Below are positions 1 to 64,000 of a stretch of 64,000 nucleotides of DNA, piece by piece. The translations under genes and the position numbers were made by a program. A model generated the notes under the pieces. It did no database searches. It had not been told where the DNA came from and saw only the letters and a program-made list of their open reading frames with translations. Position 1 is the stretch's first letter. Every line of letters starts with the position of its first letter. Source of the stretch: Flaviramulus multivorans (GTDB lineage: Bacteria; Bacteroidota; Bacteroidia; Flavobacteriales; Flavobacteriaceae); contig NZ_JAKKDV010000002.1 of assembly GCF_021728415.1 (NCBI RefSeq), positions 310,001 through 374,000 of the forward strand, read 5' to 3'.

Positions 1-743
1 CAAGTGCGGAGTTAAAACCATTTGTTTTACATCATAATTGGGTGGTAAACACGCCTATGGAAATGGGCATTGCAGATACCGATAAAGCTAAAAAAGCACT
101 TAAAACTGCTGAAAACTTTGTAAACCCTTTTGGAGTTTTCGTTACAGGTATTGATAGAGATGAAACAGCTGGCACGGATGAAGGCTCGTTTAAGGGTAGT
201 AAACAATTTTCGTATACCGGAGCAGTTATGACACTACCAACCAGTGTTTTAATTATAGCCGAAAACAATTATGAAAACCCTGATAAAGCCTTAGATTATT
301 TAAAGCGCATGACCAAAAGTTTTAGTTATGCCTTTCCTGGTAGTATGTACGAAGTATCGCCTGACTATGGCATGATAACGCAAGCGTGGAATATTTACGG
401 ATATGCTGTACCCATTATACAGCAGTTTTTTGGTATAAACCCTATGGCATCACAACAAAAAGTAATTATAGAACCGCAAATGCCAACAAGTTGGAATGAT
501 GCTTCCATTGAAAATGTTGAAGTAGCAGACAACAACCTTTCTGTGTTTTATCATAAAACCGAGTATGGTTTAGATTTTAACGTTCAACAAACCAATACTA
601 ATTGGACATTAGAAATTAAACTACCAATATCAGTATTTAAAAACCATAATGTTAACAGTGATGCTATCGATGTAACGGAAACCAAAACCCATTTTGTGTT
701 TACAGGTAAAGAACAAGAACTTAAAATTACCTTAACAAAATAA
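1..743 (+). CDS. Glycosidase-like protein, C-terminal part (5' end outside window)
   Basis: The reading frame is already open at base 3 (residues SAELKPFVLHHNW) with no start codon, so only the last roughly 247 residues are present. The first part has aromatic- and Ala-rich helices and conserved-looking turns (NPFGVFVTGIDRDE, MYEVSPDYG) like the end of an alpha/alpha six-hairpin barrel. The last 100 residues look like the beta-sandwich that closes many such enzymes. I infer a carbohydrate-active enzyme of the debranching or rhamnosidase-like kind. The family and substrate cannot be fixed without the missing N-terminal part and its catalytic acids. A phosphorylase of the same fold is an alternative. 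Confidence 0.55.
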   Translation, partial: SAELKPFVLHHNWVVNTPMEMGIADTDKAKKALKTAENFVNPFGVFVTGIDRDETAGTDEGSFKGSKQFSYTGAVMTLPTSVLIIAENNYENPDKALDYLKRMTKSFSYAFPGSMYEVSPDYGMITQAWNIYGYAVPIIQQFFGINPMASQQKVIIEPQMPTSWNDASIENVEVADNNLSVFYHKTEYGLDFNVQQTNTNWTLEIKLPISVFKNHNVNSDAIDVTETKTHFVFTGKEQELKITLTK

Positions 744-749
744 GTTGAT

Positions 750-767
750 TTTGTACGAAAAATTAAC
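750..767 (+). repeat. 18-bp repeat shared with 59120-59137
   Basis: The 18 bases TTTGTACGAAAAATTAAC occur here and again at 59120-59137. The match extends to about 27 of 30 bases when flanks are included. Both copies lie just upstream of genes followed by attC-like structures. They may be part of a conserved insertion flank. Function unknown. Confidence 0.6.
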
Positions 768-774
768 TAACTTC

Positions 775-828
775 GTTTAACGTCGGATATAAAACATTAA
801 AACGATTTCATATCCTAAATAGTTGGCT
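775..828 (+). repeat. attC-like site upstream of the 845-1264 gene
   Basis: The 54-bp site begins with GTTTAAC (fits the R'' core RYYYAAC) and ends with GTTGGCT (near the R' core GTTRRRY). Inside are arms GGATATAAAA (785-794) and TTTCATATCC (806-815), complementary at 9 of 10 positions. The size and order match an integron attC recombination site. GTTTAAC is the exact reverse complement of GTTAAAC at 1397-1403, on the far side of the gene. Confidence 0.6.
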
Positions 829-844
829 GTAAGCTGAAAAACCG

Positions 845-1264
845 ATGATTTATAAAAATCTGATATTAATTTTAACTTTCTTCACTTTTGGACTTGTTAG
901 TGGACAAAACCAGAACGGAGAAAGTATTAACGTGAGGTACTTATATGGCAATGATTCGGAAGTATGGGAAGTCGATAAAATTGAACCCAACGGTAGAATA
1001 ATATTGGCTAAAAGACTGGAATACAACAGCGAGTACAAAGAATTAGTCACAATATTTTACTGGAACGGTGGACTTAAAACTGGTTATCCGAAAAACTCTG
1101 AAAAGAACGATGGAGAAACTACACCAAAAATAGGAACCTGGAAAATTGACCATAGTAATCGGACTTTGACAACGACTCCTGCTTTGGGCGATTTCGGAAA
1201 AAAATTTCTCATTTTAGAATTAAATCCCGACCGATTAATATTAATGAAATTGAATAAAGAATAA
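845..1264 (+). CDS. Small secreted protein of unknown function, cassette-borne
   Basis: The protein has 139 residues with a cleavable signal peptide (hydrophobic residues 5-20, ending VSGQ) and no lipobox. The mature part is charged, with strand-like segments (GTWKIDHSNRTLTTTP, KKFLILELNPDRLILMKL). It resembles small lipocalin-like or META-like periplasmic proteins, but I do not recognise a family. The gene sits alone between two attC-like sites and a perfect 10-bp inverted repeat (822-831 and 1269-1278). That suggests it arrived as a mobile cassette. The start ATG at 845 lies 22 bases inside the predicted cassette boundary. Confidence 0.7.
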   Translation: MIYKNLILILTFFTFGLVSGQNQNGESINVRYLYGNDSEVWEVDKIEPNGRIILAKRLEYNSEYKELVTIFYWNGGLKTGYPKNSEKNDGETTPKIGTWKIDHSNRTLTTTPALGDFGKKFLILELNPDRLILMKLNKE

Positions 1265-1268
1265 AGTC

Positions 1269-1403
1269 TACAGCCAACAAAGTATATAAAAAATTGCTGG
1301 TGTTGTGCTAAAAAAAGGTCGTTGCACGTTTGCTACGTCTGATTTTCCTTCGGAAAATCCTCGCACGCAAACACGCAACTTTCCATATACATAAACGTTA
1401 AAC
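1269..1403 (+). repeat. attC-like site downstream of the 845-1264 gene
   Basis: It starts with TACAGCCAAC, the exact reverse complement of GTTGGCTGTA at 822-831, and ends with GTTAAAC at 1397-1403. Between them is a long imperfect palindrome. GTATAT near 1281 pairs with ATATAC near 1386, and TTGC/GCAA-containing arms follow. At the centre is a perfect hairpin, GATTTTCC (1341-1348), loop TTC, GGAAAATC (1352-1359). Length about 132 bp, at the upper end for attC sites. Confidence 0.6.
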
Positions 1404-1414
1404 GCATAAAAAAA

Positions 1415-1645
1415 TCACTTTTTAGGATATTGGGTCTTTATATTTCTAATTAAGTCTTCCAATCCGTTTAATTTTAATTCGTAAACCTGTTTAAGCATAT
1501 CTCCTAATTTCCCTTTTGGAAACCCTTTGTTATGGTACCAAACCACATAATACTCAGGTAAATCAATTAGATAGCGGTCTTTATACTTACCAAATGGCAT
1601 TTTGGTATGAGCTAAATCAATTAAAAACTGTTTGTCTGGTAACAT
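1415..1645 (-). CDS. DUF3820 family protein
   Basis: The protein has 76 residues, full length for DUF3820. The family signature is clear: MPFGKYKDRYLIDLPEYYV, then W, then GFPKGKLGDML and a closing LNGLEDLI. The family is a small all-helical cytoplasmic protein. Pseudomonas relatives were described as a quorum-sensing-regulated factor, but the biochemical role is not established. The gene lies between a repeat element upstream (1667-1716) and the attC-like site downstream, so it is probably a single-gene unit. Confidence 0.85.
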   Translation of the reverse strand: MLPDKQFLIDLAHTKMPFGKYKDRYLIDLPEYYVVWYHNKGFPKGKLGDMLKQVYELKLNGLEDLIRNIKTQYPKK

Positions 1646-1666
1646 GCATTATTATTTTTAAAACCT

Positions 1667-1716
1667 TTGTCACTTCGAGTGATTCCGATACAATCGGAAT
1701 TGTATCGAGAAGTACT
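1667..1716. repeat. Intergenic palindromic repeat (REP-like)
   Basis: The core is a perfect hairpin: ATTCCGAT (1682-1689), loop ACA, ATCGGAAT (1693-1700). It is flanked by the imperfectly complementary CACTTCGAG and TATCGAGAAGT. Dispersed elements containing CACTTCGAG and TCGAGAAGT are familiar to me from flavobacterial genomes. Only one copy is obvious in this window. Confidence 0.5.
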
Positions 1717-1738
1717 GACTAACAAAAATTTCAATCAC

Positions 1739-2287
1739 TTATTCTGACTCGCGGGATTTAAATCTTGACACCTTTTTAAGTTCGGCTTCAATATAGCTTT
1801 TCCAAATGGCTTGAGCTTCATAATTTCTAGAATAATCCGTTTCATTGTCGTATGTATTCTGAGCAGTCTCAAGTTCTTTGATAATGTTGTTATGAAGCGT
1901 TTTTAATTCTTGCCTAATACTGTTAGAGGTCCTTAACTGGCTGATACGTTGCCTGAACTTACGTGTGTATAATTCGGTAATATCAAAATGCAATTGTTCG
2001 TGTCCTAAAACATGATTATCGGCCAACTCTTTTTTGTACCACGATTGATCTGGATAAAAGTGCGCATTCACTTCCGTAGAAAACTTAACTACTTTTCCGC
2101 TATCTGTTTGTGTAATCGAAAATCCAAAGGTAATTCCCGAAGCGGTAATGGCTACGGCACTAACATTGTTATTGGGCTTTCCTTTAAAATCTGCCCATGA
2201 TAGTCGATAAGATTCGTTCCATGACATGGCAGGTTCATCTTTTTGAACGCTTAAAAAACAGCAAATTATAAAGAAAACTCTAATCAC
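1739..2287 (-). CDS. DUF922 family protein, putative secreted zinc protease
   Basis: The protein has 182 residues with a short N-terminal signal (VFFIICCFL). The segment LSWADFKGKP and the HEQLH motif at residues 96-100, followed by FDITELYTRKF, are typical of DUF922. That family is classed as putative Zn-dependent proteases because of its HExxH-type motif. Catalysis is inferred and has not, to my knowledge, been shown. The gene follows the LysM protein gene with a 42-base gap on the same strand and may be co-transcribed with it. Confidence 0.75.
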   Translation of the reverse strand: MIRVFFIICCFLSVQKDEPAMSWNESYRLSWADFKGKPNNNVSAVAITASGITFGFSITQTDSGKVVKFSTEVNAHFYPDQSWYKKELADNHVLGHEQLHFDITELYTRKFRQRISQLRTSNSIRQELKTLHNNIIKELETAQNTYDNETDYSRNYEAQAIWKSYIEAELKKVSRFKSRESE

Positions 2288-2329
2288 ATGAAAACTATTA
2301 TTGTAATATAAAACGTAAAGCAGAAAGGC

Positions 2330-4264
2330 TTATTGTTTTACTTCAACAATAGCTAAGTTGTCGTATTTAACCAAATAAACCGAATCGTTATAATAGCCAC
2401 CAAATAGTTTCTTTTTGTACGCAAACTTATTTTCTACATACTCGGTTAATGGAGCCTTGTTTAAAGACGTGTATAAGTTTTCTGAGGATACTAATCGCAA
2501 CACGACATCCATGGTTAAATCAAAACCTTTTGTAGCTCGTTTATTAGGTGTAATATTATATAACTTATCGTATTTTTTTACGAAAGAATTATTGATTTGC
2601 TCATTATAGTCTCTTGAGGTGGTCGCAAAATGAAATTGCAATTTCGATAAGTGTGTATTGTTTATTTGGTCGCCTTCAAAAGCCGCATTTATATTGGTAG
2701 TAACTAATATAATTTCTGAAGGTTCTTGTTGTACCTCTGGATCTACTTTTTGATTTAGCGAAGCTAAAACACTAGTTACATTTGAAGCAAACCCTTCGTT
2801 TGAAGTTTCTAAAAACACAATATTTTTCCCTGGTTTTAAAGCACCTTGAATATCTTCTTTAGTTACGAAAAATTCATCTTTACCTTCTTTATTTTTTCTA
2901 GAAAAAACCTGTTTAGCTCTATTAAACTCACGCTTAAGATCGTTACTAGTATCGATGGTTTTACTATCAGAAATTATAATAATATTGCTTGATAAACTAT
3001 CGGCTCTTACAAAACTTACAATTCTGTTTTTAAGTAAATCGTCTGAAGGTTTTGACTGAAAAACATTGTCGTACAAATTTAAATTAGACCCTATTGGCGA
3101 AACAATAGGCGTATTATAAGCTCGCAACTTTGAAGCTGCTTTATCAAAAGTATCTGACGTTAATGGTCCGATAACAGCATCCACAGACTCAAAATCGTTA
3201 TCATCAATAATTCTGGACACTTCCGCCACTTGATGCTTGGTGTCATAAACATCTACTTTTAAAGAAACCCCAAGGCTTTTTAAAGAATCTAACGCCATTA
3301 AAACCCCCGAGTAAAAATCTAATGAAGCATCTAAATACGGATCATTCTTTATGCTTTTTTTGGTATCAACTACACTATCAAAATCTACGCGATGTAATCT
3401 AAAAGGCAACATGATAGCAATACGTTTTGTACTAAAATCTGAAATACTATCAACCAAATTAATACGATTAGCATCTGGTCTCATAATACCACTCGCTAAA
3501 TTTGAATATGGTATTTTTAAAATCATGCCTTCTTTTAAACCTGTTTCCTCTAAACCTGGGTTAAGTGCTTCTAATTGTTGTTGTTCTAAACCTAATTTTA
3601 GTTTTAATCGGTAAAAACCTTCTTTGGGTAATACCTTATAGTAGCTATACTTTTCGTCAATTTTATTAACCTCGTCTGCTTCTAAATTAGGTACATTAAT
3701 TATCTGACCCTCTTTTAAAACCTCGCCCATTTCAGGGTTAAGTAATTCCAACTCTTTTACTGTAATTCCAAATTTGTATGCAATACGCCATTTACCTTCT
3801 TTAGGCAATACTGTATATTGTGAGGTTAATGGATTTTCTTCAACTATTTCCTTAATTTTAAAAACAGGAATTTGTAATCTATCGCCTTTTTTTAATGGAT
3901 TTGCATAAAGAAATGTATTATGCTTTTTTATTTCGTCTTCAGTAACATTATATTCTTTGGAAAGACTATAGAGTGTTTCTTTTCGTCTCGTTTTATGCTC
4001 TTTAAACCCTTGTAACTCTTTTACAATAGTTACTTCTGGTTTATTTGCTTTTGAAATTGGGATAATTAAAACTGTATTGGGTTTTAAACCCTTTTTTGCC
4101 TCAGGATTTAATGCATAAATATCAACAGGTGATACATAATAGCGCTTAGAAATACTTTCGATAGTTTCCCCTTCTTTTACTTGATGCGTACTAAAATTTT
4201 GTGCGTTAAGTGAAGTAAAGCTAATTGAGAAAACAAAAATTAATGCTAATAAAAATCTATTCAT
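2330..4264 (-). CDS. LysM-repeat protein with periplasmic-binding-type domain
   Basis: I chose ATG 4264 (MNRFLLALIFVFS), which gives a clean signal peptide ending LNAQ; 644 residues. Four LysM-like segments follow, each of the form (Y)xVxxxET...NP...L..G..L.IP, over roughly residues 25-265. The C-terminal 360 residues resemble a type 1 periplasmic-binding fold, as in amino-acid ABC transporter receptors (for example DAVIGPLTSDTFDKAASKL and NTPIVSPIG). The protein probably binds peptidoglycan in the periplasm and senses or holds an unknown ligand. It lies downstream of guaA on the same strand with a 157-base gap. Confidence 0.8.
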   Translation of the reverse strand: MNRFLLALIFVFSISFTSLNAQNFSTHQVKEGETIESISKRYYVSPVDIYALNPEAKKGLKPNTVLIIPISKANKPEVTIVKELQGFKEHKTRRKETLYSLSKEYNVTEDEIKKHNTFLYANPLKKGDRLQIPVFKIKEIVEENPLTSQYTVLPKEGKWRIAYKFGITVKELELLNPEMGEVLKEGQIINVPNLEADEVNKIDEKYSYYKVLPKEGFYRLKLKLGLEQQQLEALNPGLEETGLKEGMILKIPYSNLASGIMRPDANRINLVDSISDFSTKRIAIMLPFRLHRVDFDSVVDTKKSIKNDPYLDASLDFYSGVLMALDSLKSLGVSLKVDVYDTKHQVAEVSRIIDDNDFESVDAVIGPLTSDTFDKAASKLRAYNTPIVSPIGSNLNLYDNVFQSKPSDDLLKNRIVSFVRADSLSSNIIIISDSKTIDTSNDLKREFNRAKQVFSRKNKEGKDEFFVTKEDIQGALKPGKNIVFLETSNEGFASNVTSVLASLNQKVDPEVQQEPSEIILVTTNINAAFEGDQINNTHLSKLQFHFATTSRDYNEQINNSFVKKYDKLYNITPNKRATKGFDLTMDVVLRLVSSENLYTSLNKAPLTEYVENKFAYKKKLFGGYYNDSVYLVKYDNLAIVEVKQ

Positions 4265-4421
4265 GTTGATGGAATGCTGGCTATAAATATAATGAAACAT
4301 GCTTAATTTAAATATATACGTATATTATTTAACTTTAGGATATACCTAATACGTTTTTCTTTTTCAATTGCATATAGTGTGCCAAAAAATTAATCACTAA
4401 AACCAAAGTTTTAGAAATAAA

Positions 4422-5957
4422 TTACTCCCACTCAATTGTTGCAGGTGGTTTCGAACTAATATCGTACACTACTCTATTAACGCCTTTTACCTTATTTATT
4501 ATATCGTTTGAGGTTTTTTGAAGAAATTCATAAGGTAAATTTACCCAATCGGCAGTCATACCATCGGTACTTTCAACCGCTCTAAGGGCTACACATTTTT
4601 CGTAAGTACGTTCATCGCCCATCACTCCCACACTATTAACTGGCAGTAACATGGCACCCGCTTGCCAAACTTTGTCATAAAGCCCCCATTCTTTCAGTCC
4701 ATTAATAAAAATAGCATCAACTTCTTGTAGAATACGCACCTTTTCAGCTGTAATATCTCCTAAAATACGAATACCTAATCCTGGTCCAGGAAATGGATGA
4801 CGACCTAAAAGCTCTGGGTCGATGCCTAAAGTAGCACCTACGCGTCTAACCTCATCTTTAAAAATAGCCCGTAATGGCTCGACTATTTTAAGCTTCATAA
4901 AATCTGGTAAACCGCCCACGTTATGATGGCTTTTTATGGTTGCTGATGGTCCGCCTGTAGCCGATACACTTTCAATAACATCGGGATAAATAGTTCCTTG
5001 TGCTAACCATTTAACGTCTTCTATCTTGTGTGCCTCATCATCAAATACCTCAATAAACGCATTACCAATGGCTTTACGTTTTAATTCAGGGTCTTCAATT
5101 CCAGCCAAAGCATCTAAAAAACGCTTAGAGGCATCAACACCTTTTACATTAAGTCCCATACCCTCGTATTGATTCAAAACATTTTGGAATTCGTTCTTAC
5201 GAAGGAGTCCATTATTAACGAAAATACAATACAAGTTTTTACCAATAGCCTTATTAAGTAAAACGGCAGCTACCGTAGAATCTACTCCACCTGATAAACC
5301 TAATACCACTTTATCGTTTCCTACTTTTTCTTTGATGGCATCAACGGTTTCTTCAACAAAAGAATCTGGTGTCCAATCTTGTAATAATCCTGCGATTCCT
5401 ACTAAAAAGTTTTCTAAAAGTTGCTTTCCATCAGTTGAATGATACACCTCTGGATGAAATTGAATAGCATAAGTTGGCTCTCCTTCAATTTTATAAGCCG
5501 CATTTTCAACATCGTGAGTGCTTGCTAGTAAAATTCCATTTTTTGGTAAGTGCTTAATCGTATCACTATGACTCATCCAAACTTGACTTCCCTTTTTTAT
5601 ATAAGCAAAAAACGGTTCGCCTTTCTGAATAAAAGACAGATTAGCACGACCATACTCACGTGTATTTGATGGTGCTACTTCTCCTCCTGAAAAATGAGCT
5701 AAGTACTGTGCACCATAGCAAACCGCCAACATTGGTTTTTTTCCTCGTATTTGTGATAAATCTGGATGTAAAGCTTGGTCTCCTCTTACTGAAAACGGGC
5801 TTCCTGAAAGGATGACTGCTTTGTATTCTTCAATATTTGATGGAATTTTGTTGAATGGATGAATTTCGGAGTATATGTTGAGTTCTCTAACTCTACGGGC
5901 AATAAGCTGTGTGTATTGCGAGCCGAAGTCTAAAATTAATACCTTGTCGTGTTGCAT
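4422..5957 (-). CDS. guaA: GMP synthase (glutamine-hydrolysing)
   Basis: This enzyme converts XMP, glutamine and ATP to GMP. It has 511 residues, usual for the family. The start at 5957 ([17 protein letters not shown]) matches the family better than the ATG two codons upstream. Seen in order: the class I glutamine amidotransferase domain with the catalytic Cys near residue 80 ([10 protein letters not shown]) and the His-Glu pair in QFHPEVY; the ATP pyrophosphatase P-loop (GLSGGVDST); and the C-terminal dimerisation domain with its [11 protein letters not shown] segment. guaB lies separately at 48.7-50.2 kb. Confidence 0.97.
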
Positions 5958-6017
5958 GCGCAAAAATAGGAATTGATTTTTTATTGACGAATTAGGATTA
6001 CTATTTTTTTTGAATTT

Positions 6018-7391
6018 TTAATTCATAGAATTTAATATCATTTTTATGTCCTTTTCCGTGGTATCTGGATTTATGAAACAGAAGCGTGATACTGTTTCAA
6101 AAGTATTACCTGTTTTCCATTTTGTAGGGGTTACTAATGCAAATCCTTTTTTGTGATTTTCGTATGTCCAATGCGTATAATCTTCAGGCTTCCATCCTAT
6201 TCTTCTATATAAAACGCATGATAAACTTGGCTCTCTAACGAGTTCTACATGCGGCATCTCATTAATTATTTTTCCTGCAATTTGTGCCAATTCAATGCCT
6301 CTTTCAACCGCTTGTTTATAACGATTGGTGCCATGTGTTGCTAATGAAAACCATAAAGGCAACCCTCTAACACGACGCGTTAATTGTATTTGATAATCAG
6401 ATGGATTAAAACCATGTGCTCCTTCATCTTTAAAAATATCTAAATAAGAACCTTCTTGAGAGTGCGCCTGTTTCGCTAGTTCTGGATTTTTAAAAATAAT
6501 AGCACCACAATCGTAAGGAGAAAACATCCATTTATGTGGGTCTATGGTTACACTATCGGCTTTTTCAATACCATTGAATAAATGACGAACAGAATCGGCT
6601 ACTAAAGCACCACCTCCATAGGCGGCATCAACATGAAACCATAAATTTTCCTTTTCGCAAATTTCTGCTATCCCATTTAAATCGTCCACAATTCCAGCGT
6701 TCGTTGTGCCTCCAGTAGCAACCACAGCAAACAAACGCTGCTTTTGATGCGCGGTTAAGGCTTTAATTGCTTTTTCTAAAGCATCGGCTTCTAACCTATC
6801 TTCCGTATCAACCAATAAAACATCAATATCTGCAACTTTAGCCATCGCTTTTATTGATGAATGCGCACCTATCGAAGTTATGATTAATCCTTTTTCAATC
6901 TTATTTTGGTCATTTAAACTACGCCAATATTCTCTTGCGGTTACTATGGCGGAAAGATTTGCAGCAGTACCACCACTTGTAAATACTCCGAATGCACCAT
7001 TTGGTAACCCGGTTAAAGACACTATCCATCGCATGGCTTCATTTTCACAAAAGATACCACCAGCACCTTCCATCCAATACGCACCGTGAATGCTGGATGC
7101 TGAAGTTACTAAATCGAACATTACAGCTGCTCTTGTTGGTGATGCAGGCACGAATGCTAAATGTCTAGGATGGTCAATGGGAACATTCGACTTTGATAAG
7201 TGCTTATTCCAGAGTTTAAAAGCTTGCTCTCCTCCAATTCCGTTTTTAGTTATTGTTTCTCCAACCAAAATTTTAAGTTCCTCTTCTTTTTTAGGTTTCC
7301 CAATTTTGTTTTTAGTAGATGACAACCTATCTATCACGTATTTCATGACATCCATGGTCATTTCCACTAAGTCCATATCAACTTTATGCAT
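6018..7391 (-). CDS. PLP-dependent group II decarboxylase
   Basis: The protein has 457 residues. Group II decarboxylase features are visible: FTSGGTAANLSA (cofactor phosphate binding), HVDAAYGGGAL (Asp contacting the pyridine nitrogen) and DPHKWMFSP with the PLP lysine at residue 287. The family decarboxylates aromatic amino acids, glutamate or 2,4-diaminobutyrate. This branch is close to aromatic-L-amino-acid or tyrosine-type enzymes, but the substrate is not decidable by eye. It is cytoplasmic. The gene is transcribed away from the TPR regulator at 7542. Confidence 0.88.
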   Translation of the reverse strand: MHKVDMDLVEMTMDVMKYVIDRLSSTKNKIGKPKKEEELKILVGETITKNGIGGEQAFKLWNKHLSKSNVPIDHPRHLAFVPASPTRAAVMFDLVTSASSIHGAYWMEGAGGIFCENEAMRWIVSLTGLPNGAFGVFTSGGTAANLSAIVTAREYWRSLNDQNKIEKGLIITSIGAHSSIKAMAKVADIDVLLVDTEDRLEADALEKAIKALTAHQKQRLFAVVATGGTTNAGIVDDLNGIAEICEKENLWFHVDAAYGGGALVADSVRHLFNGIEKADSVTIDPHKWMFSPYDCGAIIFKNPELAKQAHSQEGSYLDIFKDEGAHGFNPSDYQIQLTRRVRGLPLWFSLATHGTNRYKQAVERGIELAQIAGKIINEMPHVELVREPSLSCVLYRRIGWKPEDYTHWTYENHKKGFALVTPTKWKTGNTFETVSRFCFINPDTTEKDIKMILNSMN

Positions 7392-7490
7392 AATTTTATA
7401 TAGCTAAATAATTATTCCTTACTAAAAAGGTAAATTTAATACTAACCTTTGAATTTATTATTCAATGAAGAGTTATTATTATTCAAGCAT

Positions 7491-7520
7491 TTGATTTGCT
7501 GATAATTATAGGTATTTTTA
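7491..7520 (+). promoter_or_regulatory. Predicted promoter of first TPR regulator gene
   Basis: TTG (7491-7493), 19 bases, then TATTTTTA (7513-7520), near the Bacteroidota -33/-7 pattern. TTGATTT and GGTATTTTTATCAAA are both repeated at the same relative places upstream of the paralogous gene at 11111. Confidence 0.6.
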
Positions 7521-7541
7521 TCAAAAACAAGTAATTTATTG

Positions 7542-9395
7542 ATGAAACTGATATTTTTTAAACTTATATTGCTAATATTTCCAATTATTTTATCCTCTCA
7601 AAATGATAAAAAACTAGATAGCCTTTTAACCGCATTTGATAATCAACCTGAGGGTATTGAAAAAGTAAAAACAAGCCAAAAGTTATATCACGCATTTAAA
7701 CACAAAAAGCCTGAAGAAGCATTTAAACATGCTAAATTAGGATTAGCACTTTCAAAAAAAATAAATTACAAAACCGGTGAAGGTTTGGGGTACCTTAATT
7801 TGGCTTATTATTACAGGTTTGTTCCTGATTTGGATTCTACGAGATATTATTTTAAAAAGTCAGCAAAAACACTTTCTGATTTTGATGATAAAAAAAACCT
7901 ATGGTTTGCATTAAATGAATATGCCATCTTTGAAACTATTCAAGGCGATTTTAAAACAGCGCTAAAATTAGCAGATGATGGTTTAAAAGTAGCTACAGCC
8001 TTAAAACATGGTCCTCATATGGTTGATAATATTCAGCGAAAATCTACCATTTATATGGATACTGGTGATTTTAAATTGGCTATGGAAGAGGCGCTCAATG
8101 CATCTCGAGTACTAGACACGATTAAACCTGAAAATAAAGTTGGTAAAGCCATAGCTCTCGGGGACATAGGTAGGATTGAAATGCTTAGAGGTAATTATGA
8201 AGAAGCGCTACATCCTTTAACGGAGTCTTTAGAAGCTTTTAAAAAATTAAATAATGTGTTTTGGATAGCGACCATGTATATTGAACTGGGTAATTTATAC
8301 TGGTATATGGATAATCTTGACAAATCTTTAGAGTGCTATGAAGCGAGTTTGGTTTTATCTAAAAAAATGAATCGTGATGATTTTATAGCGAGCAACCTTT
8401 CAAATATGGCTGGTATTTTCTCAAAGCGAGGGAATCATAAAAAAGCCTTGGAGCTTTTACTTGAAACGCATGAAATAACGAAGAGAATCGGTTCTAACAA
8501 TAACCTTATCATTAGTTTTAATGAAATTGGAGATGCATCCTACAGGAGTGGCGATTTTAATAGAGCAATTCATAATCATTCTGAAGCCATTAGGCTAGCA
8601 GATTCCATGGGGTTGATTGATTTACTTGAAGATGGCTACCGTAATCGATCAAAAGCATATGAAAAAATCGGCAATTTAAAGGGTGCTTTGGATGATCAAA
8701 GACAATATCAAATTTTTCATGATAGTATTTACAATCAAAACATTGCAAAACAAATTGATGAATTAAAAACACAATACGAAACTGAGAAAAAGGAGCAGCA
8801 AATTTTACTTCAGAAAAATGAAATAGACCTTTTAAAACAAAAAGGAGAAATCGACAACCTTTACAAAATCCTATTCGGTATTGGTTTTTTACTATCTCTA
8901 ATTGCATTTTATGCCGTAAGACAAAAATTAAAACGCAGTAAAATTGAAAGAGAAAAATTAGATCTAGAGCTTGATTTTAAAAAGAAAGAACTCACAACGC
9001 ACGCGCTTCATCTTGCAAAAAAGAATGAAGTATTAGAGAGTTTAAAACAGCAAGCTAAAGCATTTAAATCTTCTGAGAATAGCACAAAAGGATTTAATCA
9101 ATTAATAAGAACCATTAACTTTGATTTGAAAGACGATAACAATTGGGAGAACTTCAGCAAGTACTTTGAAGAAGTGCACAAAGATTTTAACAGTAATGTA
9201 AAACAGCAATTCCCAGCGGTAACTCCCAATGAACTTAGGCTTATGGCATTATTGAAAATGAATTTATCATCAAAAGAAATTGCCAATATTTTAAATATAT
9301 CGCAAGAAGGTATTAAAAAAGCACGCTACAGGCTTCGCAAAAAACTAGGTATTACTACCGAAGATTCGCTACAAGACTTAGTACTTAACCTATAG
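7542..9395 (+). CDS. Transmembrane TPR regulator with C-terminal LuxR-type HTH (module 1)
   Basis: ATG 7542 (MKLIFFKLILLIFPIIL) is chosen over a TTG one codon upstream; 617 residues. Order: signal peptide; six or so tetratricopeptide repeats (about residues 35-390, for example NLAYYYRF, IELGNLYWYMDNLDKSLECY); a short coiled coil; one membrane segment near 443-460 (GIGFLLSLIAFYAV); a basic coiled coil (FKKKELTTHALHLAKKNEVL); and a C-terminal HTH (NELRLMALLKM, SSKEIANILNIS, KKARYRLRKKLGI). I infer TPRs outside and HTH inside, that is, a one-component membrane regulator. The 11111 gene is its close paralogue. Confidence 0.88.
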   Translation: MKLIFFKLILLIFPIILSSQNDKKLDSLLTAFDNQPEGIEKVKTSQKLYHAFKHKKPEEAFKHAKLGLALSKKINYKTGEGLGYLNLAYYYRFVPDLDSTRYYFKKSAKTLSDFDDKKNLWFALNEYAIFETIQGDFKTALKLADDGLKVATALKHGPHMVDNIQRKSTIYMDTGDFKLAMEEALNASRVLDTIKPENKVGKAIALGDIGRIEMLRGNYEEALHPLTESLEAFKKLNNVFWIATMYIELGNLYWYMDNLDKSLECYEASLVLSKKMNRDDFIASNLSNMAGIFSKRGNHKKALELLLETHEITKRIGSNNNLIISFNEIGDASYRSGDFNRAIHNHSEAIRLADSMGLIDLLEDGYRNRSKAYEKIGNLKGALDDQRQYQIFHDSIYNQNIAKQIDELKTQYETEKKEQQILLQKNEIDLLKQKGEIDNLYKILFGIGFLLSLIAFYAVRQKLKRSKIEREKLDLELDFKKKELTTHALHLAKKNEVLESLKQQAKAFKSSENSTKGFNQLIRTINFDLKDDNNWENFSKYFEEVHKDFNSNVKQQFPAVTPNELRLMALLKMNLSSKEIANILNISQEGIKKARYRLRKKLGITTEDSLQDLVLNL

Positions 9396-9417
9396 AAAAA
9401 TAGCTTTCCACGCAGGG

Positions 9418-9466
9418 TGTCCACCATTTGTCCATGCCATAAATTTTTATGTCCATAGTTTGTCTA
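9418..9466 (+). promoter_or_regulatory. Array of TGTCCA hexamers with 11-bp period (module 1)
   Basis: TGTCCA begins at 9418, 9429 and 9450, and TGTCTA at 9461. Spacings are 11, 21 and 11 bp, so the units are close to helical phase. The last unit ends 34 bases before the predicted -7 box at 9500. The same 34-base distance is seen in module 2. It is a likely binding array for an activator, perhaps the adjacent TPR regulator. Confidence 0.6.
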
Positions 9467-9475
9467 CTGACAAAA

Positions 9476-9507
9476 TTAAGATACACAATATCAATACATT
9501 AGGTTTG
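9476..9507 (+). promoter_or_regulatory. Predicted promoter of module 1 lipoprotein genes
   Basis: The -7 box TAGGTTTG (9500-9507) fits TAnnTTTG exactly. The -33 position holds only TTA (9476-9478, 21-base spacer), a weak box that fits a need for an activator. Transcription would start near 9513 and give a leader of about 110 bases. Confidence 0.6.
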
Positions 9508-9529
9508 TATAGTCATTAATTTGACCATA
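9508..9529. promoter_or_regulatory. Dyad spanning predicted transcription start (module 1)
   Basis: TATAGTCA (9508-9515), 6 bases, then TGACCATA (9522-9529). The arms are complementary at 7 of 8 positions. The matching dyad in module 2 is TTGTCA-N6-TGACAA. The GTCA-N6-TGAC core and its position over the predicted start are conserved. Confidence 0.5.
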
Positions 9530-9531
9530 CA

Positions 9532-9613
9532 GTTTTGTGGTGTCTTGCACTGGTTTAGGCTGCAGATATAACCAGTAGCAAGCGCTACAAAAACAAAATA
9601 TTAACCACAAAAC
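9532..9613 (+). ncRNA. Structured 5' leader hairpin (module 1)
   Basis: The main hairpin covers 9532-9594 with about 23 pairs and three bulges. GTTTTGTGGTG pairs with CGCTAC plus AAAAC, CTTGC with GCAAG, and ACTGGTT with AACCAGT. The loop contains GGCTGCAGA. CCACAAAAC at 9605-9613 is the exact reverse complement of GTTTTGTGG at the hairpin base, so two exclusive pairings are possible. It ends 9 bases before the ATG. The paralogous leader at 13097 keeps both pairings with compensating changes. Confidence 0.65.
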
Positions 9614-9621
9614 AATGTATT

Positions 9622-9987
9622 ATGAAAACTTTATCAAAATTAACATTTTTTGCAATTTTAATAGCATTAAATATTTCATGTAGTAAAGAGGAAGGTTGCT
9701 CTACCGATAACACGGGTAATGTAATAATCGAAAATACCAATGCTAAATACCGTTTACACTTTTACAAAAGTAGTCCTAAAGCATCAAACACTCCAGGTGA
9801 TTTAATTGTTGAACCAAGTTCAAAAGGAACTATTAGTCTACCCGCTGGAAATTACACAACACATATAAGATTATTTACAGGTGGCTGTAATGAAGATGGT
9901 TCGAGATGCTTCGTTTCATGGTCAACTTTAGCCGAAAATAAGGAACTCGACCTATCTAGTTGTGAAGATTTAAACTTAATATATTAA
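9622..9987 (+). CDS. Small lipoprotein, module 1 family member
   Basis: The protein has 121 residues with a lipoprotein signal (lipobox NISC, Cys near residue 20). The mature part is beta-rich and shares a pattern with the proteins at 13189 and 13570: G-x-(V/L)-x-I-x-N near the start, Y-x-x-H-x-Y, a TISLPAGNYT segment, and cysteines near the end (CNEDGSRC, SSCEDL). I do not recognise a named family. It follows the structured leader and precedes a cadherin-like lipoprotein gene by 11 bases, so the two form an operon. It could be the ligand or output of the upstream regulator. Confidence 0.75.
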   Translation: MKTLSKLTFFAILIALNISCSKEEGCSTDNTGNVIIENTNAKYRLHFYKSSPKASNTPGDLIVEPSSKGTISLPAGNYTTHIRLFTGGCNEDGSRCFVSWSTLAENKELDLSSCEDLNLIY

Positions 9988-9998
9988 AACCATACATT

Positions 9999-10967
9999 AT
10001 GAAACCACAAAACAATTTAATTAAAGTATTACTATTAGGCTTGCTAATTATAATTTCATCGTGTAGCAAAGATGAAGTACCGACCGTGATAAGTGCTAAT
10101 GACCTTAACAAAACTATGGATGAAAATCCAGAAACTGGAGCATCCATAGGAACTATTTCTACCAACATTTCAGGCACCTTTTCAATAATTTCACAAAACC
10201 CAAATGGAGCTTTTGCGATAAACCCCCAAACAGGAGAAGTTACCGTCGCTGATGCCTCTCTTTTTGATTTTGAAATCAACACAACACTTCAAGCCGTAGT
10301 TGTTGCTTCTGAAGCTGGTGCAGAATCTATTGCTCTTGTAAATGTTACCTTAAACAACATAGATGATATATATTTTTTGCTTTCAGACTCAAAACCTGCC
10401 TACGAAACTGCCAGTAATGGAGATTGGATTGCCATAACTGAAACAGAATACAATATACTAGCGGATAATCTAAATGAAGTCCATAAAGTTGGTACTACTG
10501 ATGCAGAATATAATAGCAGTCCTGGTTTATTCTCCGGATCATCTGGATGGATTAGAGCTAATACCACTCAACCAAGTATGCCTTCCAATAGTCTATTATT
10601 TGCATTTAAGTTTAAACCAAACTCCGGTACTGGTACTGGAGCCAAAGTAAAAGTTTCAACTACAAGTGCCACGAAAGGTTATATGGATTTTGGAAGCAAT
10701 CTTCCTACGAATAACCAAGAAAGTGGAGGCAGTCTTCATTATCTCTTTAAAGGCAATAATACGCCAACCGAAGCACCTGGTTTCATATGTTTTTACACAG
10801 CACCTGGTGGAATTAATGGAGCCAATTCAGTTTCTTCAACAAGTGCCGTTGATAAAGTAACTGCCAACATACAAGGTGATCATAGTGATCTTAGTAGTGC
10901 AGTATTCAGAGATAATTGGGTGTTTTTCTATCAAGGATTAAGCACCACTCAAAAACAATGGGACTAA
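9999..10967 (+). CDS. Lipoprotein with cadherin-like domain
   Basis: The protein has 322 residues and a lipobox (ISSC, Cys about residue 24). Residues 40-125 resemble a cadherin-type repeat (MDENPETGASIGTIS, FAINPQTGEVTVADASLFDFE, ALVNVTLNNIDD). The remaining 200 residues contain no domain I recognise and read like a secreted carbohydrate-binding or lectin-like fold. It is probably an outer-membrane-anchored surface protein. It is the second gene of module 1. A run of 11 T follows the stop codon, then a terminator hairpin. Confidence 0.75.
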   Translation: MKPQNNLIKVLLLGLLIIISSCSKDEVPTVISANDLNKTMDENPETGASIGTISTNISGTFSIISQNPNGAFAINPQTGEVTVADASLFDFEINTTLQAVVVASEAGAESIALVNVTLNNIDDIYFLLSDSKPAYETASNGDWIAITETEYNILADNLNEVHKVGTTDAEYNSSPGLFSGSSGWIRANTTQPSMPSNSLLFAFKFKPNSGTGTGAKVKVSTTSATKGYMDFGSNLPTNNQESGGSLHYLFKGNNTPTEAPGFICFYTAPGGINGANSVSSTSAVDKVTANIQGDHSDLSSAVFRDNWVFFYQGLSTTQKQWD

Positions 10968-10997
10968 GTTTTAAATTTTTTTTTTTGAGTTAGTTAG

Positions 10998-11031
10998 AAA
11001 AAGACTGTGCATATAAGCTCAGTCTTTTTTT
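10998..11031 (+). terminator. Rho-independent terminator of module 1
   Basis: The stem is AAAGACTG-GC paired with GC-CAGTCTTT around ATATAA, with one T/T mismatch, followed by a T-run (11024-11031). It lies just after the cadherin-lipoprotein gene. Confidence 0.75.
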
Positions 11032-11057
11032 CATTAAGCCAGAAAGTTTATTGTAAC

Positions 11058-11088
11058 TTGATTTAAAACGAATAAAACGGTATTTTTA
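11058..11088 (+). promoter_or_regulatory. Predicted promoter of second TPR regulator gene
   Basis: TTG (11058-11060), 20 bases, then TATTTTTA (11081-11088). The GGTATTTTTATCAAA string around the -7 box is identical to that of the 7542 gene. Confidence 0.6.
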
Positions 11089-11110
11089 TCAAACACCAAC
11101 CCGTTGATTC

Positions 11111-12964
11111 ATGAAAAAGGTCTTTTTAATACTTTCCCTAGTTCCTTTAACATTATTTTCTCAAACCAATCACGAAATTGACAGTTTACTAAATGTTTAT
11201 AATAACCTGTCAGATAACGCGGATAAGGTCTACATACTTGACAGGCTACACTATGCAACATTATATAACGATGTGAAATCAGCTAAAAAATATGCTTTAG
11301 ACATGCTTAATTTGGCAACTAAATTGAAAGAAACAGAGGAAATTGGTTATGCAAACTACAATATCGGGGTCAGCTATAGAATATTAGGACAAAAAGATTC
11401 AGCTGTGATATACTTTAAAAAAGCCAAGACAATATTTGAAACTAAGGGCTACAGCAAAGGAGAATCTCTGGTGAATAGTGCTTTTGCTACTTTGGCTCTT
11501 GAAAGTGGAAATCATGTTCTTGCCATGGAACTAACCCAAAAAAACATCAGTATCGCCAGAGCGAACAAAGATTCCTCCAATGTTGGGGTATCTTATAAAT
11601 TTCTTGGCTTTATCCTGAGAGAAAAAGGAGATCTCGAAAAAGCGCTCGACTATTGCTTTAGCGCTTTAAAGCTTTTAACAGATCCTTATTTTAAGCTGGA
11701 AAGAGCCGATACTTTTTCTGAAATTGGGCGGATAGAATATGAATTAGGCAATTATGAAAGCGCTAATAAGTACCAGTATGAAGCCAAAGCAATTTATGAG
11801 GAAGAAAACGACCTTGAATATTTGGCTCAAAGCCTTAAGCACATAGGCACTAATTATTATAATCTTAAGGCCTATGACCAAGCTGAAAAAAACTTCAATG
11901 AGGCGCTTCAATTGGCTCGAAAAATACCATCACCAACGATTGAAGGCTTAACACTCTTAGAGTTGGGCAAAACGCATATGCAGTTAAACCAACCAAATAA
12001 GGCATTAAATTATTTAAGAACTGCTATGGATTTTGGGGAGAAAAATGACCGTATCATGGATGTTATTCTTGCTTCTTATCAAATAAGTGATTTTTATTAT
12101 AAGCAGAACAACATGCAGATGGCTATGAAATATGCCAATGATGCCATTAAGCTGGCGGATTCGGTTAAGCTGCCAAATATGCTTTCCCTTTCGTATGAAT
12201 TACGGTCCAACATATATAAAAAAGGAAGATCTTATGGTCCTGCATTAGAAGATTTTACGACCTTTAAAATGATACAAGATAGTTTGTACCATATTGAAAA
12301 AGCAAAGGAAATAGAAAAGCTTAAAGCAATCTATGAAACCGAAAAAAAGGAATTACAAATTGCACAACAAGAAACCGCCATTTCCCTTCTGGAACAGGAA
12401 GCTAGGATAAATAAATTACAAAAAATACTTTTGGGGGGTGGTCTGGTGCTTTCCTTACTACTTTTTGGTTTAGGGCTTTACGCCATACGTCAAAAAATGA
12501 AGCGCAATCGTTTGGAAAAAGAACGTGTTAAAGCGGAACTAGATTTTAAAAAGAAAGAACTCACTACTCATGCTTTGCACTTAGCTAAAAAGAACGAAGT
12601 TTTAGAAAATTTAAAACAACAGGCTAAAACATTAAAGGCGAATTCAAAAGAGAGTAAAGGCTATCAGGACCTCATAAAGACCATAAATTTTGATCAGCAG
12701 GATGATAAGAATTGGGAAAACTTTACCCAGTACTTTGAGCAAGTACATAAGGATTTCAGTTCTAATGTGAAGTTAAAATACCCCGAAGTCACCAAAAATG
12801 AACTTCGATTTATGGCACTTATTAAAATGAATATGTCATCAAAAGAAATTGCCACTATTTTAAATATTTCTGCCGACGGGGTTAAAAAAGCAAGACAACG
12901 TCTCAGAAAAAAAATGGATTTAACCCCTCAAGATTCGCTTGAAAACGCTGTTTTAGCTATTTAA
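11111..12964 (+). CDS. Transmembrane TPR regulator with C-terminal LuxR-type HTH (module 2)
   Basis: The protein has 617 residues and is a full-length paralogue of the 7542 product. It has a signal peptide (MKKVFLILSLVPLTLFS), TPR repeats over about residues 60-390 (YANYNIGVSYRILGQ, LKHIGTNYYNLKAYDQAEKN), one membrane segment near 439-458 (GLVLSLLLFGLGLYAI), the coiled coil FKKKELTTHALHLAKKNEVL (identical to module 1) and an HTH (SSKEIATILNIS, KKARQRLRKKMDL). The TPR half has diverged far more than the HTH half. This suggests different ligands but similar DNA sites. It starts after the module 1 terminator and has its own promoter. Confidence 0.88.
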   Translation: MKKVFLILSLVPLTLFSQTNHEIDSLLNVYNNLSDNADKVYILDRLHYATLYNDVKSAKKYALDMLNLATKLKETEEIGYANYNIGVSYRILGQKDSAVIYFKKAKTIFETKGYSKGESLVNSAFATLALESGNHVLAMELTQKNISIARANKDSSNVGVSYKFLGFILREKGDLEKALDYCFSALKLLTDPYFKLERADTFSEIGRIEYELGNYESANKYQYEAKAIYEEENDLEYLAQSLKHIGTNYYNLKAYDQAEKNFNEALQLARKIPSPTIEGLTLLELGKTHMQLNQPNKALNYLRTAMDFGEKNDRIMDVILASYQISDFYYKQNNMQMAMKYANDAIKLADSVKLPNMLSLSYELRSNIYKKGRSYGPALEDFTTFKMIQDSLYHIEKAKEIEKLKAIYETEKKELQIAQQETAISLLEQEARINKLQKILLGGGLVLSLLLFGLGLYAIRQKMKRNRLEKERVKAELDFKKKELTTHALHLAKKNEVLENLKQQAKTLKANSKESKGYQDLIKTINFDQQDDKNWENFTQYFEQVHKDFSSNVKLKYPEVTKNELRFMALIKMNMSSKEIATILNISADGVKKARQRLRKKMDLTPQDSLENAVLAI

Positions 12965-13014
12965 TTTATTTCACACAACGTCTCAAAACCCTTTTAAACA
13001 CTAAAGTTAAAAGG

Positions 13015-13031
13015 TGTACCCCCTTTGTACC
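13015..13031 (+). promoter_or_regulatory. TGTACC hexamer pair with 11-bp period (module 2)
   Basis: TGTACC starts at 13015 and 13026. The second unit ends 34 bases before the -7 box at 13065, the same distance as in module 1. The hexamer differs from module 1 at one base (TGTACC against TGTCCA-type). That could reflect different regulator specificity. Confidence 0.55.
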
Positions 13032-13043
13032 CCATTGAAATTT

Positions 13044-13072
13044 TTATTAACAAAATCAAGGATATAGGTTTG
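13044..13072 (+). promoter_or_regulatory. Predicted promoter of module 2 lipoprotein genes
   Basis: The -7 box TAGGTTTG (13065-13072) is identical to that of module 1. The -33 region has no TTG, only TTA at 13044-13046. The start of transcription is expected near 13078, giving a leader of about 110 bases. Confidence 0.55.
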
Positions 13073-13074
13073 TG

Positions 13075-13092
13075 TTGTCATTAAGTTGACAA
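13075..13092. promoter_or_regulatory. Dyad spanning predicted transcription start (module 2)
   Basis: TTGTCA (13075-13080), 6 bases (TTAAGT), TGACAA (13087-13092), a perfect dyad. It is the counterpart of 9508-9529. Confidence 0.5.
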
Positions 13093-13096
13093 ACAA

Positions 13097-13180
13097 GTTT
13101 TGTGGAGTCTTGCGCTGGTTATGGCTGCAGACAAAACCAGAGGCAAGAAACTCCAAAAACTAAACATTAATCCACAAAAT
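13097..13180 (+). ncRNA. Structured 5' leader hairpin (module 2)
   Basis: The hairpin covers 13097-13160 with about 22 pairs. GTTTT pairs with AAAAC, TGGAGT with ACTCCA, CTTGC with GCAAG and CTGGTT with AACCAG. The loop holds GGCTGCAGA as in module 1. The middle stem differs from module 1 on both sides yet still pairs. CCACAAAAT (13172-13180) can pair instead with GTTTTGTGG at the base, with one G-U pair. It ends 8 bases before the ATG. Confidence 0.65.
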
Positions 13181-13188
13181 AATGTATT

Positions 13189-13563
13189 ATGAAAACTCAA
13201 GTAAAACAAAAAGTATTACCTGTATTTATTTTAATATTACAAATTGCATTAGTTGCAAACTTTACTTCCTGTTCTGTAGAAGGCCAAGAAACTTGCGATG
13301 GAAACGGTTGGCTTACTATAACCAACAACAATCGCTCTTATCAACTACATGTTTACGAAAACGCTTCAAGTGTAGAGCGTTCTGATAGAGATGGGGATTA
13401 TATTATAAATGCTCAAGGTAAAAAAACAATTACTTTACCTGAAGGACCTTACACGCTCTATTTAAGATATAAGACCAATACTGGTCAATGGAATGTTGTA
13501 GATAGTAGTCTAGAAATGGACATTTACACATGTCAAGAAGAATTTATAACCTATTCAAACTAA
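13189..13563 (+). CDS. Small lipoprotein, module 2 family member A
   Basis: The protein has 124 residues with a long basic N-region then a hydrophobic stretch and lipobox (TSC, Cys about residue 29). The family pattern is GWLTITNNN, YQLHVY, GDYIINAQGKKTITLPEGPY and a late Cys (YTC). ATG 13189 is preferred over an ATG at 13182 in another frame because only this frame gives a lipoprotein and matches the paralogues. It is followed 6 bases later by the next family member, so the two are co-translated from one mRNA. Confidence 0.75.
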   Translation: MKTQVKQKVLPVFILILQIALVANFTSCSVEGQETCDGNGWLTITNNNRSYQLHVYENASSVERSDRDGDYIINAQGKKTITLPEGPYTLYLRYKTNTGQWNVVDSSLEMDIYTCQEEFITYSN

Positions 13564-13569
13564 AAAATT

Positions 13570-13971
13570 ATGAAAACTCTATTTAAAACATATCTCAATT
13601 TGTTTTTGGTATTATGTATTTCTATAGTAATCCAGTCTTGTAGCAAGGAAGAGCCATGTAATACCCCGGGTACATTAACCCTAATAAACAACGAAAGTTT
13701 TTACAGTAGGCACGTTTACTTTGTTGAAGATTATAAAGAGGCATCTGCCATTTTGGACAGTGATTTAGCACCAGACTATATTATTGATGCCACAAAAGCA
13801 ATAACCATAAGTTTAGAACCAGGTGACTATACACTTTTTTCGTATGTGTATCAAAGAAGATGTTCAAGGTGCACTTTAATCAAATTGAGCCCAACCCTTT
13901 CTGAACTTGAAGTAAAAAATTGCGCAAATACAATGCAAGAATTTCCAGATTTTGATTTAGATCGTAATTAA
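13570..13971 (+). CDS. Small lipoprotein, module 2 family member B
   Basis: The protein has 133 residues with lipobox QSC (Cys about residue 24) followed by SKEEPC, very like SKEEGC in the 9622 product. Family features are GTLTLINNE, RHVYFV, PDYIIDATKAITISLEPGDY and paired cysteines (RRCSRC, KNC). It is the third member of the family in the window. No enzyme motif is visible. It is likely anchored in the outer membrane or the periplasmic side of a membrane. Confidence 0.75.
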   Translation: MKTLFKTYLNLFLVLCISIVIQSCSKEEPCNTPGTLTLINNESFYSRHVYFVEDYKEASAILDSDLAPDYIIDATKAITISLEPGDYTLFSYVYQRRCSRCTLIKLSPTLSELEVKNCANTMQEFPDFDLDRN

Positions 13972-14009
13972 GTATCCACTTTATTTGTTAACTTTTAATA
14001 TTCCACAAA

Positions 14010-14366
14010 ATGAAAACTATAGTTATAAAAACCGTCTTAATTCTTTTTATTACAGTATGCTCTAGTTCCTGTATTTCTTCAAAAAACTATGCCAACAGAG
14101 TAAAAACTTGGGAGGGACATGATGTTAACAACCTTATTACATCTTGGGGACCTCCAGCAGATGTTTATACTATGCCAAATGGGAACAAAATGTACACATG
14201 GTTATACACTAACGACGGCTATATTACTAAACGGTATAACGAATATTTAAACCAAATAGAAGAGCGTAAAGAAACCTATTATTGCAAAACCACTTTCACG
14301 GCTAATGCCAATAATACTATAATTAATTGGAGGTTTCAAGGTAATGCATGTGTTGCATTTAAATAA
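14010..14366 (+). CDS. Small lipoprotein, BamE/SmpA-like short protein
   Basis: The protein has 118 residues and a lipobox-like SSSC or SSC after a hydrophobic stretch. The body has GHDVNNLITSWGPPADVYTM, then NGNKMYTWLY, and ends with C-x-T-x-F...G-N-A-C. This arrangement is seen in small lipoproteins across Gram-negatives whose fold recalls BamE/SmpA. It is not part of the lipoprotein family upstream but is the last gene in the module 2 run, 38 bases after it. CCACAAAA again lies next to the start codon. Confidence 0.7.
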   Translation: MKTIVIKTVLILFITVCSSSCISSKNYANRVKTWEGHDVNNLITSWGPPADVYTMPNGNKMYTWLYTNDGYITKRYNEYLNQIEERKETYYCKTTFTANANNTIINWRFQGNACVAFK

Positions 14367-14374
14367 ATAACAAC

Positions 14375-15976
14375 TTAAAAGGTTAAAATTAAAAATTCAC
14401 CTTTTAATGGCTCTAAACATTCAACGAGTTTAGGTATGAGTTGTTCTCCAAATTCTAAGTAAAACTCTGAGAAGTTAGTGTTTCGCTCTTGTAAACTACC
14501 ATTAGGAAACAATTGATTTTGAAGTTCTGTCATTCTGAAAACTTGGTCTGACAGAGCTTTTTTTTGTGCTTTAAGTAAGCGTTTTTCTAAGATATCCAAT
14601 CCCTTTAACTGTTTAACTTCTTGAGCTTTTACAGCACCTAAAAAGGATTTGTCGGTTTGTTCAGCCAATTTATATAAGTCTTCAAATTGTTTTATTAAAT
14701 GCTCTTTTTGGCTTGAAAAATCGATGTCTATATTAGATATTTCCCTTACCTTTTTATTAATAAAAGCATCCCGTTTTAAAAAAATATCTTCAGCAGAAAT
14801 ATTTAATTTTTCAAGTTTTTTGTGTTGACTTTCGGATTGAATTAAAGCAGAATTACGCAATAATAATATGGGGAAAGGTATTTTTACTTCATCAAAAAAT
14901 TGTTTTAACTGAAACCAATACGCTAACTCTCCTCCACCTCCAATATAACAAAGGTTAGGTAAAATTACTTCTTGATATAACGGACGCATTATGACATTTG
15001 GTGAAAACCGTTCTGGAACCTCATCGAGGTGTTTTAGTATCTCACTCCTGCTCCATACAATATCTGTGTTTAAAACTTTGTAAATGTCGTCTTCAAACAC
15101 AATGCGCTCACGTAAATTTTTGCTTAAATAAAACAAATTAATTTCTCGCGGATTTACCTGTACTTTGTAGTTATCTGATAAGTTGTTTAGTCGTTTAGTT
15201 GTTTTAGAAACAGCATCAAAGGATATTTGATATGCTAATTCTTCTTCCATAAAAGGAATGAATTGCTTTTTCAAGTCTTTATCGTTAGCATCAACAATTA
15301 CTAGTCCATACTCCTTAAACAATTCGTTGGCTAAATATAGAGTGGCATCTGCTAAATTTTTGTGCTCCAAATAAGCACTTTTAAATAGAGACTTTAAACG
15401 CTCAGCATTTTGTGAAGACCCTAAATCTAAAGAAAATAGCTTAAAAACATTTTCTAATCCATCTGTTGATAATTCTCCAACAGCACCAGATGCTTCTCTG
15501 TTCCAATGTACTTTTTTCCCTTTAAAGTTAAAATAGTTAATTTCATCAAAGTCATGGTCTTCAGTCGCCATCCAGTAAACTGGAACAAAATTATAATCGG
15601 GATATTGAGTTTTTAATTCTCTAGACAGATTAATGGCTGAAACTATTTTGTATAAAAAGTACAAAGGTCCCGTGAACAAATTTAGCTGATGGCCTGTAGT
15701 AATGGTAAAAGTATTATCAAGTTTTAAACTCGCAATGTTTTGTAATGTATTTTCAGAAGTTTCGATTTTACTGTATTGACTATTAAGTGCTTGAACTAAA
15801 ATACTTCTAGATTGCGGTTGAAAAGAAAGAGACTTTTCTTCAATTTGATTTTTAAAATTCTCAATATTAGGAAACCTATTATAAAAGGGTTTTAACTCTG
15901 TTTTTTCATCTAAATAATCACAAATTAATGACGAAAAATAGCCTGTTTTATAAAAAGGTATACTGTGTTGATGCAT
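14375..15976 (-). CDS. bshC: Bacillithiol biosynthesis cysteine-adding enzyme BshC
   Basis: The start at 15976 (MHQHSIPFYKTGYFSSLI) gives 533 residues, normal for BshC. BshC adds cysteine to glucosaminyl malate in the last step of bacillithiol synthesis. Family features include TGHQLNLFTGPLYFLYKI, PVYWMATEDHDFDEI and CYIGGGGELAYW, followed by the C-terminal coiled coil. It is cytoplasmic. It is convergent with the lipoprotein gene at 14010, with only 8 bases between the stops. An AAAAGGT/ACCTTTT hairpin overlaps the junction. Confidence 0.95.
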   Translation of the reverse strand: MHQHSIPFYKTGYFSSLICDYLDEKTELKPFYNRFPNIENFKNQIEEKSLSFQPQSRSILVQALNSQYSKIETSENTLQNIASLKLDNTFTITTGHQLNLFTGPLYFLYKIVSAINLSRELKTQYPDYNFVPVYWMATEDHDFDEINYFNFKGKKVHWNREASGAVGELSTDGLENVFKLFSLDLGSSQNAERLKSLFKSAYLEHKNLADATLYLANELFKEYGLVIVDANDKDLKKQFIPFMEEELAYQISFDAVSKTTKRLNNLSDNYKVQVNPREINLFYLSKNLRERIVFEDDIYKVLNTDIVWSRSEILKHLDEVPERFSPNVIMRPLYQEVILPNLCYIGGGGELAYWFQLKQFFDEVKIPFPILLLRNSALIQSESQHKKLEKLNISAEDIFLKRDAFINKKVREISNIDIDFSSQKEHLIKQFEDLYKLAEQTDKSFLGAVKAQEVKQLKGLDILEKRLLKAQKKALSDQVFRMTELQNQLFPNGSLQERNTNFSEFYLEFGEQLIPKLVECLEPLKGEFLILTF

Positions 15977-16198
15977 CTTGTAATTTAAAAACATGTAAAT
16001 ATACGGCTATTCGATTTTTAACATTCTAAAAAATAAGTTAAGAATACTTTTGTAAATACAATTTTTGAAAGCGTTATTAAGCAAAATATAAAGTGTTAAA
16101 ATACAATTAATTAGATGCAGATATTTGGTTTTTTAACACTTTAAATTATCAATTTTTTGTATCTTTTAAACAAAAATCTCACTAAAAACTAAGAAATC

Positions 16199-17446
16199 AT
16201 GAAAAATATACCATTTATATTGCTGCTTTCTTTCTGTTTTATATTGAATATAAATGCTCAAGAAGTTACGAATTTTAAAGAAATTAAAGGATCTATAATC
16301 GATAGCAAAACAAATGACCCATTAATATTTACCGATTTAGTTATTAAAGGCACCAATATCAGTACTGTTTCAAACTCTGATGGCGAATTTAGTTTAAAAG
16401 TTCCCGATTCTTTGATGCAAGACTTTCTAGTGATTTCTCGATTGGGCTACGAGAAAAAAGAACTCGAGATTTCAAGCATAGAGAATAATGCGAAAATTAT
16501 TCTTATTCCTTCTATTACTGTTTTAAATCCTGTACAAATAAAAACTTATACAGATGCTAGAGCTTTACTAAGAGCAACTCTTAAAAAGAAAAGCACCCTT
16601 TATAATGATAGTAACACCTTAATGACAGCTTTTTATAGAGAAACGATTAAAAAACGACGCAAAAATGCATCCCTTTCTGAAGCTGTAGTGCAAATCCATA
16701 AACAACCTTATACAAGTTCTAGAAGAGATATTATTCAGCTTGTAAAAGCAAGAAAAAATACGAATTACAATAGGCTTGATACCTTAGCAATGAAACTACA
16801 AGGTGGTCCCTTTTCTAATCTTTATACCGATATTATAAAGTATCCTGAGTACATTTTTACAGATGAAAATATTCCCTTATACGATTTTAGCTTTGATAAA
16901 TCTACTCAAATAAACGGTTCGATGGTATTTGTTGTAAAATTTAAACAAAAACCAAATATAACGGAGCCTTTGTACTATGGTAAACTTTATATTGACGCTG
17001 AAACTTTGGCTCTAACTAATGCAATTTATAGCTTAAATGTTGAAAACAAAGAGCTTTCAAGCCAGCTATATGTTCGTAAAAAACCTAGAAAAGTTGATGT
17101 TTATCCTACTGAAGCTACCTATAGAGTAAATTATAGAACACAAAATGGAAAATGGCATTATGCATACAGTAATATTGTGCTAACTTTTAAGGTTAATTGG
17201 AAAGGGGAATTATTTAATAGCGTGTACACTTTAAATAGTGAAATGGCTATAACAGATTGGGAATTAAACACAACAAGTTTAGCTAATAACAGGCAAAATA
17301 TTTTAAGACCTACTTCTATTTTAGTAGATCAGGCTTCTGGTTTTTCAGACCCGAGGTTTTGGGGTGAATATAATATTATTGAACCCGAAAAATCTATTGA
17401 ATCGGCCATTGAAAAAATACAACGACAGTTAAAAAAGAAAAGCTAA
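16199..17446 (+). CDS. Carboxypeptidase-regulatory-domain outer-surface protein
   Basis: The protein has 415 residues and a signal peptide ending NAQ. Residues 28-115 form a CarboxypepD_reg-like beta-sandwich (IKGSIIDSKTNDPLIFTDL, TVSNSDGEFSLKVP, SRLGYEKKELEIS). The rest is beta-rich with AFYRETIKKRRK and GKLYIDAETLAL segments. The 38074 product shares this architecture. In Bacteroidota such proteins are found in the periplasm or outer membrane, but no specific role is known. It is divergent from bshC. Confidence 0.8.
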   Translation: MKNIPFILLLSFCFILNINAQEVTNFKEIKGSIIDSKTNDPLIFTDLVIKGTNISTVSNSDGEFSLKVPDSLMQDFLVISRLGYEKKELEISSIENNAKIILIPSITVLNPVQIKTYTDARALLRATLKKKSTLYNDSNTLMTAFYRETIKKRRKNASLSEAVVQIHKQPYTSSRRDIIQLVKARKNTNYNRLDTLAMKLQGGPFSNLYTDIIKYPEYIFTDENIPLYDFSFDKSTQINGSMVFVVKFKQKPNITEPLYYGKLYIDAETLALTNAIYSLNVENKELSSQLYVRKKPRKVDVYPTEATYRVNYRTQNGKWHYAYSNIVLTFKVNWKGELFNSVYTLNSEMAITDWELNTTSLANNRQNILRPTSILVDQASGFSDPRFWGEYNIIEPEKSIESAIEKIQRQLKKKS

Positions 17447-17461
17447 TGTGTGTGGCTTCAA

Positions 17462-18172
17462 TTATAGCACTTTAAATTGATGAATGCCCGAATCTGAAGT
17501 GTTTCCAAAGCTATCTTTGGTAATCACTTTCCAATAGTAAATTGTATTCGAAGCCGTAGATACGTTCAGCTCTGTTGCAGCAACATCAGCTGAAAAAATG
17601 CTAGGCGTTGCATCTGTGCTAAAATAAATATCATACCCAACAATATCATCATCTACATCATCAGCTGTCCATTGTAAAGTGACTGAGCTTGTGGTTGGCA
17701 AAGATTCTGCCATATTTGGAGCGACAATTACTGCTGGAAATGGTGCATAAGATTGTACTCCTGGTCCTGCATTATAAAATTGCCACACTTCACTTTTATG
17801 AGCTGTTCCTCCTTTCGTGGATTCTACAAACCATTTGTAAGCCGTTGCTCGTTTTATAACTATTGGAATAATATCCGTGGTTGTTTCATCCTGAATAATT
17901 TCACCAGTCGATAAATTTTCAATGGTTATTTTATAATTTTCAGAATCATTTGCTCGCCATTCAAAAAACACGGTGCTTTCGGTGGGTGTTAAATTGGTAC
18001 CTTCATTACACAACATATTTTTTTGCGGAAAGTATAGTGCAACGGCTTTATCAGTAACATCAATACCACCATCACCTGGATTTTCTCCGTCTGGATTTGT
18101 ATCATCAACCGAAGATTTACTACATCCAAAAACTAAAAACCCTAAACAGATTATGACTAATACATGTTTCAT
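17462..18172 (-). CDS. Lipoprotein with fibronectin type III-like domains
   Basis: The protein has 236 residues and a lipobox (VFGC, Cys 17). An acidic, Gly/Pro-rich linker (DDTNPDGENPGDGG) leads to two Fn3-like domains, the second being clear (SSVTLQWTADDVDDDIVGY, IYYWKVITKDSFGNTSDS). It is probably an outer-membrane-anchored accessory to the LRR protein. Its start codon overlaps the LRR gene stop by four bases (ATGA), which indicates translational coupling. It is the last gene of the surface operon. Confidence 0.82.
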   Translation of the reverse strand: MKHVLVIICLGFLVFGCSKSSVDDTNPDGENPGDGGIDVTDKAVALYFPQKNMLCNEGTNLTPTESTVFFEWRANDSENYKITIENLSTGEIIQDETTTDIIPIVIKRATAYKWFVESTKGGTAHKSEVWQFYNAGPGVQSYAPFPAVIVAPNMAESLPTTSSVTLQWTADDVDDDIVGYDIYFSTDATPSIFSADVAATELNVSTASNTIYYWKVITKDSFGNTSDSGIHQFKVL

Positions 18173-21100
18173 TTTTTTACAATTTTAAATGTTGATAATG
18201 ACGTTTTTGATTGTACTGATACCGTATATAGCCCCACATTTAATGTAGCGGTATCTATAGAAATGGTATTAGATTTATAGTTTAAAAGTGCCTTGTTATA
18301 CACCAATTGCCCTAAATAGGAATATACACTTATACTAATGTGTTCCTTATCGATATTTCCCAAATGGACATTAACTTTTTCTTGAAACGGATTTGGATAA
18401 ACAAACAAATCGTCAGATACCAATATGCTCTCTTCGTAAATACCTTGACATTCTAAATCTGTGCTTACTTTTATGCTATTCTTACCATTTTGTAAACTTA
18501 ATGTAATATAAGCATCAGTAGTTTTAAACTTTAACCCATTAAATTCAATGTTATAACTCGTACTTCCTGATAAATCAATACTAACCTTTTTTCCATTAGA
18601 ACTTTTCCCCGTTGAAACGTCTAAAGGTTCTGGCTGCGTAATTACAACGGTGTAGCAACTTTCATATTCTGGAAATTCTGCAATGGTGATACATAATTGA
18701 TAACTGCCCGCAAGCAAGTTTAATATATCAATCTCGTTAGTAAAATGGTATTCTTTATTAAAATCGTCGCCAGTTAAAGTTGCTGTATAATTATAATACT
18801 CAAGTGTAGTAATATTAATTTTACCATTATTGTTATTTAAACAAGTTTCGCCAGTAATTAAAATCGTGAAATTATTATTAGTTAAACTTAAAATAGAGCA
18901 CCCAAATAAATCTACTGAATCGCCAAAAGGTGTGTTTGGGCATTGGTCATCCGCATTCGCAACTCCATCATTATCGGCATCGTTACAGATAGATTGGTAG
19001 TTTGCGGTTGAGTCTTTAAACCAACCATCATACGAGCCGTCTGCGTTTGTTATGACTGTAAAAGGGTCATCAACCAAAATGCATAAAAGGTCTGGATTAT
19101 TTGTTGCATTAAATATGGTAAGGTTTTCATTATTTCCATTTTGAATATTCAACTGATCGCTAATAAAAAGATTTGATTGACAAGAAAGTGTTTGTAAATT
19201 TTGGTTTAATATTACTTGTAATGCGCTAAGTTGATTTTCGGAACAATTTAATATTCTTAAGTTAATTAAAGCATCAACATTAAGTTCAGTCAACATATTC
19301 CCTGATACATTTAAAGTCACTAAGGATGTATTAGAATCTAAGTTGATTTGTGAAATATTATTGTTTGAAATATTAAGCGATACTAGACTAGTATTTGCGG
19401 ACAAATCAATCGTAGGTATTGCATTGCTTGAAGCATTTAAGCTTGCTAAAAATATATTATTACTTAAATCTACATTATTAACCGTATTGCCCTCAAAATT
19501 AAAATTTGTTAAACCTAAAAAGTCTTCAATACCCGTTAAATCTGAAATGTTTTGATTACCAATATTTAAAGTAGAAAGGTTTTCAATATTTGCCGTTAAA
19601 ACATAGTCATCTAAAGTGCCTGAATCAAACCCTAATGAGATGAGAGCTTGCTCAAAGGCGTCATCAGGCACATAGGTTTCTCCATAGTGACAATTCATTG
19701 AATAATTTGCCGTAGCATCCTTTAACCAAGTAACTCCCCCAGGCGCAACTCCGTTATCGGTTTCTATACAAGTTAAGGTTGCATTGTTTTGGGCGTTTAA
19801 ATTAGCAAGATTAGGGTTTTGACCATTTTTAAGGTTCAAACTTTCCAATTGGTTTGACTGACAGCTTAAACTTGTGAGTGCAGTATTTTGCTGCAAATCC
19901 AAATCCATGATTTGATTAGAATCACAATTAAAAATTTGAAGCATTGGAATTAAACTCGCATCAAATTCTGTAAATGCATTATTAGAGATATTTACATCAA
20001 TAACATTAGTATTATTACTTAAATCTAAGCTAGCTAATGCGTTACTAGAACAGTTAATTTGAATTAAATTCGTGTTTTGAGTTAAATCAACCGAACTGAT
20101 TACATTGTTTGAAAAATCTAAATTCTGTAACGCCGCAAAATCTTCTATCCCAGTTAAATCTGTTATGTTGTTTCCGCTAATATCTAAATCAATAATCACT
20201 TCAATGTTTGCTGTTGGTACATAATCGTCCAAGGCACCAGTATCATAACCAAATGTAATTAAGGTTTGTTCAAAATTATCATCAGGTACGTAGGTTTGAC
20301 CAAATTTACAATCCAAACCGTACTCCGTTGTAGCATCTTTAAACCAGTTTACACCAATATTATTTACGTCATCAACTTGAACACAACTAAGGTCTGGGTT
20401 ATTAGACGAATTAAAATTTAAAATATCACTATTTATCCCGTTTTGAATATTTACAAATTCTAGCTGATTACCAGATACATTAATCGTGATAGAATCTGGG
20501 CAAAAATCTAAAGGATTATTCTGGTTTGGAGTTGGACATGCAGCAATACCCATAGTTGTTAAATCGAAATCACCCGTAATTTGGTTATTACTACAATTAA
20601 ATGTTTTAAGTTGATTTAAATTGGTTGGTAATTGTAAACTTGTTATTTGATTGTTACTGACGTTAAGTTCAATTAAATTATTATTAGAGCTAGCATTTAA
20701 ATCAGTTAATTGATTGTCGCTAATCGACAAATATTTAATAGCAGATAAATTAGTTAACACCGTAGTTAATTGATTAATCTGGTTGCTATCCAGTATTAAG
20801 CTTTCAAGAACAGGAGACAGTAAATCATCGACATCAGTCAAGTCATTTTGCGACCCAGAAACTGCTATTAATTTAGTTTTGCCAGATAAGTTTATATCAG
20901 TCAAATCATTATCCGAAAAATCTAAAACTTCTAAAGCCCCATTTGATGTTATATCAAGTTGAGTTAAAGTATTTGATCTACAATTCAAAGTTGTTAATGC
21001 TAAATAGTTAGTAACTAATAACGTATTTATGGTATTACTGGAACAACTCAATTTAATCAATGAATTGTTGTTAACTGTTGCCGTAAACAAATTGGTTATT

Positions 21101-23592
21101 TGGTTACTATTACAATTAACTTCTGTCAAATTATTGTTATTGCTAATATCTAAAATCGACAAATCATTGTTTGAACAATCAAGTACTTCTAGGTTGGTGT
21201 TTAATGATATGTTTAAATCGGCTAAGTTATTATTTGCACAAAATAATTTTGTTAAACTTATGGTTCCTGTAGTATTTAACAAGCCGTTTGCATTAGCAGT
21301 ATTGTTGGTTAAAAAATAATTTGAACCACAGTAAAGATTTTCCAAATTAACCATACCACTAACATCCAATTCATCTAAGTAATTACTACTACAATCTAAT
21401 TCTGTTAATGATAAAAAGGCTTTAATTCCCTCAAGACTTTCAATATTTTCACCACTTACATTTAATGACTTTAGATATTCAATATTGGCAGTTAAAACTT
21501 GATTATCTAAAACCCCAGAATCAATTCCCAAATCAATCAGAGCTTGTTCAAAATTATTATCGGGAATGGCTGTATATCTATTGTTTGCACAATCATCATT
21601 ATAACTAGCAATAGGGTCTTTAACCCAGCTTCCTGGAATATTTCCAATGACCGAAGCATCAACATTTATACAAAACAAATTGGTGTTATTGGTAGCGTTA
21701 AAGGTTGTTAAATTAGTGTTGTTTCCATTTCTAATATCAACAAATTCCAACGTATTATTATTACAAGTTAAACTTGTTAAAGCTGAATTTGTAATTAAAT
21801 TTAGTTCAGCAATGTTGTTATTAGAGCAGTTTAAAACTGTTAAGACTACAAAATCCTGAATACCTGTTAAATCAGCTATTCCTGAACCAGCAATATTTAG
21901 GCTTCCTGTAAAAGTATTAGCACTTGCTGTTGAAACATAATTATTATTTGCTATACCATCTCCTAACCCATTGGTTTCAAGATAATTCTCAAAAGCATCA
22001 TCTGGAACATACGTTCCGCAGTTAACCGCATAAGATGCTGTTGCATCAATAGTCCAAGTTACACCGGCTGGGACAGTTCCTGTATCTGTTTCAATACACG
22101 ATAAGTCTACATTATTGATAGCACTAAAATTGGCAAGGTTTCCATTCTGACCATTTTGGATATTTAGAACTTCTAGGGCATTGGAATCACAGTTAAAATC
22201 TGTTAGAGATGCGTGATTACTTAAGTTTAATGACCGAATGCTGTTATTGGAACAGTTTAAATTGGTAATAGAAAGATTATTGCTTATTTCTAAATCGGAT
22301 AACGAATTGAATGAAATATCTAAAACACTTAAACCATTGTTATTGCTTAAATCTAGGTTTGATAAGTTATTATTTGAACCATTAAAATTTATTAAAGCTG
22401 TATTATTAGTAAGATTGATTTTATCTAAATTATTGGTACTGCAATTAAGTGTTTGTAACGCAGTAAAATCTTCAATCCCTGTTAAATCATCTATATTTTG
22501 ATTTGAAATATTGAGCGCCAACTCACTGCTAATTATTGATGTTAACACTAAATTGTTATCATTAGTACCATCTCCCAATCCGTTGGCTTCGAGATAAGCT
22601 TCAAAATTATCATCAGGAACATATGTGTAAATATCTGTACACGTTGTTTCTGCATAATAGGTCCAATCATCTTTTGTCCAATTGGCATTTGGTGTAAAGT
22701 CAGCATCCACTTGAACGCAAAATAAATCTGGATTATTTTGTGATTTAAATGATGTGATTAAATCGTTAAAACCATTTGCAACAATTAAAGACGTAAGTTT
22801 ATTGTTTGATACATTTATAGTAGATCCTCCTTGACAACTAGTAACAGGATCGGTTTGTGGGTCTGGACAAAGTACCGAATTAATAGTACTTAAGTCTAAT
22901 GCCGAAATCAAATTATTTGAGGCATCTAAAACTTTCAAATTCGTGTTTGTTGATAGGTTTAAAGTTGAGATTTGGTTGGAAGCGCAGTAAAGACTTTCTA
23001 AGTTTGTATTGTTAGTTAATACTAAATCACTTATTCTATTTTTAGAAATTCTTAAAGAATTTAAATCGACATTTTGACTAACATCTACATCAGAAATTTT
23101 ATTATTGGAGCAGTTTAAAATTTTCAATGACAGATTGTTACCCACATTTAGTGTAGAAATCTGATTATTGGAACAATCTAGGTCTTCTAAATTAGTATTC
23201 GAAGTTATATTTAAAGTTGTAAGCCGATTAGAACTACAGAGTAGTGATTTTAAATTAATATTATTTGAAATATTAAGACTTATTAAATTATTGCCATTAC
23301 AAATTAGGTTTTCTAAACTAACAAAATCTTCAATACCAGTTAAGTCATTAATTGACAAACCATTAAGCACAAGTGAGATAACATTGTTAATTCTATTAGT
23401 TAAAACCAAACCATTATTAGCTACACCATCACCCATACTACTATCATCTCCTACAGCAACCACTCCACCATTTAAATTATGAGTCTCTAGGTATTCTTCA
23501 AAGTTAGCATCAGGTACAACAGTTGTTTGGGCTCCTAAAAAAGAAGCCACAAACAATACAGCTAAAACTGAAATTAGAAAATTACTTCTCAT
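18169..23592 (-). CDS. Large leucine-rich-repeat surface protein with T9SS type A sorting domain
   Basis: ATG 23592 (MRSNFLISVLAVLFVASF) gives 1807 residues and a signal peptide ending LGAQ. Six blocks follow. Each opens with a (Y/I)(V/I)PDxxFE(x)YL-like motif, runs through 21-residue LRR units (LTxLNCSNNxLxxLDLSxN), and ends with a C...W.KD....C cap. A thrombospondin type 3-like calcium segment (DADNDGVANADDQCPN) comes next, then beta domains, then a T9SS type A tail (VYPNPFQEKVNV ... STFKIVKK). It is probably displayed at the cell surface for adhesion. It lies 34 bases downstream of the 776-aa protein gene. Confidence 0.9.
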   Translation of the reverse strand: MRSNFLISVLAVLFVASFLGAQTTVVPDANFEEYLETHNLNGGVVAVGDDSSMGDGVANNGLVLTNRINNVISLVLNGLSINDLTGIEDFVSLENLICNGNNLISLNISNNINLKSLLCSSNRLTTLNITSNTNLEDLDCSNNQISTLNVGNNLSLKILNCSNNKISDVDVSQNVDLNSLRISKNRISDLVLTNNTNLESLYCASNQISTLNLSTNTNLKVLDASNNLISALDLSTINSVLCPDPQTDPVTSCQGGSTINVSNNKLTSLIVANGFNDLITSFKSQNNPDLFCVQVDADFTPNANWTKDDWTYYAETTCTDIYTYVPDDNFEAYLEANGLGDGTNDNNLVLTSIISSELALNISNQNIDDLTGIEDFTALQTLNCSTNNLDKINLTNNTALINFNGSNNNLSNLDLSNNNGLSVLDISFNSLSDLEISNNLSITNLNCSNNSIRSLNLSNHASLTDFNCDSNALEVLNIQNGQNGNLANFSAINNVDLSCIETDTGTVPAGVTWTIDATASYAVNCGTYVPDDAFENYLETNGLGDGIANNNYVSTASANTFTGSLNIAGSGIADLTGIQDFVVLTVLNCSNNNIAELNLITNSALTSLTCNNNTLEFVDIRNGNNTNLTTFNATNNTNLFCINVDASVIGNIPGSWVKDPIASYNDDCANNRYTAIPDNNFEQALIDLGIDSGVLDNQVLTANIEYLKSLNVSGENIESLEGIKAFLSLTELDCSSNYLDELDVSGMVNLENLYCGSNYFLTNNTANANGLLNTTGTISLTKLFCANNNLADLNISLNTNLEVLDCSNNDLSILDISNNNNLTEVNCNSNQITNLFTATVNNNSLIKLSCSSNTINTLLVTNYLALTTLNCRSNTLTQLDITSNGALEVLDFSDNDLTDINLSGKTKLIAVSGSQNDLTDVDDLLSPVLESLILDSNQINQLTTVLTNLSAIKYLSISDNQLTDLNASSNNNLIELNVSNNQITSLQLPTNLNQLKTFNCSNNQITGDFDLTTMGIAACPTPNQNNPLDFCPDSITINVSGNQLEFVNIQNGINSDILNFNSSNNPDLSCVQVDDVNNIGVNWFKDATTEYGLDCKFGQTYVPDDNFEQTLITFGYDTGALDDYVPTANIEVIIDLDISGNNITDLTGIEDFAALQNLDFSNNVISSVDLTQNTNLIQINCSSNALASLDLSNNTNVIDVNISNNAFTEFDASLIPMLQIFNCDSNQIMDLDLQQNTALTSLSCQSNQLESLNLKNGQNPNLANLNAQNNATLTCIETDNGVAPGGVTWLKDATANYSMNCHYGETYVPDDAFEQALISLGFDSGTLDDYVLTANIENLSTLNIGNQNISDLTGIEDFLGLTNFNFEGNTVNNVDLSNNIFLASLNASSNAIPTIDLSANTSLVSLNISNNNISQINLDSNTSLVTLNVSGNMLTELNVDALINLRILNCSENQLSALQVILNQNLQTLSCQSNLFISDQLNIQNGNNENLTIFNATNNPDLLCILVDDPFTVITNADGSYDGWFKDSTANYQSICNDADNDGVANADDQCPNTPFGDSVDLFGCSILSLTNNNFTILITGETCLNNNNGKINITTLEYYNYTATLTGDDFNKEYHFTNEIDILNLLAGSYQLCITIAEFPEYESCYTVVITQPEPLDVSTGKSSNGKKVSIDLSGSTSYNIEFNGLKFKTTDAYITLSLQNGKNSIKVSTDLECQGIYEESILVSDDLFVYPNPFQEKVNVHLGNIDKEHISISVYSYLGQLVYNKALLNYKSNTISIDTATLNVGLYTVSVQSKTSLSTFKIVKK

Positions 23593-23626
23593 AATATTGC
23601 TATTCAATAAGATTTATTGATGAATT

Positions 23627-25957
23627 TTAATGTCCTGATTTTTCGTTTATTTCTTTATGGAAATGAACTTGTTGCTTAAACGCACTTCTGAGTTCAGAAG
23701 CAAATTTCTGCTTGAATTCTGGGTCTTCTTTTATTTTTTTCAAAACAAAATTTTCAATTTTACTTCCACCTACTTCAATTAAGGTTTTCTCAGCAATTTT
23801 TAATGCTTCATCTATATCATTATCAGTCAGTTCGTAATAAACAAATTGGTCCTTAATCTCATATTTGCGACCATAATAATCTACGTTATCTTTAGAATCC
23901 TCAAAATACTGATTTGAATGGTCATCGTATTTTGCTAAAGTTTCGCCGCTTTCTATAGCCTCTAACCTTTCAATGGTTTTAGTTAGTAAACTTGCGAGTT
24001 CATCCAGCCTTTTTTGTTGATCTAAAACTTGCTTTTCTAATTTTTCAACAATTGGACTGTTATCATTGTTGTTAATACCAACTGCTGTATTTATAAGATT
24101 GTAACCATACTCATTATCGGAAGCTTCCCAAGCTACTCCAACAATATTTTTAACATCTTTGGACGTAATATTTTCTGGCGATATTGCTATTCCTACTCCA
24201 TTGTTACCTCCGCTCGGAATAATATAATCTCCTATTCTAACTTTACCTATTACTTTTACAGGAACTTGCCCCATAAAAGCAACTTTCTCGAAAAATTGTT
24301 CCTGACTTTCCTGAGGTAATGCCCCTAAAACTGCTGGCTTATACGATATAACCATCATACGCTCTGCACCAGATGTGTTTTTTGATATTTTACCTCCTTT
24401 CACACCAACAATGTCACCATAGCTCATTTTTTCATTCAAATCCAGTCGAAGTAAATATTCTGCATAATCTCCTGCTCCAGAAGCATATGAGACACCTCTA
24501 AATCTATTCTTATTATCGTAAAACGTATTTAACATGTAAGCTGCAAAAACTTCATTAAGTACAGCTGAAAAAACTTTAATAGCTTGAAGAGCTGCCGAAG
24601 CACTCGCTGAAGCAACAAATGATGGTATGGGAGCAGTGACACAGGTTCCTATACCAACACAAACGGTGCTACTGGTTAATGACGCAGTTATGTTTATAGT
24701 TGTTTTAGAAAGATCAGTTAATTCCCAAACCAAATCTAAACCACCATCTATAAGATCATAATATACACTTAACTGTTCTAAATTATAATCGGCATTATTA
24801 GAAAATTCATTTGAATTTGTTTCACCTTCAATTCTACCCCATAACATAGTTCCACTTGTATCGGGTAACGTTACTCCTGATGGTGTATTCGCATTAGGAC
24901 CTGCATTTTGATTAAACCCATCAAATATTCCCGCATCGTTTATACCTATGAAATCAAATAAATCCCTAATTGCAGAGTTAAGCACTGTAGGGTTATATGG
25001 TCCATACGTTCCAACTGGCGTTTCATCCCAAAACGAAACAAAATTATTACTATTTGAGGCATCCTCAGTATTTACCTTTATGGCTATACCTTGATTTCCA
25101 CCTTCTACTAATAAAGGATAACTACCAATTAATAAGTCTGAGCCTGTTAAAGCAGATGTTATTTTAACCTGAGTGTCAGAATTTACTTGAAGCACTCCAT
25201 TTAATTCTGTACTATCTGTTACTTTTAAAGTTCTGGATTCTAAGGCACCGAAAGTTGACTTTCCTTTAACTTCCAAACTCCCATTAAGTACCGTTGGTGC
25301 ATTAACATCTGGTACTCCGTTATAAACTCCAACAGTTAATGCCCCAGATAAATTTGTTGGGCTTTGTCCAGTAACATTCACTGTGTTGTTAAGATTGGTT
25401 TCGCCATCAACATTTAAATCACCTGATAAATTTGTTTCATTACCACCATCAACTAAAAGTGTACTATTTAAAGTAGTTGGTCCGTTAACTGTAAGCTCTC
25501 TATTTAAAAAAGTATCGCCATCAACATCTAAAGTACCGGTTGCTGTAATATTTCTGTGGTAAGCATATGGGACAAAGGTTAATATTTCTCTATTCATATC
25601 AATAAACCCATCGCCATTGCCAAAATCGATTTCAACCTTTAAATCTTTTGCTGTACCGTCCCAACTGATTTTCTCAAAATCATCATGTTTTTCGGCACCT
25701 ATAATAAGGTTGATTCTACCAAATTCATCGGTTGTGGTGGTCTGAATCTCTTCAAATTCAACTTGATTGCCGGAATCGAAGATTATGAACTTAACAGCCA
25801 CATTTGCATTTGGTAAATAGTTGCCTTCTGAATCTACTCCGGGTAATTCTAAAACATCTGGAGCTATAATAACAGCTTGATAGCTTATGCCATCTGTTTG
25901 GGCAAATGCCTTAATTGTTAAAAAAAGAAATAATCCTAAGGTTAGTATATGTTTCAT
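23627..25957 (-). CDS. Repeat-rich secreted fibre-like protein
   Basis: The protein has 776 residues with a signal peptide (ending AFAQ). An N-terminal domain (ISYQAVIIAPDVLELPG) is followed by short beta-helix-like repeats of the type LDVDGDTFLNRELTVNGPT and LSGDLNVDGETNLNNT. A middle region has an SGAGDYAEYLLR segment that recalls phage tail-fibre or collar proteins. Near the C-terminus is a coiled coil (VEKLEKQVLDQQKRLDELAS). No T9SS tail is visible. I infer a trimeric fibre or structural surface protein. It is 21 bases downstream of the small T9SS gene on the same transcript. Confidence 0.7.
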   Translation of the reverse strand: MKHILTLGLFLFLTIKAFAQTDGISYQAVIIAPDVLELPGVDSEGNYLPNANVAVKFIIFDSGNQVEFEEIQTTTTDEFGRINLIIGAEKHDDFEKISWDGTAKDLKVEIDFGNGDGFIDMNREILTFVPYAYHRNITATGTLDVDGDTFLNRELTVNGPTTLNSTLLVDGGNETNLSGDLNVDGETNLNNTVNVTGQSPTNLSGALTVGVYNGVPDVNAPTVLNGSLEVKGKSTFGALESRTLKVTDSTELNGVLQVNSDTQVKITSALTGSDLLIGSYPLLVEGGNQGIAIKVNTEDASNSNNFVSFWDETPVGTYGPYNPTVLNSAIRDLFDFIGINDAGIFDGFNQNAGPNANTPSGVTLPDTSGTMLWGRIEGETNSNEFSNNADYNLEQLSVYYDLIDGGLDLVWELTDLSKTTINITASLTSSTVCVGIGTCVTAPIPSFVASASASAALQAIKVFSAVLNEVFAAYMLNTFYDNKNRFRGVSYASGAGDYAEYLLRLDLNEKMSYGDIVGVKGGKISKNTSGAERMMVISYKPAVLGALPQESQEQFFEKVAFMGQVPVKVIGKVRIGDYIIPSGGNNGVGIAISPENITSKDVKNIVGVAWEASDNEYGYNLINTAVGINNNDNSPIVEKLEKQVLDQQKRLDELASLLTKTIERLEAIESGETLAKYDDHSNQYFEDSKDNVDYYGRKYEIKDQFVYYELTDNDIDEALKIAEKTLIEVGGSKIENFVLKKIKEDPEFKQKFASELRSAFKQQVHFHKEINEKSGH

Positions 25958-25978
25958 AATTGGGTTGATTTATAAGTA

Positions 25979-26497
25979 CTAATTATTTTTTATAAGTTTT
26001 GCGTTAAATAGTTTATTGTTCGATAAAATTTTTAACACATAAGATCCGCTCGAAATGTTACCAAGATTGAGTTCAATACGTTGTGATGGAGAAAATGTTT
26101 TTGAATAAATTTGTTTTCCAGTCACATCAAAAACCAAAGCAGTAATATCTTGTTTCATATTCTCATTAAAAGAAACAAAAACAGCATGTTCAAAAGGGTT
26201 AGGGAAAACAGAAGCTGCTAAATTGTTATTTTCAAATACTTCATTTACAACCTTAATTTTATTTATTGGTTGTTGATACCCTTGTCTTAAATAATACCCC
26301 TTATTTGAATGTGTTCCAATAACACCAGATTGACCAATACTTTGACTAACTATATATTTTCCGTTATTGGTTGTAATAACTTTAGATGAGCCACCAACTC
26401 CTAAGCTGGATCGTACTAAAGAATACGATTTTGAATCTTGTGCCTGAATTGATAAAACAAAACAGAAAATAAATATTATGTATATGTTTACTTTCAT
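25979..26497 (-). CDS. Small T9SS type A cargo protein
   Basis: The protein has 172 residues with a signal peptide ending IQAQ. The front half has a pattern common in flavobacterial cargo: GKYIVSQSIGQSGVIGT then YYLRQGYQQP. The back half is a T9SS type A sorting domain (SVFPNPFEHAVFVSF, GKQIYSKTF, SSGSYVLKIL). It is the first gene of the surface operon. An array of TGTCCA hexamers lies 80 bases upstream of its start. Confidence 0.85.
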   Translation of the reverse strand: MKVNIYIIFIFCFVLSIQAQDSKSYSLVRSSLGVGGSSKVITTNNGKYIVSQSIGQSGVIGTHSNKGYYLRQGYQQPINKIKVVNEVFENNNLAASVFPNPFEHAVFVSFNENMKQDITALVFDVTGKQIYSKTFSPSQRIELNLGNISSGSYVLKILSNNKLFNAKLIKNN

Positions 26498-26537
26498 ATA
26501 TTTAATTCTTTAAAGATTAACATGTTAACCCTTTACT

Positions 26538-26569
26538 TAAGTCTAAGTTAATATAATATGTGCTACTAA
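26538..26569 (-). promoter_or_regulatory. Possible weak promoter of surface operon
   Basis: On the minus strand TTA (26567-26569), 21 bases, TAGACTTA (26538-26545). Both boxes are poor. I list it because it sits next to the hexamer array, as in the other three arrays. Confidence 0.3.
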
Positions 26570-26576
26570 CATAGGG

Positions 26577-26604
26577 TGTCCATACTTTGTCCACCCTTTG
26601 TCCA
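26577..26604. promoter_or_regulatory. Triple TGTCCA array with exact 11-bp period (surface operon)
   Basis: TGTCCA starts at 26577, 26588 and 26599, with TT before the second and third. It is the cleanest of the four arrays. It lies upstream of the surface operon on the minus strand, so the motif points opposite to transcription. Confidence 0.65.
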
Positions 26605-26620
26605 CGAAATGGGTATCGAT

Positions 26621-27265
26621 TTAAAAATCACAGAAGCAATTGGGTAGGTTTATAATAAACCCAATTCCAAATTGATGCGCATTAAGCTTTAATTTTTCAG
26701 CATTTTCACCACTACTTATTAAAACTGATTTTCCATAAGAGTATCCTGCATAAATAGCGGTGCTATTAGATATGGGGTATTGTAATCCTATTCCAGCCCT
26801 TAAAAACAAAATATTATTGTTGAATTCTTCTTCACCTACCAAATTATAAACATCATTATTTATAGTTTGATTACCTCTTATTAAAAACTCTGAAGCAACG
26901 GATCCTTTTACAAAAAATGATAAATCTTTTAACTGAAAAATGCGGTAGTCTAGACCAGCTTTTATTCCTAAATAGCTAACATCCCATTCAAAAAAATTGT
27001 CCACACTACTTTCACTACCAATCGCACCATAATTATTGTAAGATGCACCCAAAGCTAAAAACAGCGTTTTTTGATTATTGATTACTTGTCTATATCCCAT
27101 GCCAAAATAGGAATCGGATTTTGACAATAAATTATCTAAAGGTAGACCTTGTGAGTTTTCGTAATCAAAGGATGAAATAGTAGATCCTAACTCCATGTAA
27201 AGTTGCTGGCTGTAACCCAAAAAACTTATTGTTGAAATTAGAAATATGAGTAAATATTTTTTCAT
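26621..27265 (-). CDS. Outer-membrane beta-barrel protein
   Basis: The protein has 214 residues with a signal peptide ending GYSQ. Alternating hydrophobic strands with aromatic girdles (QLYMELGSTISSFDY, YFGMGYRQVI, TAIYAGYSYGKSVLI) and a C-terminal strand ending in Phe (IGFIINLPNCFCDF) fit an eight-stranded OmpA/OmpW-sized barrel. The Cys pair near the end is unusual for the fold. It has its own predicted promoter and hexamer array upstream, and lies just upstream of the surface operon on the same strand. Confidence 0.78.
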   Translation of the reverse strand: MKKYLLIFLISTISFLGYSQQLYMELGSTISSFDYENSQGLPLDNLLSKSDSYFGMGYRQVINNQKTLFLALGASYNNYGAIGSESSVDNFFEWDVSYLGIKAGLDYRIFQLKDLSFFVKGSVASEFLIRGNQTINNDVYNLVGEEEFNNNILFLRAGIGLQYPISNSTAIYAGYSYGKSVLISSGENAEKLKLNAHQFGIGFIINLPNCFCDF

Positions 27266-27284
27266 AATTGATTTTTATCTATAG

Positions 27285-27315
27285 CCAAGTTAGATGCTAA
27301 GTTGTTAAAAACCAA
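27285..27315 (-). promoter_or_regulatory. Predicted promoter of the beta-barrel gene
   Basis: On the minus strand TTG (27313-27315), 20 bases, TAACTTGG (27285-27292), one base from the consensus. The hexamer array begins 14 bp upstream of the -33 box, a usual place for an activator. Confidence 0.6.
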
Positions 27316-27328
27316 TAAATATCTATTA

Positions 27329-27356
27329 AGTCCATGATTTGTCTATAAGGTGTAAC
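27329..27356. promoter_or_regulatory. Degenerate hexamer array with 11-bp period (beta-barrel gene)
   Basis: AGTCCA at 27329, TGTCTA at 27340 and TGTAAC at 27351 keep exact 11-bp steps. Each differs from TGTCCA at one or two bases. The orientation relative to transcription is as at 26577-26604. Confidence 0.5.
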
Positions 27357-27463
27357 CCAACAATATTGGCTGTTTTATCACCCGAAGCTTATAATTAATA
27401 AGTTTTGGCACTTATTAATCCGCGTAGTTTTTTTAACTAATTTTGCTTTATAAAATTGAAGCT

Positions 27464-28252
27464 GTGTTAGACTTTTTACTTACCAGTGATGCTATTATGG
27501 CATTGCTTACTTTAACGTTTTTAGAAATAATTTTGGGTATCGACAATATTGTATTTATATCTATAGCCGCTAATAAACTACCGGAACATCAACAATCAAA
27601 AGCTACTACCATTGGGTTGATTATGGCAATGGTACAACGTATTATTCTCTTGTTTTTTGTTAGCTTTTTAATTGGATTAAAAGAACCCTTTTATATTATT
27701 GAGTTAACCTGGTTACATATTGCTATAAGCTGGCAAGCCGTAATTTTATTTGTTGGTGGATTGTTTTTGATTTACAAAAGCACTTCTGAAATTCATGAAA
27801 AAGTTGAAATGCCTTTAAACGACGAGAATGCGCTGAAAGGAAGAAAAATTAAATCTCTTACTCATGCGATAACACAAATATTGCTAATTGACTTTATATT
27901 TTCAGTTGACTCAATTCTTACGGCAGTTGGTATGACTAATGGCTTACATCCCAACCATAATTATACTTTGGTGCTAATGATTATAGCTGTGGTTATTTCG
28001 ATAGCTGTTATGATTGGTTTTGCTAACCCTATACGTAAATTTATAAATGAGCACCCTAGCATGCAGTTACTCGGGTTAGCGTTTTTAATATTAATTGGCT
28101 TTATGTTAATTACTGAAGCTGCTCATTTATCGCATGCAAAACTATTTGGCAACGAGGTTGGCGCAATACCAAAAGGCTACTTATATTTCGCCATAGCTTT
28201 CTCATTATTTGTAGAGTTTTTAAACTTTAGGATTCAGAAAAAAAGAAAATAG
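27464..28252 (+). CDS. TerC family integral membrane protein
   Basis: I chose the GTG at 27464 (MLDFLLTSDAIMALLTLT); 262 residues. An upstream TTG at 27443 is in frame but lies inside a TAATTTTG sequence (27438-27445) that looks like a -7 box. About seven membrane helices are visible. The conserved acidic residues of TerC proteins are present (LEIILGIDNIVF and DFIFSVDSIL). The family is linked to metal (manganese) efflux and tellurium resistance; its exact substrate here is unknown. Confidence 0.88.
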   Translation: MLDFLLTSDAIMALLTLTFLEIILGIDNIVFISIAANKLPEHQQSKATTIGLIMAMVQRIILLFFVSFLIGLKEPFYIIELTWLHIAISWQAVILFVGGLFLIYKSTSEIHEKVEMPLNDENALKGRKIKSLTHAITQILLIDFIFSVDSILTAVGMTNGLHPNHNYTLVLMIIAVVISIAVMIGFANPIRKFINEHPSMQLLGLAFLILIGFMLITEAAHLSHAKLFGNEVGAIPKGYLYFAIAFSLFVEFLNFRIQKKRK

Positions 28253-28257
28253 ATTTA

Positions 28258-30924
28258 CTAGAACAAGGTAGTTTGCCCTTTGCCTCCAGATTCTGATGAG
28301 TCTTCATTTTCAGAGTCGTCATTGGACGAAGTGCTTTCTTCTGAACTAGATTGTTGAGTACTTTTAACCTCTTCTTCATCTACAACTTCTAATTCGTCTG
28401 CATGTACCTCTTCAGGAGCTTCATAGGGTAAGGGATCTAGTAAATTAATTTGATTCACCTTTTCTTTAGTCAATTGATTTCCTAAAGCAGAAATACCTTT
28501 AATAGCTATAAACTCCTCTAAATTTATTTCCAAATTGTCCTTTCTATCTTTACCTCTTTCTTTTGCAAACACAACCTCAGCCATTGGCTTCCAATCAGTT
28601 GAAACAATTTCTAGTTGTGACTTAGGGTGTTCAGAAATAAAAGATTCTTCTTTGCCTTCATTTTCGATTAAAAAGCGTTTTACATAGTATAATTCTTTTT
28701 CACCATTGAAATAAACAGCCGAAATAGGCTTTTTAGGAATCCACTTTTCAAGCACTATCATATCATCATCAAAGTGCATAGTAACTTCTGGTGTTACTGT
28801 TTTAACTAATCCAGATTGGGTAATAATAAGTAATTTATCCTCACCTCTAAACTCACCTACCAATTCACCTCTGCCATCAACATTTAAGCGTTGTACAGTA
28901 TCATCAAACCAAATTTTTCGAGGTTTTAATGTAGAAACCCCTTTTTCTTTTAATTCAACCCGCTTTATGGAGTATTTAGTAACCAAATTTCCTTTTGATA
29001 CACGACCTTTAATAAGAACATCTGCAAAATCGATGTCCCATTTTAATTTTTTGATGCTTCCAGCTTGACGCAATAAAATGGTAACAACTTCGGCTTCTCC
29101 ATTCGGGTTTGCTGAAAAATACAATACTGTGGAAGCTTTATTTCCATTAGTCAAATCGTACTCTTTATCACGAGTTACACCTGTTACAGCAAAACGTTTG
29201 ATATAAGATGGACCTCCTTTTCCATCTCTATAAATCATATTGTAAATGGTCCGCTTATCTTTCTTTTTAAATACGGCAACATGCATAATGTCTTTCCCAA
29301 CAAAGGTTTTAGAGTCTACCTTGGTGACCATCATTTTTCCTTCTTTGGTAAATACTATAATGTCGTCAATATCACTACAGTCACAAACATATTCATCACG
29401 CTTTAGTGAAGTTCCAATAAAGCCTTCTTCCCTATTTACATATAATTTTGTGTTTCTAATAACTACTTTGGTAGCATCAACATCATCAAAGGTTTTAATT
29501 TCAGTTTTACGCTCTCTCCCAGCACCATATTCTTTCTTAAGCCTTGTAAAATAAGCTATCGCATATTCAATAAGGTGCGCTAAATGATGTTTAACCTCTG
29601 CAATTTGATCTTCCAAAGCATCTATTTTTTGCTGTGCTTTATCAATATCAAATTTTGAAATACGCTTAATTCTAATTTCTGTCAAACGTACTATATCTTC
29701 TTCAGTAATAGCACGTTTTAAATGTTTAATATGTGGTTGAAGTCCATTATCAATGGCTTTAATAACTCCTTCCCAAGTTTCTTCTTCCTCAATATCACGA
29801 TAAATTCTTTTTTCAATAAAAATGCGTTCTAACGATGCAAAATGCCACTGTTCTTCTAGCTCATCTAACTTAATTTCTAAGTCTTGTTTTAAAAGCTGAA
29901 CCGTATTGTCTGTACTACGACGTAGCATTTCAGAAACTCCAACAAACAAAGGCTTATTATCTTCAATAACGCATCCTAGTGGTGAAATGGACGATTCACA
30001 ACTTGTAAAAGCGTATAAGGCGTCAATCGTTTTGTCTGGAGACAATCCTGATGGTAGATGTATTAAAATTTCAACTTCTGCCGCTGTATTGTCTTCAATC
30101 TTTTTTATTTTGATTTTCCCCTTTTCGTTTACCTTTAAAATAGAATCAATTAAAGACGACGTGGTTGTACCAAAAGGAATTTCAGTAATAACTAACGTAT
30201 TTTTATCTAGTTGTGAAATTTTGGCGCGAACACGTACTCTACCTCCACGCAAACCATCATTATAGTTTGAAAAATCAGCTTCACCACCCGTTGGAAAATC
30301 AGGTAAAATAGTTAATCGTTTTCCTTGAAGATGTTTTATTGAAGCGTCAATTAATTCTATAAAATTATGAGGTAATATTTTGGTAGAAAGTCCTACTGCT
30401 ATTCCTTCGCCTCCTTGTGCTAAAAGCAATGGAAACTTTACAGGTAAATTTACAGGCTCTTTTCTTCGACCATCGTAACTGGCTTGCCACTCAGTAATTT
30501 TTGGATTGTAAACAACATCTAAAGCAAACTTAGATAAACGAGCTTCTATATAACGAGACGCTGCTGCGCTATCGCCAGTTAAAATATTTCCCCAGTTACC
30601 CTGAGTATCTATCAATAAGTCTTTCTGACCAATTTGTACCATGGCATCAGCAATACTTGCATCACCATGAGGGTGGTATTGCATCGTATGACCGACTATG
30701 TTCGCGACTTTGTTATAACGACCATCGTCCAAGTCTTTCATAGAATGCATAATACGACGCTGTACAGGTTTAAAACCATCTTCAATAGCAGGAACCGCAC
30801 GTTCTAAAATAACATACGATGCATAATCTAAAAACCAGTCTTTGTACATTCCCGTAACTCGGGTAATGGTTTCTTGGGGCTCGTCTTGTTGGTTGGCTAA
30901 ATCGTCGTTTTCTTCTTCTATCAT
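28258..30924 (-). CDS. parC: DNA topoisomerase IV subunit A
   Basis: The protein has 888 residues. It is the DNA-cleaving subunit of a type IIA topoisomerase that separates linked chromosomes. The breakage-reunion domain has the active Tyr at residue 125 (AASRYIEARL) and the IVGHTMQYHPHGDASI segment. A beta-pinwheel C-terminal domain follows, with an acidic Ser-rich tail. The partner ATPase gene parE lies six bases upstream on the same strand, which favours parC over gyrA. A QRRGGRG-type gyrase box is not seen. Confidence 0.9.
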   Translation of the reverse strand: MIEEENDDLANQQDEPQETITRVTGMYKDWFLDYASYVILERAVPAIEDGFKPVQRRIMHSMKDLDDGRYNKVANIVGHTMQYHPHGDASIADAMVQIGQKDLLIDTQGNWGNILTGDSAAASRYIEARLSKFALDVVYNPKITEWQASYDGRRKEPVNLPVKFPLLLAQGGEGIAVGLSTKILPHNFIELIDASIKHLQGKRLTILPDFPTGGEADFSNYNDGLRGGRVRVRAKISQLDKNTLVITEIPFGTTTSSLIDSILKVNEKGKIKIKKIEDNTAAEVEILIHLPSGLSPDKTIDALYAFTSCESSISPLGCVIEDNKPLFVGVSEMLRRSTDNTVQLLKQDLEIKLDELEEQWHFASLERIFIEKRIYRDIEEEETWEGVIKAIDNGLQPHIKHLKRAITEEDIVRLTEIRIKRISKFDIDKAQQKIDALEDQIAEVKHHLAHLIEYAIAYFTRLKKEYGAGRERKTEIKTFDDVDATKVVIRNTKLYVNREEGFIGTSLKRDEYVCDCSDIDDIIVFTKEGKMMVTKVDSKTFVGKDIMHVAVFKKKDKRTIYNMIYRDGKGGPSYIKRFAVTGVTRDKEYDLTNGNKASTVLYFSANPNGEAEVVTILLRQAGSIKKLKWDIDFADVLIKGRVSKGNLVTKYSIKRVELKEKGVSTLKPRKIWFDDTVQRLNVDGRGELVGEFRGEDKLLIITQSGLVKTVTPEVTMHFDDDMIVLEKWIPKKPISAVYFNGEKELYYVKRFLIENEGKEESFISEHPKSQLEIVSTDWKPMAEVVFAKERGKDRKDNLEINLEEFIAIKGISALGNQLTKEKVNQINLLDPLPYEAPEEVHADELEVVDEEEVKSTQQSSSEESTSSNDDSENEDSSESGGKGQTTLF

Positions 30925-30930
30925 AAGTTT

Positions 30931-32793
30931 TTAAACTTTCTCTTCTTCAATTAAATCTAATTCTACTTTCAAATTATCAATAATAAACTCTTGTCGGGTA
31001 GGTGTATTTTTTCCCATATAGAATGATAACAAATCTTCAATAGACATACCATCATCTAACATGACTGGATCTAAGCGAATATTGTCTCCAATAAAATGTT
31101 TAAACTCGTCTGGAGATATTTCCCCTAAACCTTTAAATCGAGTGATTTCAGGTTTTGGCTTTAACTTTTCTATGGCATCGCGACGTTCTTCTTCAGAATA
31201 GCAATAAATGGTTTCCTTTTTATTTCTAACTCTAAACAAAGGCGTTTGTAAAATATATAAGTGACCTTCCTTTATCACTTCAGGAAAAAACTGAAGAAAA
31301 AACGTAATCAATAATAAACGAATATGCATCCCATCAACATCGGCATCTGTGGCAATTACCACATTATTATAACGTAAATCTTCTAAGGATTCTTCAATAT
31401 TTAAAGCGGCTTGTAAGAGGTTAAATTCTTCATTTTCATAAACAATTTTTTTGCTTAATCCATAACAGTTTAAGGGCTTTCCTTTTAAACTAAATACCGC
31501 TTGTGTATTCACGTCACGAGATTTTGTGATACTACCAGACGCCGAATCTCCCTCTGTAATAAACAAGGTAGTTTCAAGATTGCGTTCGTTTTTAGTATCA
31601 CCAAAATGTACACGGCAATCGCGTAATTTTTTATTATGAAGACTCGCCTTTTTAGCTCTATCTTTTGCCAGTTTTCTAATACCAGATAATTCCTTTCGTT
31701 CACGTTCAGCCTGAAGAATTTTGCGTTGAATTTTCTCAGCAGTCTCTGGGTTTTTATGTAAATAGTTGTCTAAATAAGTTTTTACAAAGTCGTTAATATA
31801 GGTTCTCACCGTTGGATAGTCGCCTCCCATATCCGTAGATCCTAATTTTGTTTTTGTCTGACTTTCAAAAACAGGTTCCATAACCTTTATTGCTATAGCA
31901 CTGACTATTGATTTTCTAATATCTGAAGCTTCATAGTTTTTACCATAATACTCACGAATGGTTTTTACAAAAGCTTCTCTAAAGGCATTTAAATGGGTCC
32001 CGCCTTGAGTGGTATTTTGCCCGTTTACAAAAGAATGATATTCCTCGCTATATTGCGTTTTACTATGTGTAAGCGCAATTTCGATATCGTCACCTCGTAA
32101 ATGAATAATTGGATACAATCTATCCGATTCATTTATATTCTCGCTTAATAAATCCTTTAAACCATTTTCACTAAAGTACTTTTCACCATTAAAAACTATG
32201 GTTAAGCCTGGATTTAAGTACACATAGTTTTTAAGCATTTTTACTATATACTCATTTCTGAATTTATAGTTTTTAAAAATGATTTCATCTGGAACAAAAG
32301 ATACTTTAGTACCTTTTCGTCTCGAAGTATCTTCAAGTAAATCTTGATTGATTAAATTCCCTTGCTCAAATTCTGCGGAAGCGCTTTTATTTTCTCGGGT
32401 AGATTCTACTCTAAAAAAAGATGAAAGTGCATTTACTGCTTTCGTACCTACACCGTTTAATCCAACTGATTTCTTAAAAGCTTTAGAGTCATACTTTCCA
32501 CCCGTATTCATTTTAGAAACCACATCAACCACTTTTCCTAAAGGAATACCACGCCCATAATCTCTAACTGTTACCTTGGTTCCTTGAATAGAAATCTCAA
32601 TAGTTTTACCAGCACCCATAACGTACTCGTCAATAGAGTTATCTAACACTTCTTTTAAGAGAATATAGATACCATCATCAGGAGACGAACCATCACCTAA
32701 TTTACCAATATACATTCCCGGACGCATACGAATATGTTCTTTCCAGTCAAGGGAACGTATATTTTCTTCGGTATAGTTGGTTTCTTGAGACAT
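30931..32793 (-). CDS. parE: DNA topoisomerase IV subunit B
   Basis: The protein has 620 residues, short as for ParE. The GHKL ATPase domain shows [29 protein letters not shown] and [13 protein letters not shown] transducer domain follows, then TOPRIM ([26 protein letters not shown]). It supplies ATP-driven strand passage to ParC, whose gene is directly downstream. TATATTAG on the minus strand near 32822-32829 may be its -7 box. Confidence 0.93.
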
Positions 32794-32967
32794 ATAAAGT
32801 GCAAAAAATTAAGATAGGACGCTAATATAACATTTCGGTATAAAAAATGAAACCTTAGTCTGGTAAAGTAATTAACAATAAAAAACCAATGTTGTTGAGA
32901 ACATTTATTTTAAATAAATAATGCTATTTTTTTATTCTAAGTGTAACTCAAGTAAGAATAAGAAGTA

Positions 32968-33465
32968 CTACACTAAAATTGATTGTTCTACTTTTATTTG
33001 TAAAGCATCATGAGCTACTTCTTCTGCTTGTTGTTTTAGAAATTGACCTCTCTTTTTTAATAGATTAGTCATATATCTTTTTAAGAATAACCAATTGACA
33101 AACCTCCCTAAAGTACCATAAGGCGATTTAAAATCAAAAATATCAGTCATTATTGTTTGCTTCTTATTTTCTTGAAAGCGGTGCTCATGTCTGAAAGATT
33201 TAAAGGCTCCAAAAACCATTTCATCTACAAAATAATTGGGTGATTCGAACTCGGTAATTTTTGAAGTTAAATGCTGTACAAATCCTAAATGTTTTGCTTC
33301 CCAACTAACCCATTCACCAAGTTCAATGAGTCCTGTCATTTTTCCAGCAATAGCCTTTTCTTTAGTATGCTTTAATGATTCTTGATGTGCATCAATATTT
33401 CTAGCTAAATCAAAGCAGGTTTTATTGTCTGAATTTATAAGCGTTTTTACTATAATCTGGGGCAT
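32968..33465 (-). CDS. SRPBCC-fold (START-like) protein
   Basis: The protein has 165 residues with no signal peptide. The pattern of the SRPBCC ligand-binding family is visible: an early CFDLARNIDAHQESL helix, GEWVSWEAKHLGFVQHLTSKI, then HEHRFQENKKQTIMTDIFDFKSP and a long C-terminal helix. Similar flavobacterial proteins are annotated as cell-division-like SRPBCC proteins, but no function is proven. It is a single gene with no close neighbours on its strand. Confidence 0.8.
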   Translation of the reverse strand: MPQIIVKTLINSDNKTCFDLARNIDAHQESLKHTKEKAIAGKMTGLIELGEWVSWEAKHLGFVQHLTSKITEFESPNYFVDEMVFGAFKSFRHEHRFQENKKQTIMTDIFDFKSPYGTLGRFVNWLFLKRYMTNLLKKRGQFLKQQAEEVAHDALQIKVEQSILV

Positions 33466-33568
33466 TATAAGTAAGGTTTATTTAAATAACGTTGCTAATA
33501 TAATTAAATTCTTACAATATAAGCAATAAAATTATTTAAATAGAATATCTAAATGATAAAAAAACACC

Positions 33569-34663
33569 TTAAACATTAAACAAAAAGTGCATCACATCGC
33601 CATCTTTAACCACATAATTTTTACCTTCAACACGCATTTTACCAGCTTCTTTCACCTTAGCTTCACTACCAAAAGATACATAATCTTCATAAGCAATAAC
33701 CTCAGCACGAATAAATCCTTTTTCAAAATCAGTATGAATAACACCTGCCGCTTGTGGTGCAGTAGCTCCTATATCAATAGTCCAAGCACGTACTTCTTTT
33801 ACTCCAGCTGTAAAATAAGTTTGCTGTTTTAAAAGCTTATAAGCGCCACGTATTAATTTAGCAGAACCTGGTTCGTCTAATCCAATGTCTTGCAAAAACA
33901 TTTGACGCTCTTCGTAATCATCCAACTCATTAATATCCGCTTCGGTACCGACAGCTAAAACTAAAACCTCAGCATTTTCATCTTTTACAGCTTCTTTAAC
34001 TTTCTCAACATACGCATTCCCTGAAACTGCAGAGCCTTCATCAACATTACAAACATACATAACAGGCTTATCAGTAATAAACTGTGATGGCTTTACAAAA
34101 TCGTTATAATCATCTTCACTAAATTCCGTTGCCCTAACAGATATTCCAGCCTCTAAACTTGATTTTATTTTTAATAAAACAGCTTCTTCTTTTTGGGCAT
34201 CTTTATTCCCAGTTTTGGCAGCACGTTTTACTTTATCTAACTTTTTGTCAACCGTTTCAAGGTCTTTCAATTGCAATTCCATATCAATGGTTTCCTTATC
34301 TCGAATAGGATTTACATTTCCATCAACATGCACAATATTATCATTATCAAAGCAACGTAATACATGTAAAATAGCATCCGTTTCTCGAATATTAGCCAAA
34401 AATTGATTACCCAAACCTTCACCTTTACTCGCACCTTTTACTAAACCAGCAATATCAACAATCTCAACGGTAGCAGGTATTACCCGTTCTGGCTTTACTA
34501 ACGATTCCAATTTTTCTAAACGTGGATCGGGTACGTTTACAACACCTATATTTGGCTCTATAGTACAAAACGGAAAGTTTGCACTTTGCGCTTTAGCATT
34601 AGACAAACAATTAAATAGAGTCGATTTCCCTACGTTTGGCAATCCTACAATACCTGCTTTCAT
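33569..34663 (-). CDS. ychF: Redox-regulated ATPase YchF (Obg family)
   Basis: ATG 34663 ([15 protein letters not shown]) gives 364 residues, the usual length; an in-frame upstream extension is not conserved in the family. Visible are the P-loop (GLPNVGKST), G3 ([16 protein letters not shown]), the YchF-type NxxE-like region and the C-terminal TGS-like domain ([27 protein letters not shown]). YchF binds ATP and associates with ribosomes. Confidence 0.96.
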
Positions 34664-34839
34664 AATTTTAATATAATTTTTGCGAGTGCAAATATAGGCT
34701 ATATTAACAGGATTTAGCACTTTTTTTTCATTTGAAATTTTCAATACTTAATGGTAAAAAAATTAGTTCAAAGCACTTTCAAATAGCATTTAATTAAACT
34801 TTAATTTATATTAGCGCAACTAACTCGAAAATAATTAAT

Positions 34840-37527
34840 ATGAAAACAATCTATTTTTATCTACTATTTTTTTCTGTAACCGTAACATTTGCGCAACAAA
34901 GCGTTAGTGGTACTGTTAAAGACGCAGCAGGAATTCCCATTCCTGGTGTTAATATTACTGAAATAGGCACAACAAATGGTACAACATCTGATTTTGATGG
35001 AAAATACTCCATTAATGTAAGTGCAAATGCCTCCTTAACATTTAGCTATGTTGGGTATAATACCGTAACAATAGCTGTAAACAATCAAAATGTTTTGGAC
35101 GTTGTTCTTGAAGAAGGTGTTAGCCTTGATGAAGTGATACTTGTTGGCTCTCGTAGTCCAAAAAGAACAGCAACAGATACAGCGGTTCCTGTAGATGTAA
35201 TTGATGTTGCTGATATTGCAACAACAACAGGAAAAGTTGAAGTAAATGAAATTTTACAATACGCTGCTCCCTCTTTTAATGCCAGTAAACAATCTGGTTC
35301 TGATGGTGCAGACCATATTGTTCCTGCATCACTGCGTGGTTTAGGACCAGACCAAACCTTAGTATTGATTAACGGTAAGCGTAGGCATCAATCGTCACTT
35401 GTTAATATTTTTGGAACAAGAGGGCGTGGAAATTCTGGTACGGACTTAAACGCGATTCCAGCAAACGCCATAAAGCGAATTGAAGTTTTAAGAGATGGTG
35501 CTTCGGCTCAATATGGATCTGATGCAATAGCTGGTGTAATAAATATTGTATTAAAAGATAATACTGATGGCTTTACTGGTGGTGTTACTTATGGTGCTTA
35601 TAGTACCGCTATTGGTGATGGATGGGAAGATGCAACGGGTGAAACACTTTACAATGTTGAAGGTAAAAACCGATTGGATGGTGAAGAAAAAAGTTGGGAC
35701 GGTGCTACCGTAAAAATTGATGCCAACTATGGTATTGCTTTAAACGATGATGGCGGGTTTGTAAACTTTACAACAGAATTCTTATCCAGACAAAACACCT
35801 TAAGACCTGGTTTTTCATGGAGAAAAGGTTACGGAAGTGCTGGTATAGATGGCTTTAACTTTATGGTAAATGCTGCTTTACCAATTAATGATAACACTGA
35901 AGTTTATGCCTTTGGAGGTAGAAACTACCGTGATACCAACGCTTACGCTTTTTCAAGAGACAGCTTTGATGATGGTGATAACAGATCGGTTCCTAGTTTA
36001 TATCCAAATGGTTTTACACCAAGAATAACCTCAAACATAGTTGATGGTTCTGTTTCAGTTGGTGTTAGACATACCATGGCTAACGGTTGGAATGTAGATT
36101 TTAACAACACCTACGGTAAAAACAACTTTCATTATTATATAAAAGATAGTAATAATGCATCGCTAAAAGATGCATCTCCAACAGATTTTGATGCTGGTGG
36201 ACACTTTCTTTCTCAAAATACTACAGGTTTAGATTTTAATAAATATTTAGATGATGTTGCCTCTGGTTTAAGTTTAGCTTTTGGTTTTGAATACAGAACT
36301 GAAAACTTCGGAATTTTTGCTGGTGAAGCGGCATCATACGGCTTGTATGACGAAAACGGTGTGCTTTTAACAAACCCTGCAACCCAAACCGTAGCTCAAG
36401 ACACAAACGGTGACGATTTACCAGGTGGATCTCAAGGGTTTCCTGGTTATAGTCCTGCTAATGAAGTAGACAGAACAAGAACAAACTATGGTATTTATTT
36501 TGACACCGAACTTAATGTAAGTGAAAGTTTTATGCTTGCTGCTGCTGTTAGGTTCGAAAATTATAGCGATTTCGGTAATACATTCAATGCTAAATTAGCT
36601 AGTAGATTAAATTTAAGTGATAACTTTTCATTAAGAGGCTCAGTTTCTACAGGATTTAGAGCGCCATCTTTAGCACAGCTATATTACAATCTTATATTTA
36701 ACAATATTGTGGCTGGCGAATCTGTACCTTCTTTACTTTCTGCTAATAATAGCACCGTTACCAAAGCATTTGGTATTGGTCAATTAAGCGAGGAAAAAGC
36801 TGTTAACACTAGTATAGGATTCACATTTAAAAAAGGCAGTTTTACTGCAACAGTTGATGCGTATTCTATAACCGTAAACGACAGAATTATTTTAACCGAT
36901 AATTTTACAGACCAAGCCGTTTTAGGTCCTTTAAATGTTGATGCTGCTCAGTTTTTTGCTAATGGTGTTGATACCAGAACAAATGGTTTAGATATTGTAT
37001 TAAACTATAGCACCGATGTAGGACAAAACGGAAAAGCTAGATTTGGTTTAGTAGGTAACTTTAATGATTTAAAAATTAAAAGTATAAACAATGGTAGTTT
37101 AAACCAATTTACATTCTTTGGTCCATTTTCTGAAGCATATTTAAAAGCAGCGGCTCCTGATTATAAATTTGGATTAAACTTAGGGTATTCATGCAATAAA
37201 TTTGATGCCAATGTTGCATTAACTCAATTTAGCGAAGTAATACTTCAAGATTTTCAGTGGGTTGATTCTCCCGCTACTAATCAAGCAGAAGCAGATGCTT
37301 TATACGACGTAGCTACTGATGTGTATGAGGCTGCTTTAACGGTTGATTTAAGCTTAGGTTACAAAATAAGCGACCAAGTTAAATTCAGTTTAGGAGCAAA
37401 CAATTTATTTAACATATACCCAACGCCACAATTTGATGGTTGGACAGACCAAGGTGGTCTAGCGGATTCCGTTCAAATGGGCTCAGATGGAACGTACGTA
37501 TTTGGTAGATTAAACTTTAGTTTTTAA
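34840..37527 (+). CDS. TonB-dependent outer-membrane receptor
   Basis: The protein has 895 residues. It has a signal peptide ending FAQQ, a CarboxypepD_reg-like domain (VSGTVKDAAGIPIPGVNI, TTSDFDGKYSI), a plug (VLVGSRSPKRTATDTAVPV, LRGLGPDQTLVLINGKRRH, IKRIEVLRDGASAQYGSDA), then a 22-strand-type barrel ending in Phe (YVFGRLNFSF). The RRH and GRGNSGTDLNAIPANA motifs recall receptors annotated for iron chelates, but the substrate is open. No SusD partner is adjacent, so it is not a typical polysaccharide-utilisation pair. Confidence 0.93.
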   Translation: MKTIYFYLLFFSVTVTFAQQSVSGTVKDAAGIPIPGVNITEIGTTNGTTSDFDGKYSINVSANASLTFSYVGYNTVTIAVNNQNVLDVVLEEGVSLDEVILVGSRSPKRTATDTAVPVDVIDVADIATTTGKVEVNEILQYAAPSFNASKQSGSDGADHIVPASLRGLGPDQTLVLINGKRRHQSSLVNIFGTRGRGNSGTDLNAIPANAIKRIEVLRDGASAQYGSDAIAGVINIVLKDNTDGFTGGVTYGAYSTAIGDGWEDATGETLYNVEGKNRLDGEEKSWDGATVKIDANYGIALNDDGGFVNFTTEFLSRQNTLRPGFSWRKGYGSAGIDGFNFMVNAALPINDNTEVYAFGGRNYRDTNAYAFSRDSFDDGDNRSVPSLYPNGFTPRITSNIVDGSVSVGVRHTMANGWNVDFNNTYGKNNFHYYIKDSNNASLKDASPTDFDAGGHFLSQNTTGLDFNKYLDDVASGLSLAFGFEYRTENFGIFAGEAASYGLYDENGVLLTNPATQTVAQDTNGDDLPGGSQGFPGYSPANEVDRTRTNYGIYFDTELNVSESFMLAAAVRFENYSDFGNTFNAKLASRLNLSDNFSLRGSVSTGFRAPSLAQLYYNLIFNNIVAGESVPSLLSANNSTVTKAFGIGQLSEEKAVNTSIGFTFKKGSFTATVDAYSITVNDRIILTDNFTDQAVLGPLNVDAAQFFANGVDTRTNGLDIVLNYSTDVGQNGKARFGLVGNFNDLKIKSINNGSLNQFTFFGPFSEAYLKAAAPDYKFGLNLGYSCNKFDANVALTQFSEVILQDFQWVDSPATNQAEADALYDVATDVYEAALTVDLSLGYKISDQVKFSLGANNLFNIYPTPQFDGWTDQGGLADSVQMGSDGTYVFGRLNFSF

Positions 37528-37541
37528 ACACAAAATTTATA

Positions 37542-37572
37542 AAAAAAACCGAGCTAAATGCTCGGTTTTTTT
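37542..37572. terminator. Bidirectional terminator between TonB receptor and ACT genes
   Basis: The stem is ACCGAGC/GCTCGGT with a TAAAT loop. It is flanked by A7 on the left and T7 on the right, so it works for both converging genes. Confidence 0.9.
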
Positions 37573-37972
37573 ATTTATAATTATTAGTTAAATCAGTCAG
37601 AACTTCTATGGCTTTTTTAGCATCTTTTTTTGCAACAAAAATATGATCGTGGTAATATCCAGCTATCACATTACAACTTATATGGTGTTTTGTTAATGCT
37701 GCCGAAAATGCAGCTGTTAAACCTACTGCTTCCAATGATGAGTGTACCGTTAAGGTAATCCACGATAACAAAAATTCATAAGTCAAATTTAGCTGATCTG
37801 CTTTATTTTTTTCAATTACAATGGTTACGCCTTCATCTTCTTTAAACTCACAAATAGTGTCTGTTCTGTTAATTTTATCAGTGTTTTTAACGGTTGCAAA
37901 AACATAATACCCTTCATTAAGTTTAGGAACCATTTGCTGTATCAATTTTGCTAAATCTTTTTCTCCTGCCAT
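37571..37972 (-). CDS. ACT domain-containing protein
   Basis: The protein has 133 residues. It has two ACT-like halves of the short stand-alone type (NEGYYVFATVKNTDKI; then WITLTVHSSLEAVGLTAAFSAAL and HISCNVIAGYYHDHIFV). ACT domains bind amino acids and regulate enzymes; this small form has no known target. A TAGGTTTG sequence on the minus strand at 37989-37996 is a good -7 box 17 bases from the start codon. Confidence 0.85.
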   Translation of the reverse strand: MAGEKDLAKLIQQMVPKLNEGYYVFATVKNTDKINRTDTICEFKEDEGVTIVIEKNKADQLNLTYEFLLSWITLTVHSSLEAVGLTAAFSAALTKHHISCNVIAGYYHDHIFVAKKDAKKAIEVLTDLTNNYK

Positions 37973-38073
37973 ATTATTTAGTTTAAAACAAACCTAATAA
38001 TTTAAAGTTTACCCTTTAATATTTTTGTAACATTATCACGCTTTAATCGTTTAGTAAGTATAAATAATCCAGA

Positions 38074-39552
38074 ATGAAACACCTCATTACACTTCTTACC
38101 ATTTGTCTATCCTATTTTTCTGTTTTTTCGCAAAGTGTTACTGCAAGATTAGTTGATAAAAATACTAAATCGCCCATTCCGTATGCTACCATTCAAACTG
38201 GAGAATACAGCGGTGTTATTTCAAACCAAGAAGGTTACTTTACCATAAACCTTAATGATGAAAACCTAAAATCAATTGACATTTCGTGTTTAGGGTATCA
38301 GACAAAATCAATGAGTATTCAAGACATCAAAAACTTAAATTATATAATTGAATTGGAAGAAGCTATCAATCAATTAAACGAAGTTTTTTTAAGTAATAAA
38401 ACTCCTAATGCTGATGAGATTATTAAACAGGTAAACAGTAATTTAAATAAGAATTACAAGCACGACCACCAAACCCTTCAGTTTTTTCATCGTAATACAG
38501 CTTACGCCGATTTTAACCGTTTTGAAACCGAAGTCACTATGGCTACTGGCATGCGAAATAAGGAGCATGATGGCGTCAATAAAAGTCTTGATTCCTTAAC
38601 ACGAGCCATTGTAAATAGCAACACAGTGTATTTTCAAGATTATTTAGGCGATTTAATGATAAAAAACAGAAAAGATGCCAAACTAAATGTTTTAAAAGCC
38701 ACCAGTTTGGTTGATAAACGCAACAATTTTTCATTAGAAAATGTACAAACCAAAGCACAAGATTTAATTTTAAAATATTTAGACACCACACTTACCTATA
38801 AACTAAAAACAGGCATTATTAAGGTTGAAGATTCTATGTCGCTAAAATCTGAACATAACCACAATAAAGATAACGACCCTATCTACGATGTTAAAAACCT
38901 TAAAGGCGAAACACACGGTTTATTACATGCGGCACAGACCTACGATGATTCTTTTATGAAGCAAATTATAAACCCAGAATTATATGAATATGAGTTTATA
39001 AATGTTACCAGTTTTAATGGTGAGTTGGTTTATATTATTGGATTCGAGCCCAGAAAATCTAAAGCTAAATATGCTGGAAAACTATATATAACAGACGAAA
39101 CCTTTGCTGTTATAAAGTTAGATTACGATTTTGGTAAAGGCAAACGTGGTGAAAAATTCAATTTAAAATTGTTACTAGGTATAAAATATGTTGAAAACAT
39201 TAATAAAGGCACCATCATTTATCAAAAAACAGTAGATAGCACCTATGCGCCAAAGTACATCAATCAAGAGGAAGGACGCTACTTTTATGTAAACCGACCT
39301 CTTAAATTTATTGAAAACAGCAGCGAGAAAAACAAAGTAGGTTTTAATTTTCTTATTGAAGGTAGTATGCGGTCGAAAAAGGAGTTGTTTATAATAAACA
39401 CATCTACATTAAACGCCGGTGATTTTACCGCCTTTAAAGAACCGGAAGATGTACCTTACCAAAAGTTAAACCAATACGACCCTTCTATTTGGAAAGCCTA
39501 TAATGCTATTGAGCCCTTAGAAGAAATGAAAGCGTTTAAAGCAGAAGATTAA
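38074..39552 (+). CDS. Carboxypeptidase-regulatory-domain protein
   Basis: The protein has 492 residues with signal peptide ending VFSQ. Residues 22-105 form the regulatory beta-sandwich (TARLVDKNTKSPIPYATI, SNQEGYFTINL, SCLGYQTKSMSI). A long beta-rich part follows with AGKLYITDETFAVIKLDY, matching the same position in the 16199 product. It probably acts in the cell envelope. TATTTTTG at 38020-38027 may be its -7 box. The stop codon lies 11 bases from the attC-like element of the next insert. Confidence 0.8.
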   Translation: MKHLITLLTICLSYFSVFSQSVTARLVDKNTKSPIPYATIQTGEYSGVISNQEGYFTINLNDENLKSIDISCLGYQTKSMSIQDIKNLNYIIELEEAINQLNEVFLSNKTPNADEIIKQVNSNLNKNYKHDHQTLQFFHRNTAYADFNRFETEVTMATGMRNKEHDGVNKSLDSLTRAIVNSNTVYFQDYLGDLMIKNRKDAKLNVLKATSLVDKRNNFSLENVQTKAQDLILKYLDTTLTYKLKTGIIKVEDSMSLKSEHNHNKDNDPIYDVKNLKGETHGLLHAAQTYDDSFMKQIINPELYEYEFINVTSFNGELVYIIGFEPRKSKAKYAGKLYITDETFAVIKLDYDFGKGKRGEKFNLKLLLGIKYVENINKGTIIYQKTVDSTYAPKYINQEEGRYFYVNRPLKFIENSSEKNKVGFNFLIEGSMRSKKELFIINTSTLNAGDFTAFKEPEDVPYQKLNQYDPSIWKAYNAIEPLEEMKAFKAED

Positions 39553-39562
39553 TTTGGGTTAC

Positions 39563-39618
39563 GATTATCGTTTAGTGCAAAATGCGCTTTAATGCATTTT
39601 TACACAGCGTTGGTAGTA
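39563..39618 (-). repeat. attC-like site downstream of the 39600-40479 gene pair
   Basis: Read on the minus strand it starts TACTACCAACG (39608-39618), the exact reverse complement of 40485-40495. Next is GCTGTGTAAAAATGC, a short loop, GCATTTTGCAC, and GATAATC (39563-39569) where a GTTRRRY core would be. Total 56 bp, typical of attC. The final core is degenerate. The stop codon of the 39600 gene lies inside the site. Confidence 0.5.
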
Positions 39619-39971
39619 GTTTTTTCCATTTTATATCTTTCCAAATCCTTTATGAATTCTTCAAGTTTAATCTCAAATTTCCTTTTCGTCATTCTGATTG
39701 AAGCTATTCGGTTCGAATCATCATTCCAATTCGATGGAAACTCAGTTGAAGCTAAAATTTCATAAACTCCTTGTCCGCTTTTTCTTTCTCCTTTAAACAT
39801 TGGGTCAACAATGAAGCACAGATAAAGGCATATGTTTAATTCATCCTTATAATAAATTTTCCAATGTTCATCATCCCACCAATCCTCATTCGAACCAATG
39901 GTTTTTATTTCCCATTTATTTTTAAGAAGCGCTTGTTCAACCTGATATTTATATCCTGATTTTTTGCTCAT
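39600..39971 (-). CDS. Hypothetical cytoplasmic protein in cassette-like insert
   Basis: ATG 39971 (MSKKSGYKYQVEQALLK) gives 123 residues and leaves 16 bases after the preceding gene; an earlier in-frame start would overlap that gene. The protein is polar and aromatic-rich (NEDWWDDEHWKIYY) with a C-terminal helix. It has no signal peptide. I do not recognise the family. Its stop codon falls in the attC-like site, a common feature of cassette genes. Confidence 0.65.
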   Translation of the reverse strand: MSKKSGYKYQVEQALLKNKWEIKTIGSNEDWWDDEHWKIYYKDELNICLYLCFIVDPMFKGERKSGQGVYEILASTEFPSNWNDDSNRIASIRMTKRKFEIKLEEFIKDLERYKMEKTTTNAV

Positions 39972-39987
39972 TAATTTAGAATATTTG

Positions 39988-40479
39988 TCACCATTTTTTC
40001 TGTACCTTTTCTTTCTCAAAATCTATTAATTCTATAGGTTCATTCGGAATGTCTTTAGACCAGAAATACAAAGTCGTGGAAAATTCAAGTTTTGGATTTT
40101 TTATCTCTCCATTTTTTTTCAATTTCTCAAATTCCGATTCAAGATAATTTTCATTCATGAAAACCTTATATTTCGCTGGTTGACTACTAACAAACCCTTT
40201 CAATCTCCATAAATCAAAGCCATCCCATCTTTGTTCAGGAAAAAATGCGAAATCAAAATCTACTATCTTATCATTAAAATGAGCAGACAAACCAATCCCA
40301 TGAAAAGCATAAAATTTTAATCCATTAGCTTTTAATTCTCCAGTCTGTTCATACTTCCTTGAGTGCCATCCTTCCAAAAGATTTTCAATGCCGTATTTTT
40401 TCTTGAAAATTTTCACCACTTTGTTAGCAGACAATTGATAGTCTTTTATTAAATCATATATGTTGAGTTTATCTTCCAT
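39988..40479 (-). CDS. Hypothetical protein, DUF6896-like, in cassette-like insert
   Basis: The protein has 163 residues and is cytoplasmic. The middle shows G-E-L...G-L-K-F-Y-A-F-H-G-I-G-L and KIVDFDFAFFP, which recalls DUF6896, a family seen near polymorphic toxin and immunity loci. This assignment is from memory of the pattern and is tentative. The ATG lies 15 bases inside the cassette boundary GTTGGTAGTA. With the downstream gene it forms a two-gene insert between the 38074 gene and ferredoxin. Confidence 0.65.
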   Translation of the reverse strand: MEDKLNIYDLIKDYQLSANKVVKIFKKKYGIENLLEGWHSRKYEQTGELKANGLKFYAFHGIGLSAHFNDKIVDFDFAFFPEQRWDGFDLWRLKGFVSSQPAKYKVFMNENYLESEFEKLKKNGEIKNPKLEFSTTLYFWSKDIPNEPIELIDFEKEKVQKKW

Positions 40480-40484
40480 CCAAT

Positions 40485-40551
40485 TACTACCAACGACGTG
40501 ATATGAAGTCGTTTTAATACTGAAACAAGTTCAGCACAGGTAATTTATATC
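40485..40551 (-). repeat. attC-like site upstream of the 39600-40479 gene pair
   Basis: On the minus strand, GATATAAA (40544-40551) and TTCATATC (40500-40507) are arms matching at 7 of 8 positions, then CGTTGGTAGTA (40485-40495). ATTAAAACGA followed by TTCATATC is shared with the site at 775-828. The loop holds a CTGAA/TTCAG palindrome (40520-40534). No clear R'' core is seen on the outer side. Confidence 0.45.
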
Positions 40552-40611
40552 AAAAGCCAATTTAATCCAAATCCTACAAATTTAAAAGTGAATTTATAAA
40601 CAATTGTAAAC

Positions 40612-40640
40612 AAAAAATCCCAAGCGTTTGCTCAGGATTT
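40612..40640 (-). terminator. Terminator of the ferredoxin gene
   Basis: On the minus strand AAATCC pairs with GGATTT, with an inner AGC/GCT pair, and is followed by a T-run (40612-40616). Confidence 0.7.
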
Positions 40641-40663
40641 AATTATAAATTATAAATGGTCTA

Positions 40664-41017
40664 TTATCCGTCAGGATGCATAAAGCGTTGTTTTGCCAAC
40701 AATTCTTCTTCGGTTTCTACATGGTCTTCGTCAGGTACACAACAATCTACAGGACACACCGCAGCACATTGTGGCTCATCATGAAATCCTTTACACTCCG
40801 TACATTTATCGGGTACAATATAGTAAACCTCATCGCTAACAGGCTCTTGTGCCTCATCAGCATCTACCTCTCTACCATCGGTTAATACTACAGTACCTTC
40901 TAAACTCGTACCATCTTTATAGCGCCAATCGTCTGCGCCTTCATATATTGCTGTATTTGGGCACTCAGGTTCGCAAGCACCACAATTTATACATTCGTCT
41001 GTTATAATAATTGCCAT
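40664..41017 (-). CDS. 4Fe-4S dicluster ferredoxin
   Basis: The protein has 117 residues. It has two cluster motifs: [13 protein letters not shown] near the N-terminus and [18 protein letters not shown] near residue 73, with the extended second-cluster spacing seen in Allochromatium-type and Bacteroidota ferredoxins. The middle is acidic. It is a cytoplasmic electron carrier. It is divergent from the acyl-CoA reductase gene, with interlocking promoters between them. Confidence 0.93.
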
Positions 41018-41041
41018 AGCGTTTTTTTCTTTCTAACTTTG
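41011..41041 (+). promoter_or_regulatory. Predicted promoter of acyl-CoA reductase gene
   Basis: TTG (41011-41013), 20 bases, TAACTTTG (41034-41041), a perfect match to the Bacteroidota pattern. The -33 box lies inside the first codons of the ferredoxin gene. Confidence 0.8.
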
Positions 41042-41047
41042 CAGTCG

Positions 41048-41078
41048 CAAAAATAACGCCAAAACCATTCATAACCAA
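41048..41078 (-). promoter_or_regulatory. Predicted promoter of ferredoxin gene
   Basis: On the minus strand TTG (41076-41078), 20 bases, TATTTTTG (41048-41055), a perfect match. It faces the plus-strand promoter, and the two -7 boxes are six bases apart. Confidence 0.8.
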
Positions 41079-41085
41079 ATTAGGA

Positions 41086-42144
41086 ATGCAATTACAAGAA
41101 AGAATTAACGCTTTTGTAAAATTAGGAGAATTTATAGAGCAATTTTCTAATGAAGCTATCCAAAAGAACGATTATGTTAAACATAACGATTTGTTTTTTG
41201 ATGGTTTTAAGCACCAATTAAAACTTGCCGAAGAGCATAACGGTTGGTTTACACCCGAAAATATACGATTTGCACTAAAAGGTTGGGCAACTTCTTTAAC
41301 CCAAGACAACTTAAATACTTGGTTAAAACCTTACCATATTAATGCCATAAAACCCAAACAAGTAGCTATTATTATGGCGGGAAATATTCCTCTAGTTGGG
41401 TTTCACGATTTTTTGTCTGTGCTCATTACAGGACATACTGTATTGGTAAAACAATCCTCAAACGATAAACACTTACTACCCTATTTAGCGAAGTATTTGG
41501 AATATGTAGAACCTAATTTTAAAGGCAAAATAACCTTTACAGAAAAGAAATTGGACGGTTTTGATGCTGTTATTGCCACAGGAAGTAATAATACTGCGCG
41601 TTATTTTGAATACTATTTTAAAGGCAAGCCATCCATTATTCGTAACAACAGAAACTCTGTTGCAGTTTTAACGGGTAACGAAACTCCTGAAGATTTAAAA
41701 AACCTTTCGGAAGATATTTTTAGATATTATGGTTTAGGTTGCAGAAACGTATCAAAACTATTCGTGCCTAAAGGCTATAAGTTTGATGCTTTTTTTGAAG
41801 CTATGTATCATTGGCATCCTATAATAGATAAAGCAAAATATGCCAATAATTACGATTATAACAAAGCGGTGTATTTAATGAGTGAATTTGATATGCTAGA
41901 AAATGGCTTTTTTATGATTAAAGAAGACGACAGTTACGCATCACCAATTGCTACATTGTTTTACGAATATTATGAAAACCCTAATCAATTAAAAGAAAAA
42001 CTGGAAGCAGACAAAGGGCTAATTCAATGTATAGTTTCTAACGGATTTATAGAAAATGAAATTGCCTTTGGAGCCACTCAAAAACCAAAACTTTGGGATT
42101 ATGCAGATAGTGTCGATTCTGTTGAATTTTTGTTAGCAATTTGA
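41086..42144 (+). CDS. Acyl-CoA reductase (LuxC family)
   Basis: The protein has 352 residues. LuxC-family features are WFTPENIRFALKGWA, IMAGNIPLVGFHDFLSVLITGH and the active-site Cys in YYGLGCRNVSKLFVP. The family reduces acyl-CoA to aldehyde with NADPH. A LuxE partner is not nearby, so the true substrate is unknown. Gene order ferredoxin, reductase, serC, serA recurs in Bacteroidota in my experience; the link is unexplained. Confidence 0.85.
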   Translation: MQLQERINAFVKLGEFIEQFSNEAIQKNDYVKHNDLFFDGFKHQLKLAEEHNGWFTPENIRFALKGWATSLTQDNLNTWLKPYHINAIKPKQVAIIMAGNIPLVGFHDFLSVLITGHTVLVKQSSNDKHLLPYLAKYLEYVEPNFKGKITFTEKKLDGFDAVIATGSNNTARYFEYYFKGKPSIIRNNRNSVAVLTGNETPEDLKNLSEDIFRYYGLGCRNVSKLFVPKGYKFDAFFEAMYHWHPIIDKAKYANNYDYNKAVYLMSEFDMLENGFFMIKEDDSYASPIATLFYEYYENPNQLKEKLEADKGLIQCIVSNGFIENEIAFGATQKPKLWDYADSVDSVEFLLAI

Positions 42145-42219
42145 TGAAAAAATTATTGAATTTTTAACATGAAATACCCAATTAATTAGCAACTTTACAC
42201 CTTAAAATTTCAGTACAAA

Positions 42220-43284
42220 ATGAAAAAACATAACTTTAGTGCAGGACCAAGTATTCTACCTCAAGAAGTATTACTAAAAGCTTCAGAGGCCATCATGGAT
42301 TTAGAAAATAGTGGCTTATCGTTAATCGAGATTTCACATAGAAGCAAGGCATTTGTAGATATTATGGAAAATGCCCGAGCATTAGCTTTAGAATTACTAG
42401 GTTTAGAAGGCAAGGGTTATAAAGCCTTATTTTTACAAGGTGGTGCCAGCACTCAATTTTTAATGGTAGCATTAAATCTTTTAGAAAAAAGAGCAGGTTA
42501 CTTAAATACTGGTGCTTGGAGTCAAAAAGCTATTAAAGAGGCACAGAAACTTGATGATATTTATGAGGTTGCTTCCTCTGAGAATGCTAACTTCAACTAT
42601 ATACCTAAAGGATATGATATTCCTTCAGATTATGACTATTTCCATTGCACTTCAAACAATACCATTTTCGGAACTCAAATAAAACAATTCCCAAAGTGCG
42701 ATATTCCTATGGTGTGTGATATGAGTAGTGATATTTTTTCACGTTCATTAGATTTTAGTCAATTTGATTTAATCTATGCCGGTGCTCAAAAAAATATGGG
42801 ACCTGCAGGAACCACATTGGTGGTTATAAAAGAGGATATTTTAGGAAAAGTATCAAGAGATATTCCTTCTATTATGGATTATAAAATCCACATCAAACAA
42901 GGCAGTATGTTTAATACGCCTCCTGTTTTTGCAGTTTATACATCTATGCTAACCTTAGAATGGTTAAAAGGTCTTGGTGGCATTGCGGGTATTGAAAAGG
43001 AGAATGAAAAGAAAGCACGATTAATGTATTCTGAAATAGATTTAAACCCACTATTTAAAGGCTTTGCAGCAAAAGAAGACCGTTCGAATATGAATGCAAC
43101 CTTCAATTTAGTAAATGATAATTTAAAAGATACTTTTGAAACCATGCTTAAAGAGGCTGGAATAAGTGGTGTAAATGGCCACAGAAGTGTTGGTGGTTAT
43201 AGAGCTTCTATGTACAACGCCTTACCATTAGATAGTGTAAAAGCGTTAGTAGAAGTAATGAGTGAATTAGAAAGTAAAGCATAA
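42220..43284 (+). CDS. serC: Phosphoserine aminotransferase
   Basis: The protein has 354 residues. It transfers an amino group from glutamate to 3-phosphohydroxypyruvate in serine synthesis. Visible are the N-terminal NFSAGPSILP, GGASTQF, and the PLP lysine at residue 191 (YAGAQKNMGPAG). It is class V aminotransferase fold and cytoplasmic. serA follows 47 bases later; the two catalyse consecutive steps and are likely co-transcribed. Confidence 0.96.
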   Translation: MKKHNFSAGPSILPQEVLLKASEAIMDLENSGLSLIEISHRSKAFVDIMENARALALELLGLEGKGYKALFLQGGASTQFLMVALNLLEKRAGYLNTGAWSQKAIKEAQKLDDIYEVASSENANFNYIPKGYDIPSDYDYFHCTSNNTIFGTQIKQFPKCDIPMVCDMSSDIFSRSLDFSQFDLIYAGAQKNMGPAGTTLVVIKEDILGKVSRDIPSIMDYKIHIKQGSMFNTPPVFAVYTSMLTLEWLKGLGGIAGIEKENEKKARLMYSEIDLNPLFKGFAAKEDRSNMNATFNLVNDNLKDTFETMLKEAGISGVNGHRSVGGYRASMYNALPLDSVKALVEVMSELESKA

Positions 43285-43331
43285 AAATTAATAAAGTTGA
43301 ATGTGTTCAACTTTTAACAAGTAAACAGAAA

Positions 43332-44282
43332 ATGAAAGTATTAGCAAACGACGGAATTTCAAAAAGTGGTATTGAAGCGTTAGAAAAAGGTGGATTTGAA
43401 GTTATTACCACAACCGTAGCGCAAGAACAATTAATAAACTATATCAACGAAAAACAAATAACGGTTTTACTTGTACGAAGTGCTACCACGGTTCGTAAAG
43501 ATTTAATAGATGCTTGTCCTAGTTTAAAAATAATAGGTCGTGGCGGTGTTGGTATGGATAATATTGATGTTGCATACGCTAGAGAAAAAGGATTGCATGT
43601 AATTAACACGCCTGCTGCTTCTTCCCATTCTGTTGCTGAATTGGTGTTCGGACATTTTTACGGATTAGCGCGTTTTTTACATAACTCAAATAGAGAAATG
43701 CCTCTTGAAGGTGATACGAATTTTGGTAAATTGAAAAAAGCTTATGCAAAAGGTGTTGAACTTAAAGGAAAAACGCTAGGTGTTTTAGGTTTTGGTCGTA
43801 TTGGTCAAGCTACCGCTAAAGTAGCTTTAGGCGCTGGAATGAAAGTTGTTGCTTTCGATCCGTTTTTAGATAAAGCAAATCTGGAGTTAGAGTTTTTTGA
43901 TGGTCAAAAAGTAAATTTTGAAATCAAAACCATTTCTAAAGAAGAGGTATTAAAACAATCCGATTTTATAACACTTCATGTACCTGCTCAAAAAGATTAT
44001 GTGATTGATGAAGCAGAATTTAATATGATGAAAGATGGCGTTATACTAGCAAACGCTGCTCGTGGTGGTGTGGTTAACGAAATTGCCCTTGTAAAAGCGA
44101 TTGAAAAAGGTAAAGTTGCTGGAGCTGCTTTAGACGTTTTTGAAAAAGAACCTAAGCCAGAAATACAATTATTAATGAATTCAGGCTTATCATTAACACC
44201 GCATACCGGTGCTGCAACCAACGAAGCTCAAGATAGAATTGGTACTGAATTAGCGTCTCAAATAATTAGTATTTTAAACTAA
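43332..44282 (+). CDS. serA: D-3-phosphoglycerate dehydrogenase (short form)
   Basis: The protein has 316 residues and oxidises 3-phosphoglycerate with NAD. The substrate domain, the Rossmann motif LGVLGFGRIGQATA, the catalytic Arg region (NAARGGVVNE), Glu (DVFEKEP) and His (LTPHTGAAT) are all visible. It lacks the C-terminal ACT or ASB domains of long SerA, so direct serine feedback through ACT is absent. A strong terminator follows. Confidence 0.93.
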   Translation: MKVLANDGISKSGIEALEKGGFEVITTTVAQEQLINYINEKQITVLLVRSATTVRKDLIDACPSLKIIGRGGVGMDNIDVAYAREKGLHVINTPAASSHSVAELVFGHFYGLARFLHNSNREMPLEGDTNFGKLKKAYAKGVELKGKTLGVLGFGRIGQATAKVALGAGMKVVAFDPFLDKANLELEFFDGQKVNFEIKTISKEEVLKQSDFITLHVPAQKDYVIDEAEFNMMKDGVILANAARGGVVNEIALVKAIEKGKVAGAALDVFEKEPKPEIQLLMNSGLSLTPHTGAATNEAQDRIGTELASQIISILN

Positions 44283-44303
44283 TACAAGCATAACTATAAA
44301 CTT

Positions 44304-44336
44304 AAGTCCTAAAATCAAATTTTAGGACTTTTTTTT
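44304..44336 (+). terminator. Terminator of serC-serA
   Basis: A perfect 12-bp stem AAGTCCTAAAAT (44304-44315), loop CAA, ATTTTAGGACTT (44319-44330), then six or more T. Confidence 0.92.
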
Positions 44337-44376
44337 GTACATTGAAATCCATTTTTAAAAATTAAAACAATAAATC

Positions 44377-45015
44377 ATGTCAGGAATTCTAGACTTATTA
44401 AACAGTGACCTTGGAAAAACAATTATAAGTGGTGTTTCAAGTCAAACGAAACAACCGCAAAACAAAACGCAAGATGTATTAACTATGGCATTACCCGTAT
44501 TAATGCAAGCTATGAGGCGTAATGCTGCGACACCACAAGGTGCTGAGGGTTTACTAGGAGCACTAAATAGTAAACATGATGGTAGTATTCTAGATAACCT
44601 AGGTGGTTTATTTAGTGGTGGTGTAGATTCCAATGTTTTAAATGATGGTAGTAAAATTTTAGGTCATGTTTTAGGAAATAAACAACAACATGTTGAAAAT
44701 ACCCTTGGGGCCAAAGCCGGTATGGATGCAGGTAGTGTGGCTCAAATTCTTAAGGTTGCGGCACCAATACTTATGGGTGTTTTAGGAAAAGAAACAAGAC
44801 AAAAACAAGTAAATAGCCCAAGCGGTATTGAAGGCTTATTAGGAGGTTTATTAAAAGGAAATTCACCACAACAAGAGCAAAGCTTCTTAGAGTCTATTCT
44901 TGATGCCGATGGCGATGGTAGTGTTATTGATGATGTTGCTGGTATGGTTTTAGGCGGTAGCAAAAAGAAAAGCGGACTTGGAGGTTTGCTAGGAGGTCTT
45001 TTTGGAAGAAAATAA
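44377..45015 (+). CDS. DUF937 domain protein
   Basis: The protein has 212 residues and is cytoplasmic, rich in Gly, Leu and Ser. It carries two copies of the family pattern: an early helical ALPVLMQAMRRN with GAEGLLGALNSKHDGSILDN, and a later KVAAPILMGVLGKETR with GIEGLLGGLLKGN and a DADGDGSVIDDVAGM segment. The C-terminus is Gly-rich and basic (SGLGGLLGGLFGRK). Relatives include YidB-like proteins; the role is unknown. A terminator follows. Confidence 0.88.
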   Translation: MSGILDLLNSDLGKTIISGVSSQTKQPQNKTQDVLTMALPVLMQAMRRNAATPQGAEGLLGALNSKHDGSILDNLGGLFSGGVDSNVLNDGSKILGHVLGNKQQHVENTLGAKAGMDAGSVAQILKVAAPILMGVLGKETRQKQVNSPSGIEGLLGGLLKGNSPQQEQSFLESILDADGDGSVIDDVAGMVLGGSKKKSGLGGLLGGLFGRK

Positions 45016-45036
45016 TATTTTACTTTAGACATAATT

Positions 45037-45070
45037 GAAAAGGGTTAAACAAATGTTTAGCTCTTTTTTT
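45037..45070 (+). terminator. Terminator of the DUF937 gene
   Basis: A 13-bp stem AAAAGGGTTAAAC paired with GTTTAGCTCTTTT (two wobble pairs), loop AAAT, then a T-run. Confidence 0.75.
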
Positions 45071-45223
45071 GTTAAAAGGTCTTAAAATTAAGCATTTAAG
45101 GAACAGTTTTTGTAACTTTAGTATTAGCACTGTTTACTCATTAAAAGGAGCATTTAACTCATTCTCACTTTCAAGAATGACCTATGAGTTATATATTTAA
45201 AAATGAAATAAAATATTAATGCT

Positions 45224-45661
45224 ATGAAAAATCTAATATACTATTTACTTCTCAGCGTGTTTATTTTTAATTGTAATACTCCGAAAACGGTATCTACAGT
45301 AAAAAATGAGCGTTTAGAAAATGTAAAAGATAATGATACCGTTACCATCGCTAATGATGATTTAGAATATGAGATTATTATTATTGAGCCAGGTTTTAAT
45401 TTTTGGTTAAATAGTACTGCCAGACCAGAAGGTTTTTACTCTCAAGAATATATGGAAGTTAGAAATAATCAATATGTTATTGCCTGGAATCAGCGTGTAC
45501 TTCAACCTCAATTATATGACCCTAATTTATATGAATTACAAATTGATTATCAGCCACAAATCGATTATGGATATGAAGTAAATTATAAACTTTATAATTA
45601 TTTCATCTATTTTCAAATAAGATATAATCAAAGATTAGCAGGTTGGGTTCCTAGAATTTAA
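45224..45661 (+). CDS. DUF6146-type small lipoprotein
   Basis: The protein has 145 residues with lipobox (FNC, Cys 17). The conserved block ARPEGFYSQEYMEVRN, YVIAWNQRV, then a Tyr-rich DYGYEVNYKLYNYFIYF segment matches the flavobacterial family I know as DUF6146. Function unknown. It is followed within 40 bases by the DUF6787-type gene. Confidence 0.75.
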   Translation: MKNLIYYLLLSVFIFNCNTPKTVSTVKNERLENVKDNDTVTIANDDLEYEIIIIEPGFNFWLNSTARPEGFYSQEYMEVRNNQYVIAWNQRVLQPQLYDPNLYELQIDYQPQIDYGYEVNYKLYNYFIYFQIRYNQRLAGWVPRI

Positions 45662-45698
45662 TTTAGTTTTAGTTATTTTTGCATAAAAATTGCAAGTC

Positions 45699-46001
45699 TT
45701 GGAAAAACTGAAACAACGTTGGGGTATTGAATCTAACGTACAAATTATAATAATACTAATTGTCTTTGCGGTAACGGGTTCTACGGCTTCTTATATAGGT
45801 AAACCCATTTTACATTTTTTAAATATAACCACCGAAAATTTTAGTACTTTTGGTTACTGGTTTACACGAATTGTATTGCTTTTTATTATGTACCAATTTT
45901 TACTAGTAGGATTTGGCTGGTTATTTGGTCAACATAAATTTTTCTGGAATTTCGAAAAAAAGATGTTAAGTAGAATTGGGTTTAAACGTTTTTTTAATTA
46001 G
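45699..46001 (+). CDS. DUF6787-type small membrane protein
   Basis: TTG 45699 (MEKLKQRWGIESNVQ) is preferred over a TTG three codons upstream because it fits the family start. A TATTTTTG -7-like box at 45674-45681 also puts the RNA start close to the upstream codon. The protein has 100 residues and two membrane helices (IIIILIVFAVTGSTASYI and IVLLFIMYQFLLVGFGWLF). Its stop codon overlaps the GTG start of the next gene by one base. Confidence 0.72.
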   Translation: MEKLKQRWGIESNVQIIIILIVFAVTGSTASYIGKPILHFLNITTENFSTFGYWFTRIVLLFIMYQFLLVGFGWLFGQHKFFWNFEKKMLSRIGFKRFFN

Positions 46002-46333
46002 TGACTGACTTAAAACAACATATAGTTTTTAAAGTAATTTGCCTTTTGCTTATGGTAGCATTATTAATTCCTGCTACCGTTAAGTTTACTCATGTTTTTT
46101 CTCATCATGAACATAAAGTTTGCCTTGGAGAAAAATCTACTCATATTCATGAAGTTGATTTTGATTGTGAATTCCATAAATTTCAAGTAAACAAAAATTT
46201 CACATTTAATAGTTCTTATTCTGCAATATACTCGCCCATTGAGCAATCTACAGAGATAGTTTCTCAATACTTTTTTTTAAGCGAGTTTCAGCACTTGCAT
46301 TTCGCGCTTCGGGGTCCTCCTACTTTAATTTAA
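46001..46333 (+). CDS. Small His-rich membrane-anchored or secreted protein
   Basis: The protein has 110 residues with a GTG start that overlaps the previous stop by one base. One N-terminal hydrophobic segment (VICLLLMVALLIPATV) is followed by HVFSHHEHKVC and THIHEVDFDCEFH. The His, Cys and acidic residues suggest metal binding. It lies 63 bases upstream of a TonB receptor with its own His/acid-rich loop, so the pair probably handles a metal such as zinc. No named family recognised. Confidence 0.75.
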   Translation: MTDLKQHIVFKVICLLLMVALLIPATVKFTHVFSHHEHKVCLGEKSTHIHEVDFDCEFHKFQVNKNFTFNSSYSAIYSPIEQSTEIVSQYFFLSEFQHLHFALRGPPTLI

Positions 46334-46395
46334 TAATCTTAAAATATGCTGAATCTACTCAGCAAAAAATATTATTAAATTAATCAAAATCATTT

Positions 46396-48615
46396 ATGAA
46401 ATTATTTTTAAATATGTTGCTATTGTTAGCAATATCAAACTTATATAGTCAAAACAGCATTCAAGGAACCGTAACCGATGCTAATACTAACGAATCTTTA
46501 GCTTTTGTAAATATTTACTTTTCAGATATTGAAAAAGGAACAACCTCCGATGAAAACGGGAATTTTATTTTCGAAAACTTACCATCAGGGAATCACAATA
46601 TCGTCTTTTCCATAATAGGTTATAAAACGCGATCTTTTCAAATAACCATTCCTACGACCGAGAAAATAAGTATCAGCTTAATGCCGTCAGCTATTGAGAT
46701 GGAAAGCATTATTATTTCAACGCCTTTTCACAAATTACAGAGTGAAAATGTAATGAAAGTAGAACAAAAAACCGTTAAAGATTTAAAGGCTAATGGTGCT
46801 ACTACACTTTCAGAAGGCATTACAAATATTGCGGGTGTAGAAAGCGTTACCACTGGAGTTAGTATTGGTAAACCCGTAATTAGAGGCTTAAGTTCTAACC
46901 GCGTTTTGGTGTACACACAAGGCGTTCGATTAGAAAATCAGCAGTTTGGTGATGAGCATGGTTTAGGTATCAATGATGCGGGTATTGAAAGTGTAGAAAT
47001 TATAAAAGGTCCCGCGTCTTTACTTTACGGAAGTGATGCTTTAGGTGGTGTTTTATATTTAAATCCAGAGCGTTTTGCAAGCAACAACTCGTCATCTGGC
47101 GACCTCAATCTAAATTATTTTAGTAATACCAATGGCTACAATACCAATGCCGGTTATAAGGCGTCCGAAAACAATTTTAAATTTATATTCAGAGGAAGTT
47201 TAGCAGAACATGCTGATTATAAAACCAATGATTACCGGGTTACAAATACACGCTTTAGAGAGCAAGATTTTAAAGCTGGTGTTGGCTATCAAGGTGATAC
47301 TTTTAAAACGGAATTCAGGTATAATGTAAACAATTCAAAATTAGGAATTGCTGAAGATATTGGTATACAATCAACTAACAAAACACCTTTATTACCATAT
47401 CAAAATGTAACTAACCATGTACTGAGTTCAAAATCTACAGTATTCTTTAATAACTCAAAATTAGATATCAATTTAGGGTTTCTTTATAATGATAGAAAGG
47501 AGTTTGAAGAACATCATGAGCATGAAGATGAGGAAGATGAAGAAGATCATGAAGAGGAAGATGACATTTTAGAAGCAGCCTTACACATGAAACTAAAAAC
47601 TGCAAATTACGATGTAAAATACAGTTTGCCACAATTAGGAAAGTTCGAAACTATCGTTGGTGTTCAAGGTATGAATCAAGTAAATACTAATTATGGTGAA
47701 GAACAGTTAATCCCTGATGCCACAACCAACGATTTTGGCGTTTTGGCTACTTCACACATTCACTTTAAAAAAGTTGATATACAACTCGGGGCGCGATATG
47801 ATAACCGAAACATTGATGTAGTATCTGGTATTCAAAGAGACTTTAATAGTTTTAATGGTGCTTTTGGTGTAAAAACGAACCTATTTAATAATATTACAGC
47901 TAGAGTAAATTTAGCAACTGGGTTTAGAGCACCTAATTTATCTGAATTAACATCTGATGGGTCTCATGAAGGTACGAACCGATACGAAATTGGAAATCCT
48001 GACTTAACGAGTGAGCAAAACTTTCAAACCGATGTCGCTTTAGAATTTAAAAACGAGCATGTTGAGCTTTTTGTAAACGGATTTTATAATACCATAAATA
48101 ACTACATTTTTTTATCACCAAATGGTGATTTTGTGGACGACGACCCCGTGTTTTTGTATTTACAAGACGACGCAAAATTATACGGTGGTGAAATAGGTTT
48201 TCACTTGCACCCGCATCCACTAGACTGGTTACATTTAGAAACTAGTTTCGAGACGGTTACAGGAAAGCAAGACAACAACAGCTATTTACCACTCATTCCA
48301 GCTAACAGTTTAACCAATGTAATTCGATTAGAGTTTGAAAAACCGTGGCTTAAAAACGGGTATGCTTTTGTAAAACTACGTTCTACATTCAGACAAAACA
48401 ATGTAAGTGCTTTTGAAACTACCACCAATGGTTATAATTTGTTAAGTGCAGGTTTGGGCGGAAGCTTTTCGGTATTTAAAAATGAATTAGCAATTACAGT
48501 TTCAGGTAGTAACTTAACTAATAAAACCTATATCAATCATTTATCCCGATTAAAACCAGACGGTATTTTTAATATGGGTAGAAATATTAATGTTGGTTTG
48601 AGTTATAGCTTATAA
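46396..48615 (+). CDS. TonB-dependent receptor with His/acid-rich loop, probable metal uptake
   Basis: The protein has 739 residues. It has a signal peptide ending LYSQ, a regulatory domain (IQGTVTDANTNESLAFVNI, TTSDENGNFIFE), a plug (TLSEGITNIAGVESVTTG, PVIRGLSSNRVLVYTQGV, IIKGPASLLYGSDALGG) and a barrel with TonB-receptor C-terminal strand. Near residues 370-392 an extracellular loop reads EEHHEHEDEEDEEDHEEEDD. Such loops occur in zinc receptors of the ZnuD type. I infer zinc or a similar metal as substrate. Confidence 0.9.
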   Translation: MKLFLNMLLLLAISNLYSQNSIQGTVTDANTNESLAFVNIYFSDIEKGTTSDENGNFIFENLPSGNHNIVFSIIGYKTRSFQITIPTTEKISISLMPSAIEMESIIISTPFHKLQSENVMKVEQKTVKDLKANGATTLSEGITNIAGVESVTTGVSIGKPVIRGLSSNRVLVYTQGVRLENQQFGDEHGLGINDAGIESVEIIKGPASLLYGSDALGGVLYLNPERFASNNSSSGDLNLNYFSNTNGYNTNAGYKASENNFKFIFRGSLAEHADYKTNDYRVTNTRFREQDFKAGVGYQGDTFKTEFRYNVNNSKLGIAEDIGIQSTNKTPLLPYQNVTNHVLSSKSTVFFNNSKLDINLGFLYNDRKEFEEHHEHEDEEDEEDHEEEDDILEAALHMKLKTANYDVKYSLPQLGKFETIVGVQGMNQVNTNYGEEQLIPDATTNDFGVLATSHIHFKKVDIQLGARYDNRNIDVVSGIQRDFNSFNGAFGVKTNLFNNITARVNLATGFRAPNLSELTSDGSHEGTNRYEIGNPDLTSEQNFQTDVALEFKNEHVELFVNGFYNTINNYIFLSPNGDFVDDDPVFLYLQDDAKLYGGEIGFHLHPHPLDWLHLETSFETVTGKQDNNSYLPLIPANSLTNVIRLEFEKPWLKNGYAFVKLRSTFRQNNVSAFETTTNGYNLLSAGLGGSFSVFKNELAITVSGSNLTNKTYINHLSRLKPDGIFNMGRNINVGLSYSL

Positions 48616-48620
48616 AAACC

Positions 48621-48658
48621 AAAAAAGAGCCAACATATATAAGTTGGCTCTTTTTTTT
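48621..48658. terminator. Bidirectional terminator between TonB receptor and guaB
   Basis: A 14-bp stem AAAAAAGAGCCAAC (48621-48634), loop of 8, GTTGGCTCTTTTTT, with further T. The A-run on the left serves guaB on the minus strand. Confidence 0.93.
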
Positions 48659-48679
48659 ATAATACAATTTCTATAAAAA

Positions 48680-50152
48680 TTATCTTGAATAATTAGGCGA
48701 CTCTTTGGTAATGGTTACATCATGTGGATGACTTTCGTTAATACCACTTGCGGTGATTTTTACAAACTGCCCTGTTTCTTTTAAGGTAGCAATATCTTTA
48801 GCTCCACAATACCCCATACCAGCACGTAAACCGCCAACAAACTGATGAATACTTTCATATAAATCACCCTTATAAGGCACACGACCTACAATACCTTCTG
48901 GCACTAATTTTTTAATATCGTCTTCAACATCTTGGAAATAGCGGTCTTTACTACCTTCTTTCATAGCTTCTACTGAACCCATACCACGGTAAGACTTGAA
49001 TTTTCGTCCTTCGTAAATAATGGTTTCACCTGGAGACTCTTTGGTTCCAGCTAATAACGACCCCAACATCACACAATCTGCACCTGCAGCAATGGCTTTA
49101 GGGATATCACCTGTATATCGAATACCACCATCTGCAATTACAGGAACACCAGTCCCTTTTATAGCCGAAGCAACTTCTAAAACCGCTGAAAATTGCGGAA
49201 ACCCTACACCAGCAACCACTCGCGTTGTACAAATAGATCCTGGACCAATTCCAACTTTTACAGCATCGGCACCTGCATCTACCAAATATTTTGCTGCAGA
49301 ACCCGTAGCTATATTACCAACTATAACTTCCAATTTTGGGAATTTAGCTTTAATATCTTTTAAAACGCCAACAACGCCTTTTGTATGTCCGTGAGCTGTA
49401 TCAATAACCACCGCATCAACACCAGCATTTACCAAAGCCTCAGCTCTATCAACAGCATCGGGTGTTACACCAATAGCCGCAGCTACACGTAAACGACCAA
49501 AAGCATCCTTATTTGCCATGGGTTTAAGTTTCAACTTCGTAATATCTCTAAAGGTTATTAAACCAGATAGTTTGTAGTTATCGTCAACTATAAGTAGTTT
49601 TTCAATTTTATGCTCTTGTAGTATAATTTCAGCATCTTGTAACGATGTACCAACAGCCGCTGTTACTAGGTTTTCACCTGTCATCACCTCGGTAATAGAG
49701 CGTTTGTTATCATGCTCAAAACGTAAATCACGATTGGTAACAATGCCTTTTAAGGTTCCTTCATCATCAACAATAGGAATACCACCAATACCATGTTCAG
49801 CCATATTTTGTTTAGCATCCATTACGGTTGCTGTTAATGGTAATGTAACCGGATCTATAATCATTCCACTTTCGGCACGTTTTACACGTCTTACTTTTAA
49901 AGCTTGTGCTTCAATAGACATATTTTTATGCAATACGCCAATACCACCTTCTTGCGCCATAGCAATAGCCATTTTACTTTCTGTAACCGTATCCATGGCA
50001 GCAGAAATAATAGGTACATTAATGGTGATGTTTCTCGTAAATTTTGTTTGTATATTAACTTCGCGTGGAAGAACTTCGGAAAATGCTGGAACTAATAAAA
50101 CGTCGTCGTAGGTTAAGCCTTCTCCTACTATTTTGTTTTGATGTGAAATCAT
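48680..50152 (-). CDS. guaB: IMP dehydrogenase
   Basis: The protein has 490 residues and oxidises IMP to XMP, the step before GuaA. Two CBS domains occupy about residues 100-205 inside the barrel. The catalytic Cys is residue 308 ([11 protein letters not shown]); the flap ([10 protein letters not shown]) and the C-terminal [12 protein letters not shown] are present. The minus-strand box TATATTTG at 50179-50186 is a perfect -7 element, 27 bases from the start codon. Confidence 0.97.
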
Positions 50153-50209
50153 GATGCAATTACATTTATAATTGCGTGCAAATATACAACTAAATTATAA
50201 GATAATCTG

Positions 50210-50920
50210 TTAACTTTTATATCTGTTTTCGCAATACGGTTTAAGAACTTCTAAGGCGTAATTATATCTAGTCTCCGGGTTTGAGAGCTCGCCTTTAAAC
50301 TCAATAGCTTTAGGCACCACTAAACCATACAAAAATTTTCTTTTCGCTATATGTTCTAAAGTTTTTAAGCTTTTTGTATCTATAGTTTTATAAATTGAGT
50401 CTATCCATATATATTGTTCCTTTTTCAATACATTTTTGTCCCATTCTATAGCCTCTTCTCTTTTTAAAATAGTATCAGAGACATATAATTGTTGTAATTC
50501 GATAAAAGCATTTTTAAAGACTACTTCGCTACCTAGTTTTGCATATTCCTTTATACGCTTTCGTAGTAAAAGTGAATACGGAAACACTTCAATTAAATGT
50601 AGTTTTTTGGAAATAAAATGTGCCATTTTTACCCAAACAACTTCATGCCCTTTTGTTTCTAATGATGTATACAGCCACTGATAAAAATCGCGTCGCTGAA
50701 CAACATTATTATATTCGTCAAATAAGTTATTTTTAAGATTATAGATATTTGCTTGTTGCCAAATTACAGTATTTTTGGTTCTATCGGTTTTTAACCAATC
50801 TGAAGGCAACAAATTTTCATTTTGAGTTGCTTTTTGATACGATTTTAAATTTTGCCATTCTTTAGCAAATAGTGAGTGCGTTATACCAAATAAAAAGAAG
50901 CAAATAATCCATCGTACCAT
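50210..50920 (-). CDS. Secreted protein of unknown function
   Basis: The protein has 236 residues with a signal peptide (IICFFLFGITHSLFA). The mature part is helical, charged and rich in Trp and Tyr (LPSDWLKTDRTKNTVIW, DFYQWLYTSLETKGHEVVWVK). No motif I recognise. It may form an operon with the two upstream membrane and FMN-binding genes on the same strand (gap 25 bases). Confidence 0.7.
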   Translation of the reverse strand: MVRWIICFFLFGITHSLFAKEWQNLKSYQKATQNENLLPSDWLKTDRTKNTVIWQQANIYNLKNNLFDEYNNVVQRRDFYQWLYTSLETKGHEVVWVKMAHFISKKLHLIEVFPYSLLLRKRIKEYAKLGSEVVFKNAFIELQQLYVSDTILKREEAIEWDKNVLKKEQYIWIDSIYKTIDTKSLKTLEHIAKRKFLYGLVVPKAIEFKGELSNPETRYNYALEVLKPYCENRYKS

Positions 50921-50945
50921 TAAGTAAAAATACGAGAAATTATAC

Positions 50946-51437
50946 TTAGCGTGGTTTTTGAAGAAGTTGTTTTAAAATGATTATTGTAGAAAGGGTAAAA
51001 GTAAGCGTCATTAATATTCCTGATATCATAACAATATACTTCATCCATAATATTTCTTTCCAAAGTAAATATAAGCCTCCAAATGTTAAGACTACAGATA
51101 CAAAAGGTTCAACTATTAGAAATAGTTTTAGCTTTTTATCGAGCTTTGTGATGGAAACAATACCACCGACCAAAAAGAAAATAATCGACATGGATAAGAT
51201 GTGATTATGCACTAAGGTTAGCATTTCTTGATCGCTCTTTTTAAAACGCATGACCTTCGCATTTTCGTCGGCTTCATTCCCTAAATACTGTTCTTCAATA
51301 CCATTTGGATTGGCAGAAGAGGTTTCTTCAACAAATAACAAACCTGTATAAAAACCAATACTCAACACCACTATAAAAGCTCCAATTAACAATTTAATTT
51401 CTTTAGGTAGTGTAAGTATTAGTCCGTTTAGTTGCAT
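50946..51437 (-). CDS. Four-helix membrane protein of unknown function
   Basis: The protein has 163 residues and four predicted membrane helices (LLIGAFIVVLSIGFYTGLLF, HILSMSIIFFLVGGIVSI, FLIVEPFVSVVLTFGGLYLL, YIVMISGILMTLTFTLSTII). A His pair (LVHNHILSM) at the membrane border could bind haem or metal. The start codon directly abuts the stop of the FMN-binding protein gene, which argues for a joint function, perhaps electron transfer to a periplasmic flavin. That role is inferred. Confidence 0.78.
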   Translation of the reverse strand: MQLNGLILTLPKEIKLLIGAFIVVLSIGFYTGLLFVEETSSANPNGIEEQYLGNEADENAKVMRFKKSDQEMLTLVHNHILSMSIIFFLVGGIVSITKLDKKLKLFLIVEPFVSVVLTFGGLYLLWKEILWMKYIVMISGILMTLTFTLSTIIILKQLLQKPR

Positions 51438-51965
51438 TTACAGAATATTTTTTGAGTGTAAAATTTTTAAAGACTGTAGCAAATCGTTCATAGCATTTGT
51501 CATGGAACGGACTGAAATAGTTGCTCCAGAAATAGCAATTATATTATCGCCATAACTTAGCTGGTCGCCTTCTTTTTTACCTATGAATTGCCTTAACCAA
51601 CGTTTACTACCAATTTCTCCACCGTATTCTTCGCGGTAAATTAATACTTTCGTTTTTAAAACGATTAAATCTTTATCCAATAACACTAAATAATCAAATT
51701 GAGCTGTCTTACTAGGTGCTTTTGCCACATACGCATACCCTAAAAGCCCATTATTAGTTTCTATTTTGAATAGATTATTATTATTAAATTGAGATGGTAC
51801 TTCTTTAACTATGTCTGAAGGAACTATAAACTCATTCAAATTAAAGACTTCAATATTAAAATTGTCTTTAATTTCATTATCCACTTTTTTTTGAATATTT
51901 TTTGGTAGTCCAAAAAACATCATTAAAACCGTTGTGACTAATATTGAAGTTTGTTTTAAAATCAT
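51438..51965 (-). CDS. FMN-binding domain protein (RnfG/NqrC type)
   Basis: The protein has 175 residues with one N-terminal hydrophobic segment (signal anchor). The C-terminal half is an FMN-binding domain with SGAT at residues 146-149 (AISGATISVRSMTNAM), where the flavin would be attached to Thr as in RnfG and NqrC. The full Rnf or Nqr gene set is absent here. It lies directly upstream of the four-helix membrane protein gene and downstream of a porin gene on the same strand. Confidence 0.87.
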   Translation of the reverse strand: MILKQTSILVTTVLMMFFGLPKNIQKKVDNEIKDNFNIEVFNLNEFIVPSDIVKEVPSQFNNNNLFKIETNNGLLGYAYVAKAPSKTAQFDYLVLLDKDLIVLKTKVLIYREEYGGEIGSKRWLRQFIGKKEGDQLSYGDNIIAISGATISVRSMTNAMNDLLQSLKILHSKNIL

Positions 51966-52001
51966 GTTGCAAAAGTATTGTTTTTCACTTAATATGATAA
52001 T

Positions 52002-52036
52002 AGGTAATCGCCAAAAAAATGGCGATTACCTTTTTG
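52002..52036. terminator. Strong hairpin between porin and FMN-binding genes
   Basis: An 11-bp perfect stem AGGTAATCGCC (52002-52012), loop of 8 with A7, GGCGATTACCT (52021-52031), then TTTTTG on the plus strand. The T-run is on the strand with no gene upstream, so it may act partly as RNA processing or stabilising structure for the minus transcript. Confidence 0.5.
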
Positions 52037-52040
52037 TTAT

Positions 52041-52135
52041 CTGTTGCGTTAGGGATTGAAGCTTTGTTGAAGCTCTACCGATGCAAAATCGGTAAGCGAC
52101 TGCCGAAAGCCCAACCCAAAGGGTAACGCCCAAAT
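52041..52135. repeat. Intergenic repeat of flavobacterial type
   Basis: It contains GTTGCGTTAGGGATTGAAGC, a small hairpin ACCGAT/ATCGGT (52077-52093), CGAAAGCCC and GGGTAACGCCC. GTTGCGTTAGGGATTG followed by AACGCCC is familiar to me as a dispersed intergenic element in Flavobacteriaceae. Only one copy is in this window. Confidence 0.45.
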
Positions 52136-52139
52136 TATT

Positions 52140-53318
52140 TTAGAACCAAACGCCGATTCCAAAATTTAGTCTGTCTGCCACATCGCCACCTGAAACAGCA
52201 TTGTCTCTAAACTGGTAATCTCCTTTTAGCACAACACCTGGCGCAATATGATAGCTTAATCCAGTTGTTAAATCGTTGCGATTGTAAGCATCATTTCGTG
52301 TTAAACCACCTTCGGTTTTAGCATGTGTATCGTACTGCTCATATCTTGCAAAGGCAAATAAACGTTGTTCTTTTTCTTGTGGTAAAAGGTTGTAAGCAGC
52401 CTCTAAATACCAACCTTGTAACTGGCTACCTAAATCGCGCCCAGTTAAATTGTTATACGCTTCAGTACCTGATAAGCTTCCATGAACAAATTGTCCACGT
52501 GCTGTAAAGCGTTGGAATGCGTAACGTGCATCTAGTCCTAACATGGTGATACCAATATTGGCACCAGCAATATCCTCAACATCGTCTTCCGCCTGAGTGT
52601 CTCCAAAATATCCTGAAAGTCCTAAACGTAGTCCAGGAATTCCATAATAATCGAATTTTAACGATAAGGTTGGGCTATCAACCGTTGATTGAATAGCTTT
52701 TTGACGACCACCACGTAGCCCACTTGAACCACCAAGAACGCCATTAACACCGCCTTCTCCATCAAAAGATGTTGACTTAAATCCGTTAAAAACATAGGCT
52801 TGGTATCCTAAAGAAAGGTTGTTGAATCTACCTGTTACTCCAAAACCAATTTCTCTCCAAGTCGTTGGTATAATAACGTTATCAATTGCTGGTCGTTCAA
52901 CACCATTAAACGTTGTAGGTTCGTGAAATTCGTTTATAATACCAAAAGGTACTAGCATTAAACCACCGCGTAAACTTACGTTTCCACCAACATTATAGTT
53001 AACAAAGGCTTGCTCAATAAATACTTCTTCAACATGTTCAAACTCAACCTCAGTAACGAATTGTGTTTTTTCGTTGAATTTGTAACCAAAAAGTAATACT
53101 AAGCGTTGAACATCAAGCTCGCCATTTTGAGCTTCGGGTTGATTGTAGGTTAACTCACCATAAGCACCAACTGTTACAGATTTTCCGTAGTTACCAGAAA
53201 GAATTCTTTGGGCTGCGTTAAGTTGTTTTTGAGGGTCGAAAGTAATAGAATCTTGTATAGTTTGTGCACTAGCAATAGATGCTAAAAAGATTGAAAAAAG
53301 TAGGGTTAGTTTCTTCAT
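52140..53318 (-). CDS. Porin-like outer-membrane protein
   Basis: The protein has 392 residues with signal peptide ending SAQT. It has about 16 amphipathic strands, the family pattern of OprO/OprP or DcaP-like porins (FVTEVEFEHVEEVFIEQAFV, GGLMLVPFGIINEFHEPTTF, RPAIDNVIIPTTWREIGFGV) and a C-terminal Phe (NFGIGVWF). The solute is unknown. A textbook promoter precedes it. It is the first gene in the porin, FMN-binding, membrane protein group. Confidence 0.85.
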   Translation of the reverse strand: MKKLTLLFSIFLASIASAQTIQDSITFDPQKQLNAAQRILSGNYGKSVTVGAYGELTYNQPEAQNGELDVQRLVLLFGYKFNEKTQFVTEVEFEHVEEVFIEQAFVNYNVGGNVSLRGGLMLVPFGIINEFHEPTTFNGVERPAIDNVIIPTTWREIGFGVTGRFNNLSLGYQAYVFNGFKSTSFDGEGGVNGVLGGSSGLRGGRQKAIQSTVDSPTLSLKFDYYGIPGLRLGLSGYFGDTQAEDDVEDIAGANIGITMLGLDARYAFQRFTARGQFVHGSLSGTEAYNNLTGRDLGSQLQGWYLEAAYNLLPQEKEQRLFAFARYEQYDTHAKTEGGLTRNDAYNRNDLTTGLSYHIAPGVVLKGDYQFRDNAVSGGDVADRLNFGIGVWF

Positions 53319-53378
53319 TTTAAAATTGAATTTTGTTTTTATTTAGACTTATTATAAATAATAATTAATTTGAAGTCG

Positions 53379-53408
53379 CAAATATAAAACTCATTTTTAC
53401 TTACACAA
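53379..53408 (-). promoter_or_regulatory. Predicted promoter of the porin gene
   Basis: On the minus strand TTG (53406-53408), 19 bases, TATATTTG (53379-53386), an exact Bacteroidota match. It predicts a leader of about 54 bases. Confidence 0.8.
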
Positions 53409-53489
53409 AGTTTATTTAGAATAATTTTAAATAGAATTTTTGAAATGAATTTATACCATTAATTATCAATGTTTTATGATTGAAAAAAT

Positions 53490-54353
53490 TTAATGGTATT
53501 TTAAAAATATTTTTGAGGCTTCGTTAAAAGCACTCTCAAAACTCAAGGCATTTAATCCGTTTACTTTTTTAGAAGTGAAGTAAGACAATAGCTTTTCGGT
53601 AGGCATATTCCCTGTAAGTTCGTCTTTCGCCATAGGGCAACCACCAAAACCTTGAATTGCACCATCAAAACGGTTACAACCCGCGTTATAAGCAGCATCA
53701 ATCTTTTCATACCACGTAGTTGGTGTGGTATGTAAATGAGCTCCAAATTCTATATTAGGATATTTAGGAATTAAATTAGAAAAAAGGTAGTCAATACTTT
53801 CAGGGTTCGAAGTTCCAACCGTATCACTTAAGGATAATATTTTAACGCCCATATTTGCCAGTTTTTCAGTCCAATCGCCTACGATATCAACATTCCAAGG
53901 GTCGCCATAAGGATTCCCAAAACCCATAGATATGTAAACCACCACTTGCTTATTAGATTTGTGAGCAATTTCTAAGATTTCTGAAAGGGTTTCAACCGAT
54001 TGTGCAATGGTTTTATGCGTATTACGCATTTGAAAATTTTCCGAAATAGAAAATGGATAACCTAAATAATCAATTTCTTTATGCTGGCTTGCATCTTCAG
54101 CGCCTCTTGTATTTGCGATGATAGCCAACAACTTACTGGTGGTTTTACTTAAATCTAGCATTGATAAAACCTCAGCTGTATCAACCATTTGAGGAATGGC
54201 CTTTGGTGAAACAAAGCTCCCAAAATCAATCGTATCGAACCCAACACGTAATAACGATTGAATATATTGCACCTTTTGCTCAGTTGGAATAAATGCTTTT
54301 ATTCCTTGCATAGCATCACGTGGGCATTCTATAATTTTTACTGGTTTTGACAT
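53490..54353 (-). CDS. Hydroxymethylglutaryl-CoA lyase
   Basis: ATG 54353 (MSKPVKIIECPRDAMQGI) gives 287 residues, normal length. The enzyme splits HMG-CoA to acetoacetate and acetyl-CoA in leucine breakdown. It is a DRE-TIM-type barrel with an ECPRDAMQG metal-binding loop, GAHLHTTP (metal-binding His) and the signature loop FGGCPMAKDELTGNMPTE with the active-site Cys. Leucine-pathway partners are not adjacent. Confidence 0.9.
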   Translation of the reverse strand: MSKPVKIIECPRDAMQGIKAFIPTEQKVQYIQSLLRVGFDTIDFGSFVSPKAIPQMVDTAEVLSMLDLSKTTSKLLAIIANTRGAEDASQHKEIDYLGYPFSISENFQMRNTHKTIAQSVETLSEILEIAHKSNKQVVVYISMGFGNPYGDPWNVDIVGDWTEKLANMGVKILSLSDTVGTSNPESIDYLFSNLIPKYPNIEFGAHLHTTPTTWYEKIDAAYNAGCNRFDGAIQGFGGCPMAKDELTGNMPTEKLLSYFTSKKVNGLNALSFESAFNEASKIFLKYH

Positions 54354-54482
54354 TCGAAAAAAATAGGAGGATAAAAATACTATTAATTTAATTAAGCCAA
54401 CAATTGAAGTTTGAAGTTTTAACAATCTATTTGTAAGGATTCGTTTTTATCTCGACTCTAAAAAAGCTAAATAACTTCTGCT

Positions 54483-55424
54483 ATGAAAAAAATTACTCAA
54501 CTACTTTGTTTAATTACATTAACTATATCAAGCTTTACTTATTCTCAGAGTACCGCAAATTACACCATAGAATTTAATAGCATTTGGGAATCTGTTTCAG
54601 ATAACCCAACTATGGGACAAAGTACTATTGACTTACCGGCAAGTGCTCATTGGTCGCCTTTAGCAGTTGCAACGCACAAAACGGTTAATACCTTTTTGAT
54701 GATGGGCGGAACAGCTTCATTAGGAATAGAAAATATTGCAGAAACAGGTAGTACCACAGCATTTGTAAATATAGTTAACACTAGCTCTGATGCTGATCAA
54801 GTTATAGTTGGAAGTAGCTTAGGAACGGCAAAAGGCAGTATTTTTATCAATAATCTAGTAGTTAGTGAAGATTTCCCTCTGGTTACTTTAGCATCCATGA
54901 TTGCGCCAAGTCCTGATTGGTTTATCGGCGTTAATGGTATCGACTTAAGGTCGGGTAATCCATCTATTAATAACGGTTGGAAAGATACGTTTACCATTGA
55001 TTTATTCCCATATGATGCAGGAACTGAAGATGGTAGCTCGTACTCACTTAGTAACCCTGCTACAAATCCACAAGGCGTTGTTACAAGCTTAGTAAATGTT
55101 ACGCCATTTAATAGCAATAAAATTGGGACACTGACTTTTACTTACAACTCTTCAACCTTAAGTAATAATAATAACGCTTTTGAGACTATTAAAATATACC
55201 CAAATCCGACAAATGGAAACATTACAATTTCTAATATTAAAAATATAGAATTAAGCACCGTTCAAGTTTATAATGTTTTAGGTAGGCTGATAAAAGAGAT
55301 TTCTTTAAAAAATGGTTTAAACAAAGTGAATTTAGATTTAACTAGCTTAAATCAAGGTGTTTATTTATTAAGTTTAAATGACTCTAACGGAAGAAGTAAA
55401 ACTCAAAAACTCGTTATAAACTAG
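54483..55424 (+). CDS. Secreted protein with T9SS type A sorting domain
   Basis: The protein has 313 residues with signal peptide ending TYSQ. The first 210 residues form a spondin-like domain (YTIEFNSIWES, LPASAHWSPLAVATHK, SPDWFIGVNGI, WKDTFTIDLFPYDAGTEDG). The W-S-P and DAGTEDG features are those of the spondin_N family. The tail is a T9SS type A sorting domain (IKIYPNPTNGNITI ... KTQKLVIN). It probably acts at the surface in adhesion. Confidence 0.88.
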   Translation: MKKITQLLCLITLTISSFTYSQSTANYTIEFNSIWESVSDNPTMGQSTIDLPASAHWSPLAVATHKTVNTFLMMGGTASLGIENIAETGSTTAFVNIVNTSSDADQVIVGSSLGTAKGSIFINNLVVSEDFPLVTLASMIAPSPDWFIGVNGIDLRSGNPSINNGWKDTFTIDLFPYDAGTEDGSSYSLSNPATNPQGVVTSLVNVTPFNSNKIGTLTFTYNSSTLSNNNNAFETIKIYPNPTNGNITISNIKNIELSTVQVYNVLGRLIKEISLKNGLNKVNLDLTSLNQGVYLLSLNDSNGRSKTQKLVIN

Positions 55425-55532
55425 CCTAAAAAGTTGCGTTTTCTCACATTAATCGATTATTAACCAAACTTCATCGTTTTTATTGTTTAATAATCATGCA
55501 AGGGTATACATTTATTAAAATGTTTTGCCCCA

Positions 55533-56708
55533 ATGAAGCTTTTTAATAAAAAATCCCTCGTCTTAGTTTCGATAGTTCTATCGTTTTCTTTCAATATATT
55601 TTCTCAAAGTAAAACTGAAATAACTTGTGGTACGGTTACTTCACCAGAATTTATTAACCATTATAATAGTATAAAACAAGAGCTTAAAACTTTTGAGCAA
55701 GATTTCATGCAAATGAAATCTGGTAAAACCTACACCTCTAAAAAAGAAATTAGTAACATCCCGATTAAAATTCACATTATTAGAAATTCTGATGGCTCTG
55801 GTGGATTAAGTACAGATAACCTCAATAATGCTCTTGCAGAATTAAACGCTACTTATGCCGATGCGTTTATAGGATTATCCTTATACGAAGGTGTTAATTA
55901 TATTGATAACGATCAATTATGCCACTTTCAAAAAGGAAACGAAAATGAATTAATTAAAAACAATTATGTCCCTGGAATAATAAACGTTTATTTTACAGAA
56001 TACATCGAAAATTATTCGGATGAAAGTATTTGTGGTTATAGTAAAAATGAAAAAGTCAATACTATTTTTATAAAAAACAGTTGCGCTACTAATGGTTCTT
56101 CGTTAGCGCATGAATTTGGACATTTCTTTTCTTTAGTGCATACACATGGTTTGAGTAGTGAATTAACTACTGAGTTTGTTGATGGTAGCAATTGTGATAC
56201 CGATGGCGATAGTGTTTGCGATACGCCAGCAGACCCGGGATTATCAAATAAAAATATAGACAACTTTTGTAATTATATTGGTGAATTAAAAGATGCGCAT
56301 GGTGATAGTTACAAGCCTGATACTAATAACATCATGTCTTATTCTAGAAAAGCTTGTAGAAATCATTTTTCAAATGGGCAACTCGCTAGAATGTATGCGT
56401 ATTATAAAATTATTGAAAAGCGCATCACATCGCCAAACGTGGATTTTGATGAAATTACTACTGATAAAATCAATGATTTAGCAAATTTAAGATTATATCC
56501 AAACCCTGTTACTAAAGGGAAAATCAACTTTAACGTTTCCAAAATTGAAGAGGCTGTCCGTTTTCAAATCGTTAATTTACAAGGGCAAATGCTTTCTCAA
56601 GGCATTGCAACTTATGGAGAAATTGATGTTAATTATTTATCGTCTGGAAGTTACTTATTGATTTTAGAAAACTCTAATTCAAAAGCCATTAAACGATTTA
56701 TAAAGTAA
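55533..56708 (+). CDS. Secreted M43-like metalloprotease with T9SS type A sorting domain
   Basis: The protein has 391 residues with signal peptide ending FSQS. The zinc site HEFGHFFSLVH occupies residues 193-203. The usual Gly of the metzincin HExxHxxGxxH motif is Ser200. A Met-turn NIMSYS follows, with Cys pairs typical of pappalysin-like M43 enzymes. The tail is a T9SS sorting domain (RLYPNPVTKGKINF ... NSKAIKRFIK). It is probably an extracellular protease. Its stop codon directly abuts that of pyrD on the other strand. Confidence 0.85.
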   Translation: MKLFNKKSLVLVSIVLSFSFNIFSQSKTEITCGTVTSPEFINHYNSIKQELKTFEQDFMQMKSGKTYTSKKEISNIPIKIHIIRNSDGSGGLSTDNLNNALAELNATYADAFIGLSLYEGVNYIDNDQLCHFQKGNENELIKNNYVPGIINVYFTEYIENYSDESICGYSKNEKVNTIFIKNSCATNGSSLAHEFGHFFSLVHTHGLSSELTTEFVDGSNCDTDGDSVCDTPADPGLSNKNIDNFCNYIGELKDAHGDSYKPDTNNIMSYSRKACRNHFSNGQLARMYAYYKIIEKRITSPNVDFDEITTDKINDLANLRLYPNPVTKGKINFNVSKIEEAVRFQIVNLQGQMLSQGIATYGEIDVNYLSSGSYLLILENSNSKAIKRFIK

Positions 56709-57740
56709 TTAAGCTTTAAGCAATGCTTTGTTAATACGCTTGATAAGGCTAGGACCTTCGTAAATAAATCCTGTATAAATTTGAATTAAATCGGCTCCCG
56801 CAGCTATTTTTTCTATAGCATCCTTTTCAGAGTGAATACCTCCTACTCCAATGATAGGAAATGCTTTTTTACTCTTATCGGATAAGTATTTTATAACCCT
56901 TGTACTTCTATCTTTTATTGGTTGCCCACTTAAACCACCATTACCAATACTTTCAAGTAGTTCGTTAGATGCCTTTAAACCCGTTCTGTCTGTAGATGTA
57001 TTACTGGCAATAACACCGTCAAGCTTTGTTTCCTTAACTAAGTCTATAATTTCATCCAATTGTCCGTTGTTTAAATCTGGAGCAATTTTTAATAGAATAG
57101 GTTTTTGCTTTTTAAATGTACTATTAGCTTTTTGCACCGCACCAATCAACTCTTCTAAATAATATTTGTCATTCAATTTAGCATGACTTCCCACATTGGG
57201 GCAACTTACGTTAAGTACAAAGTAATCCACATACGAATGTAGTGCATTAAAGCACTCTAAATAATCTTTCGTATATTCTTCAGGTTTTGTAGCTGTGTTT
57301 TTTCCAATATTACCACCAATTATCAGTTTACCTTTATTTTTTTTTAATTGTTCTATAGCCGCTTCTAAGCCTTCATTATTAAAACCCATTCGGTTTATAA
57401 TACCTTGGTCTTCTTTTAATCTGAATAATCGCTTTTTTGGGTTACCCGCTTGTCCCTTTGGTGTTACCGTTCCAATTTCAATAAAACCAAACCCAAAGTT
57501 CGCCAACTCGTTATACAAGACAGCATTTTTATCGAAACCTGCGGCTAAACCTACAGGGTTTTTAAATGTAAGTCCGAATAATTGCCTTTCCAATTTTTTA
57601 TCGTTAACCAGATATAAACTTCTAAATAATGCTGAAAACCCTGGTATTTTAGAGGTGATTTTTATTAATGAAAATGTGAAATGATGAATTTTTTCGGGGT
57701 CGAATAAAAAAAATAAAGGGCGAAGTAATAATTTGTACAT
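56709..57740 (-). CDS. pyrD: Dihydroorotate dehydrogenase (quinone), class 2
   Basis: The protein has 343 residues and oxidises dihydroorotate to orotate in pyrimidine synthesis, passing electrons to quinone at the membrane. The N-terminal amphipathic segment ([20 protein letters not shown]) marks class 2. Visible are [20 protein letters not shown], the active-site Ser in NVSCPNVG, and the FMN phosphate loop ([12 protein letters not shown]). A strong promoter lies upstream. Confidence 0.96.
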
Positions 57741-57754
57741 CAGTATTATTTATG

Positions 57755-57785
57755 CAAAAATACTTCTAAATAAAAAATTGCGCAA
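57755..57785 (-). promoter_or_regulatory. Predicted promoter of pyrD
   Basis: On the minus strand TTG (57783-57785), 20 bases, TATTTTTG (57755-57762), an exact match. The expected leader is only about 10 bases long. Confidence 0.75.
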
Positions 57786-57864
57786 TTCAAATGGTAAAAA
57801 TCTTAATAATCGTAACTTTAAGGCGTATAATACGCTATTGATTATATCACTCAAACACTATAAA

Positions 57865-59100
57865 ATGATTTCAAAAGAACACATTATAAAACGTTTTGTA
57901 AGTTACGTTACTATTGATACAGAATCTGATCCTACATCAAAAACCACACCCAGCACTAAAAAACAATGGGACTTAGCCAATAAACTAGCTGATGAACTTA
58001 AAGCCATTGGTATGCAAGATGTTGATATTGACGATAATGCCTATATTATGGCAACCTTACCTAGTAATGTAGATAAAGATGTTCCGGTTATTGGGTTTAT
58101 TTCTCATTTTGATACCTCACCAGACTTTACAGGAGCCAATGTAAACCCGCAAATTATTGAAAAATATAACGGGAAAGATATTGTTTTAAATAAAGCTGAA
58201 AACATTGTTTTATCACCCGATTATTTTGAAGACTTGCTTCTTTATAAAGGACAGACTTTAATTACCACCGATGGCACCACACTTTTAGGAGCCGATGATA
58301 AAGCAGGTATTTGCGAAATTGTTTCGGCTATGGAGTATTTGATAAATCACCCAGAAATTAAGCACGGAAAAATAAGAGTTGGTTTTACACCTGATGAAGA
58401 AATTGGTAGAGGCGCTCATAAATTTGACGTTAAGAAATTTGGTGCAGATTGGGCTTATACGATGGATGGTAGCCAAATTGGAGAATTGGAATACGAAAAC
58501 TTTAATGCTGCTAAGGCGGTTGTAAAAGTAAAAGGAAAGATTGTACATCCAGGTTATGCCAAAGGAAAAATGATAAACTCTATGTATATAGCGCAAGAGT
58601 TTATAAACTCGCTTCCAGCACTCGAAACACCAGAGCATACTGAGGGTTATCAAGGGTTTTTTCATTTACACGACATTCATGGTAATGTAGAAGAAACTAC
58701 CTTACAGTACATTATTAGAGACCACGATAAAGAGCATTTTGAAGCGCGCAAAGAAATGATGGAGAAGTTAACAAACGAACTTAATTCGCAATACGGAAAA
58801 GAGGTTATTATTACTGAAATTAAAGACCAGTACTATAACATGCGTGAAAAAATAGAACCTGTAATGCATATTGTTGATATTGCCGAAGAAGCCATGAAAC
58901 AATTAGGTATTAAACCACTTATAAAAGCTATTAGAGGTGGTACGGATGGGTCGCAATTGAGTTATATGGGGTTACCTTGCCCAAATATTTTTGCTGGCGG
59001 ACATAATTTTCATGGGCGTTATGAATATGTGCCTGTTGAAAGCATGATAAAAGCTACCGAGGTAATTTGTAAAATTGCTGAATTGACCGCTTTAAAATAG
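57865..59100 (+). CDS. pepT: Peptidase T (tripeptide aminopeptidase)
   Basis: ATG 57865 ([18 protein letters not shown]) gives 411 residues, matching PepT; the upstream in-frame extension is Asn/Lys-rich and reads like non-coding DNA. The enzyme is an M20B di-zinc peptidase that removes the N-terminal residue of tripeptides. Seen: [11 protein letters not shown] (zinc His and Asp), [24 protein letters not shown] (catalytic Glu), [15 protein letters not shown] and the C-terminal His ([11 protein letters not shown]). It is divergent from pyrD. Confidence 0.95.
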
Positions 59101-59119
59101 CGGTTACTTATAACTTGAC

Positions 59120-59137
59120 TTTGTACGAAAAATTAAC
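59120..59137 (+). repeat. 18-bp repeat shared with 750-767
   Basis: TTTGTACGAAAAATTAAC, identical to the copy at 750-767, again just upstream of a gene with a cassette-like 3' site. If read as codons it would extend the next gene with TLYEKLTN, but the lipoprotein start lies downstream. Confidence 0.6.
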
Positions 59138-59156
59138 AAACATTTACAAAGAACTT

Positions 59157-60041
59157 ATGAGAAATTCAATATTCATTTTAATATTATGCATTACATATTT
59201 TAGCACATCTTGTTCTTCCGATTCTAATCAAGATGATGATAGTGTCAATTACACCTATAAAGTTACTAGAGAATACATTAATGACAAATATTATATAGAA
59301 TATTCGTACAATGAAAATAATCTATTGACTCGACTTTTATATTATGATTATGACAATGTAACCTATTATCAAACAGATTTTCTTTATGACCTAAATAACA
59401 ATGTAATTGAAACTAAATCATATGCTCCAAATTCAAATAACATATATACTAATACATATACTTACGATGATGATAATAGACTTAAAAAAGCATATTATTC
59501 AGAAAATTTTATTAACCCTAATCAGATTGTAACGCTAACATTTACGTACAATGACAATATTATTACTGTAAGCGAAAGCACAGATAATATCGTATCACCT
59601 CAAAAGGAAGTAACTTTTGAATTAAATAATGTTGGATTAGTTATTAGACTTAATAAATACTATTATTATTCGATATTGAATTACGATTCGAATAATAATC
59701 TTACAGAAATAAATACTTACAATAGTTTTGATAATACATTAATAAATAGTCAAATTTATTTATTCGACAATAATCCAAATCCATTTTATGGTCAATTGAA
59801 ATCAATTTATTTTGTTAAACTTTTAGATAAATTTAGTAGCCTTAGTTTAGGTCCATATTTAAGAGGTGAATACCAAGGGTATGCATTTCCTTTTCAAAAC
59901 AATAATGTAACTACTACGTTTCAGAATGGAAGCTTATTTGATAATTATAGTTATTCTTACAATGAGGATGATTACCCAATAAAATCAACCGAAACTAAAA
60001 ATGGAGATAGAGACTCTGTATTTTACATTGAATATGAATAA
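59157..60041 (+). CDS. Lipoprotein with YD-like repeats, cassette-associated
   Basis: ATG 59157 (MRNSIFILILCITYFSTSC) gives a clean lipobox and 294 residues. The mature part has repeating Tyr/Asn/Asp-rich units (FLYDLNNNVIETKSY, YTYDDDNRLKKAYY, NYDSNNNLTEINTY), as in DUF4595-like or RHS-type beta folds. It has very high AT and Asn/Tyr content compared with neighbours. With the attC-like structure that follows, this suggests horizontal transfer. Its role is unknown. Confidence 0.72.
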   Translation: MRNSIFILILCITYFSTSCSSDSNQDDDSVNYTYKVTREYINDKYYIEYSYNENNLLTRLLYYDYDNVTYYQTDFLYDLNNNVIETKSYAPNSNNIYTNTYTYDDDNRLKKAYYSENFINPNQIVTLTFTYNDNIITVSESTDNIVSPQKEVTFELNNVGLVIRLNKYYYYSILNYDSNNNLTEINTYNSFDNTLINSQIYLFDNNPNPFYGQLKSIYFVKLLDKFSSLSLGPYLRGEYQGYAFPFQNNNVTTTFQNGSLFDNYSYSYNEDDYPIKSTETKNGDRDSVFYIEYE

Positions 60042-60050
60042 AAACGATTT

Positions 60051-60185
60051 GCCAACACCGTGTATAATTCATTGCTTTGGCAAGTGCTTACTTGGAAAAT
60101 TCCTTCGGAATTTTCTTGCGTTCGTTTTAGTTTACTAAATTAGTTGCTCAATCACGCAACGAAATCATACACAAACACGTTAAAC
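60051..60185 (+). repeat. attC-like site downstream of the 59157-60041 gene
   Basis: It starts GCCAACACCGTGTATAATTC and ends with GTTAAAC (60179-60185), the same end core as at 1397-1403. TGTATAATTCATTGC pairs imperfectly with GCAACGAAATCATACA. The centre is a perfect hairpin GAAAATTCC (60095-60103), loop TTC, GGAATTTTC (60107-60115), with the same CCTTCGG tip as the site at 1269-1403. No matching 5' cassette boundary was found. Confidence 0.5.
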
Positions 60186-60204
60186 GAAATAACAAACTCA
60201 AAAC

Positions 60205-60804
60205 ATGAAAAAAGTCTATTCCGTTGAAGAATATATTGAAGAAAACAACCATTTTGCTGATGCGCTAACGCTTTTGCGCCGTATGATTAACAAAACCGAG
60301 TTAGAAGAAACCGTAAAATGGAGTGCACCTGTATATACTTTAAATGGTAAAAACGTAGTTGGTTTAGGAGCTTTTAAAAACCATTTTGGTATCTGGTTTT
60401 TTAATGGTGTGTTTTTAAAAGACGAGCACAACTTACTTATTAATGCGCAAGAAAACAAAACCAAAGCTTTACGACAAATGCGTTTTGAATCGATTGAACA
60501 AATTGACAAAAACATTGTTTTAGCTTATGTTAAAGAAGCCATTGAAAACCAGAAACTAGGTAAAGAAATTAAACCAGACCGCAGTAAAAAAAAGCTTGAA
60601 ATACCTATTGAGCTTAAAAACGCATTAAGTAACAACACAAGCTTAAAAGATGCCTTTAAAACCTTAACCCCTTATAAACAAAAAGAATACTGTGAATATA
60701 TAGACACGGCAAAACGTGAGGCTACCAAACAAACTCGCCTTGATAAAATTAAACCCATGATTTTAAAAGGTATTGGGCTGAATGATAAATACAAAAACTG
60801 CTAA
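60205..60804 (+). CDS. DUF1801/YdeI-OmdA family protein
   Basis: The protein has 199 residues and is cytoplasmic. The N-terminal DUF1801 domain shows EETVKWSAPVYTLNGKNVVGLGAFKNH and GIWFFNGVFLKD. The C-terminal YdeI/OmdA helix-turn segment (IPIELKNALSNNTSLKDAF, TPYKQKEYCEYI, AKREATKQTRLDKI) is clear. The fused arrangement is common in Bacteroidota. The role is unproven; Bacillus relatives are linked to antimicrobial-peptide response. The stop overlaps the stop of the minus-strand gene that follows. Confidence 0.88.
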   Translation: MKKVYSVEEYIEENNHFADALTLLRRMINKTELEETVKWSAPVYTLNGKNVVGLGAFKNHFGIWFFNGVFLKDEHNLLINAQENKTKALRQMRFESIEQIDKNIVLAYVKEAIENQKLGKEIKPDRSKKKLEIPIELKNALSNNTSLKDAFKTLTPYKQKEYCEYIDTAKREATKQTRLDKIKPMILKGIGLNDKYKNC

Positions 60805-60992
60805 ATAAACAACATACAGTCTTTAGTATCTTTAACTTCGCCATAATATGTTTCGCGGTATTTATGCAAGGTTTTTATTGGTAATCCAAACAGATATTTT
60901 TTAATATAAGTTACTTTGGTTGTAAGCTCACCCATCTTTACGGTGTGCCGCTTTTCAACTTGTGTTTTTCTTTTGATTTGTATAATTTTCAT
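60801..60992 (-). CDS. Small basic protein of unknown function
   Basis: The protein has 63 residues and is rich in Lys and Thr (MKIIQIKRKTQVEKRHTV, TTKVTYIKKYLFGLPIKTLHKY). It has no signal or membrane segment. The body reads like a two-layer small beta protein. A strong promoter on the same strand 238 bases upstream supports transcription, although the gap is long. It overlaps the DUF1801 gene end by four bases. It could also be non-coding, but amino-acid composition favours a real gene. Confidence 0.6.
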   Translation of the reverse strand: MKIIQIKRKTQVEKRHTVKMGELTTKVTYIKKYLFGLPIKTLHKYRETYYGEVKDTKDCMLFI

Positions 60993-61229
60993 GTCTGTGT
61001 GTTTATTAAATAATTAAAGCATACAATAATTACATTAAGTAAATAATATTGAATACTTAAACATTAACTAATTATCAACGAGTTTGATAACGAAATGATT
61101 GAATTGAGTTTTAAAACTCGAGATTATGAAGTTGGAGGGATAAATTTATCCGATTGTGTTCTAAAAACTAGAAAACTAAAATTGAAGATTCTACTATTCT
61201 GTCTTTCATGCATTCCTTTTCCCATGCTG
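60993..61229 (-). other. Long leader or untranslated RNA region with serial palindromes
   Basis: This gene-free stretch (60993-61350 overall) holds a strong minus-strand promoter at its right end and then a run of palindromes read towards 60993. They are GGATAAATTTATCC, GAGTTTTAAAACTC and TTATCA-AACTCGT-TGATAA. It may be a 230-base leader of the small protein gene or an independent RNA. No known RNA family was recognised. Confidence 0.4.
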
Positions 61230-61260
61230 CAAACTTACGAAAACATAAGGCTACTGTCAA
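61230..61260 (-). promoter_or_regulatory. Strong predicted promoter without an adjacent gene
   Basis: On the minus strand TTG (61258-61260), 20 bases, TAAGTTTG (61230-61237), an exact consensus match. Transcription would start near 61224 and run through 230 bases with no clear gene. Confidence 0.7.
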
Positions 61261-61300
61261 GAATGTTATGTTAAGATAAATACAACATTTCCAAATAAAC

Positions 61301-61327
61301 AAAAGCCTCCAGAATATGGAGGCTTTT
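61301..61327 (-). terminator. Terminator after yajC
   Basis: A 10-bp stem AAAAGCCTCC/GGAGGCTTTT with loop AGAATAT. On the minus strand the T-run is TTTTGTTTATTT. It separates the nusB-DUF1573-yajC unit from the promoter at 61230-61260. Confidence 0.85.
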
Positions 61328-61350
61328 ATATATATGCTTAATTCGTTTTT

Positions 61351-61641
61351 TTATTTCGCGGGTGCATTAAGCTTAGAGCTCATTTCCATAGAAATAGCAG
61401 AACGCTCAAACTTTAACTTTCCAGCCATTGTTTCAATAACACAGCTGTTATCTTTATCGTTTAACTCGGCTATTTTACCATGTAACCCACTTTTGGTAAC
61501 CACTTTATCACCACGTTTTAATTCTGCAGCAAATTTCTTTTCTTTTTTTGCACGTTTCATTTGTGGTGCAATCATAAAGAAATACACAACTACAAACATT
61601 AATACAAATGGCAATAAACTACTTAATCCTCCTTCTCCCAT
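61351..61641 (-). CDS. yajC: Preprotein translocase subunit YajC
   Basis: The protein has 96 residues. One membrane helix (LLPFVLMFVVVYFFMIAP) is followed by the family block QMKRAKKEKKFAAELKRGDKVV, TKSGLHGKIAELND and a helical tail. YajC associates with SecDF at the inner membrane. It starts 10 bases after the DUF1573 gene stop, in one operon with it and probably nusB. Confidence 0.95.
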   Translation of the reverse strand: MGEGGLSSLLPFVLMFVVVYFFMIAPQMKRAKKEKKFAAELKRGDKVVTKSGLHGKIAELNDKDNSCVIETMAGKLKFERSAISMEMSSKLNAPAK

Positions 61642-61651
61642 TTTTTATGTA

Positions 61652-62203
61652 TTAGTCGTGGTTATGTCCTTCGTGTCCAGGTTTTGTACTAGACTTAACC
61701 TGTTGAACTGGCGAATTACTAATTGATGGTGTAGGGTTTGCGCTTGCAGGTGCATTAGGGTCTGGTTTAACAAACGCCATAATTTTAACCATTTCAGTTC
61801 CTTTTTCTGTATTTGCAGTTACAGTAACCGTTTTTGTTACTTTATTAGTACCAGTTCCGTTAAATTTAACTGTAAACTGTCCTTCAGCGCCAGAAGCTAA
61901 TGGCTCTCTGCTCCAATCTTGAGGTACCGTACATCCACAAGAACTTTTAATATCAGTAATTACTAATGGTGCATCACCAATATTTTTATATTTAAAAACA
62001 GTTTCAACGGCTGTTTTAGCTTCAATTTCGCCAAAATCATGCTCAGTTTTATCAAATTGAATTACTGGGAATTTTGATGAACTGGCATCTCTTTCAGCAG
62101 CTGCTGTTAAGTTGCCTTCTTCAATTTTTTTAGCGGCATTCTCTTTACACGATGTAAAGGCAATCAAGCATAATGTGCTTAATCCTAATATTACTTTTTT
62201 CAT
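61652..62203 (-). CDS. DUF1573 domain lipoprotein
   Basis: The protein has 183 residues with lipobox (FTSC, Cys 19). The DUF1573 Ig-like domain (FDKTEHDFGEIEAKTAVETV, FKYKNIGDAPLVITDIKSSCGCTVP, GQFTVKFNGTGTNKVTKTVTV) is intact. The tail is Pro/Ser-rich and ends with HEGHNHD, a possible metal ligand. Gene order nusB, DUF1573, yajC is common in Flavobacteriia. The function is unknown. Confidence 0.92.
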   Translation of the reverse strand: MKKVILGLSTLCLIAFTSCKENAAKKIEEGNLTAAAERDASSSKFPVIQFDKTEHDFGEIEAKTAVETVFKYKNIGDAPLVITDIKSSCGCTVPQDWSREPLASGAEGQFTVKFNGTGTNKVTKTVTVTANTEKGTEMVKIMAFVKPDPNAPASANPTPSISNSPVQQVKSSTKPGHEGHNHD

Positions 62204-62281
62204 GATATTTATTTTAATTTGGTTTGTAAAAATAGTAATAATTTAAAGCATTTAAAATTTTTGGGTTGTTATTAACAAAAT

Positions 62282-63226
62282 TTACATCAACCCTCTGCCT
62301 ATTTTATTAAGCGATCCTGATGTTTCATACTCTTTTACCAGCTTATCTAAAATACCATTAATAAAAATACTACTCTTAGGTGTTGAGTATTCCTTTGATA
62401 TTTCTAAATATTCATTGATGGTAACTTTTACTGGTATTGAAGAGAAACTTTTTAATTCGCAAATAGCCATTTGCAGCAATACATAATCAACATTTGCAAT
62501 CCTATCAGAGTCCCAATTTTGTGTTTTATTCTCTATTTCTTTATTAATAGAACTTCTGTTTAAAAGTGTTTTGGTAAACAAATCAATAGCAAACTGTTTA
62601 TCATCAGCATCTTTATAAAGTTTTGGAGTAAAATAATTTTCAGCCGATGTTTCTTTTACCTTTCTCAACAACTTTAAAATAGTTGTATTTACTGTAGGAA
62701 GGTCGTCTAGCCAAGTTAAATTTTTGTCTTCAATATATTCATATAGCTTTTCATTGGGCGCAATTACCTCTTTAAAAATATCTATAATAAAAGTTTTGTC
62801 TTCTTTAAAGTCTGAAGTTCTAGTTTTCATATATTCTGCATACAATTCACTAGAGGTTATTGCTTTAAAAATAATATCTACATACTCGCCATCTAAATCC
62901 CAATTCTTAATTTTATGAGTTTCAAACTTGTTTTTAAGGTCTGTATTTTCTTTTAAAACCTTTAATAATTGGTTGTTTACAAACTTCCGGTTAGGATTTT
63001 TGTCTTCATTAGTGGCAAGATGCTTTTTCTGTTTTTTTTGTAAATCGTCTTCAGCTCTTTTTTGAACTTCAATTAATAACGAGATTAATAACAAGTACAG
63101 GTTGTACATATTATCTATACTAAATAGCAGAAATTTTTGATCTTTACTAAAATCATCACTTTCACCACCTTTAAAGGCATATATAGTTTGCATTACTTTT
63201 ACGCGAATATGTCTTCTGTTTAGCAT
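62282..63226 (-). CDS. nusB: Transcription antitermination factor NusB, long form
   Basis: The protein has 314 residues, about twice the E. coli protein, as is usual in Bacteroidota. RRHIRVKVMQTIYAF is at the N-terminus, a Lys-rich middle insertion follows, and the conserved NusB core is in the last 130 residues (NRSSINKEIENKTQNWDSDRI, DYVLLQMAICELKSF, VTINEYLEISKEYS, FINGILDKLVKEY). It binds boxA RNA with NusE during rRNA transcription. TATTTTTG on the minus strand at 63282-63289 may be the -7 box. Confidence 0.94.
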   Translation of the reverse strand: MLNRRHIRVKVMQTIYAFKGGESDDFSKDQKFLLFSIDNMYNLYLLLISLLIEVQKRAEDDLQKKQKKHLATNEDKNPNRKFVNNQLLKVLKENTDLKNKFETHKIKNWDLDGEYVDIIFKAITSSELYAEYMKTRTSDFKEDKTFIIDIFKEVIAPNEKLYEYIEDKNLTWLDDLPTVNTTILKLLRKVKETSAENYFTPKLYKDADDKQFAIDLFTKTLLNRSSINKEIENKTQNWDSDRIANVDYVLLQMAICELKSFSSIPVKVTINEYLEISKEYSTPKSSIFINGILDKLVKEYETSGSLNKIGRGLM

Positions 63227-63432
63227 AATTACAAAGAACTTAAATTAAAAAAGATGAAATATATTCATGGTTTTCACGCTGCAAAAATAATACTATATTT
63301 AAATAAAATACACTATTTATTCATTTTAATTAATTGCAATACTTTAAGCTATATTTAACAATTAGCTTTACGTTCAATTCCTTTTAATTATCATTAATAC
63401 GCTATATTTGTGCTTCCTTAGTTTTTTACTAA

Positions 63433-64000
63433 ATGAAAGAATTACAGCACTTAAATAAATATCTTTTAAAATACAAAACTCAACTTTTAGTAGGTGTAAT
63501 TATTACCATTGCTGCCCGGTTATTTTTACTTTATACTCCCCGATACGTAAAACAAATTTTTATTGTAATTGAAAACTATTCTAAAGGCTTAATTACTGAA
63601 AGCATTTTTGAAAAACAGTTGCTTGAAGCCATACTATACATTGTAGGAGCTGCCATAATAGGTGGTATACTTACTTTTTTTATGAGGCAAGCTATTATAA
63701 ATGTTTCTCGCTACATAGAGTTTGATTTAAAAAATGAGGTTTATAACCAGTATCAAAAACTTTCTCTAAACTTTTATAAGAAAAACAGAACGGGCGATTT
63801 AATGAATCGAATTACCGAAGATGTCAGTCGAGTTCGAATGTACTTTGGACCAGCCATCATGTATAGCATTAACACCATTACACTTTTTGTTATTGTCATA
63901 ATTTATATGGTAAGCGCATCACCCAAATTAACATTATACACCATTGTTCCGTTACCCATATTATCGGTGGTTATTTATAAGTTAAGTAAAGAAATTCATA
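63433..64000 (+). CDS. ABC transporter, membrane plus ATPase half (3' end outside window)
   Basis: The first 189 residues are present. Four membrane helices of an ABC exporter domain are visible (LLVGVIITIAARLFLLY, ILYIVGAAIIGGILTFFM and others), with the coupling-helix-like segment KKNRTGDLMNRITEDVSRVRMYFG. The ATPase part would lie beyond the window. It is probably a lipid or drug exporter of the MsbA-like type. A perfect -7 box TATATTTG lies at 63403-63410. It is divergent from nusB. Confidence 0.88.
   Translation, partial: MKELQHLNKYLLKYKTQLLVGVIITIAARLFLLYTPRYVKQIFIVIENYSKGLITESIFEKQLLEAILYIVGAAIIGGILTFFMRQAIINVSRYIEFDLKNEVYNQYQKLSLNFYKKNRTGDLMNRITEDVSRVRMYFGPAIMYSINTITLFVIVIIYMVSASPKLTLYTIVPLPILSVVIYKLSKEIH

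What the first reader, a model, noticed from the sequence alone, without database searches (positions are those of the whole stretch)
7491..14366. Two tandem copies of a membrane-regulator/lipoprotein module, possibly a new sensing system
Seen: two paralogous genes for signal peptide-TPR-membrane helix-HTH proteins (7542-9395, 11111-12964). Each is followed by the same regulatory region and one or two members of the same small lipoprotein family. The HTH halves are nearly identical, while the TPR halves differ strongly. Known: TPR domains bind peptides or proteins, and LuxR-type HTHs bind DNA. Inferred: each regulator senses a lipoprotein or a related ligand outside the membrane and controls its own lipoprotein operon. 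I know of no named system with this layout.
Basis: partly seen in the sequence, partly recalled or inferred. Interest (0 to 1): 0.85.

Follow-up and report, generated by a model that had tools for sequence, protein, structure and literature searches.

The report
Membrane regulator–RNA switch–lipoprotein cassette
Marine flavobacteria carry a recurring genetic cassette in which a membrane sensor that binds DNA sits next to an unrecorded RNA control element and an interchangeable surface lipoprotein, often a predicted pore-forming toxin; this window holds two copies with lipoproteins but no recognisable toxin.

Summary
The two copies are real and belong to a cassette found in 35 of 397 family genomes; all hits in phylum and order draws lie in the window's family. 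Four parts: (1) a TPR-membrane-LuxR regulator; (2) a tandem direct-repeat operator, 11-bp period; (3) a TAnnTTTG promoter and a ~110-nt structured leader RNA with strong covariation and no Rfam match; (4) a lipoprotein gene starting at the leader's end. A regulator lies directly upstream of 86 of 108 distinct leaders and divergently at 8 more. The recognition-helix residue matches the operator type in 72 of 72, though most of this is one old split. Cargo varies: predicted pore-formers (CDC-like; probably aerolysin-like), a ~316-aa cadherin-domain protein, a ~750-aa unknown, a small ~121-aa lipoprotein; outside the signal peptide the groups look unrelated. The window has small, ~316-aa and one 118-aa lipoproteins. 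The leader has two mutually exclusive pairings, one covering the translation start: an RNA switch candidate (inferred). That each regulator senses its own lipoprotein is not supported: TPR similarity does not predict cargo (AUC 0.52).

The parts
7542..9395 (+). Regulator 1: signal peptide-TPR-transmembrane-LuxR-type HTH, 617 aa; recognition helix ...GIKKARYRLRKK
9418..9436 (+). Operator copy 1, distal pair of half-sites TGTCCACC / TGTCCATG, 11 bp apart
9450..9468 (+). Operator copy 1, proximal pair TGTCCATA / TGTCTACT, 11 bp apart, G residues 49 and 38 nt before the -7 box
9500..9507 (+). Flavobacterial sigma-A -7 box TAGGTTTG, copy 1 (transcription start about 9512, inferred)
   Evidence: consensus TAnnTTTG at -12 to -5 in PMC9723704 (passages)
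9512..9621 (+). Structured leader RNA copy 1: 5' hairpin ~9506-9531; arm GUUUUGUGG 9532-9540; stem CUUGC/GCAAG 9544-9548/9578-9582; loop CUGCAG 9560-9565; proximal strand 9585-9594; distal strand CCACAAAAC 9605-9613
9622..9987 (+). Small lipoprotein, 121 aa
9999..10967 (+). Q316-type lipoprotein, 322 aa: cadherin domain + C-terminal part without assigned fold, ending QGLSTTQKQWD
11111..12964 (+). Regulator 2, 617 aa; recognition helix ...GVKKARQRLRKK
13015..13033 (+). Operator copy 2: TGTACCCC-N3-TGTACCCC; only match (up to 2 mismatches) in the whole genome
13065..13072 (+). -7 box TAGGTTTG, copy 2 (transcription start about 13077, inferred)
13077..13188 (+). Structured leader RNA copy 2: 5' hairpin 13075-13092; arm 13097-13105; stem 13109-13113/13143-13147; loop CUGCAG 13125-13130; proximal strand 13151-13160; distal strand CCACAAAAU 13172-13180
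13189..13563 (+). Small lipoprotein, 124 aa
13570..13971 (+). Small lipoprotein, 133 aa
14010..14366 (+). 118-aa lipoprotein; relatives of it also follow the small lipoprotein in L062 and L063

Best explanation
Each copy is a self-contained envelope-response cassette. A one-component regulator sits in the inner membrane with its TPR domain in the periplasm and its LuxR-type HTH in the cytoplasm (topology inferred from sequence). It binds a tandem direct-repeat operator just upstream of the promoter behind its own gene and activates it (inferred from helix/operator matching and position). The transcript starts with a structured leader RNA. In the leader, one strand (GUUUUGUGG) can pair either with a nearby CACAAAAC-like strand, which leaves the translation start free, or with CCACAAAAC, which covers the A-rich stretch before the AUG. 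Translation is therefore probably set by a two-state RNA switch (inferred). The output is a secreted or surface lipoprotein whose identity is exchangeable between cassettes: often a predicted pore-forming protein, sometimes an accessory lipoprotein alone. The window's two cassettes encode only accessory-type lipoproteins, which may be protective or immunity proteins (inference from gene order in relatives).
For: Co-occurrence: 86 of 108 distinct leaders have a co-directional regulator directly upstream, its stop codon close to 99 nt before the start of the leader model in most; 8 are divergent, 3 convergent, 8 lie at locus edges and 3 have none. Operator: in 83 aligned upstream regions the G residues at -49 and -38 are each present in 81. 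Helix/operator match in 72 non-redundant cases: Y with GTC[CT][AGT] 50 of 50, Q with GTACC 14 and GTATAC/GTCTCC 4 of 18, N with GTCAC in the second half-site 4 of 4 (operator types were defined after inspection; 17 of 106 places without a readable adjacent helix were left out). The copy 2 operator occurs once in the genome. RNA: 84 non-redundant leaders, 22 pairs, 91.8% of cells paired, 14 pairs with changes on both sides, 107 such cells against 36.8 in shuffles (0 of 500 as high), 37.5-47.8% paired when slid by 1-3 columns. G-U 191 against A-C 18 shows which strand is the RNA. Arm/distal pairing is better in native than in swapped pairs (0 of 2000 permutations; proximal 15 of 2000). Cargo: an ORF starts at or within 58 nt of the leader end in 99 of 108, at the same position in 93. 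Thiol_cytolysin (PF01289) matched 5 of 10 first-cargo proteins scanned and three second genes (L006; L056 and L037). Leader-positive genomes have PF01289 in 22 of 35 against 45 of 362 (Fisher 1.1e-10). Cargo swapping: two cassettes of one genome (L041) share their first ~53 aa (1.7e-13) but continue as different families.
Against: No expression data. The Y/Q helix split is essentially one ancient event (1 independent pair on starred branches), so the perfect match is weaker than 72 of 72 suggests; N arises 2-4 times. In N cassettes the first half-site departs from GTCAC in 2 of 4. At up to 2 mismatches the GTCCA-type pattern is no commoner in the genome than its reversed control (12 against 15); only exact matches inform. 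Predicted energies favour the proximal hairpin by over 4 kcal/mol in 34 of 84 and the distal in 5, so the element may be only a stabilising structure; in those constrained folds the proximal helix of 6 or more pairs formed in only 40 of 84, the distal in 79. The slide control is biased because the structure came from these sequences. Nine of 108 leaders lack an ORF of 60 aa. 61 of 80 PF01289 matches in the 397 genomes are not behind a leader.
Confidence: 0.65

Rival explanations
1. The regulator senses its own cargo lipoprotein (or its mislocalised form) and feeds back on the operon.
For: Regulator and cargo are neighbours in most cassettes. TPR halves diverge far more than HTH halves (mean identity 28% against 74% over 61 regulators), as expected if they track different ligands.
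Against: TPR similarity does not predict cargo group (AUC 0.52, HTH 0.56; nearest TPR neighbour shares cargo in 19 of 61, nearest HTH neighbour in 14).
Confidence: 0.15
2. The leader is not a switch: it is a constitutive 5' stabilising structure, or a binding site for an RNA-binding protein, and regulation is transcriptional only.
For: A hairpin begins at the inferred transcript end. Computed energies favour the proximal fold by over 4 kcal/mol in 34 of 84.
Against: The strand next to the AUG co-varies with the arm (0 of 2000 permutations, relatedness not controlled; 11 cells with both-side changes at columns 60-160 against 2 at 60-127). This is not needed for a simple 5' hairpin.
Confidence: 0.3
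3. The inverted repeats are DNA operators or a mobile-element remnant rather than RNA.
For: The loop CTGCAG is a DNA palindrome and the model also matches the opposite strand weakly (8 opposite-strand rows of 61).
Against: Stem sequences vary while pairing is kept. G-U pairs outnumber A-C 191 to 18 on this strand. The element lies between the promoter box and a start codon at the same position in 93 of 108. It is in the window's genome only twice.
Confidence: 0.05

Closest known systems
CDC-like (CDCL) two-component pore-forming lipoproteins of Bacteroidota with lipoprotein immunity protein BcdI (PMC11169675, passages; PMC7527733, passages)
   Same: Some cassettes carry PF01289 thiol-cytolysin lipoproteins; a lipoprotein gene lies directly upstream of such a gene in 7 of 45 loci with a second gene (small 2, Q316 5), as BcdI does in Bacteroides fragilis.
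   Different: The window's genome has no PF01289 match. The word tetratricopeptide has 0 occurrences in the main text of PMC11169675. Here other cargo groups use the same chassis.
Membrane-bound one-component regulators (ToxR/CadC type; recalled, from no call)
   Same: Single protein with a periplasmic sensor, one membrane helix and a cytoplasmic DNA-binding domain, next to its target.
   Different: LuxR/GerE-type HTH at the C-terminus and periplasmic TPRs; the target begins with a structured leader RNA.
Cis-regulatory leader RNAs / riboswitches (Rfam; e.g. the 104 motifs of PMC2864571, passages)
   Same: Structured 5' leader with mutually exclusive helices near the start codon.
   Different: No Rfam match at gathering score in the window, and for copy 2 only weak unrelated ones at E up to 10; no ligand known; usually tied to one regulator family.
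Aerolysin / ETX-MTX2 pore-forming proteins (PF03318)
   Same: The ~560-aa cargo: PF03318 in 1 of 10 members (29.0 bits, cut-off 22); the best Foldseek hits are largely aerolysin-type proteins (that classing recalled; best E 9.1e-10).
   Different: Lipoprotein anchor and a long N-terminal part; 9 of 10 members have no PF03318 match at E 0.5. The model's pLDDT is 64, its membrane-insertion region is under 50 and TM-scores are low (best row 0.24/0.39).

Membership tests
LuxR/GerE HTH (PF00196) | Curated Pfam cut-off (23.5 bits) | tested here: met
   24.2 bits copy 1 and 24.6 in L006; copy 2 is just under at 23.4
Two-component system | Histidine kinase or receiver domain in the regulator | tested here: not met
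   No such domain among Pfam matches of either regulator
Known Rfam RNA family | Gathering score of any of 4227 families | tested here: not met
   0 matches in the window; 6 weak unrelated matches at E up to 10 for 13040-13195
Riboswitch | Ligand-binding aptamer | not testable with these tools
   No ligand assay; conserved CUGCAG loop in 81 of 84
Riboswitch | Mutually exclusive helices controlling expression | tested here: inconclusive
   Both pairings are kept across species; energies favour the proximal one in many; expression not tested
CDCL toxin operon | PF01289 protein encoded | tested here: not met
   None in the window's genome; met in relatives, e.g. L006, L037, L056, L066
CDCL immunity lipoprotein (BcdI) | Blocks pore formation by the neighbouring CDCL | not testable with these tools
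   Position only: upstream of a thiol-cytolysin type gene in 7 of 45 loci with a second gene
Aerolysin/ETX (PF03318), ~560-aa cargo | Family profile score | tested here: inconclusive
   1 of 10 members over cut-off; Foldseek support from a model of pLDDT 64 with low TM-scores

The most novel reading that the evidence does not exclude
A portable 'weapon slot': an exchangeable regulator-operator-RNA chassis, signal peptide included, into which unrelated membrane-active lipoproteins are swapped. Its leader RNA would be a new class of two-state switch whose self-complementary CUGCAG loop lets leader transcripts kiss one another, so that transcript dose sets translation. The window's two cassettes would then be antidote-only versions, keeping immunity lipoproteins without toxins.
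Probability: 0.15. Interest if true: 0.92.

Novelty: new variant of a known kind. Interest (0 to 1): 0.8.

Why it matters
It joins a dedicated membrane DNA-binding sensor, a readable protein-DNA specificity code and an unrecorded RNA switch candidate in one cassette that drives several groups of lipoproteins, among them probable pore-formers, in a common group of marine bacteria. It makes testable how Flavobacteriaceae sense trouble at the envelope and switch on contact weapons or their antidotes. It offers natural sets of regulator/operator pairs of different type within single genomes (13 such genomes). The RNA could enter Rfam as a new family with 108 distinct examples.

Tried and rejected
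Considered and rejected. Mobile repeat: only two copies in the genome. DNA cruciform operator: G-U against A-C asymmetry. Match of TPR type to cargo type: not found. Within-genome permutation of helix and operator gave a joint probability of 1.4e-5 over 13 informative genomes; I do not rely on it, because the tree shows that Y and Q regulators are old paralogues that inherited both traits. Kinship between cargo groups: single-linkage phmmer joined the thiol-cytolysin, ~560-aa and Q316 groups and hhalign gave 94.9% for Q316 against ~560-aa; most of the best cross-group pieces lie in the first ~60 residues, and with the N-terminal 45 or so removed hhalign gives 0.1%. A short C-terminal piece shared by one thiol-cytolysin type protein (L135) and one ~560-aa type (L082) was not followed. 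PADLOC gave only generic TPR matches. PDB profile searches of the ~560-aa and ~750-aa cargo gave nothing credible; NCBIfam named none of the cargo scanned. Foldseek rows shown and VIA matched the cadherin domain of the 322-aa protein (residues 26-123); its C-terminal part was not folded alone, so no statement on its fold is made. L005 was a chance match. My first copy-2 operator pattern had one base too many and found nothing; corrected. RNAalifold on all 84 leaders found only 6 pairs, I think because MAFFT spreads the variable stems over gap columns; the structure I named was then counted. Literature: searches listed no paper that by title or abstract describes the cassette; this holds for the open-licence library only. 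Genome-contig scan: 103 stretches, 80 loci returned; 73 held R1 matches, 7 did not (L103, a Flavobacteriaceae record, and 6 from other groups). Two of the 73 (L090, L119) are MAGs titled Algicola, which NCBI places in Gammaproteobacteria; misnamed bins are likely but this was not resolved. Dropped before counts: 8 opposite-strand rows, 6, 21 duplicate leaders, 24 leaders over 88% identical to another.
Full report
WHAT IS THERE. Two tandem cassettes lie between a gene recalled as a pyridoxal-dependent decarboxylase (6018-7391, minus strand) and one recalled as bshC (14375-15994, minus strand). Each has a 617-aa regulator (7542-9395; 11111-12964) with TPR repeats and a GerE-type HTH and one internal hydrophobic segment. 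Their C-terminal halves are 70% identical and their TPR halves 26%. Behind each lies a region found nowhere else in the genome and then lipoprotein genes: 121 and 322 aa in copy 1; 124, 133 and 118 aa in copy 2.

THE CASSETTE IN OTHER GENOMES. A BLAST of the leader in 60 genomes (the window's own included) found one clear homologue, G026 (L004/L006), with the order regulator, leader, small lipoprotein, thiol-activated cytolysin family protein (PF01289, 1.5e-49); a second weak match, L005, was chance. A covariance model from three leaders (R1) found the element in 35 of 397 family genomes, 53 places on the proper strand. An independent DNA-pattern scan of the genome-contig collection gave 103 stretches, of which 80 loci were returned; 73 of the 80 carry an R1 match. 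Of these 73, three are unnamed Bacteroidia MAGs, two are MAGs titled Algicola (a gammaproteobacterial genus in NCBI; probably misnamed, unresolved), and the rest bear names that I recall as Flavobacteriaceae. Pooling gives 108 distinct leaders, 84 after removing near-copies. A model of all 84 (R2) matched 3 of 395 genomes in the phylum draw and 11 of 395 in the order draw (own genome included in both), all in the window's family.

REGULATOR BESIDE LEADER. Of 108 leaders, 86 have a homologous regulator directly upstream on the same strand, its stop codon close to 99 nt before the start of the leader model in most; 8 have it divergently oriented upstream, 3 convergent downstream, 8 are too near a locus edge to judge, and 3 (L050, L059, L094) have none. 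The own genome holds one more full-length regulator of this type, 32% identical, with no R1 match better than E 0.15 around it.

OPERATOR AND SPECIFICITY. Anchored at the TAnnTTTG box (the Flavobacteriaceae sigma-A -7 box; PMC9723704, passages), 83 upstream regions share two direct repeats with an 11-bp period, G residues at -49 and -38 (81 of 83 each); a second pair at -82 and -71 is less regular (G in 50 and 47 of 83). Copy 1 has four half-sites (9418, 9429, 9450, 9461) and copy 2 two (13015, 13026). The copy 2 operator occurs once in the genome at up to 2 mismatches. The copy 1 type has four exact matches in the genome, two in this operator and two at window 26577-26605; at up to 2 mismatches the pattern (12) is no commoner than its reversed control (15). 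The residue in the recognition helix KKAR[x]RLRKK goes with the half-site in 72 of 72 non-redundant cases: Y with GTC[CT][AGT] 50; Q with GTACC 14 and GTATAC/GTCTCC 4; N with GTCAC in the second half-site 4. The types were defined after inspection, and 17 of 106 places without a readable adjacent helix were left out. Window copy 1 is Y/GTCCA and copy 2 is Q/GTACC, so the two circuits should be insulated from each other (inferred). On a tree built without the helix columns (88 of 89 rows) the helix changes 6 times and the operator 7 times, but Y against Q is essentially one old split (1 independent pair on starred branches), while N arose 2-4 times. The association is perfect but rests on few independent events.

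LEADER RNA. The inferred transcript start is at the foot of a small hairpin. Counting the structure I named on the MAFFT alignment of 84 leaders gave 91.8% of cells paired, 14 of 22 pairs with changes on both sides and 107 such cells against 36.8 in shuffles; pairing falls to 37.5-47.8% when partners slide by 1-3 columns (the structure came from these sequences, which favours it in the slide control). G-U pairs number 191 and A-C mismatches 18, so the coding-sense RNA is the structured strand. The apical loop holds CUGCAG in 81 of 84; of the three exceptions UUGCAG and UUGCGCAG can still pair with themselves if G-U counts, and CUACAG cannot fully (self-pairing judged by eye). The arm GUUUUGUGG can pair with a proximal strand (91.6% of cells, 1 pair with both-side changes) or a distal strand that in both window copies ends 8 nt before the AUG (97.8% and 97.6% in its two parts, 2 pairs with both-side changes, 11 such cells at the first pair). 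Native arm/distal duplexes beat swapped ones (-11.36 against -10.84 kcal/mol, 0 of 2000 permutations; shuffled distal -5.88); for the proximal strand 15 of 2000. Relatedness is not controlled in that test. In Flavobacterium johnsoniae adenines at about -14 to -11 and low secondary structure favour initiation (PMC6847099, abstract and passages); the distal strand covers that stretch, so its pairing should reduce translation (inferred). Against a finely balanced switch, computed energies favour the proximal state by over 4 kcal/mol in 34 of 84, the distal in 5, and lie within 4 in 45.

CARGO. In 99 of 108 cases an ORF of at least 60 aa (or running off the locus) starts at or within 58 nt of the leader end, 93 at exactly the same position; 73 of 108 match a strict lipobox pattern, and most others look like lipoproteins by eye. 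In the other nine, six of them titled Winogradskyella, only tiny or no ORFs follow directly. By length, end motif and clustering the full-length first cargoes are: thiol-cytolysin type 25, ~560-aa type 24, Q316 type 23, ~750-aa type 10, small type 8; 5 of 10 proteins scanned hit PF01289. Apparent links between three of these groups come mostly from a shared signal-peptide region; with it removed hhalign gives 0.1% for Q316 against ~560-aa. In L041 two cassettes of one genome share the first ~53 aa (1.7e-13) but continue as a thiol-cytolysin type and a Q316 protein, which looks like cargo exchange behind a common leader and signal peptide. The ~560-aa type hits PF03318 (ETX/MTX2) in 1 of 10 members; an AlphaFold model of low confidence (pLDDT 64) gives largely aerolysin-type neighbours in Foldseek at low TM-scores: probably aerolysin-like. 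The window's 322-aa protein is modelled well (pLDDT 85.7) with a cadherin domain at 26-123. Gene order: of 45 loci with a second gene, Q316 precedes a thiol-cytolysin type gene in 5, small precedes one in 2 and a ~560-aa type in 1, and Q316 precedes a ~750-aa type in 2 (L006, L056 and L037 checked by Pfam; the rest by phmmer). This resembles BcdI, the immunity lipoprotein upstream of a CDCL pair in Bacteroides fragilis (PMC11169675). The window genome has no PF01289 match. Leader-positive genomes carry PF01289 in 22 of 35 and leader-negative in 45 of 362 (Fisher 1.1e-10), but only 19 of 80 PF01289 matches lie behind a leader.

MECHANISM. Shown by comparison: conserved cassette, operator matched to regulator, structured leader RNA, exchangeable lipoprotein cargo. 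Inferred: membrane topology, activation, translational switching, and a role in bacterial antagonism or self-protection. The TPR domain varies fast (mean pairwise identity 28% against 74% for the HTH part, 61 regulators) yet does not follow the cargo (AUC 0.52), so it probably senses something other than the cargo, such as an envelope or competitor signal.

VERDICT. No Rfam family matches, and no paper listed in the searched open library describes the cassette by title or abstract. Confidence in the main reading was set to 0.65 on checking, because the helix/operator evidence has few independent events.

Noticed in passing
window 26577-26605: Three tandem GTCCA half-sites with the same 11-bp period, exact matches to the copy 1 operator type, between a minus-strand gene starting at 26497 and the end of a 214-aa gene (26621-27265, minus); no leader match there. 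Possibly a further target of regulator 1.
   Followed up: partly
L206 8257-10152 (own genome C4:164277-166118): Third regulator of this type beside a mutS2-like gene, where some relatives carry a divergent leader plus Q316 cargo; here a GTCCCC/GTCCAC pair (1 mismatch) remains but leader and cargo are missing, as if the cassette had lost its payload.
   Followed up: partly
L155, L132, L124, L106, L129, L081, L042, L089 behind the leader: In these loci, six of them titled Winogradskyella, no long cargo follows; instead ORFs of roughly 20-45 aa that by eye look like small membrane peptides with basic ends.
   Followed up: partly
window 14010-14366; L062, L063: A ~118-aa lipoprotein (SSCIS.KNYANR...SWGPP) follows small lipoproteins in three genomes; the window copy has no Pfam match at E 0.1.
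   Followed up: partly
L041 6001- and 10165- cassettes: Two cassettes in one genome share leader type and first ~53 residues but have different cargo bodies: a possible recent cargo swap.
   Followed up: partly
L064 7823-9088 and similar second genes in L044, L053: A protein with Cleaved_Adhesin and type IX secretion sorting domains follows the cargo (for L064; L044 and L053 by look only).
   Followed up: no
window 18169-23607 (minus): A 1812-aa protein made of repeated leucine-rich-like segments, by eye with a C-terminal sorting-domain look.
   Followed up: no
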